Position numbers and translations under genes: made by a program
NCBI GenBank assembly: GCA_032622095.1
Contig: CP136062.1
Coordinates: 55,533,849-55,597,848 of the forward strand
Reading direction: 5' to 3'
Length of the DNA stretch: 64,000 nt
Source of the DNA: Siphonodentalium dalli
Lineage: Eukaryota > Mollusca > Scaphopoda > Gadilida > Siphonodentaliidae
The notes under the pieces: model-generated
The model's input: only the letters and a program-made list of their open reading frames with translations
What the model was told of the DNA's origin: nothing
The model's database searches: none
Shown: in pieces, positions 1-64,000 of the stretch
Numbering within the stretch: position 1 is the first letter of the stretch
Layout of the letters: each line of letters starts with the position of its first letter

Positions 1-3000
1 CTAATGTGGGTTTCAGTGACTACTGGTAAACACATGTGTTCCCCTGTTGACAAAAGTGTCAGGAATGCTGACACAATCTGATACAATATGAATAATTGCG
101 AAAAGTAGCTGCTTAAATTCTAGATTTCATGAGAATGGAAACAGAAACCATGAAAAGTAGATAAATCTGATGTTGACATATTTGAAAATATCAAAATCTG
201 AATATATGCTGATTACATCCATCATTACATGTACATCGGAAATGTCCTGATTGGGTGACTCCACTGGAGAAAAATCCATACCTCAACAATAAGGCTGTCG
301 GTATTGAGCAATACTTTAATTACTTCCCCTTGATATCGCCCCCCTTATGGGGTTTGGCTAAGAATTTTTCACTTGACTCCTGTATTGCTCATGTAATGCC
401 ATCATACTATGTCAATTCTACCGAAATTCAGCTGCTCATGGAAATTAATTGAATGGACATCACACAATGCAGTACCCAAAAACAGTAGCGGCATATAATG
501 CGTTGACATTACAGACATCTTCCATGTTAACAAGCTTAATAATTAGTGTATACTTAGTACAAATATAAGAATAGGAGCTAATATTTGTGTGATTCGTTCT
601 TATTAATATACATGTATGAAAACACAGGGTATACTCATGTGAAACTGAGAAAATTTACAATTGCCCGTCCTTGAATAACATCTAGTTCAAATTGTGTGTG
701 CATCAGGGGATTATATGACAGTAATTGCTTTGTCGCAGACTACCAAACGAGAGCGTTCAGATGTGAGCTCTATGTGTCTTCTGCGAAGAAGAATCGCATT
801 GGCGGATTTCTACCAGACCTCTGCTTATTACATGCGATATATAGCGACTAGATATAAATTATGTTCAGGTTTGTACCAAAAAAGAAACTGATGTGGAGCT
901 CTGGTCAGCTCATATGTCAACTCACTGACTCCACACCCAAGATTTTCGAAAGCGTGGCTGATTTTGATCGAGCTAGGATAGGAAGATAGCCTCATATAAT
1001 GAGTTCAATTGGTATACATGTGTATTTGAGTTCCACATACATAGCTTTCTGGACATCGCATATACTGCAAGTTCGTTCCGTGTGTGATACACACCTTCCT
1101 GTGCTGAACTTATGCACTCATCAAGTTTATATTAGATACACCAATGTCATATTTGTCACATGTGTTATCGAAGTTCTTTCATGCTTGCGTTATGCGTTCT
1201 CATCAAAATGTCATACAAGAAACATATTCACACCAAATTTTCTTTAAATGCCTGCATTTCTGTAATTTTATCGGATATCGGCAATGTTCCAGATAAAATT
1301 GATAATAATTTGTCTCACCAATGCACAGTTCGACTTGGCTGTAGAGGCAATTCAACTCACCGACATGTTGAGGTACATGTATTATTATTAGGTGGAAAGT
1401 TTGTAGTATTCTTTCCAGATGTTTTATACAGGAACATTTGATATCACACACAATGATATCAGGTCTGCAGAAAACTCAGGTCGTTAAAAGTTGTAATCGA
1501 AACCTTCCTGAGCAATAGTTGAAGTAAGTTTCAGTTATGGACACTTCAAATAGCTAACAATCCACAATCTTCTCTCAATTCAAGCATAACATTGTTATCT
1601 ATTACTTCCAACTTTTGCGCAGTATCTATATTTCAAGCTTGTTATTGGCCTACTTGTGGATCCGACTATTATGGTTGTACGGTTTGCCAGCAAATTCTAT
1701 AAACTACGTTTGTTCGATGGACAATTAAAGGATTTCGTTCGAGATTGCGGGGTTTCTGTGATTCGAAGATCTTTACTTTCTGTGAATTAACAGTTGATGT
1801 ATAATGGTAATGGATGTCCCCATGTGGACGTTTTGCAAGAAATCTTAATAACGTTCCATTAAATGATCATGAAGACCCGTCACTGTATTCATTACTTCGA
1901 TGCACCACCATATGGCATGGACCAAAGACGAGCTTCTGGTGTTTAGATGAGGTATTTCATCACCAAATATCCAGGCACTAGGCATAGGCATTTTGATTTC
2001 ACGATATGTGTTCGTTGACAACCAGGAAGAAGTTGAGGAGCCGTTACTGTCACTTGCTGGACTCGACATGGAGAATGACAAACCGTATGCTATTTTTGCC
2101 CGATACTGATGTTTTGACATATTCTAAAATAAACTGACAAGCATTAACTCGGTTATGTACACAGCTCTGTTAGACTACATCAAAGTGAATATGCAATGTA
2201 TCTGCTATGAGGTCAGTGGCCGTATTGAAATTTATTTATTAAATCTGTATCATGGACTCTCCATTCCACAACCGAAGCAAACATTCTATATGGATTCTCT
2301 GATATGCAGTCGGAGAGTTTTGTGGTGAGCTCTGTTAGCTTGCGAGATGAGTTTGTAATTCAACTGTAGTTGCTGGGGTGAGTTGGTTGTAGATAGACTA
2401 CCATCAATGTGACCATCTATTGGGCGAAGTAACAAGAGTGGTACAAGTGCTGACTCACGTCTTGAGAAGTGTGACAATGTCTCAACTATTCAAACGAATT
2501 TCGGGTGATGAAACACAGATATGCCAAAAACAAGAAACTGAACCATGCAATCTCCCCTTATTGTATCTTATTAGACACAACTGTTTCATAATTAGATACG
2601 AAATACTGTTTGCACTAACATGTAATGCCTGTGTATTTCTAAGTTGAGCAATTACATTTCCCGGTGGCAGTATGATAGCAATGCAACTTCGACGTCGATG
2701 AAGTCAATGTGTGATATATTCCCTGAATCTTCTAAATGTTTGTGGCCGGGCGAAATCAACGTGGTCAACAATTCATCAAGAATAGGCAACGAATAAAGCA
2801 GATCTGCCCCAAACGAAATAATATAGCCATAAAGTTGGATTTCTGTCTGTATTATGACTGCAGGGATTCTTTTGCGTTCGAGTACTCGTTATGCTCTTAT
2901 AATGATTCAGTCAGCACATATCCGGTTTGACTTCCTTCCCAGGAAACGGGCAGGATCGTTTAAATTATATTGGGCAATTTCGTGTTAGGTTTCTAACAGT

Positions 3001-5852
3001 CCATTCTGATATATTCTCGATTATAAACAAACTATGTTTGGTCAAACATAGTCACAATATACATTAACATGAGAGTATCGAATTTAGATTGGGCGAATAT
3101 ATCCAACTCCTTTGCTAAATGCCGTTTGAGAATATAAACATTTGTCACATTTTATAACTGAGTTTTGGCGGCCATTCTGGCGACCATCTTGGGTCAAATA
3201 GATCAATATCGAGTGTAATTGAATGACACTAACGATATTTAAAACTGTGTACACTTTTGTTTATTTTATTATGCCTATTTCTGTCCAATGTTAATCTAGA
3301 ACACCGAGAAGCAAGTTTATTTGTGAAATTACATAGCGAATTATTTAATTTGCATTTTTCGGAGTATGGACAGCAATTAGACACAAATTACAGCATAATA
3401 TGTTTTTCAAAGTACTTGGTGTCATGACTGATAAAAACAAAGACAAGTCCTACTCGCTAAAAGTTTACGAATAACCGAAAATGATGTAAGGGGCATGTGT
3501 AACAATTCAACACATTTCTATATTTCTGTCGCCATTTTGACAGCCATCTTGGTTTTTTTATCAATCTTGTTCTTTCAAAAGGAAGCTTGGTGCAATTTTA
3601 TCATTGCCGTAGAAATATTGTTTATTTTCTGTGTTAAATTTTCTTCCTCAATCAGTGCCCATTCTGCAATTTTGTGTGGCTGCCATGAAGATGATTTGAC
3701 TTAATATTTTCGTGGTATAATTCTGTTGAATTATTGGGTATAAGCAGCTATATGGTTCACCAAATTTACAAATGATTCCATAAGTCCATGGATTTACGCG
3801 AAAAAGTAGCACATATTCACATATATTTACTTTTCCCCAACACATGAGTGATATCAATAAAAATTGGACAGATTTTTGTGATTTCTCCATTTTGGCAGCC
3901 ATCTTGGCCGCCATCTTAAACTAAAATGCACTATTTTGAGTGTAACTATATGGCAATTCACATATTTAAAATATTTTTACATTATCTTCATCAAATTTAG
4001 TTATTTTCTGTTCAACTCCTCGCTAGAATCACATAATTGAATTTTTGTTAACTTTCATAGCACATTTTTTAATTCACATTTTAAAGATTGCTGGCAAGAA
4101 TGAGATCCGAAATATGACATATTATGTTGTAGAAATGGTTGGATACTAGAATTTATTCAAATTTAGGTCTTTATTCGTTACAAATTTCAAACATCGGTTA
4201 ATGATTCAAGAGGAAAGTGTGAAAAATCATCATTTTCCAAAGTTCAGTCGCCATTTTGGCGGCCACCTTGGTTTATGGTGGCCACTTTTTCTGTCAAATG
4301 GAAGTATGGGGTATTAGTTTCACGTCAGTGGTGAGATAATCAAATTTCTATAATAAATTCACAAGTAGATATTGATCAAACTGACTCAGTGCATACTGTG
4401 AAATTGTGTATGGCGGCCATCTTGATGACGTCATAAATCCACCCAGTCGCGACCCCAAGGTGTCTAACATTTGTTTTCTGTTGCCAAAGATATCAAGAAA
4501 CGTCATTGACATAGTCGCTATATTTCTTCACAAAGTGCACACGGGAGTGCATAAGAGCTTCTACTAGTAGAGGCTCTTATGTCCATTTTTTGGCTCCCGT
4601 GTGCATTTTGTGAAGAAATATAGCCACTATGCTCATGATGTTGCTTGATATCTGGGGAACCAGAAAACAAATGTTAGACACCTGGGGGTCGCGACTGGGT
4701 GGATTTATGACGTCATCAAGATGGCCGCCATCCAACATTTCAGAGTAGGCACTGAATCAGTTTGATTAATAGCTAGTAGTGAATTTATGGTAGGAAATAT
4801 AATATTTCTCTGCTGTTGTGATACTATGATAACAGGCTTCACTTTGACAGAAAAATTGACCACATTTAACCAAGATGGCCGCCAAAATGGCGACCGAAGT
4901 TCGGAAAAATGATGAATTTTCACACATGTCTCTTAAAACATTCACGGTTGTTTGAAATCGGTGGCTAATATCAACTTAATTTTAAATACATTTGAATAAC
5001 TAACCATTTGAACATGATAATATGTCATACTTTGGGTCTTATTCATACAAAATGTCGTCAAAATGTGAATTCATAAATATGCTATGAAATTTTACCAAAT
5101 ATCGATTTTGTAATTCAAGCCAACTGTTAGCCAGAAAATAGCTGAATTTGATGACAAACATTTGCAACAGGTTTAAACATATAGATTGCCATATAATTAC
5201 AACCAAAAAAGTGCATCTGTATTCAAGATGGCGACCAAAATGGTTGCCAAAATTGATAAATCACTAAAATTTGTCAAATTTTATTTGATATCACTCCTAA
5301 TGTGCGATTTAGTTAATATAGGTGCATATATTTGCTCCGTGTTGGCGTAATAACATGGAGAGATGAAACAATATCAATAGTTTGTGAACAATGGCTGTTT
5401 ATACTCAAGAATTCGAGAGAATGAAACTTCGAAAATGAGATGAAATCATCAAAATGGCAACCATGAACAATTTCAGAATTGGCATTGAGTCTGTGAGGAA
5501 AATTTAGATAGTGAAATGATTATGTTTCGCGACCAATAATACCATTGGATCACACTTCCTCTTGACGGTGCAATTTGGACCTCAAAATCCAAGATGGCTC
5601 CCAAAACGGCGACCGAAATTCTAATAATTGATTATTTTTCACACTCGCCTCTTAAATTATTCACAGCGGTTTGAAATCGGTGGCTACTAGCAACCTTATT
5701 TTGAATGAATTATACTATCTAATCATTCGACAACCATGATATGTTAGATTAACATATTATTATCCATATGAATCTAAATTCAGGATGGTGACTCAGATGG
5801 TTACCAACATGGAGAAATCATCCAAATTTGCTAGTTTTCATTGATAACGCTC
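1..5852. repeat. 5.9-kb tandem unit, copy 1
   Basis: The sequence from base 1 recurs from 5853 and again from 11737, nearly base for base, so this is a macrosatellite-like tandem array; where a unit starts is arbitrary because the window opens inside the array. Copy 1 differs from copies 2 and 3 by scattered substitutions, by a missing block of about 36 bases near 1915 and by a 4-base insertion near 3712. Its left part (about 200-3000) has only short open frames (61-93 codons) that match no family I recognise; they are repeated in the other copies simply because the DNA is. Its right part is a long inverted repeat (separate entry). Nothing supports a gene. Confidence 0.95.
3150..5850. repeat. 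Long inverted repeat (foldback) inside the 5.9-kb unit
   Basis: The two halves mirror each other around 4565/4566. The innermost ~155 bases of each arm (about 4409-4565 and 4566-4722) match best; the match weakens outward to roughly 1.0-1.3 kb per arm. Each arm is built of ~355-365-bp subunits. Each subunit carries a GGCGGCCATCTTGG-type motif, or its complement, near 3182, 3542, 3898, 4262, 4871, 5224 and 5590. Alternate subunits resemble each other most, giving a ~715-bp dimer. The equivalent regions are about 9038-11736 in copy 2 and 14922-16334 (left arm only) in copy 3. It could be a foldback transposon captured in the array. No transposase is visible. Confidence 0.85.
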
Positions 5853-8800
5853 CTAATGTGGGTGTCAGTGACTACTGGTAAACACATGTGTTCCCCTGTT
5901 GACAAAAGTGTCAGGAATGCTGACACAATCTGATACAATATGAATAATTGCGAAAAGTAGCTGCTTAAATTCTAGATTTCATGAGAATGGAAACAGAAAC
6001 CATGAAAAGTAGATAAATCTGATGTTGACATATTTGAAAATATCAAAATCTGAATATATGCTGATTACATCCATCATTACATGTACATCGGAAATGTCCT
6101 GATTGGGTGACTCCACTGGAGAAAAATCCATACCTCAACAATAAGGCTGTCGGTATTGAGCAATACTTTAATTACTTCCCCTTGATATCGCCCCCCTTAT
6201 GGGGTTTGGCTAAGAATTTTTCACTTGACTCCTGTATTGCTCATGTAATGCCATCATACTATGTCAATTCTACCGAAATTCAGCTGCTCATGGAAATTAA
6301 TTGAATGGACATCACACAATGCAGTACCCAAAAACAGTAGCGGCATATAATGCGTTGACATTACAGACATCTTCCATGTTAACAAGCTTAATAATTAGTG
6401 TATACTTAGTACAAATATAAGAATAGGAGCTAATATTTGTGTGATTCGTTCTTATTAATATACATGTATGAAAACACAGGGTATACTCATGTGAAACTGA
6501 GAAAATTTACAATTGCCCGTCCTTGAATAACATCTAGTTCAAATTGTGTGTGCATCAGGGGATTATATGACAGTAATTGCTTTGTCGCAGACTACCAAAC
6601 GAGAGCGTTCAGATGTGAGCTCTATGTGTCTTCTGCGAAGAAGAATCGCATTGGCGGATTTCTACCAGACCTCTGCTTATTACATGCGATATATAGCGAC
6701 TAGATATAAATTATGTTCAGGTTTGTACCAAAAAAGAAACTGATGTGGAGCTCTGGTCAGCTCATATGTCAACTCACTGACTCCACACCCAAGATTTTCG
6801 AAAGCGTGGCTGATTTTGATCGAGCTAGGATAGGAAGATAGCCTCATATAATGAGTTCAATTGGTATACATGTGTATTTGAGTTCCACATAGATAGCTTT
6901 CTGGACATCGCATATACTGCAAGTTCGTTCCGTGTGTGATACACACCTTCCTGTGCTGAACTTATGCACTCATCAAGTTTATATTAGATACACCAATGTC
7001 ATATTTGTCACATGTGTTATCGAAGTTCTTTCATGCTTGCGTTATGCGTTCTCATCAAAATGTCATACAAGAAACATATTCACACCAAATTTTCTTTAAA
7101 TGCCTGCATTTCTGTAATTTTATCGGATATCGGCAATGTTCCAGATAAAATTGATAATAATTTGTCTCACCAATGCACAGTTCGACTTGGCTGTAGAGGC
7201 AATTCAACTCACCGACATGTTGAGGTACATGTATTATTATTAGGTGGAAAGTTTGTAGTATTCTTTCCAGATGTTTTATACAGGAACATTTGATATCACA
7301 CACAATGATATCAGGTCTGCAGAAAACTCAGGTCGTTAAAAGTTGTAATCGAAACCTTCCTGAGCAATAGTTGAAGTAAGTTTCAGTTATGGACACTTCA
7401 AATAGCTAACAATCCACAATCTTCTCTCAATTCAAGCATAACATTGTTATCTATTACTTCCAACTTTTGCGCAGTATCTATATTTCAAGCTTGTTATTGG
7501 CCTACTTGTGGATCCGACTATTATGGTTGTACGGTTTGCCAGCAAATTCTATAAACTACGTTTGTTCGATGGACAATTAAAGGATTTCGTTCGAGATTGC
7601 GGGGTTTCTGTGATTCGAAGATCTTTACTTTCTGTGAATTAACAGTTGATGTATAATGGTAATGGATGTCCCCATGTGGACGTTTTGCAAGAAATCTTAA
7701 TAACGTTCCATTAAATGATCATGAAGACCCGTCACTGTATTCATTACTTCGATGCACCACCATATGGCATTCTTATATTCATCCCGTATGGCATATGGCA
7801 TTCTTATAATTCAAGACGAGCTTCTGGTGTTTAGATGAGGTGTTTCATCACCAAATATCCAGGCACTAGGCATAGGCATTTTGATTTCACGATATGTGTT
7901 CGTTGACAACCAGGAAGAAGTTGAGGAGCCGTTACTGTCACTTGCTGGACTCGACATGGAGAATGACAAACCGTATGCTATTTTTGCCCGATACTGATGT
8001 TTTGACATATTCTAAAATAAACTGACAAGCATTAACTCGGTTATGTACACAGCTCTGTTAGACTACATCAAAGTGAATATGCAATGTATCTGCTATGAGG
8101 TCAGTGGCCGTATTGAAATTTATTTATTAAATCTGTATCATGGACTCTCCATTCCACAACCGAAGCAAACATTCTATATGGATTCTCTGATATGCAGTCG
8201 GAGAGTTTTGTGGTGAGCTCTGTTAGCTTGCGAGATGAGTTTGTAATTCAACTGTAGTTGCTGGGGTGAGTTGGTTGTAGATAGACTACCATCAATGTGA
8301 CCATCTATTGGGCGAAGTAACAAGAGTGGTACAAGTGCTGACTCACGTCTTGAGAAGTGTGACAATGTCTCAACTATTCAAACGAATTTCGGGTGATGAA
8401 ACACAGATATGCCAAAAACAAGAAACTGAACCATGCAATCTCCCCTTATTGTATCTTATTAGACACAACTGTTTCATAATTAGATACGAAATACTGTTTG
8501 CACTAACATGTAATGCCTGTGTATTTCTAAGTTGAGCAATTACATTTCCCGGTGGCAGTATGATAGCAATGCAACTTCGACGTCGATGAAGTCAATGTGT
8601 GATATATTCCCTGAATCTTCTAAATGTTTGTGGCCGGGCGAAATCAACGTGGTCAACAATTCATCAAGAATAGGCAACGAATAAAGCAGATCTGCCCCAA
8701 ACGAAATAATATAGCCATAAAGTTGGATTTCTGTCTGTATTATGACGGCAGGGATTCTTTTGCGTTCGAGTACTCGTTATGCTCTTATAATGATTCAGTC

Positions 8801-11736
8801 AGCACATATCCGGTTTGACTTCCTTCCCAGGAAACGGGCAGGATCGTTTAAATTATATTGGGCAATTTCGTGTTAGGTTTCTAAGAGTCCATTCTGATAT
8901 ATTCTCGATTATAAACAAACTATGTTTGGTCAAACATAGTCACAATATACATTAACATGATAGTATCGAATTTAGATTGGGCGAATATATCCAACTCCTT
9001 TGCTAAATGCCGTTTGAGAATATAAACATTTGTCACATTTTATAACTGAGTTTTGGCGGCCATTCTGGCGACCATCTTGGGTCAAATAGATCAATATCGA
9101 GTGTAATTGAATGACACTAACGATATTTAAAACTGTGTACACTTTTGTTTATTTTATTATGCCTATTTCTGTCCAATGTTAATCTAGAACCCCGAGAAGC
9201 AAGTTTATTTGTGAAATTACATAGCGAATTATTTAATTTGCATTTTTCGGAGTATGGACAACAATTAGACACAAATTACAGCATAATATGTTTTTCAAAG
9301 TACTTGGTGTCATGACTGATAAAAACAAAGACAAGTCCTACTCGCTAAAAGTTTACGAATAACCGAAAATGATGTAAGGGGCATGTGTAACAATTCAACA
9401 CATTTCTATATTTCTGTCGCCATTTTGACAGCCATCTTGGTTTTGTTATCAATCTTGTTCTTTCAAAAGGAAGCTTGGTGCAATTTTATCATTGCCGTAG
9501 AAATATTGTTTATTTTCTGTGTTAAATTTTCTTCCTCACTCAGTGCCCATTCTGCAATTTTGTGTGGCTGCCATGAAGATGATTTGACTTAATATTTGGT
9601 ATAATTCTGTTGAATTATTGGGTATAAGCAGCTATATGGTTCACCAAATTTGCAAATGATTCCATAAGTCCATGGATTTACGCGAAAAAGTAGCACATAT
9701 TCACATATATTTACTTTTCCCCAACACATGAGTGATATCAATAAAAATTGGACAGATTTTTGTGATTTCTCCATTTTGGCAGCCATCTTGGCCGCCATCT
9801 TAAACTAAAATGCACTATTTTGAGTGTAACTATATGGCAATTCACATATTTAAAATATTTTTACATTATCTTCATCAAATTTAGTTATTTTCTGTTCAAC
9901 TCTTCGCTAGAATCACATAATTGAATTTTTGTTAACTTTCATAGCACATTTTTTAATTCACATTTTAAAGATTGCTGGCAAGAATGAGATCCGAAATATG
10001 ACATATTATGTTGTAGAAATGGTTGGATACTAGAATTTATTCAAATTTAGGTCTTTATTCGTTACAAATTTCAAACATCGGTTAATGATTCAAGAGGAAA
10101 GTGTGAAAAATCATCATTTTCCAAAGTTCAGTCGCCATTTTGGCGGCCATCTTGGTTTAGGGTGGCCACTTTTTCTGTCATATGGAAGTATGGGGTATTA
10201 GTTTCACGTCAGTGGTGAGATAATCAAATTTCTATAATAAATTCACAAGTAGATATTGATCAAACTGACTCAGTGCATACTGTGAAATTGTGTATGGCGG
10301 CCATCTTGATGACGTCATAAATCCACCCAGTCGCGACCCCAAGGTGTCTAACATTTGTTTTCTGGTGCCAAAGATATCAAGAAACGTCATTGGCATAGTC
10401 GCTATATTTCTTCACAAAGTGCACACGGGAGTGCATAAGAGCCTCTACTAGTAGAGGCTCTTATGTCCATTTTTTGGCTCCCGTGTGCATTTTGTGAAGA
10501 AATATAGCCACTATGCTCATGATGTTGCTTGATATCTGGGGAACCAGAAAACAAATGTTAGACACCTGGGGGTCGCGACTGGGTGGATTTATGACGTCAT
10601 CAAGATGGCCGCCATCCAACATTTCAGAGTAGGCACTGAATCAGTTTGATTAATAGCTAGTAGTGAATTTATGGTAGGAAATATAATATTTCTCTGCTGT
10701 TGTGATACTATGATAACAGGCTTCACTTTGACAGAAAAATTGACCACATTTAACCAAGATGGCCGCCAAAATGGCGACCGAAGTTCGGAAAAATGATGAA
10801 TTTTCACACATGTCTCTTAAAACATTCACGGTTGTTTGAAATCGGTGGCTAATATCAACTTAATTTTAAATACATTTGAATAACTAACCATTTGAACATG
10901 ATAATATGTCATACTTTGGGTCTTATTCATACAAAATGTCGTCAAAATGTGAATTCATAAATATGCTATGAAATTTTACCAAATATCGATTTTGTAATTC
11001 AAGCCAACTGTTAGCCAGAAAATAGCTGAATTTGATGACAAACATTTGCAACAGGTTTAATCATATAGATTGCCATATAATTACAACCAAAAAAGTGCAT
11101 CTGTATTCAAGATGGCGACCAAAATGGTTGCCAAAATTGATAAATCACTAAAATTTGTCAAATTTTATTTGATATCACTCCTAATGTGCGATTTAGTTAA
11201 TATAGGTGCATATATTTGCTCCGTGTTGGCGTAATAACATGGAGAGATGAAACAATATCAATAGTTTGTGAACAATGGCTGTTTATACTCAAGAATTCGA
11301 GAGAATGAAACTTCGAAAATGAGATGAAATCATCAAAATGGCAACCATGAACAATTTCAGAATTGGCATTGAGTCTGTGAGGAAAATTTAGATAGTGAAA
11401 TGATTATGTTTCGCGACCAATAATACCATTGGATCACACTTCCTCTTGACGGTGCAATTTGGACCTCAAAATCCAAGATGGCTCCCAAAACGGCGACCGA
11501 AATTCTAATAATTGATTATTTTTCACACTCGCCTCTTAAATTATTCACAGCGGTTTGAAATCGGTGGCTACTAGCAACCTTATTTTGAATGAATTATACT
11601 ATCTAATCATTCGACAACCATGATATGTTAGATTAACATATTATTATCCATATGAATCTAAATTCAGGATGGTGACTCAGATGGTTACCAACATGGAGAA
11701 ATCATCCAAATTTGCTAGTTTTCATTGATAACGCTC
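5853..11736. repeat. 5.9-kb tandem unit, copy 2 (5884 bp)
   Basis: This is the only unit complete within the window. It differs from copy 1 by single-base changes and by carrying an extra stretch around 7770-7812 in which CATATGGCATTCTTATA is partly duplicated. Copy 3 has the same extra stretch, so copies 2 and 3 are closer to each other than to copy 1. No coding capacity can be defended. Confidence 0.95.
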
Positions 11737-14700
11737 CTAATGTGGGTTTCAGTGACTACTGGTAAACACATGTGTTCCCCTGTTGACAAAAGTGTCAGGA
11801 ATGCTGACACAATCTGATACAATATGAATAATTGCGAAAAGTAGCTGCTTAAATTCTAGATTTCATGAGAATGGAAACAGAAACCATGAAAAGTAGATAA
11901 ATCTGATGTTGACATATTTGAAAATATCAAAATCTGAATATATGCTGATTACATCCATCATTACATGTACATCGGAAATGTCCTGATTGGGTGACTCCAC
12001 TGGAGAAAAATCCATACCTCAACAATAAGGCTGTCGGTATTGAGCAATACTTTAATTACTTCCCCTTGATATCGCCCCCCTTATGGGGTTTGGCTAAGAA
12101 TTTTTCACTTGACTCCTGTATTGCTCATGTAATGCCATCATACTATGTCAATTCTACCGAAATTCAGCTGCTCATGGAAATTAATTGAATGGACATCACA
12201 CAATGCAGTACCCAAAAACAGTAGCGGCATATAATGCGTTGACATTACAGACATCTTCCATGTTAACAAGCTTAATAATTAGTGTATACTTAGTACAAAT
12301 ATAAGAATAGGAGCTAATATTTGTGTGATTCGTTCTTATTAATATACATGTATGAAAACACAGGGTATACTCATGTGAAACTGAGAAAATTTACAATTGC
12401 CCGTCCTTGAATAACATCTAGTTCAAATTGTGTGTGCATCAGGGGATTATATGACAGTAATTGCTTTGTCGCAGACTACCAAACGAGAGCGTTCAGATGT
12501 GAGCTCTATGTGTCTTCTGCGAAGAAGAATCGCATTGGCGGATTTTTACCAGACCTCTGCTTATTACATGCGATATATAGCGACTAGATATAAATTATGT
12601 TCAGGTTTGTACCAAAAAAGAAACTGATGTGGAGCTCTGGTCAGCTCATATGTCAACTCACTGACTCCACACCCAAGATTTTCGAAAGCGTGGCTGATTT
12701 TGATCGAGCTAGGATAGGAAGATAGCCTCATATAATGAGTTCAATTGGTATACATGTGTATTTGAGTTCCACATAGATAGCTTTCTGGACATCGCATATA
12801 CTGCAAGTTCGTTCCGTGTGTGATACACACCTTCCTGTGCTGAACTTATGCACTCATCAAGTTTATATTAGATACACCAATGTCATATTTGTCACATGTG
12901 TTATCGAAGTTCTTTCATGCTTGCGTTATGCGTTCTCATCAAAATGTCATACAAGAAACATATTCACACCAAATTTTCTTTAAATGCCTGCATTTCTGTA
13001 ATTTTATCGGATATCGGCAATGTTCCAGATAAAATTGATAATAATTTGTCTCACCAATGCACAGTTCGACTTGGCTGTAGAGGCAATTCAACTCACCGAC
13101 ATGTTGAGGTACATGTATTATTATTAGGTGGAAAGTTTGTAGTATTCTTTCCAGATGTTTTATACAGGAACATTTGATATCACACACAATGATATCAGGT
13201 CTGCAGAAAACTCAGGTCGTTAAAAGTTGTAATCGAAACCTTCCTGAGCAATAGTTGAAGTAAGTTTCAGTTATGGACACTTCAAATAGCTAACAATCCA
13301 CAATCTTCTCTCAATTCAAGCATAACATTGTTATCTATTACTTCCAACTTTTGCGCAGTATCTATATTTCAAGCTTGTTATTGGCCTACTTGTGGATCCG
13401 ACTATTATGGTTGTACGGTTTGCCAGCAAATTCTATAAACTACGTTTGTTCGATGGACAATTAAAGGATTTCGTTCGAGATTGCGGGGTTTCTGTGATTC
13501 GAAGATCTTTACTTTCTGTGAATTAACAGTTGATGTATAATGGTAATGGATGTCCCCATGTGGACGTTTTGCAAGAAATCTTAATAACGTTCCATTAAAT
13601 GATCATGAAGACCCGTCACTGTATTCATTACTTCGATGCACCACCATATGGCATTCTTATATTCATCCCGTATGGCATATGGCATTCTTATAATTCAAGA
13701 CGAGCTTCTGGTGTTTAGATGAGGTATTTCATCACCAAATATCCAGGCACTAGGCATAGGCATTTTGATTTCACGATATGTGTTCGTTGACAACCAGGAA
13801 GAAGTTGAGGAGCCGTTACTGTCACTTGCTGGACTCGACATGGAGAATGACAAACCGTATGCTATTTTTGCCCGATACTGATGTTTTGACATATTCTAAA
13901 ATAAACTGACAAGCATTAACTCGGTTATGTACACAGCTCTGTTAGACTACATCAAAGTGAATATGCAATGTATCTGCTATGAGGTCAGTGGCCGTATTGA
14001 AATTTATTTATTAAATCTGTATCATGGACTCTCCATTCCACAACCGAAGCAAACATTCTATATGGATTCTCTGATATGCAGTCGGAGAGTTTTGTGGTGA
14101 GCTCTGTTAGCTTGCGAGATGAGTTTGTAATTCAACTGTAGTTGCTGGGGTGAGTTGGTTGTAGATAGACTACCATCAATGTGACCATCTATTGGGCGAA
14201 GTAACAAGAGTGGTACAAGTGCTGACTCACGTCTTGAGAAGTGTGACAATGTCTCAACTATTCAAACGAATTTCGGGTGATGAAACACAGATATGCCAAA
14301 AACAAGAAACTGAACCATGCAATCTCCCCTTATTGTATCTTATTAGACACAACTGTTTCATAATTAGATACGAAATACTGTTTGCACTAACATGTAATGC
14401 CTGTGTATTTCTAAGTTGAGCAATTACATTTCCCGGTGGCAGTATGATAGCAATGCAACTTCGACGTCGATGAAGTCAATGTGTGATATATTCCCTGAAT
14501 CTTCTAAATGTTTGTGGCCGGGCGAAATCAACGTGGTCAACAATTCATCAAGAATAGGCAACGAATAAAGCAGATCTGCCCCAAACGAAATAATATAGCC
14601 ATAAAGTTGGATTTCTGTCTGTATTATGACGGCAGGGATTCTTTTGCGTTCGAGTACTCGTTATGCTCTTATAATGATTCAGTCAGCACATATCCGGTTT

Positions 14701-16334
14701 GACTTCCTTCCCAGGAAACGGGCAGGATCGTTTAAATTATATTGGGCAATTTCGTGTTAGGTTTCTAAGAGTCCATTCTGATATATTCTCGATTATAAAC
14801 AAACTATGTTTGGTCAAACATAGTCACAATATACATTAACATGATAGTATCGAATTTAGATTGGGCGAATATATCCAACTCCTTTGCTAAATGCCGTTTG
14901 AGAATATAAACATTTGTCACATTTTATAACTGAGTTTTGGCGGCCATTCTGGCGACCATCTTGGGTCAAATAGATCAATATCGAGTGTAATTGAATGACA
15001 CTAACGATATTTAAAACTGTGTACACTTTTGTTTATTTTATTATGCCTATTTCTGTCCAATGTTAATCTAGAACCCCGAGAAGCAAGTTTATTTGTGAAA
15101 TTACATAGCGAATTATTTAATTTGCATTTTTCGGAGTATGGACAACAATTAGACACAAATTACAGCATAATATGTTTTTCAAAGTACTTGGTGTCATGAC
15201 TGATAAAAACAAAGACAAGTCCTACTCGCTAAAAGTTTACGAATAACCGAAAATGATGTAAGGGGCATGTGTAACAATTCAACACATTTCTATATTTCTG
15301 TCGCCATTTTGACAGCCATCTTGGTTTTTTTATCAATCTTGTTCTTTCAAAAGGAAGCTTGGTGCAATTTTATCATTGCCGTAGAAATATTGTTTATTTT
15401 CTGTGTTAAATTTTCTTCCTCACTCAGTGCCCATTCTGCAATTTTGTGTGGCTGCCATGAAGATGATTTGACTTAATATTTGGTATAATTCTGTTGAATT
15501 ATTGGGTATAAGCAGCTATATGGTTCACCAAATTTGCAAATGATTCCATAAGTCCATGGATTTACGCGAAAAAGTAGCACATATTCACATATATTTACTT
15601 TTCCCCAACACATGAGTGATATCAATAAAAATTGGACAGATTTTTGTGATTTCTCCATTTTGGCAGCCATCTTGGCCGCCATCTTAAACTAAAATGCACT
15701 ATTTTGAGTGTAACTATATGGCAATTCACATATTTAAAATATTTTTACATTATCTTCATCAAATTTAGTTATTTTCTGTTCAACTCTTCGCTAGAATCAC
15801 ATAATTGAATTTTTGTTAACTTTCATAGCACATTTTTTAATTCACATTTTAAAGATTGCTGGCAAGAATGAGATCCGAAATATGACATATTATGTTGTAG
15901 AAATGGTTGGATACTAGAATTTATTCAAATTTAGGTCTTTATTCGTTACAAATTTCAAACATCGGTTAATGATTCAAGAGGAAAGTGTGAAAAATCATCA
16001 TTTTCCAAAGTTCAGTCGCCATTTTGGCGGCCATCTTGGTTTATGGTGGCCACTTTTTCTGTCAAATGGAAGTATGGGGTATTAGTTTCACGTCAGTGGT
16101 GAGATAATCAAATTTCTATAATAAATTCACAAGTAGATATTGATCAAACTGACTCAGTGCATACTGTGAAATTGTGTATGGCGGCCATCTTGATGACGTC
16201 ATAAATCCACCCAGTCGCGACCCCAAGGTGTCTAACATTTGTTTTCTGGTGCCAAAGATATCAAGAAACGTCATTGGCATAGTCGCTATATTTCTTCACA
16301 AAGTGCACACGGGAGTGCATAAGAGCCTCTACTA
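11737..16334. repeat. 5.9-kb tandem unit, copy 3, truncated (4598 bp)
   Basis: Copy 3 follows copy 2 with a constant offset of 5884 bases and stops abruptly at 16334. The last shared bases are AGAGCCTCTACTA; in copies 1 and 2 the next bases are the mirror half of the palindrome (GTAGAGGCTC). The array therefore ends within a base of the centre of the unit's inverted repeat, and unrelated single-copy DNA follows. Confidence 0.93.
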
Positions 16335-17649
16335 TAAACGCACATCTAAACATTTGTGATTTTGTCAAGGGAAATTACTCTAATGATATATGCGAATGAT
16401 ATGGCAATGCCTATTTGTGTCAGTTTGTGAGTGATTAAGTTGATGAATAAAGGTACATTATGTGTGACTAGTTTCCGATAATTGGGTTATTTTGACCACA
16501 ATTGCGCACGATGAAAAGTAATTCCTTCGGTATCGTGTGGAATACTTACCATTTTCAGATGTTTTATGTTACATATTTCTTAACGGTTAGTCGAAAAATG
16601 TCGCCAAACACACATATCGGTTGCCCTTCAAATGGCCACATCAACTTTATATAGCAATATTACAAAGGGTGAAACCTGATTTGTCTAGCTAGCTTTGGGC
16701 AGGGACAGTGGCTGAAATATTAGAAGTTGGAACATCAAGACCTTAATAGTTCAAAAGTTTGAGGTACCATGCAGCTGGAAACATTCAACCCATGATGTGG
16801 GTGCGATGGCTGTTCTCGGACCTGGTATTTTCGACCTGTGTCAATGATGGGTGTTCATTTGGAACTTTCAATGTGGACCAACACTCCCTCGTCCAAGGTC
16901 TCCGGGGACATCTAACCTCGATTTTAAAACACATATATATCACCATCTACTTACTATACCTAATTCTCGGTACCTTCTATTTATACCCAACTAAGTGGCT
17001 GAATTTAGGTAAACATGGCATTTGGCTTATAACCAACATGCACTACTACATTGGTAAGTTAAGGATCAGGGGACCCCGATTTTTTTCTAATAATTCACTC
17101 ATGGAACATTCTGTGTGGCACTATTGGCCAAATTAAATTGTTTAGACCACAAGGTGAACGCAAATTTCTTGAGCACACAAATGCCATGCGGTTCAAATAG
17201 GTTACATAATGTCAAGGTAAATATTTGGGGTCTACTGATTATTAACGCAACTTAGCCTGAAATCATCAGTAACTGTTTCAACACGAAATGCCACACCCCC
17301 GATTCACCGCGTATCCGTGTACCTTCGCACAAAGATCGTTTATATATACGTTTTGAGCCCAAGCCGGACAATTTACTGTAACTCTTTAATTCCATTCATA
17401 ATTAAAATCTAGGCCGCTGACATGGCTATCTCCTTTCAATTCCATTGAGCGTATACCATCTCAATGGGTTAAAAATTGAGATTCCGCGACCGTAATGCAA
17501 AGAACATGTACACAGCTAATCGCACTCACCATTATCCCCACGCAGAATCGTCGTGATCACAGCGTGAAAAATCAATAATGTAGCCTGTGCAGTTGTAATC
17601 TAATAATGAATTTTTACAAAAATGGTATTATTGCTGTACTATAGAACCC
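16335..17649. other. Single-copy DNA without a recognisable gene
   Basis: This is the first non-repeat DNA after the truncated array. It contains one 125-codon open frame on + (16759-17136) with a hydrophobic middle (HIYITIYLLYLILGTFYLY), but it resembles no family I know, has no visible splice context and could be chance. Nothing else is supported. Confidence 0.5.
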
Positions 17650-17982
17650 GCTTAGTGCCACCGCACACGCTGCGATTAAAATCGTAAGTGGGGAAAATCG
17701 CAGGAGGAAGCATCCGATGCGCATGCCCACGACAATATCGTAGCCAAATCGTAGCAATCAAGCACTGTTTGATTTTACCAGGAAAATCGTGGCGCGACTT
17801 TGGCAACGTGCGCGATCGTAGCTGTCACATGACCACTGTCGCACTGGTCATGTTGTAAATACCACGAAAATCGTAGCTGCAAAGATCGCAGCGCCGTAGC
17901 GTCTGCGGGCAAGCTACGATTTCTCCACCTACGATTTTCCCCACTTACGATTTTAATCGTAGCGTCTGCGGTGGCACTTAGC
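17650..17982. mobile_element. MITE with 51-bp terminal inverted repeats
   Basis: Bases 17650-17700 and the reverse complement of 17932-17982 agree at 48 of 51 positions by eye. Both begin GCTTAGTGCC or GCTAAGTGCC and include ATTAAAATCGTAAGTGGGGA. The 333-bp interior repeats CGATTTT/AAAATCG and TACGATT-like words several times and has no transposase frame. This is the structure of a small non-autonomous DNA transposon. I could not find a convincing target-site duplication, so the superfamily is open. Confidence 0.85.
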
Positions 17983-18796
17983 CAGTACTTTATCATTGCG
18001 TATTGCGATTTTTTTTTACATATTACAAAGCTGTAGCGTTCGAGTACTATGAAAACGTGTAAAGATGAAACTTTCAGGCCCCTTTTTTCTCTCCACCAAA
18101 TGCAAAGATTTTCCGATCAAGTGAATCCCGGTATATAGATGGTTCGCAAAAAAAGATCATATAAGTCATTACATGTCAATGTATTTTGCATATAATGAGT
18201 TTTTGGCATACGTTGAGTTTCAATCTACTATGAAAGAAATACACTGATAGAAATACAGTCGAATACTATAGAACACAAAATATGTTTTACAAAATTAGTA
18301 AATCACAAATTAACGCTGATATTACAAAAATTGTATTATACAGTATAGGCCCCTGGTTGGGGTGACGTTGCAGCTTCTATAGTACTGAAATTATTTCCTT
18401 ATAAATTCTTTGATCAATGAACTTACATGCGATCTGAGGGAATGTTTAAGATACTATTAGATTGCCACTTTAATGACATCAAATTCAATACCGACCTTCC
18501 ATGAACATACTGTTAGTTATTAACACCACCGGTGTATACTGTTGGCCAAATTATAGAATTCCATGGTCCTATGTAGGTTTTATAAATGGATAATTGTTTT
18601 TCCGGTTATTTTGGGACTCGTTAAAGTTGTACTGAGACCCCGAGTCCGGTAAAAGCTGTAGTTGGAATGTCCAAGTTTGTGAAAGTTCTATTGACTATGC
18701 CGATGATTTGAGAAGCTTTATTGTTTTAGTGTATTGTAGAAAAGGTAATCTGGCCGTGTCAAATTTCGTGGGGTGTGTATTCGCTGGATGTCTTAT
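17983..18796. other. Intergenic, nothing recognised
   Basis: AT-rich DNA with no open frame of note, no exon-like segment and no repeat that I can see. Confidence 0.5.
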
Positions 18797-18921
18797 ATAT
18801 ACGATAATAGTATAGTGTGTTTTGAGATGTGTTTTATCTCAATGAGTTAGAAGTATGAATCGGACTTCTAACGAGTGGGAGATAAAACACATCTCAAAAC
18901 AAACTATGCTATTGTTGTATT
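18797..18921. repeat. Hairpin, ~55-bp arms
   Basis: The left arm contains GTTTTGAGATGTGTTTTATC and the right arm its complement GATAAAACACATCTCAAAAC. The arms are separated by a short loop around ATGAATCGG near 18854-18862. This is probably a small foldback or MITE remnant. Confidence 0.8.
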
Positions 18922-20050
18922 TATCTTATGCCAACTGACACTATCATTTATGATCAAATTAATCCAAATTTATGACAGTTTTCAGAAAAAAACAGCCTAT
19001 ATTTTAGTCATTTCGAAGAGCAATTCCCGTTACGCATGAATACGCAGTTACAGTACATGTGATGAGGTCGCGAATTTATGGAACATTGGGGTGATTTGTC
19101 AGCAATAAACAAGATATAAATCCTGATTTAATATGAATCCATGTACAGAAATCGAATCTGTGAAATTCTATCAATAAAATATCAATGTTCTCAAACAAAA
19201 AGCAAAGTCATTCAAACTGTTATACAGTAGTTCAGAATTCGCTCGATTGAAAATAATCATGCAAGTTCTGAGAAAAGTGTACATCGTAAATTTTGTACGG
19301 TGCAAGGTGTCTAAAATAACGGGAAAAGAATAGTGTGAGCTAAAATTTAGTCCTATTTGGGACATGTAATCATGTAGCTTCGAATATGTAGCTTCATTAC
19401 TATTTTATTTCACTTGTATGCATTAATTTATTCGTTTAAACCACCCGAAACGCTAAAGTAGACGTGACCCAATTTCAAGGCAGCAACATCGTGAGGTGAA
19501 AGGTCACGTTGCGCATAGTCCTTTCTTGGGGTATAATACACATATTTATCATATGACTCAATCATTATTTACGTTGGAAAGTATGTCATAAATCAATTTC
19601 ATATCAATTACTAGTTCATATCACCTTCCGATAATTTGATTGGTTTGTTGACAAAACGTGTGTTCTGATTAGCTGAATGGCAGCCGGGGCCGAGCCGCAT
19701 CTCTAACTAAATGCAGGTCAAATTCGTGCGCGTCAATCAACGCGATGCCCAAATTCTCGCAATTATAATCTTGAAATATATAGTTTTGGACATTGTTATA
19801 CGATAAATAGAATATGTAATTCGTATTTATATAATAAACATACGATATAATGTCACAAACTGAGAACAGAATAGCGCACTATATCTTCGCGTGCATATTA
19901 TTTCTGCTAGTTCACCAGGTGTAATTGGGCTTCCGGTGCAATGAAGTGACGTCACATTAATCTTTCGCTGCCGATGTCATATAGCTATTTAGTGATTTGT
20001 CTGCGTTTTGGACATCATAATCAATTTATAGGTGTCATATGATATATAGA
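18922..20050. other. Intergenic, nothing recognised
   Basis: No coding region, RNA gene or clear repeat could be supported in this stretch. Confidence 0.5.
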
Positions 20051-20195
20051 ATATGTAATTCGTGTTTCTCTCATATTATATTTATGAAACTCGTCACGAA
20101 TTTTCAGTTTTCTCTCGCCGGAGGCTCGAGAAAACTGAAAATTCTTTGACTCGTTTCATAAATATCATATGAGAGAAACACTCATTTCATATCCT
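20051..20195. repeat. Hairpin, ~65-bp arms
   Basis: TTTCTCTCATAT...TTTATGAAAC...ATTTTCAGTTTTCTC on the left pairs with GAGAAAACTGAAAAT...GTTTCATAAATATCATATGAGAGAAA on the right around a tight centre near 20121 (TCGCCGGAGGCTCGA). The pairing has few mismatches. It is a probable foldback MITE. Confidence 0.8.
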
Positions 20196-20409
20196 CTATG
20201 TAAGATATAGCTAAAATTTAATACACAGTATAACATCAAACCGGTATAAGATAAAGTTGCAGCTTATAACTACATGTATTATGACGCGTTAATTGCGTTC
20301 GGTGTTTAGGTATGAACAATGGCTGGGTCATGCACATGCACTTGAAGATTTTATGGCGGGAACACAATTTTTTATGTGGATTTCGAAGCTTTCTGGTTTG
20401 GTGAATGAA

Positions 20410-20725
20410 CAACCTGCAGTAATAAGGCCTCACTCTCACCAAAAAAGTTCCGAAGGGTACACATGGTTTGTGATCGGCACGAACACCATTACATAAGTTG
20501 TGTTTATGAAAGTCTGGCGCCCATTAGCAGTTTGTTTTCAGTATATTTTAATATTCATTGGAACGTAAACAATTATTCTCTGCCAGAAATCATGGCAGAT
20601 ACGAAGACTGAATATCTTTTATAATGACATTTCAAACCCCGTGTACCCTTCAGCACATTTTGAAAACCCAATGTACCCTTCAGCACTTTTTTGGTGAGAG
20701 TGACCCCTTCATCAGTAATAAGCCG
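20410..20725. repeat. Interrupted inverted repeat
   Basis: CACTCTCACCAAAAAAGTTC followed by GAAGGGTACAC on the left (20430-20462) returns inverted at about 20640-20710. On the right the GTACCCTTCAGCAC word occurs twice, about 35 bases apart. The ~170-bp spacer has no gene. Confidence 0.65.
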
Positions 20726-23406
20726 TAGTTTTTTGTAATAATTTGAAGGATCAGTTGTTTTAACGGAATTCTGAGGCGGTGCATTCATGTAACCAATATA
20801 TTTTATATTATAATTTATATTTATTGCTAATGATATGATCTTGGTGGTGTTACCATTTCTGACTGTAGTTTTCTTGTATTATATTATTATAAAATCAAGT
20901 GTAGGTATGTAACGGAGCTGAGAGTCTATCTGACTCGTTATGTTTTATTTATTATTATTATTATGATTATTGCTATATTGTTGGGGAAAAATGAGCCAAA
21001 TGTGTTCGATAACAAAACTAAAACAGCATATGCTTTGCAAAAGAGAAAATGTAGCCAAATGTGTCAATTTTGGCGAAAGGCAGCCAACCAAATAACCCAG
21101 TTCGACTCTGGGGTGAACACCAATAACTGTCCGCCGGGTCTGATCGATCGCAACTAAATTTCGGGGTGTTCATGACTAACCGGACATGCAGTAATTTCGA
21201 AGCGCGTGCCTGTATATAAATTGGAAATTTTGAATACTGAGACATTCCATGACAATACTCAATATATATTATACTCGGTATAACGGTTGTGGCGATAAGT
21301 CTGGTTTTGAGCGGACAAGTTTGTTCAATGAAATAATTTGCCCACTGAAAATACTTTCTCACAAATAATGAGAAATTTCACAATATCATACTATTTACAT
21401 GTCAATGTTAACATCCATGGCAAATAGTATGCCCATAAATTCATATACAGCTGTTTATAGTGCATTTCCCCCGCAAATATCGGTTTTGGTGTTAAAGGGG
21501 GGTGGGTGTAAAAACAAAATGGTCGGAAAAACTGCCGAAAACGGAAACAAATTTGGACGCGAGGGTGGGTGGGTCCGAACAAGGGTCGAAAGTTAAAAAT
21601 CAGCATAAATGCCTGAAATTTTTTCCCGACTCCCTGCACATTCCAGAGATAACGGAACAATCATAAATTGGAACGGGGACAATTTGTTCGGTCTTCTTTT
21701 CACAATCGCCACGGAGAGTTGTATTGCCTGGATAACAACTCTGCGAATTAAGATCCAATCGCGGCCATCTTTACGCATCGCGTGATGGGGTCACTTGGAG
21801 AATGGTCCTTGGAAATATTGTCTTTGCGGGGTATCAAATCTTGGAGAAACATATAGTCACCAAACATGCACATTCGTGACGAAAACGAAATGCGCACAGA
21901 CATTTTTCGTCAAGAAGTGCTTTGTATGACGCACCATCCATAACGTCGCCAGGGAAACAGGTATGTGGACATAATAAAAATTACCAATAATAAAAAAATT
22001 AATTTAAATTTAAATTAAAAAACAATCTTATTGATATATATAGGTAATAGAAAAAACCGGCAAGTCTGTTATTAACGATATACTAAGCGTTTGTTAGAAA
22101 TTGAGAAATTGAACATTTTGATAAGTTGGACCGAGTCGATCAATCTGGAAAACCTGGAGCTAGCTGCAGGTAAACTAAAGTCAAGTCAACATTTAGAAAA
22201 CATATTTAAAAATGTCTCTGTCTGTGGTCTCGGGCAGGATGTGGTTGACCGATTTTGACATTTGATGGTCGGAAATGATTGTAAATGATGCGGCCACGAG
22301 CACTGCATGACCATCCAATAAGACCGGTGATGTTTAGGCCCCACAAATCAGGATATCGGAAGAGTTGTTGTGATTACCCCATATGATCTTCCTTTTCTCG
22401 ATTTTTGCTTTTTCTACATTATTTTACGTTCTGGTCACATCAGGGCGAGCAGTCGAATATACTTGCTGAGCAAGGTTTGATAATGTTTCCACCGCTTGGC
22501 CAGTTGGCTTTTCGAAATTTTGCAAGAAACCTCATTTCCACCCACCCAGATCAACCTGAAACGAGTGGCTTTGACGGGCATTTCTGAACATTTCCCACCA
22601 ATGAATATGAATCCTTCTGCACTTCTATTATTGTTGTGTATGTTTGTCGTTTGCTCACTTTTTTCAAAACACCCCTCGAAATGAATAATATACCATACCC
22701 ATGTATACTTTAGTAAATAACTGAATGGGAGAATCCATTCAGCAAAGAAGGGGTTCACATCAGCTCATCAGTGTTCACGCTGGACCGAAAAATATTTTTG
22801 GAAAATTCTGATTTTTGTTGGCCAAATTAAAAAAACTATGGCCAAATTAAATCCTCATTTTCTGGTCTCACAATTAATGAATAATATAATAATATAATTA
22901 TGTCCATACCTTCAAAGTCTAAACTTCTTTAAGCCCACCAATTGTTACTTGACAATATACCACTACCCACCATCTACCATTCAGCATTATGACAGCAAAA
23001 GAATTCAAAGGACTGTTTTATTCATTGTTTGATAGTGCACTACCATCAGTACCAATTGTTACCCATTAAGCCGTATCACCTGATCAAGTAGCAGACGACC
23101 ATACTATACATTTGATTCACGTGTCAATTTGGGTTTTCGAATTAGATTTCCGATTTTGGGGTGAAAAAACTTTGGCCAAATGAAATGTTTGTTGCCACTT
23201 TCGAAAAATATGGCAATTAGCTAATTTGGTCAATGCCAACGTTAACCCTGCAACGTATCCTCACACATCATCGATAGAAATGACATATATAGTTATCAAC
23301 TATTGACTTCGTGGCAATCGCATTTTTCTATGCTAATAATTTACAGATGTGCACATTTTATAGCACTGAACCCTGACCCGGTCAGTTTTCCATTTCTGAT
23401 TTTGTT
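20726..23406. other. Intergenic, no gene recognised
   Basis: The stretch holds a short TTA-type microsatellite (about 20946-20966), an AT-only patch (about 21980-22015) and a fragment of a dispersed repeat (22582-22750, listed separately). Open frames of 60-114 codons exist on both strands but none shows a domain, a codon pattern or splice sites that would support a gene. A G-rich stretch with GGGTGGGTGGGTCCG-like words at 21495-21580 resembles the ends of the DNA transposon at 48.1-49.7 kb. Confidence 0.5.
22582..22750. repeat. Fragment of a dispersed repeat also at 36.2 kb
   Basis: The string ATTTCCCACCAATGAATATG at about 22588 recurs at about 36298, followed in both places by similar AT-rich sequence, a TAGTAAATAA/TAGTGAATAATA word and a GAATCCATT/AATCCATT word. 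Two diverged copies of one element are the simplest reading. Confidence 0.6.
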
Positions 23407-23944
23407 TTAAAGGGACACAAATCATTCGAGGTGGGTTCATGCAAGCGAAATGACATAAACATCTGTAAAACGACTATAATAAACAAGTATACTTAAAACA
23501 AAACCCACTTTGTTGTTATGCTCATTATTAATATAACTCTCCAATAACGAGACTTAGCAGATCAAAACTTGTGTTATGTAAACATTACTGGTACAGTGGG
23601 TTTATCGATCAAAGTCCAATTAGTTCAATACGATACAAACCTTTAATCAGATTTTAATATTGGTAAAGGTCAAAGCATTAAACTATATTCTAAACATCAT
23701 ATTCAGACTAAAAAATTGTAACTTGGTACGTGATCAGCGATGTTTCTTGACAAAATATCTGTAAAAGTTTTGTTTACGTAACAATGATGACGTAAACTTC
23801 GAAATTTCGCAAAATTTCGTTATTAAAAAGTTATCAAAAATTAATATTGTATTATTTCTCCACGTTCTTCTTAATGGTGGTGTTTTAACAAATTTTTATA
23901 ATTTTTGCTCATTTACTAACTGTGAGTGCCTTGTGTCCCTTTAA
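23407..23944. mobile_element. Candidate TTAA-flanked MITE
   Basis: TTAAAGGGACACAA at 23407-23420 reappears as its exact complement TTGTGTCCCTTTAA at 23931-23944, bounding 538 bp of non-coding DNA. TTAA may be the target site, as in piggyBac-type insertions, with AGGGACACAA as a short terminal inverted repeat. The same AAAGGGACACAA word occurs in the loop of the 4.3-kb foldback (near 54440), so it belongs to a dispersed family. The assignment is tentative because the match is only 14 bp. Confidence 0.5.
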
Positions 23945-24234
23945 TTTATCAGGTTCTTGGACAAAAACAATAAAATAAGACCGTCATTGTGACGTTCATG
24001 TTGTTTCGTATATTGCATAATTATACCCTGGCATGGAATTTGTCCCCCAAATTTCGGTGACCGGGTTATAATTGTTTTTAATTCCGCAGGTGATATATAC
24101 TTATCAAAGTATTAGCAAATATTTCGACGGCTCGTTTATACAGGGTTATCTTCATAATATATTTAATTCGTTTCATTTCACAGACGTACACGACCATACT
24201 GTCAATGTTTAACATCTATATCTATATTTGCGAA

Positions 24235-24258
24235 TGTCTGTCTGTCTGTCTGTCTGCA
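24235..24258. repeat. (TCTG)n microsatellite
   Basis: About five TCTG units, just upstream of the ~140-bp array. A second interrupted tract lies at 25436-25462. Confidence 0.9.
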
Positions 24259-24284
24259 GAAAAGGGGGAGGGGCAGAACAAAAA

Positions 24285-25720
24285 TTTGTTGCCGATTGCC
24301 ACCAAACTTATATATAATAATCCCCATGATATGAGGAATATAATGGTGTGGTTTAAATATGGCAAAAGTCCCGCCGTTCGCGTCAGGGGTGCCCGGAAGG
24401 GGAGGGGCAGATTTGTTTCTGTCGCCGATTTCCACCAAACTTATATATAATCATCCCCATGATATGAAGAATCCAACGGTGGGGTTTAAATATGTCAAAA
24501 GTGGCGTCGTTCGAGTCAGGGGTGCACGGAAGGGGAGAGGGGCACCAAAATTGATAAAACTAATTTTAGCGGCGATCTCCACAAAATTGATATATATTCT
24601 TCTTCATGATACAAGGAATCTAATTGTGCGATTTAACAACGCCAAATTGTTGTCTTTTGGATGAGAGATTGGGAGGGGGTGGGCACTAAATTTGATAACA
24701 ATTGGTTTAGTCGCCGATTGCCACCACACTTATACAAAATCATCCCCATGGTATGATGAGTCTAATGGTGTGGCTTATATCTGTCAAATGTGGCCTAATT
24801 TGAGTCAGGGTTGCATTGAAAGGGACAGGGGCACCAAAATTCCACCAAATTGATACACGTTCTTATCCATGATACGAGGAATCTAATCGTGTGATTTAAA
24901 GACGACATAGTGGTGCTGTTTGGGTGAAAGATGGGGGGAGGGATTGGCACCAAATTTGATAAAAAAAATTGTTTAGTCGCCGATTATCACCAAACTTATA
25001 AACAATCATCTCCATGATATCAGGAGAGTAATCGTGTGGATTAAGGATGTCACAAGTGGTGCCATTCGCGTCAGTGGTGTATAGAGATGAGAGGGACAAA
25101 ACAAATTATATCTATATGTTTAGTGCCGATTTCCACCAGATTGATACATATTTTTCTCTGTGATACGAGGAATCTTATCGTGTCGTTTAGATACACCAAA
25201 TTTGTGCCCTATGGGTGAGAGATATGGGAACCTTAAATTTGATACGAAGTTGTATACTCGCCAATTTTCACCAATTTCATATATATGCATCTCTAATCTC
25301 TAATGAGCCTTAGTGTGTGCAGCTTGAATCTGAAATAGGGACGGAGGGTCACCAAAACAGATACAAAATATTTTTAGTACTAATTACCATCAAATTCAGA
25401 CACGTTCTTCTCAAATGATACAAGAAATCAAACCGGTCTGTCTGTCTTTCTGTCTGTCTGTGTGCGTTCTATATATAACTTCACACAGTACAATCGAGAT
25501 GGCACCAAGGCGTTCTAAGAGGAGTATCTTTTTACAAGGAAGATAATGGTGCGGGTTAAAATTTTATAAAATGACGCTGTTGGTGTCAGGGGAAGAAAAG
25601 GGGGAGGTCGGCAAAATTAAAAAAAATATTGTAAAATAGTTTTGTCGCCGATTTCCACCAAACGAATACATAATCACCTTCGCAATATGGCGTTGTTCGA
25701 GTCAGCGTTGCATCAACAAA
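24285..25720. repeat. Degenerate ~140-bp tandem array
   Basis: The words GCCGATTTCCACCAAAC, then TATATATAATCATCCCCATG, then ATATGAGGAATCTAATGGTG, then GTCAGGGGTGC recur in that order near 24295, 24428, 24571, 24716, 24842, 24978, 25122, 25259 and 25647, with spacing mostly 125-145 bp. Stray units occur at 32651-32760 and 33058-33160. The short open frames here simply follow the repeat. Confidence 0.85.
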
Positions 25721-26612
25721 TGATTTAATAAACTATCACACAATGAGCTAGCAAAAAGAGATACATAGAAGAAGCATTAAACGTATATTTATCATTCTAT
25801 TGAAGAGATACATATATTCGTGCAAACTGAGAGACCTCGAACCGTCAGAGGATTGCATATATATTATAACAAAATTGAGTCTGTTCCATTCAATACAGTT
25901 TCCACAAAAATTACAATTTGTCAAGAGATATGGAAGGCCTGTTCAAAAATAGTGGTCACAGTGTGCAGTAAAATATAGTTTCTTCTGATATACACGAAAA
26001 TGCAGTTAGTAGCATAAGTCTTTTTAGGATCCTCCCAATACTGACATCTGACAAGGGTTTTATAACAGACTCATCGACTGACATAAACAACTGAAAATCT
26101 CGCTCTGTGCCTGGCACATGTAGCTGATATTTATGCGCATCAACTTTTCGTTTAAACTGAGAATATTTAGCCAATATATAGCACCATGAACAGAGGAGCA
26201 CCTGGAAATTTCTTTGAAACATCTGTATCTTCATGGAGATATGATAGCCAGTTGTCCTCGAGATCTTAGTCCAAGCCACTAAATTGATTGATACATCTCA
26301 ATATTTAAAACCCAATTATCATCTTTTATCGAACTACTGTGTTTATGATGTTCACGTATCATATTATAACGTCTAATGTATACGCAGTTGTAAATAAATA
26401 AATACTTCATTATTGTTGGAACGGATTAATCACGATAAACAGAATAACAATTGACAAGGTGAGCCACTACTTATATTCCATGACTGTAATAATCATGTTT
26501 TATGATGCTATTTGAATATACAATTTATGAGAAAACGTATAACACTTTAAGCAAGAGCACTCTCTATCCCCAACAAATATTCACAGCATACAGAGGGTTT
26601 CACATCGCATTA

Positions 26613-26642
26613 ACCTGGGCAACGCCGGGTAACCCTGCTAAT
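26613..26642 (+). mobile_element. Helitron-type 3' terminus
   Basis: A GC-rich hairpin (ACCTGGGC / GCCGGGT with an AAC loop) is followed after seven bases by CTAAT, matching the CTRRT terminal signature of Helitrons. The AT-rich DNA that follows would be the target. Confidence 0.5.
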
Positions 26643-26816
26643 ACAGATTAAATGCACAAAGTGTTTGCAATAAATTGCAACCGTGCAGACAGAGAATTCA
26701 GTGTGCACTACTTATCTTATGTCAAGAAAGGTACGTCAATAACAAGGTCGGATGCAATGCGTAGGTCTCTGTTTGATTTACTTGCACAAACACATCATGA
26801 ATATTGTACAGTAATG

Positions 26817-27013
26817 CCCTAAGTAATCGACTCCATAACCACAGCAGAATTGTGGGTAACTTTTCAAGATTTAGTCGGAAATATGGCTTGTTGCCATTCA
26901 TAGGAAAACTCTCGGCGAGAGCTTTCCGGTGAATGGCAACAAGCCATATTTCCGATTAAATCCTGAAAAGTTACCCATAATTCTGCTGTGGTTATGGAGT
27001 CGATTAATTCGGG
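26817..27013. repeat. Near-perfect hairpin, ~95-bp arms
   Basis: AATCGACTCCATAACCACAG near 26824 pairs with CTGTGGTTATGGAGTCGATT near 26988, and AAATATGGCTTGTTGCCATT with its complement. The arms meet around CTCTCGGCGAGAG at about 26909-26921, so the loop is almost nil. The open frame at 26864-27103 (minus) is only a reading of this hairpin. Confidence 0.85.
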
Positions 27014-27140
27014 CATTAATGTATTAAGCGCTTGGACTTCGGATACTCGGTACCTTTGTATGAGTGGCATGTGCACTAACCACTTTGTCAGAATTTTAAC
27101 CAATTCCCTGCCCGCTCTCTCAAAGAAGATTCATAACTTA

Positions 27141-28533
27141 CACATGGTGGGTGCATGGTGAGTACATGGTGAGTGCATGGTGAGTGCACGGTGAGTGCAT
27201 GGTGAGTGCATGGTGAGTGCATGGTGAGTACATGGTGAGTGCATGGTGAGTGCATGGTGAGTGCATGGTGAGTGCATGGTGAGTGCATGGTGAGTGCATG
27301 GTGAGTGCATGGTGAGTGCATGGTGAGTACATGGTGAGTGCATGGTGAGTGCACGGTGAGTGCACGGTGAGTGCACGGTGAGTGCATGGTGAGTGCATGG
27401 TGAGTGCATGGTGAGTGCATGGTGAGTGCATGGTGAGTGCATGGTGAGTACATGGTGAGTGCATGGTGAGTGCACGGTGAGTGCACGGTGAGTGCATGGT
27501 GAGTGCATGGTGAGTGCATGGTGAGTGCATGGTGAGTACATGGTGAGTGCATGGTGAGTGCATGGTGAGTACATGGTGAGTGCATGGTGAGTGCATGGTG
27601 AGTACATGGTGAGTGCATGGTGAGTGCATGTAGTGGGTGCATGGTGAGTGCATGGTGAGTGCGTGTAGTGGGAGCACGGTGAGTGCATGGTGAGTGCATG
27701 GTGAGTGCATGTAGTGGGTGCATGGTGAGTGCATGGTGAATGCATGGTGAGTGCATGTAGTGGGTGCATGGTGAGTGCATGGTGAGTGCATGGTGAGTGC
27801 GTGTAGTGGGTACATGGTGAGTGCATGGTGAGTGCATGGTGAGTGCGTGTAGTGGGTGCATGGTGAGTGTATGGTGAGTGCATGGTGAGTGCGTGTAGTG
27901 GGTGCATGGTGAGTGCATGGTGAGTGCATGGTGAGTGCGTGTAGTGGGTGCATGGTGAGTGCATGTAGTGGGTGCATGGTGAGTGCATGGTGGGTGCATG
28001 GTGAGTGCATGGTGAGTGCATGGTGAGTGTATGGTGAGTGCATGGTGAGTGCATGGTGAGTGCATGTTGGGTGCATGGTGAGTGCATGGTGAGTACATGG
28101 TGAGTGCATGGTGAGTGCATGGTGAGTGCATGGTGAGTGTATGGTGAGTGCATGGTGAGTACATGGTGAGTACATGGTGAGTGCATGGTGAGTGCATGTA
28201 GTGGGTGCATGGTGAGTGCATGGTGAGTGAGTGCATGGTGAGTGCATGGTGAGTGCGTGTAGTGGGTGCACGGTGAGTGCATGGTGAGTGCATGGTGAGT
28301 GCATGTAGTGGGTGCATGGTGAGTGCGTGTAGTGGGTGCATGGTGAGTGCATGGTGAGTGCATGGTGAGTGCGTGTAGTGGGTGCATGGTGAGTGCATGG
28401 TGAGTGCATGGTGAGTGCGTGTAGTGGGTGCATGGTGAGTGTATGGTGAGTGCATGGTGAGTGCGTGTAGTGGGTGCATGGTGAGTGCATGGTGAGTGCG
28501 TGTAGTGGGTGCATGGTGAGTGCATGTAGTGGG
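27141..28533. repeat. 11-bp minisatellite (GTGCATGGTGA)n, ~127 copies
   Basis: The unit is GTGCATGGTGA, with variants GTACATGGTGA, GTGCACGGTGA and GTGYRTGTAGTGG. The last is interspersed at fairly regular intervals from 27630 onward, giving a higher-order pattern. Read on the minus strand, the unit has no stop codon in any frame; 33 bases give an 11-residue repeat such as HHALTMHSPCT. This explains three overlapping open frames of 458-517 codons, which I do not regard as genes. On the plus strand each standard unit contains GGTGAGT, a consensus 5' splice site. Confidence 0.95.
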
Positions 28534-30060
28534 CGCGAAGCGCCCGTGATGGTCGAATGATCGAGCGATCTTCTCCTTCACTCCACGGTTGTTGGCTTGA
28601 GGAAATTGAACATAGAAAAACCTCATGTCTGAACCCGGCAAAGTGGGTTGAATTCAATTACTATTGTATAGGGTGAGCCCACGAGCTTTAATACGGGGTA
28701 TGGGAGGGTCCCGAGGTGTCCATTTTATGTTTAATAGCTGTGGTTGCTTTTGCTGCTGTTGCTGAGCGAGTCGTATGGTTCGCTGGAATGGAGAACGGGC
28801 CCCGTATTATCATGTTAATATTGGTGTTAGTTATGCAATCAGGCTTGTGAATATTCACGGACACCTCCGGCATAGAGGGTTCCATAACTTACATGATAAT
28901 GTGTATATATGCCCTTTTATATTTCTTTACCAGTTTACAATGATATAGAAAATGGTTTCCGTCCGTCCGTCTGAACTTCTGAGCTCTATATCTTAGTCTT
29001 CGGTGATCGAGTTTGAATTGTCTCTCGTATGCTGATGAACCGCCATGGTTTCGCCCATTCATTTTAGTTGAGTAGGGACAATGTGAAAAGTCAGTTCGTG
29101 GGTATCGTCCATTACTTTATGTTGTGCTGTGGGACCTCGTGTGATGAGTGAACATTCCTCGATGTCGACGTTCGATCTCTGTGTCTCAGTAATCGTAGGT
29201 CATGTTTAAATTAATGTCGTTTTGTCTCAAGTTATGGTCGATATATTCTAAAATACGCCCATCTCTGTACAAAGATGTCATAACTCTAATCCGATTTAGA
29301 ACATAGAACCGTTATTTTCCAATAGATCGAGACCGGCGATGAGACATTAGAGATATTACGCCTCTAGCGACTGTAACTCTAACGTCACAGGTCACGTGAT
29401 TATACACACTTGTTGCTTATAAGTGACTGACTTGTCCTATTACGACTTTCTGTACTTGTTAACACAGGGTATATTTCTATTATTTAAACATTTTGTTACA
29501 ACTCTTGTTATTCTGCATAGATGGATCATTGACCAAAATATCACTTAAAAGAGTTCGACATGACCATTTCTTGCGAAACTTGGTTGAATATGTAGGTAAA
29601 TATTTTACTCTTGGAATCCACATAGATTTCGCCTAATTTTGACTGTAAAATTGAACAATCGCAACCATGTCAGTCTCAATTACGGTCGAAAAGTTTGAAA
29701 TAATCTTGTTTCAGGCATGACATTGACCAATAATGTGATTATTCACTAGAACATGGGGTTGTGTGAGGTGATAGACACTAAATCACCACCGCCCGGTATC
29801 ATGCACGTCCGCTTTACCCGCGATAACCACATGCATGTACGACGCCAAATTGTTCGGTGGAATATAAATTATGATACATTGATTTTCGAATTCGGTTTTT
29901 GGCACATTGTAGCTTTCTGTATCGAATTGCCTGGCAAATTTGCGATTTTATGAACAGATCTTAAACATCACGACAATGATGCCACCAACACTAGTCACTG
30001 CATGTATTTGCTTTATGACAATGACGCTGCATATATATCTGCATATGTTGATATCAAAGT
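28534..30060. other. Intergenic, no gene recognised
   Basis: The array is followed at once by the compact palindrome GGGCGCGAAGCGCCC (28531-28545). The rest shows no domain-bearing frame. A 65-codon minus frame (28688-28885) lies in somewhat GC-richer DNA but has no homology I recognise. Confidence 0.5.
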
Positions 30061-30094
30061 TGCAATAATTCTTTATTATTCCGCCCTGAACACT

Positions 30095-30360
30095 CCAGTG
30101 GAGTGTTTCACATGACTTTAATTATGTACATTGCAGTTCACAGCAGGTGAAGGTCTCTCTTCGTAATTAGCGGAGTGTTTCACATGACTTTAATTATGTA
30201 CATTGTATTTCACACCAGGGGAAGGTCTCTCTTCGTAATTAGCGGAGTGTTTCACATGACTTTAATTATGTACATGGTATTTCACACCAGGTGAAGGTTT
30301 CTCCTCGATATCACCAGCAGAGGGTTTCACAGCATGTGAAGGTCTCTCCTAGATATTATT
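30095..30360. repeat. 72-bp tandem repeat, 3 copies plus remnant
   Basis: GAGTGTTTCACATGACTTTA starts at 30101, 30173 and 30245. Each copy ends with a GTGAAGGTCTCTCTTCG-like word. A fourth, decayed copy reaches about 30355. Related GGAGTGTTTCACATCAC and GAGGGTTTCACATCGC words stand alone near 46420 and 26594, so this is part of a dispersed family. Confidence 0.85.
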
Positions 30361-31058
30361 TATGCAACGTGTGGGAACCAATTTCGCGATAAACATCAAT
30401 TTATTGCCTTGAAGAAAAAAAACCCGTAAATATCGTATAGTCGTAAGTGATGCAAGGCGAAATGGCCTCACAAAACTTTGCGATCTTATTGGACTAATTT
30501 GACTTTTATCAGTAATTCTACAGTAACACTAATATACTATATACATAACAACGTTTTTGATATAATGCGAAGTCTCATTGCCGAATATTTATTAAAGTGA
30601 TGTGATACACTCCGGTAGGGTAATCAGATAGAAATAGAGAATACTCTTGTTCAAAGTAGTTATTTTTACAAATATCTAACTTGACAACACACACCGTCAT
30701 TCATATATATTAATTAAATGCAGTGACCGCCGATTGCGAAATCATTTCCTTTAGTTTATCGCCGATAGAAGCGTCCAGATTCGAGGAGTAAATATTTACA
30801 ATTTAGAGCAGTTCAGACACTGATTTCTATGGAGTGGTACGGCCGATTTGCTTGCGATTTTCGGAGATGTTAGTGGAATGCTACACTCCTCCAGTTGATA
30901 TAGCACATGAATACTAACTTATCAATTTCACGCACCCGAACAAGAACATAATATGTCTTTAATTGTGGAAACAAAGTAAATGTATTCCCATATAATTTGT
31001 TGATGACAGTTGTTTTGCAGAATGTTTATGTATCGCATGAACCCACTTCGAATTCCTT
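30361..31058. other. Intergenic, nothing recognised
   Basis: No gene or distinct repeat could be supported. Confidence 0.5.
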
Positions 31059-31390
31059 GTGCATCTTTATCATCGATGTAAGAAATTCGTTTGAATGCAA
31101 ATATAGTACCTTGGATACACCACAAACAATGTGGATCATGACATCACCAACATGCCCCAATTGTTATAAGGAATTCGTTTGAATACAAACATAGTGTCTT
31201 AGATACGTCACAAATAATGCGAACCATGACATCACCAACATACCATGGTAGACCTGTATATAGCGTGATAATTGTCAAAACGTGGGTTGATGTCCATCGA
31301 ACGCTATTTAGAATGCTTTGTGCATCTTTAACATCGATGTAAGGAATTCGTTTGAATACAAATATAGTCTCCTAGATACGTGTTATCTTT
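31059..31390. repeat. ~75-bp spaced direct repeats, 3 copies
   Basis: GAATTCGTTTGAATACAAA (or a one-base variant) followed by TATAGT and GATACRYCACAAAYAATG occurs near 31084, 31172 and 31345. The first and third copies are preceded by TTGTGCATCTTTAWCATCGATG and the first two are followed by ATCATGACATCACCAACAT-like words. Confidence 0.75.
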
Positions 31391-32195
31391 ATTATCAATT
31401 CATATAAATTCAACCGCCATTCGTCCGAGCGTTATATTTCGTTCTGGACACTTTCGAAAGTAGTCGAGTTTTCATTTCTATTTGAGAAGGTGAGTCTTTA
31501 CTTGTTCTCCTGTTCCAGGGACGTGGCTATAGAGGGTCTCCGTTTGGGGCGGGGTGTCCACATAGGAATTACCAGAAATGAACCCCCTTGAAGCAGGCTA
31601 AACTTGTCAAATTCCACGCACTGGCTTTGAATTTCATAACTGGTATTTTTGTTATTGATTAGCCACTTTTGACTGGGCACCCGTGTGATGGAAGGACATT
31701 TCAAACCTAAACCTGACAATTGCAAAATCTCAGCATCTAGACTGGTCTCAGTCCAACTTGATACCCACTAAGTTTTGAATCTTTCCAACTGATGGACATT
31801 TCAGTCAAACAATTTGATAAAATGTAGGAAAATATGTAACTGTTGGCCTAAAAACAATAAAACTCTCTAATTACTGGTTGGACTATATACATACAAGAAC
31901 AATTTCAACCTACTGTTGGTGTTAAATTTCCAAATAATGTTTGTCAACACCCCCACCCAATCCCCCGGTCGTTACGTCCCTGATTGTACCCAAAGTGGTC
32001 TGTATCGCTGAACTGCACTGTATTAAGTGATACAAAATAATAGCGCAAACGAACGTGGTCCAGGTGCGTGGCGACAGGGGGGGGGGGAGTTTACATTCGC
32101 GAAAATGTTCAATAGTTGGAAATTCAATGCCTCACACAACATTAATTGGACATTACAGACCTAAATCAGGTTGGATTGGCTCAGGTAGTTTTATA
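31391..32195. other. Intergenic, nothing recognised
   Basis: No coding region or repeat is visible apart from a short G9-10 tract near 32080. Confidence 0.5.
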
Positions 32196-32648
32196 TTCCA
32201 GGCTGGCTGGGGGCGAAATAATTCCATGATACAAGGTTTTCTCTGATAGTTTGATAATCCAGCCTGGCTGTGGGTGGGGGCGAAATAATTCCAGGATAGA
32301 AGGTTTTCTCTGATAGTTTGATAATCCAGCCTGGCTGGTGGGGGGGGTCGAAATAATTCCAGGATACAAGGTTTCTGATAATCCAGCCTGGCTGGGGAGG
32401 GGGGGGGCGAAATAATTCCAGGATACACGGATTTCTCTGATAGTTTGATAATCCAGCCTGGCTGGTGGGGGGCGAAATAATTCCAGGATACAAGGTTTTC
32501 TCTGATAGTTTGATAATCCAGCCTGGCTGGTGGGGGGGGGGGGGTGGGGCGAAATAATTCCAGGATACAAGGTTTTCTCTGATAGTTTGATAATCCAGCT
32601 TGGCTGGGGGTGGGGGAATAATTCCAGGATACAAGGTTTTCTCTGATA
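32196..32648. repeat. ~60-67-bp minisatellite with G-rich linkers
   Basis: At least seven units of ATAATTCCAGGATACAAGG, then TTTTCTCTGATAGTTTGATA, then ATCCAGCCTGGCTGG, then a run of G with variable length (GGTGGGGGGG to a nearly pure 14-base G run). Differences in G-run length set the unit size. Three overlapping proline-rich minus-strand frames here (147-205 codons) are readings of the repeat. Confidence 0.93.
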
Positions 32649-34288
32649 AATATTTTTAGTGCCGATTTCCACCAACCTGATACATATATTCTCCATGATA
32701 CGCCGAATATAATCGTGTGGTTTAAAAACGCCATGTTTGTGTCGTTTTGATCAGGGATAGCAACTGACACTGAACACTTATATCATCTCAACTGTCATAC
32801 TTGTATGGGGACGAGAATCAGTCGCGGCATTCATAGTATAAGCTAGCAAACACTGATACATGTTCTATATTTTTGGTGAGTTATTTATTTATTTAGGTGC
32901 AAAAACGGCGAGTTCGATGTGAGACATCTTGCTGACATTTTCGATCAATCTATGACGTAAGTTCCCGGCCCTGGGGGATGGGGAGCTATAGGGGCATCAG
33001 ATTTGATACAACCGTGTTGGTTACGAATTTTCCTATAAATTTATATTACGCATTTACATGATACGAGGAATCTACTGGTGTGGTTTGAAGATGTCAAACG
33101 TTGTACCCTTTGAATTAGGGCGGGGTCATGGCACCAACATTGATAAAAAAACAAAAATGCCAATAGGAAATTTAACCATACAGAATGTTTGGTTACTTTT
33201 TAAAAGAAAACTGTTTCAACAAGTATCAGATATGAAAACTGCTGTTCTAGACCGAAAGTCCATGTTGTTCCTAATTTTGATGAATTGTTTTTAGACTGAA
33301 ATGGCCGTGAGTTGGACATTTCAAAATTGCCAAGAGCTGGTGAACTTGAGATACCATTTAGAAAATTCCAAACCAAGGATGAAGTGGTGGTGAGTGGGTG
33401 TGTGAAAATATAATTCCCCGCACTTGGCAATGTTGTCTGCTTCGAGTGGATACAGTTTGAAACTTCAGGTTGGACACCCCCAATGGAGACGTCTCTGGCT
33501 GAGTCAGTGTAGATAAGGGAGCCGAGCCGTTTTACATATGAGCATAACAATCATTAGGCATGTTGAAACATCCGTACCAATACTTGCATACCTTACTCGT
33601 ATTTAAATTCGCGCAGTATATATATACTATTTTCGCGCACCCATCGGTGCGTGATTTACAACAGAGCGAAAAATATACGACTCCTGAATTTATACCAAAT
33701 CACGCAGGGGGGGGGGGGGGGGGTCGGAATTTTTTTCCAGGCACGTTAGATGGTGGGTTGGTGTCTCTCGGGTCAGAAAAAGCAGTTTTTCCATGTGCCA
33801 GTGTATGAACGTACCCTTAGAGCTCAATTCAATGATCCTCATAACAGTTTAAATATAAGAATAATTACTTGAAGCATACATCCTTCTTCACAACAAAAAC
33901 TTTATATGCTCCAAGTAATTATTCTGATATTGAAATTGCTATGGACACCAATGGAAGTAACTCGAAAGCAAAACAATCACATAACAACCGCGAAGGCAGA
34001 TGATTTAAGAAAAATTTAAATTTGGCTGCGGGTTGTGATGAAATAACTAACTCAGACTGCTTGGTCACGGTGTCATTCCAGGGTGGTAAGTATGGGGGCA
34101 TGCTTTCTTGCATATGCGACCTAGAATATATGTATCTTTTTCAAAACATTTCAATATCGTCGACGTTAATCCATGATTTATATTTCGTTTGGCATCAAGT
34201 AATGTTTATTATATTGGTAAATATAGGCCAACACATGGGGCGTAATTGTCTATTCAGTTTTCATGTTTTCTCCGTGGCTTAGTTCACA
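32649..34288. other. Intergenic with repeat fragments and a G17 tract
   Basis: Two isolated units of the ~140-bp family (32651-32760; 33058-33160) and a run of 17 G at 33707-33723 followed by TCGGAATTTTTTTCCAGG, which resembles the transposon ends at 48.1 and 49.7 kb. No gene is recognised. Confidence 0.6.
33854..33930. repeat. Short hairpin
   Basis: ATAAGAATAATTACTTGAAG and CTCCAAGTAATTATTCTGAT are inverted complements apart from two mismatches, with a ~30-base spacer. Confidence 0.7.
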
Positions 34289-34740
34289 TCCAGGAGTCGT
34301 ACTATTCATAATCTCCACTCTGGCTACGCCCTTATATATATCATGTTCCACCAGTTAAAACCTGGACATTTTTTGAAGTTCTGACGGGGACCGTTATAAC
34401 ATTGACGTAGCTATTATATTGATTGTTAATCAGTGTTCCTTAATAATGAATTTCACAGTAGACGAAGGTCCCAGCTCGAGATTTCATGATTTGGGTGACT
34501 TTTGTGAGCCGATTTCGCTTGCGTCTCACAGAAATAACATAAATCATGAAATCTCCACTGGAACATTCGCCTACTGTGAAATACATTATCGAGGAACAGG
34601 TTTTAACAATAATTATATTATATCGGTTGTTTTTTAATGTTATAAAGTTCCCTCTCAGAACGTCAAACATTTTCCAGGTTTTTTAACAGGTGTACAATGA
34701 TCTCTACGGCATTGCCAGAGTAGAAATTCATGTCCTGATC
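34289..34740. repeat. ~450-bp foldback element, ~210-bp arms
   Basis: The left arm (about 34289-34515) returns inverted at about 34525-34740. Matching pairs include CCACTCTGGC / GCCAGAGTAG, CCAGTTAAAACCTGG / CCAGGTTTTTTAACAGG, AATTTCACAGTAGACGAAGG / CATTCGCCTACTGTGAAATA and AGATTTCATGATTT / AAATCATGAAATCT. It is probably a MITE. The small open frames on both strands here follow from the symmetry. Confidence 0.82.
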
Positions 34741-34864
34741 TAACACACGAAGTGTTCGTTTGCAACGCTTATATATATCTCAAAAACGTTTAACTTGTTT
34801 TTGCTATAGATGGATTGTCCCATCAGTTATAACAGTATACATTTCAATTGTCTATTATTCATTT

Positions 34865-34877
34865 GGGGGGGGGGGGG
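34865..34877. repeat. G13 homopolymer
   Basis: Thirteen consecutive G, ahead of the foldback-like sequence at 34941. Confidence 0.95.
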
Positions 34878-34940
34878 TGTTCAGGAAATAAAAGTAAACG
34901 ACAGATAATGCACATACTGAAGGATTTATATTCATGGCTC

Positions 34941-35015
34941 AGAAATGTTTAAATAATATGTTCAACAAAAGAAATAAACGGCATATGATCGTTTGTTGAA
35001 CTTATTATCTGAACA
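34941..35015. repeat. Palindromic element, copy A
   Basis: AATAATATGTTCAACAAAAG pairs with TCGTTTGTTGAACTTATTAT. A second copy with the same core (TCGTTTGTTGAACTTACTAT) sits at 36236-36295 in the first intron of the gene below, and both are followed by GAACATTTT/CAATATTTC-type sequence. Confidence 0.7.
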
Positions 35016-35025
35016 TTTTCTACGA

Positions 35026-35719
35026 GAACTACTCCTCAATGAATAAATAGTAACTAAAATAAGGGGATAACAAAGAACTAGTCCTCAATGAATAAATAGT
35101 AACTAATATAAGGGGTTAACAATGAACTACTCATCAGTGGATAAATAGTAACTAATATAAGGGGTTAACAATGAATAAATAGTAACTAATATAAGGGGTT
35201 AACAATGAATAAATAGCAACTAATATAATGGGTTAACAATGAATAAATAGTAACTAATATAAGGGGTTAACAATAAATAAATAGTGACTAATATAAGGGG
35301 TTAACAATGAACTACTCATCAATGAATAAATAGTAAGTAATATAAGGGGTTAACAATGAACTACTCATCAATTAATAAATATTAACTGATATAAGGGGTT
35401 AACAATGAACTACTCCTCCACTAATAAATAGTAACTAGCATAAGGGGTCAACAATGAATAAATAGTAACTAATATAAGGGGTTAACAATAAATAAATAGT
35501 AACTAATATAAGGGGTTAACAATGAACTACTCATAAATGAATAAATAGTAACCAATATAAGGGGTTAACAATGAACTACTCATCAATTAATAAATACTAA
35601 CTGATATAAGGGGTTAACAATGAACTACTCCTCAATGAATTAGTAGTAACTGATATAAGGGGTTAACAATGAACTACTCCTCAATTAATAAATAGTAACT
35701 AATATAAGGGGTTAACAAT
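35026..35719. repeat. ~35/49-bp minisatellite, 16 units
   Basis: The shared core is TGAATAAATAGTAACTAATA, then TAAGGGGTTAACAA. Some units carry an extra 14-base block, TGAACTACTCATCA or a variant, so unit length alternates between about 35 and 49 bp. Sixteen AAGGGGTTAACAA-type words can be counted. It ends about 170 bp before the start codon of the TSP1/lectin gene, so it lies in or next to its promoter region. Confidence 0.95.
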
Positions 35720-35783
35720 GGTTGTGTAAAATTACTGCGAATCCACCCTAAACTAGATTGCTATTTCGATCGGTCTGATCTAT

Positions 35784-35799
35784 GGTTGCCATGGAAACC
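35784..35799. promoter_or_regulatory. X-box-like site (possible RFX binding)
   Basis: GGTTGCCATGGAAACC is nearly a perfect palindrome and fits the RFX X-box (GTNRCC-N0-3-RGYAAC) with one mismatch. It lies 90 bp upstream of the ATG of the TSP1/lectin gene, a usual distance for X-boxes of ciliary or neural genes. Its function is inferred. Confidence 0.4.
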
Positions 35800-35888
35800 C
35801 CAGCCACAAATAGTTGTCTTTGGCGTGACAACACCCCAAAGCTAATGCCACTGAGGTTTACATCAACAGAATCCATTACCGAGTCAGA

Positions 35889-36033
35889 ATGTTTAGAGTC
35901 ATATTGTTGATCTGCTATGTGGCCACATCAGCCGGCGATTTGATGAACAATCCACAGCAGTCACGTGCTTCATCTGATGGAGGAGACACTGTTTATAACG
36001 AGGATCTGGATAAGACAAACGTTAGAGCGGGAT
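35889..36033 (+). CDS. TSP1/C-type lectin secreted protein, exon 1 (signal peptide)
   Basis: The frame opens with MFRVILLICYVATSAGDL, a typical signal peptide: basic residue at 3, hydrophobic core 4-11, small residues before a likely cut after about residue 15. A polar stretch rich in Asn, Asp, Ser and Gln follows and ends ...NVRAG. An in-frame TGA lies about 51 bases upstream with no other in-frame ATG between, which supports this start. The exon closes at GGGAT|GTAAGT, a strong splice donor, after one base of the next codon (phase 1). That agrees with the phase of every downstream exon, so I join them into one gene. Being 48 codons long it falls below usual ORF cut-offs. The upstream promoter and 5' UTR limits are unknown. 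Confidence 0.75.
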
Positions 36034-36971
36034 GTAAGTATAATTGATTGATTGCTTTCATTTTGTACAATAACACACCGATAACACAAACATGATGGAC
36101 AAGTTAATGGAACGTATTGTAAAGAAGCAACATGACCACGGTGACCGTCTTCGCCAAGTCACAGGCGTGTGCTTCATAAAGTCGTATTTATCCTTTCTAT
36201 ACTAAATACTCACTGACTAGTAGATCCCTTAGGAAATGTTCAGATAATAAATTTAACAAACGACCATACAGTCGTTTGTTGAACTTACTATCTCAATATT
36301 TCCCACCAATGAATATGAACCATGCTATTATATATGTTTTCTGTTGACGGTCTGTTTGTATTATCCGAACACCGCACCTAGTGAATAATAAACCGTTCTA
36401 TTGCACACTTTTATACTGACTGGAATAATCCATTTACTCTAGAATGGTTAACACTATCAGTGGCATTGTGATGCTGAATTTTTTTTTGCTGGAACTAGAA
36501 TAAACAGACAACACATTATCACCGGCTTATGAACATATCAAACAGACATGTTGTTGTCAATTTCGTTGTCACGTCTATTGTAATTCGTCGTAGATAAATG
36601 AGATATATCAAATTTATGGAAATACTGACTCAGTATGAGTCCTTTGTTTCAACGTGCATTCATGGACTAATTCTAATTTATGATCGAAATGGTCATGCAT
36701 CGATCTGGAAGTTAACATTGCAATTTTGTCAGAATGTACGTATACAGGTTTAACGAAATTAAATCACCAACTATTAAATGTATCCCCATTCGCCATTTTA
36801 TCGGATTCGACAAAGCCTTGGGTTAGAGCTATTTTCCTGTCAACCCCTTTAGTTACAGATCTGAATATATAAAAAACGTATTTGAATTTTCAAATAATGA
36901 CAATATGAGCTTATTTTGTACATTTATACAATTAGCCCGGTTGTTTACATTTACGGACGTTATATCCACAG
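36034..36971 (+). other. Intron 1
   Basis: GTAAGT...TATCCACAG borders. It contains palindromic element copy B at 36236-36295 and the dispersed-repeat relative at about 36296-36450 (compare 22582-22750). Nothing else is recognised. Confidence 0.6.
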
Positions 36972-37139
36972 TTGGTGCTGCATGGATGGCATGGAAAGAA
37001 GGGCCATGCAGTGTTACTTGCGGTATGGGAATTTTGACAAGGACTCGAGAATGCCCAACTAATGACCCGCATGTCGCCACGGATGCATGTATCGGCAGTT
37101 ACAAGGAAATTGACTTATGTCAGGAAGCTGCTTGTCCAG
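36972..37139 (+). CDS. TSP1/C-type lectin secreted protein, exon 2: first TSP1 domain
   Basis: A 168-base, phase 1-1 exon between TATCCACAG and GTAATT. It encodes one complete TSP1 module: WMAW (the WxxW C-mannosylation pattern), then CSVTCGMG (which fits the O-fucose site CxxS/TCG), then RTREC and a final CQEAACPG-type end, with six cysteines as expected for disulphide-layered TSP1 repeats. TSP1 modules bind matrix proteins, glycosaminoglycans or receptors outside the cell. The exon is framed by symmetrical phase-1 introns, the classic state of shuffled extracellular modules. Beyond the donor the reading frame runs on into intron, so the true exon is shorter than the open frame. Confidence 0.88.
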
Positions 37140-37187
37140 GTAATTTTCACTTCAACGACCTATTGTCTATCTCGTGTGATAATATCG

Positions 37188-37508
37188 CTTCTAATTCGGC
37201 TGGTAACCAAAAAAACTCGGATGACCCTAAAAACTCGGTGTGTGACCACCCGAGACTTCAAAACTCTACCGATAACCCATCAATCAACTGATGACACACA
37301 TAACTAAGATTGTGTCCATCATAACTCGGCTGGTGATCATCCGAACCTCATAACTCTGCTGATAACCCTTCAAACTCGGCAGATGACAATCAAAACTCGG
37401 TTGGTAACCATCCAAAACCTCAGCACTCGGGTGATAATCTCCAAACTTGACTGATAACTCCGCAAAACTCGGCCGATATCCCCCCTGAACTCGGTTGATA
37501 ACATTCCA
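37188..37508. repeat. Degenerate ~22-bp minisatellite
   Basis: AAAACTCGGYYGRTAACCATCC-like words recur about 14 times (AACTCGGCTGGTGATCATCC, AACTCGGCAGATGACAATC, AACTCGGTTGGTAACCATCC and so on). Its right end abuts the start of the retrotransposon fragment. Confidence 0.85.
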
Positions 37509-37511
37509 TCT

Positions 37512-38680
37512 TTGAGATTCAAAACCCAAAGTATATTGGGAAATTGCTTTACTGAATCCTCACTTTGGTGGAAAACTTTGAATAAATTAATGAAACCGGA
37601 ACCTAAGCCTATACCAGCACTCATATTTAACGATGAATTGATAAATGACAACTTACAAAAAGCCAACACCTTCAACAAATACTTTTGTTCTATATCGTCA
37701 TTGCCAAACGAAAGGGAGATAGAGTTACCTCGCTTTGACCAGTTAACAGAAAGCGAACTAAGTGCCATAGAAATCGACGACGAACTTGTTCACAAATGCC
37801 TACGGTCAATTAAGACGACAAAAGCCTCCGGTTATGATGGCATAAGCCCAAAAGTATTGGAAAACTGTGCCTCTTCTTTAACTGCACCATTAAGATTTAT
37901 TCTTAATATTTTTTTAAAACATGCATACTTTCCCATTGAGTGGAAGAAGGCAAATGTATGTCCAATCTTTAAAAAAGATGACCCTTGTATACCGTCAAAC
38001 TATCGCCCTGTTTCCCTTCTGAGTTGTCTCTCTAAAATCTTTGAAAAATGCATATACCGTTGTCTGTCAGACTATTTGCGTGTACCCAAATTGTTTTCCG
38101 ATCTGCAATCAGGGTTTACTCCCAACGACAGTACTGTATTTCAATTAATCGACATATACCACTATATCATATCATCGCTAGATGAGGGGAAAGAAATAAG
38201 ATATGTCTTTTGCGATATTAGTAAAGCTTTTGATAAGGTCTGGCATCGAGGACTGCTCTTTAAATTGAAAAGAATGGGAATAACAGGAAATATGTATAAA
38301 CTTCTTGAGAATTACTTGGAATCTAGAGAGCAGAAAGTTACAATCAATGGGGTGAGCTCTAATTGGATGCCTGTTTCAGCTGGAGTCCCCCATGGGTCCT
38401 TACTCGGCCCTCTGCTATTTTTGGTCTACATAAATGATATTGTTGGAGGGGTAACTAGCAATATTCGCCTATTTGCGGATGATACTTCCATTTGTCTTGC
38501 CGTTGAAGACCCCACCCTTGCTGCCAACGTAATGAACCAAGATATACAGCGAATATATGAATGGTCGCAAATCTGGGCCGTTAAATTTAATCCATTGAAA
38601 ACAGAGTCAATCTTAGTATCACTGAAGAATATTATTGAAGATCATCCACCCTTAGGATGGCAGGGGAAGATATCATAGAG
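37512..38680 (+). pseudogene. Non-LTR retrotransposon reverse transcriptase, 5'-truncated
   Basis: A 388-codon frame holds the RT core of a LINE ORF2. KASGYDGISP is at about 105-114, the catalytic FCDISKAFDKVWH at 233-245 (motif A Asp235), GVPHGSLLGPLLF at 291-303 (motif B, with His where Gln is usual) and FADD at 321-324 (motif C). The N-terminal endonuclease domain is missing; the frame begins inside the linker before RT, where the minisatellite ends. This is usual for incomplete reverse transcription. The frame closes with a premature stop near residue 388 and is continued by the next entry. It sits in intron 2 in the same orientation as the host gene. The sequence looks most like the Jockey/CR1 group; the exact clade is undetermined. 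Confidence 0.9.
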
Positions 38681-39331
38681 GTGACTGAACATAATCATCT
38701 AGGACTGACATTTAATGATGAAGGGAAGTGGAAAAATCACATCGAAGATATTGAAGAGCGAGCCTCACAACGATTATACATACTTAGGAAGAATAAATAT
38801 GCCCTAGATAGGAGAACATTAGAACGAATTTATCTATCATTTATACGCCCCGTCTTGGAATATGCGTCCCCTGTGTGGGACAATTGCACGGCTGAAGAAT
38901 CACAATTATTAGAAGATATACAATATGAAGCAGCACGTATAATAACTGGGGCTACTAGGTGTTGTAATAGGGATGAATTATTGGTAGAAATTGGATGGCA
39001 GAAACTATCGAAAAGGAGAGAAAAATCAAAACTTGCTCAATTCTATAAAATGACGAGAAAATCAACCCCACAATATCTATATAACTATGTCCCAAGGGAT
39101 TCAACAACTTCAAGTGGATACCCATTCAGGCGCGATAACTTAAGACGTCCCTTTTGCTTTTCTACCTCTTTACAAAAATCATTCATACCACATGCTATTA
39201 AACTTTGGAATGAATTATCAGACGAAGCGAAAATGTGCGAAACGGTTTCCGAATTTAAACAATTCCTGAATAAAGATTGTATAGAACCTCCACAATTCTA
39301 CGAGTTGCATATACACGGCAAAGTCAAATAA
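38657..39331 (+). pseudogene. LINE ORF2, continuation after a frameshift (thumb/C-terminal region)
   Basis: This 224-codon frame overlaps the previous one by about 24 bases and carries on its protein: HLGLTF, RLYILRKNKYALDRRTLERI, SFIRPVLEYASPVWDN and a KLWNELSDE block, all typical of the region C-terminal to RT in animal LINEs. The change of frame at about 38653-38657 is most simply a one-base loss. A second frame change near 39310-39330 separates it from the last segment. Confidence 0.87.
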
Positions 39332-39627
39332 TCCACTGTCGAATACGTCTCGAATGCAGTAATCTGAATGATCACTTGCACCAAAATCACTTACAGGATA
39401 ATTCCGATTGTACTTATTGTGACCTGACAGAGACTACTGAACACTTCTTCTTATACTGTCGAAAGTTCACGAACGAACGAACGATATGCTTCCAAGGTCT
39501 TCACAACAGACCATGTTTAAATGATCTTATTAAAGGATCTCAGTCATTAACAATAGATCAAAACATCGATATCTTTGCAAGAGTACAGAAATATATTCTA
39601 CTTACAAAAAGATTCGCGACTAACTGA
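39320..39627 (+). pseudogene. LINE ORF2, C-terminal Cys/His segment
   Basis: After the second frameshift the third reading frame encodes IIHCRIRLECSNLNDHL, then CTYCDLTETTEHFFLYC, a C-x2-C...H-x4-C knuckle found at the C-terminus of many non-LTR ORF2 proteins, and ends at a stop at 39625-39627. With the two previous entries this is one dead copy of about 2.1 kb. Its 3' tail may run to about 39730; no poly-A or simple-repeat tail is evident. Confidence 0.8.
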
Positions 39628-39730
39628 GCGAAAACAAACTATGCTATCAACAATGCGGCAACCCTTGTCTCCTTGAACGGGTTGATGGGGGCCGAGGGGT
39701 GGCAGGCTGGAAGCTATATATATCCATTAT

Positions 39731-40528
39731 TAATTCGCAGTCAACATAACTCATTTAGATATTAATGATAAACCAGTTATCACCCATGTGAATATCCAAT
39801 GGGGAAATGACAACTATAAGCTTACAAAGCTTACAGTCAGATTCTTTTCTCATCTCTTATATGCTGGGACACACGTGTCAACATTTTGTAATAAATATAT
39901 GTGTTGTAAGTAAAATTGTATATGTATGTACACACTTGCTATTGAGAATAAAATATTGTTTACACTAAGGAAGCCAAATATCAGTACTTGTGATTTACTT
40001 TGGTATTTTATTCCTACGAGACGGTGTGACATTGACCTGGACAGTATTACAACCAAACAACTGTAAACCCATTACTACCAATATGCTGGACAATATTACA
40101 ACCAAACAACGTTACTGTAATCCCATTACTACATATATACTGAACAAGGGATGCACCAACTGATGTGTATTATAAGCAGGTGATGTCACAGTGAGGAGCT
40201 TAGTAGATACAGGTGTGCCTCTTATACTGTAATTATAACAGACCAGTTACTGAAAACATCAACCTGTTTGAACATGTGACGAGGGGCAAATCTCTACACG
40301 CTACATATTTTATCACACCAACGGATGATTCGATGGGCATAAAGTAGGTATATGATTGTTTGAAAGGCGTTTGCTTGTTTGGTTGGTATAATAAGTTATA
40401 TGTGGTAGAAATCCACGACCGTATAAAGGTACATGTAATTTTCATGTAATATCGTGTTTCGAGCCAGCTATATGATATCCATTTGGGATATCATCTGATG
40501 GTAACAATTATCATGTGTGTCGTTACAG
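39731..40528 (+). other. Intron 2, 3' part
   Basis: Non-coding. A short direct repeat (GGACARTATTACAACCAAACAAC, then CCCATTACTAC) occurs at about 40040 and 40089. It ends with GTGTCGTTACAG, a good acceptor. Confidence 0.6.
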
Positions 40529-40699
40529 TCACAGATGGTGGCTGGTCAAACTGGGTGAGCAGTACGTGCAGTGTCACATGTGGGCATGGAATGAAATCTG
40601 AGACCAGGAACTGCTCCAACCCTCAACCTGCAGGAAGTGGGAAGCTGTGTGACGGACCCGCACATAGGAATGTCACATGTTTAATGGCGGATTGCCCAG
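40529..40699 (+). CDS. TSP1/C-type lectin secreted protein, exon 3: second TSP1 domain
   Basis: A 171-base, phase 1-1 exon between CGTTACAG and GTGAGT. It codes a canonical TSP1 repeat beginning VTDGGWSNWVSSTC, with WSNW, CSVTCGHG (the O-fucosylation consensus intact), a six-cysteine layout and the CLMADCPG end. Two N-glycosylation sequons are present (NCS and NVT). Of the four repeats this is the closest to consensus. The codon split by the upstream intron (G|TC, Val) is the same as in exons 4 and 5, suggesting the exons arose by tandem duplication. Confidence 0.92.
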
Positions 40700-41715
40700 G
40701 TGAGTGATGCAGCATTTGAGTAATAATTGTGTATAACATTTTTAATAACAAAAAATACACGAATACATAGATAATGTCTACAGATTTTGTTTAAATACCG
40801 AAATATATCATGAGTGTCCGGAAATAAATATAAATTTTTTCACGAGCTGCTGCAAGCCGCGAGTGAAAATTTGCTATTTTTTCTAGACACGAATAAGATG
40901 TTTCAGGTATTCAAACAAAAAAACTGTAGGTATTCTTTTTATTATATGCACCTTATTTAAGCTCAAAGTTGCTAAGTTATCGCGGCATTTTTTTTAATAG
41001 TACAACAATATGAAGAATAGTTCCTCCTAATCATAAGTGCACAATTATATCAATAAAGCAACATGACTTGTGCACAGAAATGAAACACGGAATCTAAACT
41101 AACAAGTCTGTGTCACTACAGTAGCAATATACAAATGCCACGTGCACGGGCCCCAGCCGGACAGTGCGTGATACGTACTGGTTAGTCAATAAAAAAAACG
41201 CCCAGTGTCAAGTGTGTCTGTTTCAACTTTACGCGCGTGCGATTTCGCTGGAAAGTGTTTTCGCTTGGTTTACTTCTGCCTTCTACTTATGGCGGTTCCC
41301 CTGTGAAATGACCGATTAAATTATAAGAATTAACTCTTGTTTCGAATAAGCTTATGGGTAGTAACCGATAAGTTTGCAGACAATTTACTATAACGTGTGG
41401 TTATAGAATTTGTGTTAGTGGTAACCTGTACCAAATTTCAAACAATTTCCCCATGCATACCCTGACAAACTCCAGTTTAAAATATCAGAATGCTTACGAA
41501 TAAACTTAGAGTGGTCCTCAATAAGCATCTTTTGTAACTTTGTTATGGAAATTTGAACCTAAAATAATGCGTCACTATTGAGAAACCACATTGAGAGGGC
41601 CTAATTATTCAATGGCCGAGTTAGTTTCGCAGAATGTTCATCTATATGTGAATTACGTAATATATTTTTATATAGACTCTGAGACTAAACCGACATATTG
41701 CATTCTTTGTTACAG
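40700..41715 (+). other. Intron 3
   Basis: GTGAGT...TGTTACAG borders; no gene, tandem array or clear mobile element is seen. It is the only downstream intron without an obvious repeat load. Confidence 0.65.
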
Positions 41716-41883
41716 TCAATGGTGGTTGGACCAACTGGACTGTTAACCCATGCAGCATTGACTGTGGTGTTGGAATCGCCATTAAGACAAGAAATTGCAC
41801 AAACCCACCACCAAAAAACGGAGGAAGCGAGTGCCAAGGTGCAGATGAAGAAACAATTAAGTGTGTCCAATCGAATTGCCCCG
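41716..41883 (+). CDS. TSP1/C-type lectin secreted protein, exon 4: third TSP1 domain
   Basis: A 168-base, phase 1-1 exon between GTTACAG and GTAAGT. It encodes VNGGWTNWTVNPCSIDCGVG..., a full TSP1 module with six cysteines and the CVQSNCPG end. WTNW keeps the C-mannosylation pattern, but the O-fucose position reads CSIDCG (Asp in place of Ser/Thr), so this repeat should not be O-fucosylated. Sequons are NWT and NCT. The CNPxPxxGGxxC-type middle is replaced by CTNPPPKNGGSEC, a common TSP1 variant. Confidence 0.92.
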
Positions 41884-42723
41884 GTAAGTGGCTTACATTC
41901 AAGGAATATAAATGCCAACATAGTTATTTGTTATTCCTTAAGATAATTCTTGTAATTTCTTGCATATAATGGTGACCAAAATAGATAGGGAAATGTCGAG
42001 GAATACTTGATATACGGATGCGTGGTCTACTCTTTATATACCATGACTATATAGAATACTATATATTACACCATGGATATATAACAAGAATATTTAGAGC
42101 CACACTGTGTTATTTTGGGTTAGTGATTATTGCATGAGTGAGAATGGCGGAAGGATACACGGCAGCAGGAGGCAATCCGTTCGAGTGGGATAATCTTGAA
42201 CTAAAACTGATACGAGTGTGGCTCTATATTTATTACATATACCCCGAACATAAACAAAAGTCATATCAATCTAAGCTTTTCCTATACAAAATCGTTGTTT
42301 TGCAAAATGTTTTTGTATCACACACTTCTTAAGTTCTCGTTACGTTGCGTTAGAAATGAAATCACGTCATCCGTCTACAGTGATATTCCAGGATCGCCCT
42401 AGAGCGAACTGTCGAAATGACCACGTATGATTTAACTTATAATACAACAACGCGTGTGTAATAAATAGACTTACCAACATAGCAAGAGTAAAGTGTTCTG
42501 AGTAGCGCACGGTTTGTATCATCGAGTGAGATGCAGAGGATGGCTCCGTACGCTACTCATAACAGTTTACTTTTGTGCTTATTATATTTTCTACACCAGT
42601 TTGTTAACACCCGGACCATGGGAAACACGCTGTTAGACGTTCTTAAAGCTGCAATACCCCAATGTATGTTAAAATAACGCGCAAGGATACCGAATGACGA
42701 ACACATTGACGTCATGACGAATT
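41884..42723 (+). other. Intron 4, 5' part
   Basis: Non-coding, AT-rich. A short piece (GTTGTTTTGCAAAATGTTTT near 42294) resembles 31010-31030. No exon is recognised. Confidence 0.55.
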
Positions 42724-45516
42724 GTTGAGAGTGAGATAACATATTGAGAGTAGGATAACACATTGAGAGTAGGATAACATAGTGAGAGTAGGATAACATA
42801 TTGAGAGTAGGATAACATATTGAGAGTATGATAACATCTTGAGAGTAGGATAACATATTGAGAGTATGATAACATCTTGAGAGTAGGATAACATATTGAG
42901 AGTAGGATAACATATTGAGAGTAGGATAACATATTGAGAGTAGGATAACATATTGAGAGTAGGATAACATCTTGAGAGTAGGATAACATATTGAGCGTAG
43001 GATAACATATTGAGAGTAGGATAACATATTGAGAGTAGGATAACATATTGTGAGTATAACATAGTGAGAGTAGGATAACATATTGAGAGTTTGATAACAT
43101 ATTGAGAGTAGGATAACATGTTGAGAGTATAACATAGTGAGAGTAGGAAAACATATTGAGAGTAGGATAACATCTTGAGAGTAGGATAACATATTGAGAG
43201 TAGGCTAACATCTTGAGAGTAGGATAACTTATTGAGGGTTGGATAACATCTTGGGAGTAGGATAACATCTTGGGAGTAGGATAACATATTGAGAGTAGGA
43301 TAACATATTGAGAGCAGGATAACATCTTGGGAGTAGGATAACATATTGAGAGTAGGATAACATATTGAGAGCAGGATAACATATCAACATCATGAGAGTA
43401 TGATGACATATTGAGAGTAGGATAACATCTTGAGAGCAGGATAACATATTGAGAGTATGATAACATATTGAGAGCAGGATAATATATTGAGAGCAGGATA
43501 ACATAGTGAGATCAGGATAACATATTGAGAGTATGATAACATATTGAGAGCAGGATAACATAGTGAGATCAGGATAACATATTGAGAGTAGGATAACATA
43601 TTGATAGCAGGATAACATATTGAGAGTAGGATAACATCTTGAGAGTAGGATAACATATTGATAGTAGGATAACATCTTGAGAGTAGGATAACATATTGAG
43701 AGCAGGATAACATATTGATAGTAGGATAACATATTGAGAGTAGGATAACATATTGAGAGTAAGTTAACATATTGAGAGTAGGATAACATCTTGAAAGTAG
43801 GATAACATATTGAGAATAGGATAACATATTGAGAGTAGAATAACATAGTGAGAGTAGGATAACATAGTGAGAGTAGGATAACATATTGAGAGTATGATAA
43901 CATATTGAGAGTAGGATAACATATTGAGAGTAGGATAACATATTGAGCGTAGGATAACTTATTGAGAGTAGGATAACATATTGAGAGTAGGATAACATCT
44001 TGAGAGTAGGATAACATATTGAGCGTAGGATAACATATTGAGAGTAGGATAACATATTGAGAGTAGGATAACATATTGAGAGTATGATAACATAGTGAGA
44101 GTAGGATAACATATTGAGAGTAGGATAACATCTTGTGAGTAGGCTAACATATTGAGAGTATGATAACATCGTGAGAGTATGATAATATGTTGAGAGTAGG
44201 ATAACATATTGAGAGCAGGATAACATATTGAGAGTATGATAACATAGTGAGAGTAGGATAATATCTTGAGAGTAGGATAACATATTTAGAGTAGGATAAC
44301 ATATTGAGAGTAGGATAACATCTTGAGAGTAGGATAACATATTGAGAGTAGGATAACATCTTGCGAGTAGGATAACATCTTGAGAGCAGGATAACATATC
44401 GAGAGTAGGATAACATCGTGAGAGTATGATAACATATTGAGAGTAGGATAACATCTTGGGAGCAGGATAACATATTGAGAGTAGGATAACATATTGAGAG
44501 TAGGATAACATATTGAGAGCTGGATAACATATTGAGAGTAGGATAGCATCTTGAGAGCAGGATAACATATTGAGAGCAGGATAACATAGTGAGATCAGGA
44601 TAACATATTGAGAGTAGGATAACATATTGAGAGCAGGATAACATAGTGAGATCAGGATAACCTATTGAGAGTAGGATAACATATTGAGATCAGGATAACA
44701 TATTGAGAGTAGGATAACATCTTGAGAGTAGGATAACATATTGATAGTAGGATAACATATTGAGAGTAGGATAACATCTTGGGAGTAGGATAACATATTG
44801 AGAGTAGGATAACATATTGAGAGCAGGATAACATATTGAGAGTAGGGTAACATATTGAGAGTAGGATAACATATTGAGAGTAGGATAACATATTGAGAGT
44901 AGGATAACATCTTGATATTAGGATAACATATTGAGAGTAGGATAACATATTGAGAGTAGGATAACATCTTGGGAGTAGGATAACATATTGAGAGTAGGAT
45001 AACATATTGAGAGCAGGATAACATATTGAGAGTAGGATAACATATTGAGAGCAGGATAACATATTGATAGCAGGATAACATAGTGAGCTCATGATAACAT
45101 ATTGAGATTAGGATAACATATTGAGAGCAGGATAACATAATGAGAGTAGGATAACATATTGAGAGTAGGATAACATATTGAGTAGGATAACATATTGAGA
45201 GTAGGATAACATATAGAGAGTAGGATAACATAGTGAGATCAGGATAACATATTGAGAGTAGGATAACATATAGAGAGTAGGATAACATAGTGAGATCAGG
45301 ATAACATATTGAGAGTAGGATAACATATTAAGAGCAGGATAACATATTGAGAGTAGGATAACATATTTAGAGTAGGATAACATATTTAGAGTAGGATAAC
45401 ATATTGAGAATAGGATAACATATTGAGAGTAGGATAACATATTGAGAGTAGGATAACATATTGAGAGTAGGATAACATATTGAGAGTAGGATAATATAGT
45501 GAGAGCAGGATAACAC
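42724..45516. repeat. 19-bp minisatellite (TTGAGAGTAGGATAACATA)n, ~147 copies
   Basis: The array is long and nearly unbroken. Main variants are TTGAGAGCAGG, CTTGAGAGTAGG, CTTGGGAGTAGG, GTGAGATCAGG and GAGTATGATAAC. Read on the minus strand, 57 bases give a 19-residue repeat (MLSYSQYVILLSICYPTLN) with few stops in any frame, which produces many overlapping false open frames of up to 411 codons. It lies wholly within intron 4. Confidence 0.96.
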
Positions 45517-45626
45517 GTTATGTCTTCTTGGTGTTGGGGATATGATTTATATTTTGACGTAATAAGTGGACGAAAATATAATAAAATGACTTGCCAAACT
45601 CATAGATAGTTATCAGTGGCTTCAAA

Positions 45627-45949
45627 CTGTCCATACATATATAGGTGAGGTAAAGTGTCCAAACATAGGCGAGGGAAAGTGTCCATACATAGGCGAGGTA
45701 AAGTGTCCATACATAGGCGAGGTAAAATGTCCAAACATATGCGAGGTAAAATGTCCAAACATATGCGAGGTAAAGTGTCCAAACATAGGAGAGGTAAAGT
45801 GTCCAAACACAGGTGAGGCAAAGTGTACAAACATAGGAGAGGTAAAGTGTCCATACATAGGAGAGGTAAAGTGTCCACACATATACGAGGCAAAGTGTAC
45901 AAACATACACGTAGGAGATGTAAAGTGTCCACACATATACGAGGTAAAG
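45627..45949. repeat. 24-bp minisatellite, ~13 copies
   Basis: The unit is GAGGTAAAGTGTCCAAACATAGG plus one base, with variants CATACATAGG, ACACATATAC and TATGC. Because 24 is a multiple of 3, minus-strand frames repeat as YVWTLYLS and similar octapeptides. It lies only about 110 bp after the 19-bp array but is unrelated to it in sequence. Confidence 0.93.
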
Positions 45950-48082
45950 GTTTTTCGTTGTTACCGTATCAGTATCTCACTATGACTGTTCATTACTTCA
46001 AATGTGTTTGCATCGGTGATCGTGAACAGAATTATAGAAATATAAACTGACAAGTTGCGACCCTCATTATTCCAGGCGCAAACTTTTGTGAATTAAAGTT
46101 GTGTATTTGAAGATAGGGTGACCAAATTAATTTAGCAAGGCTTGGTCGAATTCCCAATTGATGGACAATATATATATTTTTAAGCAATTAGACAGGTTGG
46201 TAATTCTAGGTATCTGATTTATGTTGCATACAGCTTGATTCATTCAATACTTCAAATATGTTAATTAATCTGAGGCAAACATGCAGTAAAGCCATTGTCA
46301 CATGTACATGTACAGTAGTAACAGTTATATAATACTGAATGATTGAGCACGCATTAAATCAGAATATAATTTGAGGGCAATTTCAATTGATATCCACCAA
46401 CCAGCTCACCCTGCCGGAGTGTTTCACATCACTGTAAAGATACGGATGTCCTTCGTAATGGTATTGCTGTTAAAATAGTATCATCCGGTAAAACCGACAA
46501 AAACAGAATGAATATCGCGTATATAGTATATTAATTGTCAAGTTCGTACGCTGTATTATGTAAACAAAAGCCAAATTATGTTACACAACCTCTTGTGCAA
46601 TACGTAAATCGTGGTCGATAAGTAAAACCCTAAACACCGGGGAGACACAACTAAGTGAACCTTGGAAAGATCTGCCAACATGTTGTTTGCAACATAGCGT
46701 CAAAGCGCTCGCAAATCCTCGCCACTCAATATTTCGGTATTGAATTGGTCACTGTGAATCACTCTCCCAAATACGTGGACACAGTGTTGCGTGTGTTGCT
46801 TATTGAACACTCTTTACGTGATGTATATACAAAAATACTCGGCTCACACACAGTGCGTTTTGTGGACAATATCGCATTCATACTATCATTATAATACTGT
46901 TAGTATATTTTTGGGGAAATTTTTATAAATTTCGTAACTTATTTCTAAATTATAACCAACCAGCAAGGCCATCCGTGCATTAATGCATGTGTGTATATTT
47001 ATCATAGGTAGATTAAAACACAGAGCATGGCGTTCACGTAAAAATGTGTGAATGGCAGTCATGAGTGAGAAACAATAATTAATGCGGCGTACGGCGGTCG
47101 TAAAACATTAACACAGCGGTAATTTACTTGGTTACCGCCGTTAATAAATATAACTAGTACCGCAGTAAGATTATCGCGGATACCGCATGCCAATTGTTCG
47201 CAATCGCGGTGATACCACTTGGTGGTGTGGTTGAATGGCGGTATACAAACGCGGTCATTAGTGGCGTATAACCTTGTTAAATGGGTCGATTTACTAGAGC
47301 ATAGCTACAGTTCAAGCGAACAAAGTCAAAGCATTGTAATAACAGCTTGTGACTGGTTCAGTTATTCAGTGATATTAGATGGAGTCGGATCCGTCATCAG
47401 ACAGTCGCAGACAGATCGATAGAAACATTCATAATAACAACAGACTCCATAACTGGGCGATCAATTGGCGACTTGATTCGCAACTCATAGCCATACATGT
47501 TTCGATGAAAATTGATGAATATGATGCATCATGAGTGACTGATCTTCATCACATGTCAGTTCGAGATAATTAATTCCGACTAATTACTGCAACGTTGTTG
47601 TTATTGTTAATATTGCCCCGTATCACTAGAATAGTAGTTGATATCAAGGCTCTTGTAAATTATTCTGATGTGTTTATACTATTGTGTAACTTAAGTATCT
47701 GTGTTATCCAACAGTCACCACATTGCAAAGTGGAACTGGAACACTGGAGTCAATGAACAACTCGAAAATATCTAATGTTTATAGCAATCGGCCCGTTTTC
47801 GCAGAATAACATCTTGTCAGGTTCACATACACACCGACATCAGACCGTGGTAACATTATTCCGGCACTATGGTAGTGTAGCGTTATACACTGTGGTGGTG
47901 TAGAACCAACTATTTCGCCCCAAAATAATATGAAAACATTACGAAAATACGACTTCGGTAATTATGATCACCACCAAGTTACGGAACAATGTAATTAAAG
48001 GGTCACATTAAAAGTGTAACCCTCGTCCGACCTGGCTCCAAATAAAAGTTGTAAGCGAGGTGTTATGTCGTGTTTTATCCGT
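45950..48082 (+). other. Intron 4, middle part
   Basis: No exon-like TSP1 or lectin segment and no gene is recognised. A single GGAGTGTTTCACATCAC word near 46420 relates to the 72-bp repeat at 30.1 kb. Confidence 0.5.
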
Positions 48083-49740
48083 TGTTATACAGGGGGGGTC
48101 TGCAAAAAAATTCCGTATATAGGGCCGGGGTGGGTGGGTGGTCCAGAGGCGGAAAAAATGGTGCTTGTAATTTTTTTCAAAAATGGTTTTTTTTCAAACA
48201 ATTTACAAGTACTGACCATGTAATGTTGTTTGTAAGCATGTTAGTACCATGCTTGTTGTTATAAGGTTATATAGGCAGCTAAAGTGACTCTTTAGCCTCA
48301 GATTTAGCAACATTCTGGATTTCACAGTATCCCGGACCACTTCAGAGTGGACCACCGTACTAACGTCCAGGAAACTTATGATCAACGGAAGAAATATTTA
48401 GTAACAAAATTAATATATTACCCAGTTGTATTATCTGAATAAGAGTAATAAAACAAAACAACTCTATTGATCACAAATTGGATACTACATGGTGAATACT
48501 CAATGATGACTACTAGTAGATATCATTAACCTGATTGTTGCATAACATGAAATTGAAAAGGGTATCTCATAAATTTCTAATGTCGGAAATACTGTCTTGT
48601 TCTGGCATGTGATCAAATTCATTCCTTCTGGTTATTTCTCATCTTGAATGATTGCAAGTAATGTTAATTTGCAACAATTATCCAAATAAAATTGAATTGG
48701 TTATGATGAATGACATTACTGTTTACTGCTGAGACAATCCCAAATGAAGGTGACGCTATTCTCATTGAATTTCCGAACTTCATCTGGGAGCTTTACTGCT
48801 CAACAAGACGAAACTAAAATACTAATTGTATACTGTTATCACTTACAAATAGATGAACTGAAATAATGTGATGCATTCAGATGCATTGAGAAATGACATT
48901 CAATTCTTCATTCTGGTCTATCACCATACCAAACCACATCAAAATTTTACAACCGACACTTAACTTATATTGCGAAAACTTTGTATGGACTGAATTTCAT
49001 AAAGTCGAACAGGGCCCATAACTCTGGTAGACATTGGTGGTCACAACCTGCGATATTATGCATATTCGTCCCCCATTTCTGGTCCGTCACCATGCCATAG
49101 GGCATCAAATATGACAACTGACTCTTGAGTTAAAATTCAAAATGTTTGTACGGACAGACGGCTCGAGACGTCAACTATATACCCGCCGACTAATATCGGG
49201 CAGTATAATAACCATATATCTATGTGTATACATAAACAAAAACAATTCCCCTCCCACCCCATCCCGTTAGATAAGACTAAAGAGTTCTTTGATCATGCAC
49301 ATATAATTATAGAACCCCTGACCTGTTTACCACTATTTACACTGGCCAGTGTTCTCTGTCAGACACAACACACTCGATATATTAAGGCTATAATGGGGTC
49401 TAGGGAAATTTGTGACATATAGTGTACCTACACAATGCTTAATTAATATTGTTGTTAGATACTGAAAACACCAGGAAATACATGGAAATACAGTATATTT
49501 TTCGTTTTTCTGATCTGTGTTTACCAATTAGTAAGGCAGTTAACACAGTTATTGAAGAACGGCTAAAAAAACCTCTGAAATTTTGATAAAAACATGAGAA
49601 ACGGGGGGTGGGTCCCCAAAATTTTGGAGGAAAAAAATATTTTTTTTGCAAAAATGGGGTGGTGGGTCCCTCGAGGTCGGAAAAAAACTTTTTGGGCCCT
49701 ATATGTGCAATTTTTTTCCAGACCCCCCCCCTGTGTTATA
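48083..49740. mobile_element. Non-autonomous DNA transposon with 7-bp target duplication
   Basis: The element spans 48090-49733. It starts CAGGGGGGGTCTGCAAAAAA and ends with the inverted counterpart TTTTTTTCCAGACCCCCC...CTG; the homology of the ends runs about 45 bp and, more loosely, about 150 bp (GGGTGGGTCC, ATATAGGGCC). It is flanked on both sides by TGTTATA (48083-48089 and 49734-49740), which I read as the target-site duplication. The interior has no transposase frame. CAG...CTG ends and a 7-8-bp duplication suggest hAT. Similar ends occur near 21.5 and 33.7 kb. Confidence 0.78.
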
Positions 49741-50028
49741 CGGCATATACTGTAAAACTAAAAGGAATACGATCAAATTGCGGCTATGTTTTCCCCCTTA
49801 AATGTGAACATTTAGCATGCACCACGTGGTCGCCGCATCCAATCAGCTTGGGCCAACAAGTTGCTACTCTAGAGTATATGTAACCAGGTCTAGGTTCTGA
49901 GACCATATAATACCCTTGGTACTATATTAAGTTACCATAGTAGGCACGCTATGGATTATATGCAGTCTATGGTACTTATATATATGCTGTTATATTTAAG
50001 AGTGTAACAGTCTGTTTAATGCTTCCAG
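49741..50028 (+). other. Intron 4, 3' end
   Basis: Short unique stretch leading to the acceptor ATGCTTCCAG. No gene content. Confidence 0.6.
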
Positions 50029-50211
50029 TCGATGGAGAATGGGCGCTGTGGACAGTTTCCAAATCGTGCGTATCAGCTTATGGATGTCACGGAATGACGA
50101 CAAGAACGCGGCATTGCGATAACCCTGAACCAAGATATGGAGGACGAAGTTGTCCGGGAAACGACCTAGAGCTATTGACATGCATCATTGGTGTTCGACC
50201 GAAACAAGGAG
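50029..50211 (+). CDS. TSP1/C-type lectin secreted protein, exon 5: fourth, divergent TSP1 domain
   Basis: A 183-base exon in phase 1-1: acceptor GCTTCCAG, donor GGAG|GTTAGT. It begins VDGEWALWTVSKSC and contains RTRHC, PEPRYGGRSCPG and LLTC, so it is clearly a TSP1 repeat, but an unusual one. The CSVTCG block is replaced by CVSAYGCHG (one residue longer, order of Gly and Cys changed, no O-fucose site). The last cysteine of the usual CPG end is absent (the exon ends IIGVRPKQGG), so only five cysteines remain. The frame is still open across the exon and its phases fit, so it may be functional and divergent, or in early decay. If the exon were skipped, phase-1 borders would keep the protein in frame. 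Confidence 0.78.
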
Positions 50212-50251
50212 GTTAGTAAGCATTGATTTAAACATATTTATTACCAATACG

Positions 50252-50413
50252 TACGGAGTGAAGACAAGATCAAGGCGGTATAATAACACAGAACCGCGAT
50301 ATGGCGGCCGATGGTGTCAGGGAGACAACATAGAGCTATATTGATATGCTGCGTTGGACAGAACCAGGAAAGTTATAGTAAGCATTGATTTAAACATATG
50401 TATTATCAATACG
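50252..50413 (+). pseudogene. Duplicated, broken 3' half of TSP1 exon 5
   Basis: A ~161-bp tandem duplication takes the second half of exon 5 plus the start of its intron (source about 50090-50251). The copy still reads GVKTRSRRYNNTEPRYGGRW..., retaining EPRYGGRxC, but it has lost the RHC cysteine (RRY), stops in frame after IELY (50339-50344) and has no acceptor at its start. The intron tail TAGTAAGCATTGATTTAAAC is repeated at 50214 and 50376. Confidence 0.8.
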
Positions 50414-50474
50414 TATTACAATACATATTGACATCGGTATCGGGGGACAAGTGATGATGACAAGTAAGCATTGT

Positions 50475-50780
50475 GGAGCTCCGTGGTCCAGTGGTTAGCG
50501 CATTGGACTTGCCTTCGCTGTCAACACAGCGAGGCGGTTTCGCAGCCCGCCGTTGGTCTGACTTCAGTTTCACACAGCAGTTGGGTGGCTGAATTAATCA
50601 ACGTACACTTGTCGGAATTTACGGTGTTTATATTTCGCGCCATGCTGTGACCCTTGCGCAAGTGCGCTGGTACAGTGTCTGTTTCGCACCACCCGTGCGT
50701 TGAAATGGGTACCTGATTATGAGCAGTGAAATATATGGTCAGTATGCTAGCCACATTGTGGCTGTACCCCCCCCCCCCCT
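50475..50780 (+). mobile_element. tRNA-derived SINE (candidate)
   Basis: A pol III promoter-like pair is seen: A box TGGTCCAGTGG at 50484-50494 (context GTGGTTAGCGCATTGGACTT) and B box GGTTTCGCAGCCC at 50536-50548. Between them lies a hairpin CGCTGTCAACACAGCG. About 200 bp of non-tRNA body follows, ending in a C run. The A-B spacing and the loss of a proper acceptor stem speak for a SINE head, not a working tRNA gene. The family is not identified. Confidence 0.65.
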
Positions 50781-50803
50781 GTCCTCTCGGGGGGGGGGGG
50801 GGG
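50767..50803. repeat. C13-G15 homopolymer hairpin
   Basis: Thirteen C (50767-50779), a nine-base spacer TGTCCTCTC and fifteen G (50789-50803). It can form a hairpin or a quadruplex on either strand, and is also a likely site of sequencing error in length. Confidence 0.9.
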
Positions 50804-51002
50804 TCAGTATATGGTTATTGAGTGATCATTCTCATCAGGGCAAAAATTATCACACACATTAGAACGGGGTACCTGTAGAATGCGTGTAACAAATGGATCG
50901 ATTATGATTATTATTATTGATTAGTGGACCAACCAACATCGACGAAAAAGATAAAATAGCATCACCAGATGAGAGACAAGTAATTGAACTCAGCCATAGT
51001 TA

Positions 51003-51950
51003 TGGAGTGCGTGGTTCGATCTTAGAAGTCATCGCCACTAGACGCACTTACGACCGCTGATGAAAACAGTCACTCATTATATAAGCGTTGGCCGAAGTAA
51101 GGCAATGTGTGGTTTTCTTTCGGGGGTTATTTTATAAAGGATAATACAGGAATATATTTCATGAATTTTCTGGACGTAATCATCTGGCTATACTAATGCC
51201 TCCCCACAAGGTGCCATCACAGGGAGGTGCGTAGTTCGTGGGTTGATTTTACCGGGATATAGCCCCCCACAATTTTTATAGTTGGAAACTCCACACCCGA
51301 ATTAATAGTATAGCTGAAAATTTCATAACGAAAACAAATTGCGATTATTCCAATAGTTTGAGTTTACAACCGATATATAGAGTGTAAAATTATGTCGTTT
51401 TTTAACCAAGATTCATATATCCCATTTTCAGTAATGTCAAATGACATGGCCAACGGTTGGAATGTTTACAACCTTTTGGGTGTCAGGTTGAAAATGACTA
51501 ACCAGTCGGGTTTGAGTTATCAATTGCAAGATTTCTAATCAACGGGTATGCATGCAAATGAAATTTCCAGAGTTTAGGTCTATTATACATGGGGGGGGGA
51601 CAATTATAAAATCTAAGGCGGACAGGCCTATCCCCAGGGTCCCTGTCGCTGATGGTTGTTATTGAGGCGTAGCTAGCCAGTACGTTTAGATTTTGGGTTG
51701 TCATATATAATGGGGTATATCTAGTTTTGTGGTTCTAATTGGTGGTGACGGAGTGTTTGTTGCGCTAACCTAGTGTCGATCCAGTTTCTCCATTAACACA
51801 TCCTCCACTTTGGATTGTTCACAACACTGTTCGCAAATAACGGGATGTTGGTGTTTTCGATTACCAATGGCCAATCTCTCCGAAACTGGGTTAACATTGG
51901 GCTTATAAATTATGCACGTGTGAAGTTTTCGGGTAAGTTTTTTTTTACAT
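51003..51950. repeat. Intronic duplicated segment, copy A (uninterrupted)
   Basis: This segment is related in direct orientation to 51990-52160 (its left ~170 bp) and to 56474-57345 (the rest). Shared words include CTTAGAAG, ATAAGGCAAT, TTTTCTGGAC, ATCTGGCTA, AATGCCTCCC, GTCACAGGGAGG, AGTTTGAGTT-like, TGCATGCAAATG and GATGTTGGTGTTTTCGA. It is diverged but co-linear. Copy A carries no hairpin insertion. Confidence 0.8.
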
Positions 51951-51989
51951 GCATTGCATTACGAATATAGCCAAACATGTGGCGCCCAT

Positions 51990-54900
51990 TGTTAGGTATG
52001 GCGTGTGTCGACTTTAGAAGCCGTCGCGACAAGATAGTGAGAATCGTACTTATATCGGCATTGGCTGAAATAAGGCAATTTGTTGTTTACTTTCGGGTGT
52101 TATTTTAAATCGGATAACACATGGATACATGCGTTTCAAGTTTTTTTCTGGACATACATGTACGTAAGTAGTATGGGGGTCTCGTTGACTTCACATCTAA
52201 AAAAAGATTTTATGGCGGTAAAATTGTTTGTACTAAATATATTCAAAAAAACAATTCAAAACCTAATTACATCTAAAAAATTTGTGAAACTTTGAGTTTT
52301 CGGTCTCTTACCCAAATATCGGCCGACTATTAAATGTCGAATGTTTTAAAAGTATTTGCGTGTAATATCTTTTGTTATAGGCCAACTATTTTTGTTCAAA
52401 CAAATTTTAAATATTTTTCATGAAACTCTGTTAATTTTATTAATCGAAGTTTAGAAATAGCTTTATACCAATTATATGTGTATGGACTGGTCCGAGTCGC
52501 TGTAATCTTGGCCATTGACACTATAGGTATGAATGCATACATTCCAGTGTTTATCATCAGACGCAGTCTCGTCTATTACATCATATAATTGTCTCCACAA
52601 TACCTGAAATAATTTGACGCCATTACTCTTACATAATTAATAAAAAGCGTTTATTCTTTACTTCTCTATCACGATGAAGTTATTGAGTATATGACACGTG
52701 TGCATTATCGCGAATTATTGGAAGAATTATTGAGAGGTTGTACTATTTTGAAAGCAGTCACGATCGGACAAAGAGCGTGATGCGAAATTACAACCCGAAT
52801 GAACTGACATATTCTATGGAACAAATTTTCAATTATGTACACACACATATTCACACGCGTCAATAGGGTAACACTGTATAGGTCGAAAAGAGTGACACCT
52901 TGGATAAATTTACCAAATGACTGCTTATTATATCTGATGACAGCTATGCGTGTTCCGACTCGTTTGATGTTAGCTCTCGCTCGCGTGTCTGAACATCATT
53001 ACCTGTTTAACGGGATATGATCACGTAAGGTTGATAAGCTGTGTCATTGTTAGCATTAACGCGATAATTAGTTATCAAAAATATGCATACATAATACGTA
53101 CATGTGATAAGACACTCAATAATAGAAGTTACTTCGGTGTTATTGTTATAACAACATTACGTAATAACCACCTATCGACCTATTCATACTTACGCTCATA
53201 TATAATCTTATATAATGTTGCCTCATCGGTATTAACTATGTTAGGGAGTTATGGTATACAAATATCTATGACGAAGCTTCCTTTGACAAGAGATTTTGTT
53301 CACTCAATCACAGACCAACGTTATAATACCCGCCCGCCCCCCACCACAACATCCCCCAACCACCTTCACACAAACATATGCATAAATAATACGTACATGT
53401 GATAAGACACACAATAATAGAAGTTACCTTTGTGTTGTTGTTATAACAACCTTACGTAATAACCACTTATCGAAACCTATTCATACTTACGCTCATATAT
53501 AATCTTATATAATGTTACCTCATCTGTGCTAACTATTTTCGGGAGTTATGGTATACAAATATCTATGACGAAGCTTCCTTTTATGCATGTACATACACGC
53601 TTTCAATTAAGCTATCGATAGCGTGTCTGAACATCATTAGTTGTTTAACGGGATTTGGAAGAATTATTGGAAGAGCGTACGTTTATAGAGTTATTGTTCT
53701 TAGAACGTGATCAGTAAGTGTGCCAATCGGGTATCCACCGATGCCTGCAATGTTTTATTTGCAATAATTGGACATTATAATCTCACATAAATAACAAGGA
53801 GCGTTTATTCATTACCTCTCTCTATCACGATGAAGTTATTAAGCATCGTGTAGCACTATTTCACCAAAGGTCACATGTTAGACGTACACACGTATACATA
53901 CGTAATATCAGACTAAACAAAGCTGTTGATATGTTTCTTTCATCTTTTATATGATAGCGCTATATGTTATATACTCGATAGACCTAGTTACAGTCACAAT
54001 CGCACATAAGCGAAACAAACGCTCTTTATTTAAATAACAGGGAGGCTACTCTAACACTCTTAGTTTTTCCAACAAAATAGTTATCAAATTCGATCACCAA
54101 TAGAACTGTCTGTGAAACAACGATGACTTATAACAATCTTTAACTTATTTATCGATCTATGCTAGAACATGGCTGCAACAAAATCATGACCATAACAAAA
54201 AACATTACCTTACCATTACGCATGAATATAAATTTACCATGCGTAAATATTGTCAGATTATCGTCTGATGAGCAAATCCTATGTTTACATTATACTTAAT
54301 CTCAGGTATGACTAGAATTGTATCATGTGTGCACATGACATCATTAGAAGGGGCAATACACTCAAGGAGTTAAAGTGACACGAAACAAGGGACGTGATGC
54401 AATATTGGTGTTTGAATATTAAAGGAACACAAGACACTCTAAAGGGACACAAGACACTCATTATGAATGAATGTTAACAATACAAGCGCAGTGGTTGAAA
54501 GTTAAAATGACACAGAACAATATTTAAAGTTCAAATTTTCGGGCACTTAATGCGCCTTTTATCATTACGTATTGTTTCTCACTCTACAATTCCCAATAAT
54601 CCACTCACTCTCTCCCCGATAACTAGGTCTATCGAGTATATAACATATAGCGCTATTATATAAAAGATGAAAGAAACATATCAACAGCTTTGTTTAGTCT
54701 GATATTACGTATGTATACGTGTGTACGTCTAACATGTGACCTTTGGTGAAATAGTGCTACACGATGCTTAATAACTTCATCGTGATAGAGAGAGGTAATG
54801 AATAAACGCTCCTTGTTATTTACGTGAGATTATAATGTCCAATTATTGCAAATAAAACATTGCAGGCATCGGTGGATACCCGATTAGCACACTTACTGAT

Positions 54901-57345
54901 CACGTTCTAAGAACAATAACTCTATAAACGTACGCTCTTCCAATAATTCTTCCAAATCTCGTTATACAACTAATGATGTTCAGACACGCTATCGATAGCT
55001 TAATTAAAAGCGTGTCTGTACATGCATAAAAGGAAGCTTCGTCATAGATATTTGTATACCATAACTCCCGAAAATAGTTAGCACAGATGAGGTAACATTA
55101 TATAAGATTATATATGAGCGTAAGTATGAATAGGTCGATAAGTGGTTATTACGTAAGGTTGTTATAACAACAACACAAAGGTAACTTCTATTATTGTGTG
55201 TCTTATCACATGTACGTATTATTTATGCACATTTTTGTGTGAAGGTGGTTGGGGATGTTGTGGTGGGGGCGGGCGGGTATTATAGCGTTGGTCTGTGATT
55301 GAGTGAACAAAATCTCTTGTCAAAGGAAGCTTCGTCATAGATATTTGTATACCATAACTCCCTAACATAGTTAGCACCGATGAGGCAACATTATATAAGA
55401 TTATATATGAGCGTAAGTATGAATAGGTCAATAAGTGGTTATTACGTAATGTTGTTATAACAATAACACCGAAGTAACTTCTATTATTGAGTGTCTTATC
55501 ACATGTACGTATTATGTATGCATATTTTTGATAACTAATTATCGCGTTAATGCTAACAATGACACAGCTTATCAACCTTACGTGATCATATCCCGTTAAA
55601 CAGGTAATGATGTTCAGACACGCGAGCGAGAGCTAACATCAAACGAGTCGGAACAGGCATAGCTGTCAACAGATATAATAGCAGTCATTTGGTAAATTTA
55701 TCCAAGGTGTCACTCTTTTCGACCTATACAGTGTTACCCTATTGACGTGTGTGAATATGTGTGTGTACATAATTGAAAATTTGTTCCATAGAATATGTCA
55801 GTTCATTTGTGTTGTAATTTCGCATCACGCTCTTCGTCCGATCGTGACTGCTTTCAAAATAGTACAACCTCTCAATAATTCTTCCAATAATTCGCGATAA
55901 TGCACACGTGTCATATACTCAATAACTTCATCGTGATAGAAAAGTAAAGAATAAACGCTCTTTATTATTTATGTAAGAGTAATGGCGTCAAATTATTTCA
56001 GGTATTGTGGAGACAATTATATGATGTAATAGACGAGACTGCGTCTGATGATAAACACTGGAATGTATGCATTCATACCTATAGTGTCAATGGCCAAGAT
56101 TACAGCGACTCGGACCAGTCCATACACATATAATTGGTATAAAGCTATTTCTAAACTTCGATTAATAAAACTAACAGAGTTTCATGAAAAATATTTAAAA
56201 TTTGTTTGAACAAAAATAGTTGGCCTATAACAAAAGATATTACACGCAAATACTTTAAAAACATTCGACATTTAATAGTCGGCCGATATTTGGGTAAGAG
56301 ACCGAAAACTCAAAGTTTCATAAATTTTTGAGATTTTTTAAAACTTTTTTTTGAAAATTTTGGAGAACACAAATTAGGTTTTGAATTTTTTTTTTGAATA
56401 TTTTAGTACAAACAATTTTACCGCCATAAAATCTTTTTTTAGATGTGAAGTCAACGAGACCCCCATACTACTTACGTATCTGGCTAAATGAATGCCTCCC
56501 AACAAGAAGTTGTCACAGGGAGGATCCTAGATGATGGATCGTGGTTTGATGTTACAGGGATGTAACTAGCTAGTGCCCCATTTGAAAATTCCACGCGTAT
56601 AATAAACGGTCTAGTTGCAGTAGCTGGAAATGTCAGGTTAAAAAACGAGTTTCAATTATTTAGATAATTTGAGTTTCCAACCGATATTCAGTGTAAAATG
56701 GTGTCGTTTTAGGCCAATATTCACATATTCCTATTTCCAGTAATTTTAAATGAAATGACCAACAGTTAGACATTTCACAACCTTGTGTCAGATCGGACCT
56801 TTCTATAACCATATGGGTTTTGAATTGTCAGTTTCCTAATCAATAGGGGTGCATGCAAATGCAGTTTCCCATAGTTCAGTAGGGGGGGGAGCAGTTAGAA
56901 CATCTAAGGTGGATACCCCCATGCAGCGCCCATGTCACCGATAGTTGTTATTGGGGCATAGCCAGCTAGTACGTTTTGACTTTGGGTTGACATATATAAT
57001 GGGGTAGCTAGATGAATGGTTCCTGTCGTGGGCTGATACAATGACGTAACTATCAGATGCGTTATGGGTGTGTGTTTTGTATGGCAGTGGTTGTTCGTGT
57101 AGTTGTGTGGTCATGCAGGTGGTGTGTCATGGACATTGTCAGGTAATGGGTTGTGACGAATTGTTTTGCGCATACCTTTAGTCGAACCATTTTTCCCCGT
57201 TAGCATATTCTCCACTTTGGTTTTGAACATTGGACACGAAGATGGAAAATATAGTTCTTTTTTTTTCAGAGCTTATATTATTAAATAAACGACTGTTCAC
57301 AAATAACTGGCCGCGATGTTGGTGTTTTCGACTACTTTGCCCAAA
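51990..57345. repeat. Intronic duplicated segment, copy B (split by the 4.3-kb foldback)
   Basis: Copy B is in two pieces, 51990-52160 and 56474-57345, exactly on either side of the foldback element. Placed end to end they match copy A through the junction TTTTCTGGAC...ATCTGGCTA. Copy B has small extra segments around 57010-57170 and 57230-57290. Confidence 0.75.
52161..56478. mobile_element. 4.3-kb foldback element: 1.83-kb arms, 629-bp loop
   Basis: The left arm 52161-53990 and right arm 54620-56478 are inverted copies that agree at nearly every base over long stretches; an insertion of ~35 bp in the right arm near 56330-56365 is the largest difference I see. The ends read TACGTAAGTAGTATGGGGGT and its complement. 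The loop 53991-54619 is unique and holds no gene. Within each arm a ~200-bp segment is repeated in tandem (53080-53284 and 53378-53580 on the left). A 118-123-codon frame beginning MISCVIVSINAIISYQKYAY is present in both arms (53031-53402 plus; 55219-55575 minus) but matches nothing I know. No transposase is visible. I call it a mobile element because copy A preserves the empty site. Confidence 0.85.
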
Positions 57346-57617
57346 TATTCCCCAAGATGTGGAAGTTAATTGTGTGCTATATATAAGTTGCTAAGGTTGA
57401 TGGCAAATTGTTTCCTCGATAGAATAACAACACTCTTGTGTCGGTTGTGTAGAAAATTGTCCAAAGGGACAATGTTATGTTATTTGATCCAGTAGCAGAG
57501 CATCTGGACATAAGCAAATTGTTTACAGTCATTAACAAATGTACACCTATCATCTTACGAACAACCCACAATCCCACCAACAACGAATATACACATGTAT
57601 CGTCCTTTGTGTTATAG
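57346..57617 (+). other. Intron 5, 3' end
   Basis: Unique, non-coding; ends with the acceptor TTTGTGTTATAG. Confidence 0.6.
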
Positions 57618-57791
57618 ATTGCACCGGGAGCAACAAGGTGTGGCTATCTGATGCCGGGATATGCACATATATCAGCACTGATGGCAAGACCCATGGTGAT
57701 GCTATGTCAGCCTGTAATCAGATGTGCGGCCGACTAATTTTCATAAAAAACACAGCCATGTTCCAAGAGATTAAAGGTCATATTTCCTCCA
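57618..57791 (+). CDS. TSP1/C-type lectin secreted protein, exon 6: N-terminal half of a C-type-lectin-like domain
   Basis: A 174-base, phase 1-1 exon between GTTATAG and A|GTAAGT. Joined to exon 5 it starts D-C-TGSNKVWLSDAGICTY, then THGDAMSACNQMCGRLIFI and FQEIKGHISS. This is the beginning of a C-type-lectin-like fold: the early cysteine pair typical of long-form domains, a Cys-Tyr/Thr after the first strand, the helix-1 pattern (T-x3-A-x2-A-C) and a Gly-Arg-Leu-x-x-Ile strand. The Ca2+ and sugar-binding residues (EPN/QPD and WND) would be in a later exon, outside the window, so ligand type cannot be judged. The open frame runs past the donor but adds nothing lectin-like. Attachment to the TSP1 exons rests on orientation, order, phase and absence of another gene between. 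Confidence 0.78.
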
Positions 57792-58143
57792 GTAAGTATA
57801 ACACGACTCGCGATAATGAACACAATGCTGCTCTGGAGCGTGTGAAACGATGTGTTGAGACGTAGTTAGATATTAAACAATGGTCCCCCAGTTACATGTC
57901 ATGTGGAATTTAATCCGGTCGTGTAATAATCGCTTACAATTCACAAAGTTATATTTTATTAAATTCCTTACCCACTTATCACGTGGCGTCGACAAAATCC
58001 ATAACTTTGACAGTAAACTGAGCTAACGAATAAATGAAAACACATTACACCGGAGATCCAAAGAGTTATCAGAATGTTTGCAGGAAATTCCCCAAATAGT
58101 TGTATTCAAAATAAATTCAATTTAGCTTTATAACTTTCTTTTT
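57792..58143 (+). other. Intron 6, 5' start
   Basis: GTAAGT donor followed by about 350 bp of AT-rich DNA without features, up to the 26-bp array. Confidence 0.65.
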
Positions 58144-61100
58144 TGATCTACCGGTTATGGGGATATTGTTGATCTACCCGTTCTGGGGATATTGTTGATC
58201 TACCGGCTATGGGGATATTGTTGATCTACCCGTTATGGGGATACTGTTGATCTACCGGTTATGGGGATATTGTTGATCTATCGGTTATGGGGATATTGTT
58301 GATCTACCGGTCATGGGGATATTGTTGATCTACCCGTTATGGGGATATTGTTGATCTACCGGTTATGGGGATATTGTTGATCTACCCGTTATGGGGATAT
58401 TGTTGATCTACCGTTTATGGGGATATTGTTGATCTACCGGTTATGGGGATATTGTTGATCTACCCGTAATGGGGATATTGTTGATCTCCCGGTTATGTGG
58501 ATATTGTTGATCTACCGGTTATGGGGATATTGTTGATCTACCGGTTATGGGGATATTGTTGATCTACCGGTTATGGGGATATTGTTGATCTACCCGTTAT
58601 GGGGATATTGTTGATCTACCGGTTATGGGGATATTGTTGATCTATCGGTTATGGGGATATTGTTGATCTACCCGTTATGGGGATATTGTTGATCTCCCGG
58701 TTATGTGGATATTGTTGATCTACCGGCTATGGGGATATTGTTGATCTACCGGTTATGGGGATATTGTTGATCTACCGGTTATGGGGATATTGTTGATCTA
58801 CCCGTTATGGGGATATTGTTGATCTACCCGTTATCGGGATATTGTTGATCTACCCGTTATGGGGATATTGTTGATCTACCGGTTATGGGGATATGTTGAT
58901 CTCCCGGTTATGTGGATATTATTGTTGATATACCGGCTATGGGGATATTGTTGATCTACCGGCTATGGGGATATTGTTGATCTACCGGCTATGGGGATAT
59001 TGTTGATCTACCGGTTATGGGGATATTGTTGATCTACCCGTTATGGGGATATTGTTGATCTACCCGTTATGGGGGTATTGTTGATCTACCCGTTATGGGG
59101 GTATTGTTGATCTACCGGTTATGGGGATATTGTTGATCTACCCGTTATGGGGATATTGTTGATCTACCCGTTATCGGGATATTGTTGATCTACCCGTTAT
59201 GGGGATATTGTTGATCTACCGGTTATGGGGATATGTTGATCTCCCGGTTATGTGGATATTATTGTTGATATACCGGCTATGGGGATATTGTTGATCTACC
59301 GGCTATGGGGATATTGTTGATCTACCGGCTATGGGGATATTGTTGATCTACCGGTTATGGGGATATTGTTGATCTACCCGTTATGGGGATATTGTTGATC
59401 TCCCGGTTATGTGGATATTGTTGATCTACCGGCTATGGGGATATTGTTGATCTACCCGTTATGGGGATATTGTTGATCTACCTGTTATGGGGATATTGTT
59501 GATCTACCGGTTATGGGGATATTGTTGATCTACCGGTTATGGGGATATTGTTGATCTACTGGTTATGGGGATATTGTTGATCTACCGGTTATGGGGATAT
59601 TGTTGATCTACCGGTTATGGGGATATTGTTGATATACCCGTTATGGGGATATTGTTGATCTACCCGTTATGGGGATATTGTTGATCTACCCGTTATGGGA
59701 ATGTTGTTGATCTACCGGTTATGGGGATATTGTTGATCTCCCGGTTATGTGGATATTGTTGATACACCGGCTATGGGGATATTGTTGATCTACCGGCTAT
59801 GGGGATATTGTTGATCTACCGGCTATGGGGATATTGTTGATATACCCGTTATGGGGATATTGTTGATTACCCGTTATGGGGATATTGTTGATCTACCCGT
59901 TATGGGGATATTGTTGATCTACCGGTCATGGGGATATTGTTGATCTACCCGTTATGGGGATATTGTTGATCTACCGGTTATGGGGATATTGTTGATCTAC
60001 CCGTTATGGGGATATTGTTGATCTACCGGTCATGTGGATATTGTTGATCTACCGGTCATGGGGATATTGTTGATCTACCCGTTATGGGGATATTGTTGAT
60101 CTACCGGTTATGGGGATATTGTTGATCTCCCGGTTATGTGGATATTGTTGATCTACCGGTCATGGGGATATTGTTGATCTACCCGTTATGGGGATAGTGT
60201 TGATCTACCGGTTATGGGGATATTGTTGATCTACCCGTTATGGGGATATTGTCGATCTACCGGTTATGGGGATATTGTTGATCTACCCGTTATGGGGATA
60301 TTGTTGATCTACCCGTTATGGGGATATTGTTGATCTACCCGTTATGGGGATATTGTTGATCTACCCGTTATGGGGATATTGTTGATCTACCGGTTATGGG
60401 GATATTGTTGATCTACCCGTTATGGGGATATTGTTGATCTACCCGTTATGGGGATATTGTTGATCTACCCGTTATGGGGATATTGTTGATATACCCGTTA
60501 TGGGGATATTGTTGATCTACCGGTTATGGGGATATTGTTGATCTCCCGGTTATGTGGATATTGTTGATCTACCCGTTATGGGGATATTGTCGATCTACCG
60601 GTTATGGGGATACTGTTGATCTACCCGTTATGGGGATATTGTTGATCTACCCGTTATGGGGATATTGTTGATCTACCCGTTATGGGGATATTGTTGATCT
60701 ACCGGTCATGGGGATATTGTTGATCTACCGGTTATGGGGATATTGTTGATCTACCCGTTATGGGGATATTGTTGATCTACCGGTTATGGGGATATTGTTG
60801 ATCTACCCGTTGTGGGGATATTGTTGATCTACCCGTTATGGGGATATTGTTGATCTACCCGTTATGGGGATATTGTTGATCTACCGGTTATGGGGATATT
60901 GTTGATCTACCCGTTGTGGGGATATTGTTGATCTACCCGTTATGGGGATATTGTTGATCTACCCGTTATGGGGATATTGTTGATCTACCCGTTGTGGGGA
61001 TATTGTTGATCTACCGGTTATGGGGATATTGTTGATCTACCCGTTATGGGGATATTGTTGATCTACCGGTTATGGGGATATTGTTGATCTACCCGTTATG

Positions 61101-64000
61101 GGGATATTGTTGATCTACCGGTTATGGGGATATTGTTGATCTACCCGTTATGGGGATATTGTTGATCTACCGGTTATGGGGATATTGTTGATCTACCCGT
61201 TATGGGGATATTGTTGATCTACCGGTTATGGGGATATTGTTGATCTACCCGTAATGGGGATATTGTTGATCTACCGGTTATGGGGATATTGTTGATCTAC
61301 CGGTTATGGGGATATTGTTGCTCTACCCGTTATGGGGATATTGTTGATCTACCCGTTATCGGGATATTGTTGATCTACCCGTTATGGGGATATTGTTGAT
61401 CTACCGGTTATGGGGATATGTTGATCTCCCGATTATGTGGATATTATTGTTGATATACCGGCTATGGGGATATTGTTGATCTACCGGCTATGGGGATATT
61501 GTTGATCTACCGGTTATGGGGATATTGTTGATCTACCCGTTATGGGGATATTGTTGATCTACCCGTTATGGGGGTATTGTTGATCTACCCGTTATGGGGA
61601 TATTGTTGATCTCCCGGTTATGTGGATATTGTTGATCTACCGGTTATGGGGATATTGTTGATCTACCCGTTATGGGGGTATTGTTGATCTACCCGTTATG
61701 GGGATATTGTTGATCTCCCGGTTATGTGGATATTGTTGATCTACCCGTTATGGGGATATTGTTGATCTACCGGTTATGGGGATATTGTTGATCTACCCGT
61801 TATGGGGATATTGTTGATCTACCGGTTATGGGGATATTGTTGATCTACCCGTTATGGGGATATTGTTGATCTACCGGTTATGGGGATATTGTTGATCTAC
61901 CCGTTATGGGGATATTGTTGATCTACCCGTTATGGGGATATTGTTGATCTACCGGTTATGGGGATATTGTTGATCTACCCGTTATGGGGATATTGTTGAT
62001 CTACCGGATATGGGGATATTGTTGATATACCCGTTATGGGGATATTGTTGATCTACCCGTTATGGGGATATTGTTGATCTACCGGTTATGGGGATATTGT
62101 TGATCTACCCGTTATGGGGATATTGTTGATCTACCGGTTATGGGGATATTGTTGATCTACCCGTTATGGGGATATTGTTGATCTACCGGTTATGGGGATA
62201 TTGTTGATCTACCCGTTATGGGGATATTGTTGATCTACCGGTTATGGGGATATTGTTGATCTACCCGTTATGGGGATATTGTTGATCTACCGGTTATGGG
62301 GATATTGTTGATCTACCCGTTATGGGGATATTGTTGATCTACCGGTTATGGGGATATTGTTGATCTACCGGTTATGGGGATATTGTTGATCTACCCGTAA
62401 TGGGGATATTGTTGATCTACCCGTTATGGGGATATTGTTGATCTCCCGGTTATGTGGATATTGTTGATCTCCCGGTTATGTGGATATTATTGTTGATCTA
62501 CCGGTTATGGGGATATTGTTGATCTACCGGCTATGGGGATATTGTTGATCTACCGGCTATGGGGATATTGTTGATCTACCGGCTATGGGGATATTGTTGA
62601 TCTACCGGTTATGGGGATATTGTTGATCTACCCGTTATGGGGATATTGTTGATCTACCCGTTATGGGGGTATTGTTGATCTACCCGTTATGGGGATATTG
62701 TTGATCTCCCGGTTATGTGGATATTGTTGATCTACCGGTTATGTGGATATTGTTGATCTCCCGGTTATGTGGATATTGTTGATCTACCGGTTATGGGGAT
62801 ATTGTTGATCTCCCGGTTATGTGGATATTGTTGATCTACCGGTTATGGGGATATTGTTGATCTACCGGTTATGGGGATATTGTTGATCTCCCGGTTATGT
62901 GGATATTGTTGATCTCCCGGCTATGGGGATATTGTTGATCTACCGGTTATGGGGATATTGTTGATCTACCCGTTATGGGGATATTGTTGATCTACCCGTT
63001 ATCGGGATATTGTTGATCTACCCGTTATGGGGATATTGTTGATCTACCGGTTATGGGGATATTGTTGATCTACCCGTTATGGGGATATTGTTGATCTACC
63101 CGTTATCGGGATATTGTTGATCTACCCGTTATGGGGATATTGTTGATCTACCCGTTATGGGGATATTGTTGATCTACCGGTTATGGGGATATTGTTTATC
63201 TACCCGTTATGGGGATATTGTTGATCTACCCGTTATGGGGATATTGTTGATCTACCCGTTATGGGGGTATTGTTGATCTACCCGTTATGGGGATATTGTT
63301 GATCTCCCGGTTATGTGGATATTGTTGATCTACCCGTTATGGGGATATTGTTGATCTACCGGTTATGGGGATTTTGTTGATCTACCCGTTATGGGGATAT
63401 TGTTGATCTACCGGTTATTGGGATATTGTTGATCTACCCGTTATGGGGATATTGTTGATCTACCGGTTATGGGGATATTGTTGATCTACCCGTTATGGGG
63501 ATATTGTTGATCTACCGGTTATGGGGATATTGTTGATCTACCCGTTATGGGGATATTGTTGATCTACCCGTTATGGGGATTTTGTTGATCTACCGGTTAT
63601 GGGGATATTGTTGATCTACCCGTTATGGGGATATTGTTGATCTACCGGATATGGGGATATTGTTGATCTACCCGTTATGGGGATATTGTTGATCTACCCG
63701 TTATGGGGATATTGTTGATCTACCGGTTATGGGGATATTGTTGATCTACCCGTTATGGGGATATTGTTGATCTACCGGTTATGGGGATATTGTTGATCTA
63801 CCCGTTATGGGGATATTGTTGATCTACCGGTTATGGGGATATTGTTGATCTACCCGTTATGGGGATATTGTTGATCTACCGGTTATGGGGATATTGTTGA
63901 TCTACCCGTTATGGGGATATTGTTGATCTACCGGTTATGGGGATATTGTTGATCTACCCGTTATGGGGATATTGTTGATCTACCGGTTATGGGGATATTG
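58144..64000. repeat. 26-bp minisatellite, ~225 copies, runs off the window
   Basis: The unit is GATCTACCGGTTATGGGG, then ATATTGTT. The main variation is ACCGGTTATGG versus ACCCGTTATGG, often strictly alternating (for example 61010-61260, 62060-62350 and 63440-63990), which makes a 52-bp dimer. Minor variants: CTCCCGGTTATGTGG, ACCGGCTATGG, TTATCGGG, and a linked pair GGGATATGTTG (one base short) plus ATATTATTGTTG (three bases long). The linked pair recurs 340 bp apart at 58891 and 59231 and again near 61417, evidence of duplicated blocks of 13 units. Stops break all frames; no gene is encoded. It sits in intron 6 of the TSP1/lectin gene. Confidence 0.97.

What the first reader, a model, noticed from the sequence alone, without database searches (positions are those of the whole stretch)
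52161..56478. 4.3-kb near-perfect hairpin element with its pre-insertion site preserved next door
Arms of ~1.83 kb around a 629-bp loop interrupt copy B of an intronic duplication at TTTTCTGGAC|...|ATCTGGCTA, while copy A (51003-51950) is continuous there. This is direct evidence that the hairpin arrived as a unit after the duplication. The arms are very similar, implying youth or arm-to-arm conversion. No transposase is encoded, and the class is not clear to me.
Basis: partly seen in the sequence, partly recalled or inferred. Interest (0 to 1): 0.75.

Follow-up and report, generated by a model that had tools for sequence, protein, structure and literature searches.

The report
Gene-less hairpin with Maverick/Polinton ends
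A 4.3-kb piece of mobile DNA, almost wholly made of two mirror-image arms and without recognisable genes, inserted into a eukaryotic genome and carries the end signature of the virus-like Maverick (Polinton) elements, which suggests a stripped-down passenger moved by their enzymes.

Summary
The hairpin is real; its boundary moves inwards by 6 bp on each side. The element is 52167-56472 (4306 bp): arms of 1824 and 1853 bp (29 substitutions in 1818 aligned columns, 6 indels) around a 629-bp loop. A 6-bp duplication with AGTAGT...ACTACT ends is the published signature of vertebrate Mavericks. Of 91 AGTAGT/ACTACT pairs in the window, this alone has matching flanking hexamers (0.02 expected). Both flanks align with an uninterrupted neighbouring copy, so it arrived as a unit. 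None of 18 open pieces scanned reaches a Pfam cut-off. Best reading: a non-autonomous, foldback-shaped satellite of a Maverick, replicated and integrated by enzymes supplied in trans. Whether the arms are an ordinary long TIR or a palindromised defective genome is open; the host genome is not held and no relative was found in the collections searched. A TA duplication cannot be excluded on one copy. New variant of a known kind; class assignment about 0.75.

The parts
52161..52166 (.). left copy of the 6-bp target-site duplication TACGTA
   Evidence: identical hexamer at 56473-56478; the only direct match of more than 4 bp among boundaries tested near the ends
52167..52172 (+). left end motif AGTAGT, (AGT)2
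   Evidence: motif published for vertebrate Mavericks (PMC8097293, passages)
52167..53990 (+). left arm (long terminal inverted repeat), 1824 bp
   Evidence: inverted repeat with 54620-56472, 98.4% in aligned columns
53076..53284 (+). internal direct repeat module c (left arm)
   Evidence: 92% to 53371-53581; mirrored at 55322-55530
53371..53581 (+). internal direct repeat module c' (left arm)
   Evidence: mirrored at 55029-55237
52605..52690 (+). module a, partial direct repeat with 53760-53846
   Evidence: 79.5%, E 1e-12
53760..53846 (+). module a'
52945..53019 (+). module b, partial direct repeat with 53582-53657
   Evidence: 79%, E 6e-10
53582..53657 (+). module b'
53991..54619 (.). single-copy loop, 629 bp, without recognised gene
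   Evidence: its stop-free pieces of at least 40 aa have no Pfam match above cut-off
54620..56472 (-). right arm, 1853 bp
   Evidence: holds a 35-bp stretch absent from the left arm
56467..56472 (+). right end motif ACTACT, (ACT)2
56473..56478 (.). right copy of the target-site duplication TACGTA
51986..52160 (+). left flank = left part of copy B
   Evidence: 51986-52156 aligned to copy A 50994-51178, score 68 against a maximum of 18 in 500 shuffles
56479..57223 (+). right flank = right part of copy B
   Evidence: aligned to copy A 51182-51717 and 51736-51816
50994..51816 (+). copy A: uninterrupted paralogue showing the empty site

Best explanation
The hairpin is a non-autonomous, foldback-shaped derivative (satellite) of a Maverick/Polinton element. 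Shown: unit insertion, TACGTA on both sides, AGTAGT/ACTACT ends, kilobase-long arms, no recognised gene. Inferred: a helper Maverick supplied the protein-primed DNA polymerase, which would start on the repeated AGT at either end, and the retrovirus-type integrase, which joined both ends to staggered cuts 6 bp apart. Also inferred: the arms were identical, or nearly so, when it landed, because copying of a linear molecule whose ends pair keeps the two ends alike; since then they have diverged by 1.6% in total.
For: A 6-bp duplication next to AGTAGT...ACTACT at the exact edge of the hairpin. Of the 91 pairs in the window with ACTACT more than 200 bp downstream of AGTAGT (9 and 20 sites), only this one has identical flanking hexamers; 0.02 were expected. 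A palindromic hexamer followed by AGTAGT or AGAGAG at a random boundary has a frequency of about 1.2e-5 from the separate frequencies (20 of 2,000,000 drawn). The signature is reported for vertebrate Mavericks: 134 intact elements with 6-bp duplications, TIRs of 46-1447 bp, (AGT)2//(ACT)2 the commonest end motif, with a proposed role in protein-primed replication (PMC8097293, passages). Another paper gives 6 bp as characteristic of Polinton (PMC10045372, passages). Empty-site alignment on both sides. Even spread of arm differences (variance P 0.27).
Against: No Maverick gene or fragment was recognised: 0 of 18 stop-free pieces of at least 40 aa in left arm and loop reach a Pfam cut-off (the best sub-threshold match is DUF4828, E 0.017). 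The element is 4.3 kb, against 12.7-24.6 kb for intact vertebrate Mavericks. No sequence relative was found: 5 of 6 viral contigs patterns gave none, and one 14-mer gave 44 stretches without partner end or extended match. Because TACGTA is a palindrome, a TA or ACGT duplication with longer ends is formally possible, and the empty-site score does not favour TACGTA (56, against 58 for TA and 57 for none). The end motif was published for vertebrates; the host here is unknown. One copy only.
Confidence: 0.75

Rival explanations
1. Foldback element of another superfamily (Mutator/FB type, P/Galileo type): a cut-and-paste transposon with long, internally repetitive TIRs moved by a DDE transposase in trans.
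For: Long TIRs with internal repeats and a gene-less middle mark foldbacks such as Tetris (PMC4079207, passages) and, for the TIRs, Galileo (PMC3688188, passages); this arm has modules a, b and c each twice.
Against: Tetris has 8-10 bp duplications; Galileo's are 7 bp (recalled). Among boundaries within about 12 bp of the ends, with k from 2 to 11 and at least 5 inverted bases, the longest direct duplication is TACGTA.
Confidence: 0.1
2. A TA-duplicating element (Tc1/mariner or relative) with ends CGTAAGTAG, or another superfamily with 2-4 bp duplications.
For: TA and ACGT duplications are also compatible because TACGTA is palindromic; the empty-site score is 58 for TA against 56 for TACGTA, a small difference in its favour.
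Against: It leaves unexplained the coincidence of a palindromic hexamer directly followed by AGTAGT (about 1.2e-5 with AGAGAG allowed). I know of no TA superfamily with CGTAAG ends (recall only). Ginger1 and Ginger2 have 4-5 bp duplications, Ginger1 with TGTNR ends (PMC2836005, passages).
Confidence: 0.1
3. Palindromised defective genome (a sub-case of the best explanation, about how the arms arose): the molecule that integrated was a defective replication product in which one end of a Maverick, origin included, had been copied to both ends, like the symmetric defective genomes that I recall from other protein-primed DNA viruses.
For: Arms exceed the 46-1447 bp TIRs of vertebrate Mavericks; whole arms are uniformly alike; the c/c' duplication predates the last time the arms were one sequence (11 of 19 variable columns separate c from c' in both arms).
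Against: No gene remnant was recognised in the arms. TIRs of hundreds to thousands of base pairs are reported for related Polinton-like viruses (PMC12220804, passages), so arms of 1.8 kb need no special origin. There is no parent element to compare. All three points in favour also fit a simple internal deletion.
Confidence: 0.2
4. IS3EU/GingerRoot-type transposon, the other eukaryotic group seen here with 6-bp duplications.
For: [quoted passage not shown]
Against: Their ends are TA..TA, occasionally TG..CA; the only boundary here with a 6-bp duplication starts AGTAGT.
Confidence: 0.03
5. Assembly fold-back artefact or in-situ inverted duplication of local DNA.
For: Fold-back reads and local inverted duplications do occur (general knowledge).
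Against: Target-site duplication, differing non-inverted flanks that both align to copy A, and 29 substitutions plus 6 indels between arms.
Confidence: 0.02

Closest known systems
Maverick/Polinton self-synthesising elements
   Same: 6-bp target-site duplication, (AGT)2//(ACT)2 ends, long terminal inverted repeats (definition from passages)
   Different: 4.3 kb instead of 12.7-24.6 kb; no gene recognised; arms (1824/1853 bp) longer than the 46-1447 bp of intact vertebrate copies
Foldback elements (FB, Tetris, Galileo)
   Same: long arms with internal direct repeats; as in Tetris, a gene-less middle
   Different: 6-bp instead of 8-10 bp (Tetris) duplication; Maverick-type ends
IS3EU/GingerRoot transposons
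   Same: 6-bp target-site duplication
   Different: their ends are TA..TA, occasionally TG..CA; no boundary here fits both features
Symmetric defective genomes of protein-primed viruses (recalled; two searches listed no paper on them)
   Same: linear palindrome-like molecule with the same end twice
   Different: this one is integrated in a chromosome, and its derivation from one end of a parent is not shown

Membership tests
Maverick/Polinton | 6-bp target-site duplication | tested here: met
   TACGTA on both sides; being palindromic it does not rule out a shorter one
Maverick/Polinton | conserved end motifs: (AGT)2//(ACT)2, (AG)3//(CT)3 or, in one fish, (AC)3A//T(GT)3 | tested here: met
   AGTAGT...ACTACT abutting the duplication
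Maverick/Polinton | long terminal inverted repeats | tested here: met
   1824 and 1853 bp
Maverick/Polinton | protein-primed PolB, rve integrase and morphogenesis genes (autonomous element) | tested here: not met
   0 of 18 stop-free pieces of at least 40 aa in left arm and loop reach a Pfam cut-off; so it is not filed as an autonomous Maverick, only as a putative satellite with Maverick ends
Maverick/Polinton | size about 13-25 kb (intact vertebrate copies) | tested here: not met
   4306 bp; range
Maverick/Polinton | end sequence shared with an autonomous Maverick of the same host | not testable with these tools
   no genome is held for this window; viral contigs gave no relative
Mutator-type foldback | 8-10 bp target-site duplication | tested here: not met
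   no direct match of 7-11 bp at any boundary tested
Mutator-type foldback | long internally repetitive arms | tested here: met
IS3EU/GingerRoot | TA..TA (or TG..CA) ends with 6-bp duplication | tested here: not met
   definition
Tc1/mariner | TA duplication | tested here: inconclusive
   TA is contained in TACGTA
Tc1/mariner | DDE/D transposase or ends shared with an autonomous member | tested here: inconclusive
   no transposase recognised in the element, which a non-autonomous copy would also lack; shared ends could not be tested without the host genome

The most novel reading that the evidence does not exclude
A germline-integrated, palindromised defective genome of a Maverick: during protein-primed replication one end, origin included, was copied onto both ends, the replication and packaging genes were lost, and the snap-back molecule was integrated by helper integrase. 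It would be a molecular fossil of a defective satellite that competes with a virus-like element.
Probability: 0.2. Interest if true: 0.75.

Novelty: new variant of a known kind. Interest (0 to 1): 0.5.

Why it matters
Foldback elements without a known transposase are hard to classify; Tetris, for instance, was given to Mutator on its duplication length (PMC4079207, passages). Here the ends point to Mavericks, which combine a protein-primed DNA polymerase with a retrovirus-like integrase (PMC6431247, passages). If Mavericks have gene-less satellites moved in trans, their replication and integration work on substrates far below the usual size, and such satellites can be mined to define the minimal ends, to date recent Maverick activity and to look for interference with virus-like elements. 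On print: the searches showed 20 of 86, 20 of 83, 20 of 33, 20 of 25, 2 of 2 and 20 of 41 papers as titles and abstract starts, and none announces a hairpin or gene-less Maverick; the phrases 'non-autonomous polinton' and 'non-autonomous maverick' occur in none of the 20 listed. Most subscription papers are not in the library and Repbase was not searched.

Tried and rejected
Relatives. Exact patterns from the arm end and from modules a and b in viral contigs gave nothing. The 14-mer gave 44 stretches; with L001, 45 records were examined: 0 of 45 had ACTACT followed by the same hexamer within the stretch held (several stretches are only part of a longer contig). The BLAST matches at the element's end were 16-19 bases long; four other weak matches of 26-33 columns inside the element had E 0.83. 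Genome contigs gave one bacterial hit to an 18-mer, which I take as chance. The phage collection gave no match for left arm plus loop.

RNA families at gathering threshold and tRNAs: none in the window. Gene remnants: sub-threshold Pfam matches only, namely Exotox-A_bind E 0.084 and AtPDCT1_2 E 0.094 for the 142-aa frame, Pex16 E 0.052, RHIM E 0.23, DUF4828 E 0.017 and NfrA_C E 0.06. The 142-aa frame itself is matched in length by 4 of 500 dinucleotide shuffles: slightly unusual, not evidence of a gene. The right arm was not scanned separately. A PHROGs scan was asked for and failed and was not repeated.

Patchy arm-to-arm conversion: no clustering of differences. Adenovirus-type defective genomes: searches found nothing usable (0 papers; 9 papers, on other subjects by title), so that comparison is recalled. 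Papers looked at by passages for short or non-autonomous Mavericks: PMC6431247, PMC8504770, PMC10294476, PMC8905726, PMC2884549, PMC6035795, PMC4642659, PMC12747079; PMC8504770 lists Maverick consensuses of 600-4500 bp, but as fragments with a polymerase or integrase domain only. None of the passages seen describes a hairpin form.
Full report
What is there. The window looks eukaryotic: a reverse-transcriptase frame (RVT_1; its non-LTR type is my reading), a thrombospondin type 1 domain and long satellites. No host genome is held. The arms match along their whole length: 29 substitutions (18 transitions) in 1818 aligned columns and 6 indel events, one of 35 bp. Differences are spread evenly over 18 bins (variance P 0.27; longest identical run 221 columns, P 0.54).

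Where it ends. The outermost six letters on either side, TACGTA, are their own reverse complement. A target-site duplication of this sequence is hard to see, because it simply prolongs the inverted repeat. Boundary pairs within about 12 bp of the ends were listed with the direct duplications they would give, for lengths of 2 to 11 and at least 5 inverted bases. The only duplication of more than 4 bp is TACGTA, with the element running from 52167 (AGTAGTATGG...) to 56472 (...CCATACTACT), 4306 bp. Shorter readings (TA, CG, ACGT) are contained in the palindrome or lie beside it and cannot be excluded on this single copy.

What the ends say. Passages of PMC8097293 state that vertebrate Mavericks carry conserved 6-bp end motifs, most commonly (AGT)2//(ACT)2, that intact copies have 6-bp target-site duplications, and that the repeated end motif would allow the jumping-back step of protein-primed replication. 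Both features are met here, abutting each other at the hairpin's edge. With the window's base composition, a palindromic hexamer followed by AGTAGT or AGAGAG has a frequency of about 1.2e-5 at a random boundary (product of the separate frequencies; 20 of 2,000,000 drawn). After allowing for some 25 superfamilies that I might have compared (recalled number), that is still below 1 in 1000. In the window there are 9 AGTAGT and 20 ACTACT sites; of the 91 pairs with ACTACT more than 200 bp downstream, one has identical flanking hexamers, this one, where 0.02 were expected.

Insertion as a unit. When the flanks are joined with one TACGTA, they align through the junction with the neighbouring copy A (660 identities in 901 aligned columns, gap columns not counted). 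Each side aligns independently (left: score 68 against a maximum of 18 in 500 shuffles; right: E 5e-55). The empty-site score itself does not tell which duplication length is right (56 for TACGTA, 58 for TA, 57 for none). Copies A and B are 69-73% alike while the arms are 98.4% alike, so the insertion is much younger than the duplication, unless the arms were later homogenised. The order of events inside the element can be read: modules c and c' (13-15 differences in 209 columns) are separated by the same letters in both arms at 11 of 19 variable columns, so the internal duplication came first and the two arms were one sequence later.

What it lacks. None of the 18 stop-free pieces of at least 40 aa in left arm and loop (list) has a Pfam match above cut-off (one, ten, seven); the best sub-threshold match is DUF4828, E 0.017. 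Nothing related was found with the patterns and stretches tried in the viral, genome and phage collections. These collections are of viruses, prokaryotes and phages, so the misses say little about the host's own Mavericks. Mavericks can be common in animals: a table of the hard clam genome paper gives 1.69 and 1.93 in what I take to be its per-cent-of-genome columns (PMC8905726, a cut passage). This is no evidence that the host here is a bivalve.

How it most likely works. Shown: unit insertion, TACGTA on both sides, Maverick-type ends, long uniform arms, no recognised gene. Inferred: replication and integration by the proteins of a helper Maverick acting on the ends in trans, and near-identity of the arms at insertion. 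Open: whether arms of 1.8 kb are simply this family's TIR. Intact vertebrate copies have 46-1447 bp; Polinton-like viruses in cryptophytes and chrysophytes have TIRs of hundreds to thousands of base pairs (PMC12220804, passages). The bolder alternative is that the arms were made by copying one end onto the other, as in defective genomes of protein-primed viruses (recalled; two searches gave no paper).

Rivals. Foldback elements of the Mutator and P superfamilies share the shape but not the duplication length or the ends (Galileo's duplication length recalled). IS3EU/GingerRoot share the 6-bp duplication but not the ends. Ginger1 and Ginger2 differ in duplication length, Ginger1 also in its ends. 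A TA-duplicating element remains formally possible. An assembly artefact is contradicted by three independent features.

Verdict. The element is a plausible gene-less satellite of a Maverick/Polinton with a foldback shape: a new variant of a known kind, resting on one copy.

Noticed in passing
1-16334: About 2.8 tandem copies of a unit of 5.85-5.88 kb, 98.8-99.4% alike, each with inverted and direct sub-repeats at roughly 65-84% identity.
   Followed up: no
58143-64000: 26-bp satellite, about 225 copies, 94% matches, strongly strand-asymmetric, running to the window end.
   Followed up: no
42725-45515: 19-bp tandem array, about 147 copies, with strong G over C skew; another array of 11-bp units, about 122 copies, at 27143-28526.
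   Followed up: no
36827-39331: An open frame with a thrombospondin type 1 domain (E 1e-7) lies just before a reverse-transcriptase frame (RVT_1, E 1e-28).
   Followed up: partly
52974-53399: A 142-aa open frame within the arm, mirrored at 137 aa in the other arm; 4 of 500 dinucleotide shuffles of the arm give one as long. No family above cut-off.
   Followed up: partly
52605-53846: Arm modules lie in the order a b c c' b' a', all in direct orientation, so simple tandem duplication does not explain them.
   Followed up: no
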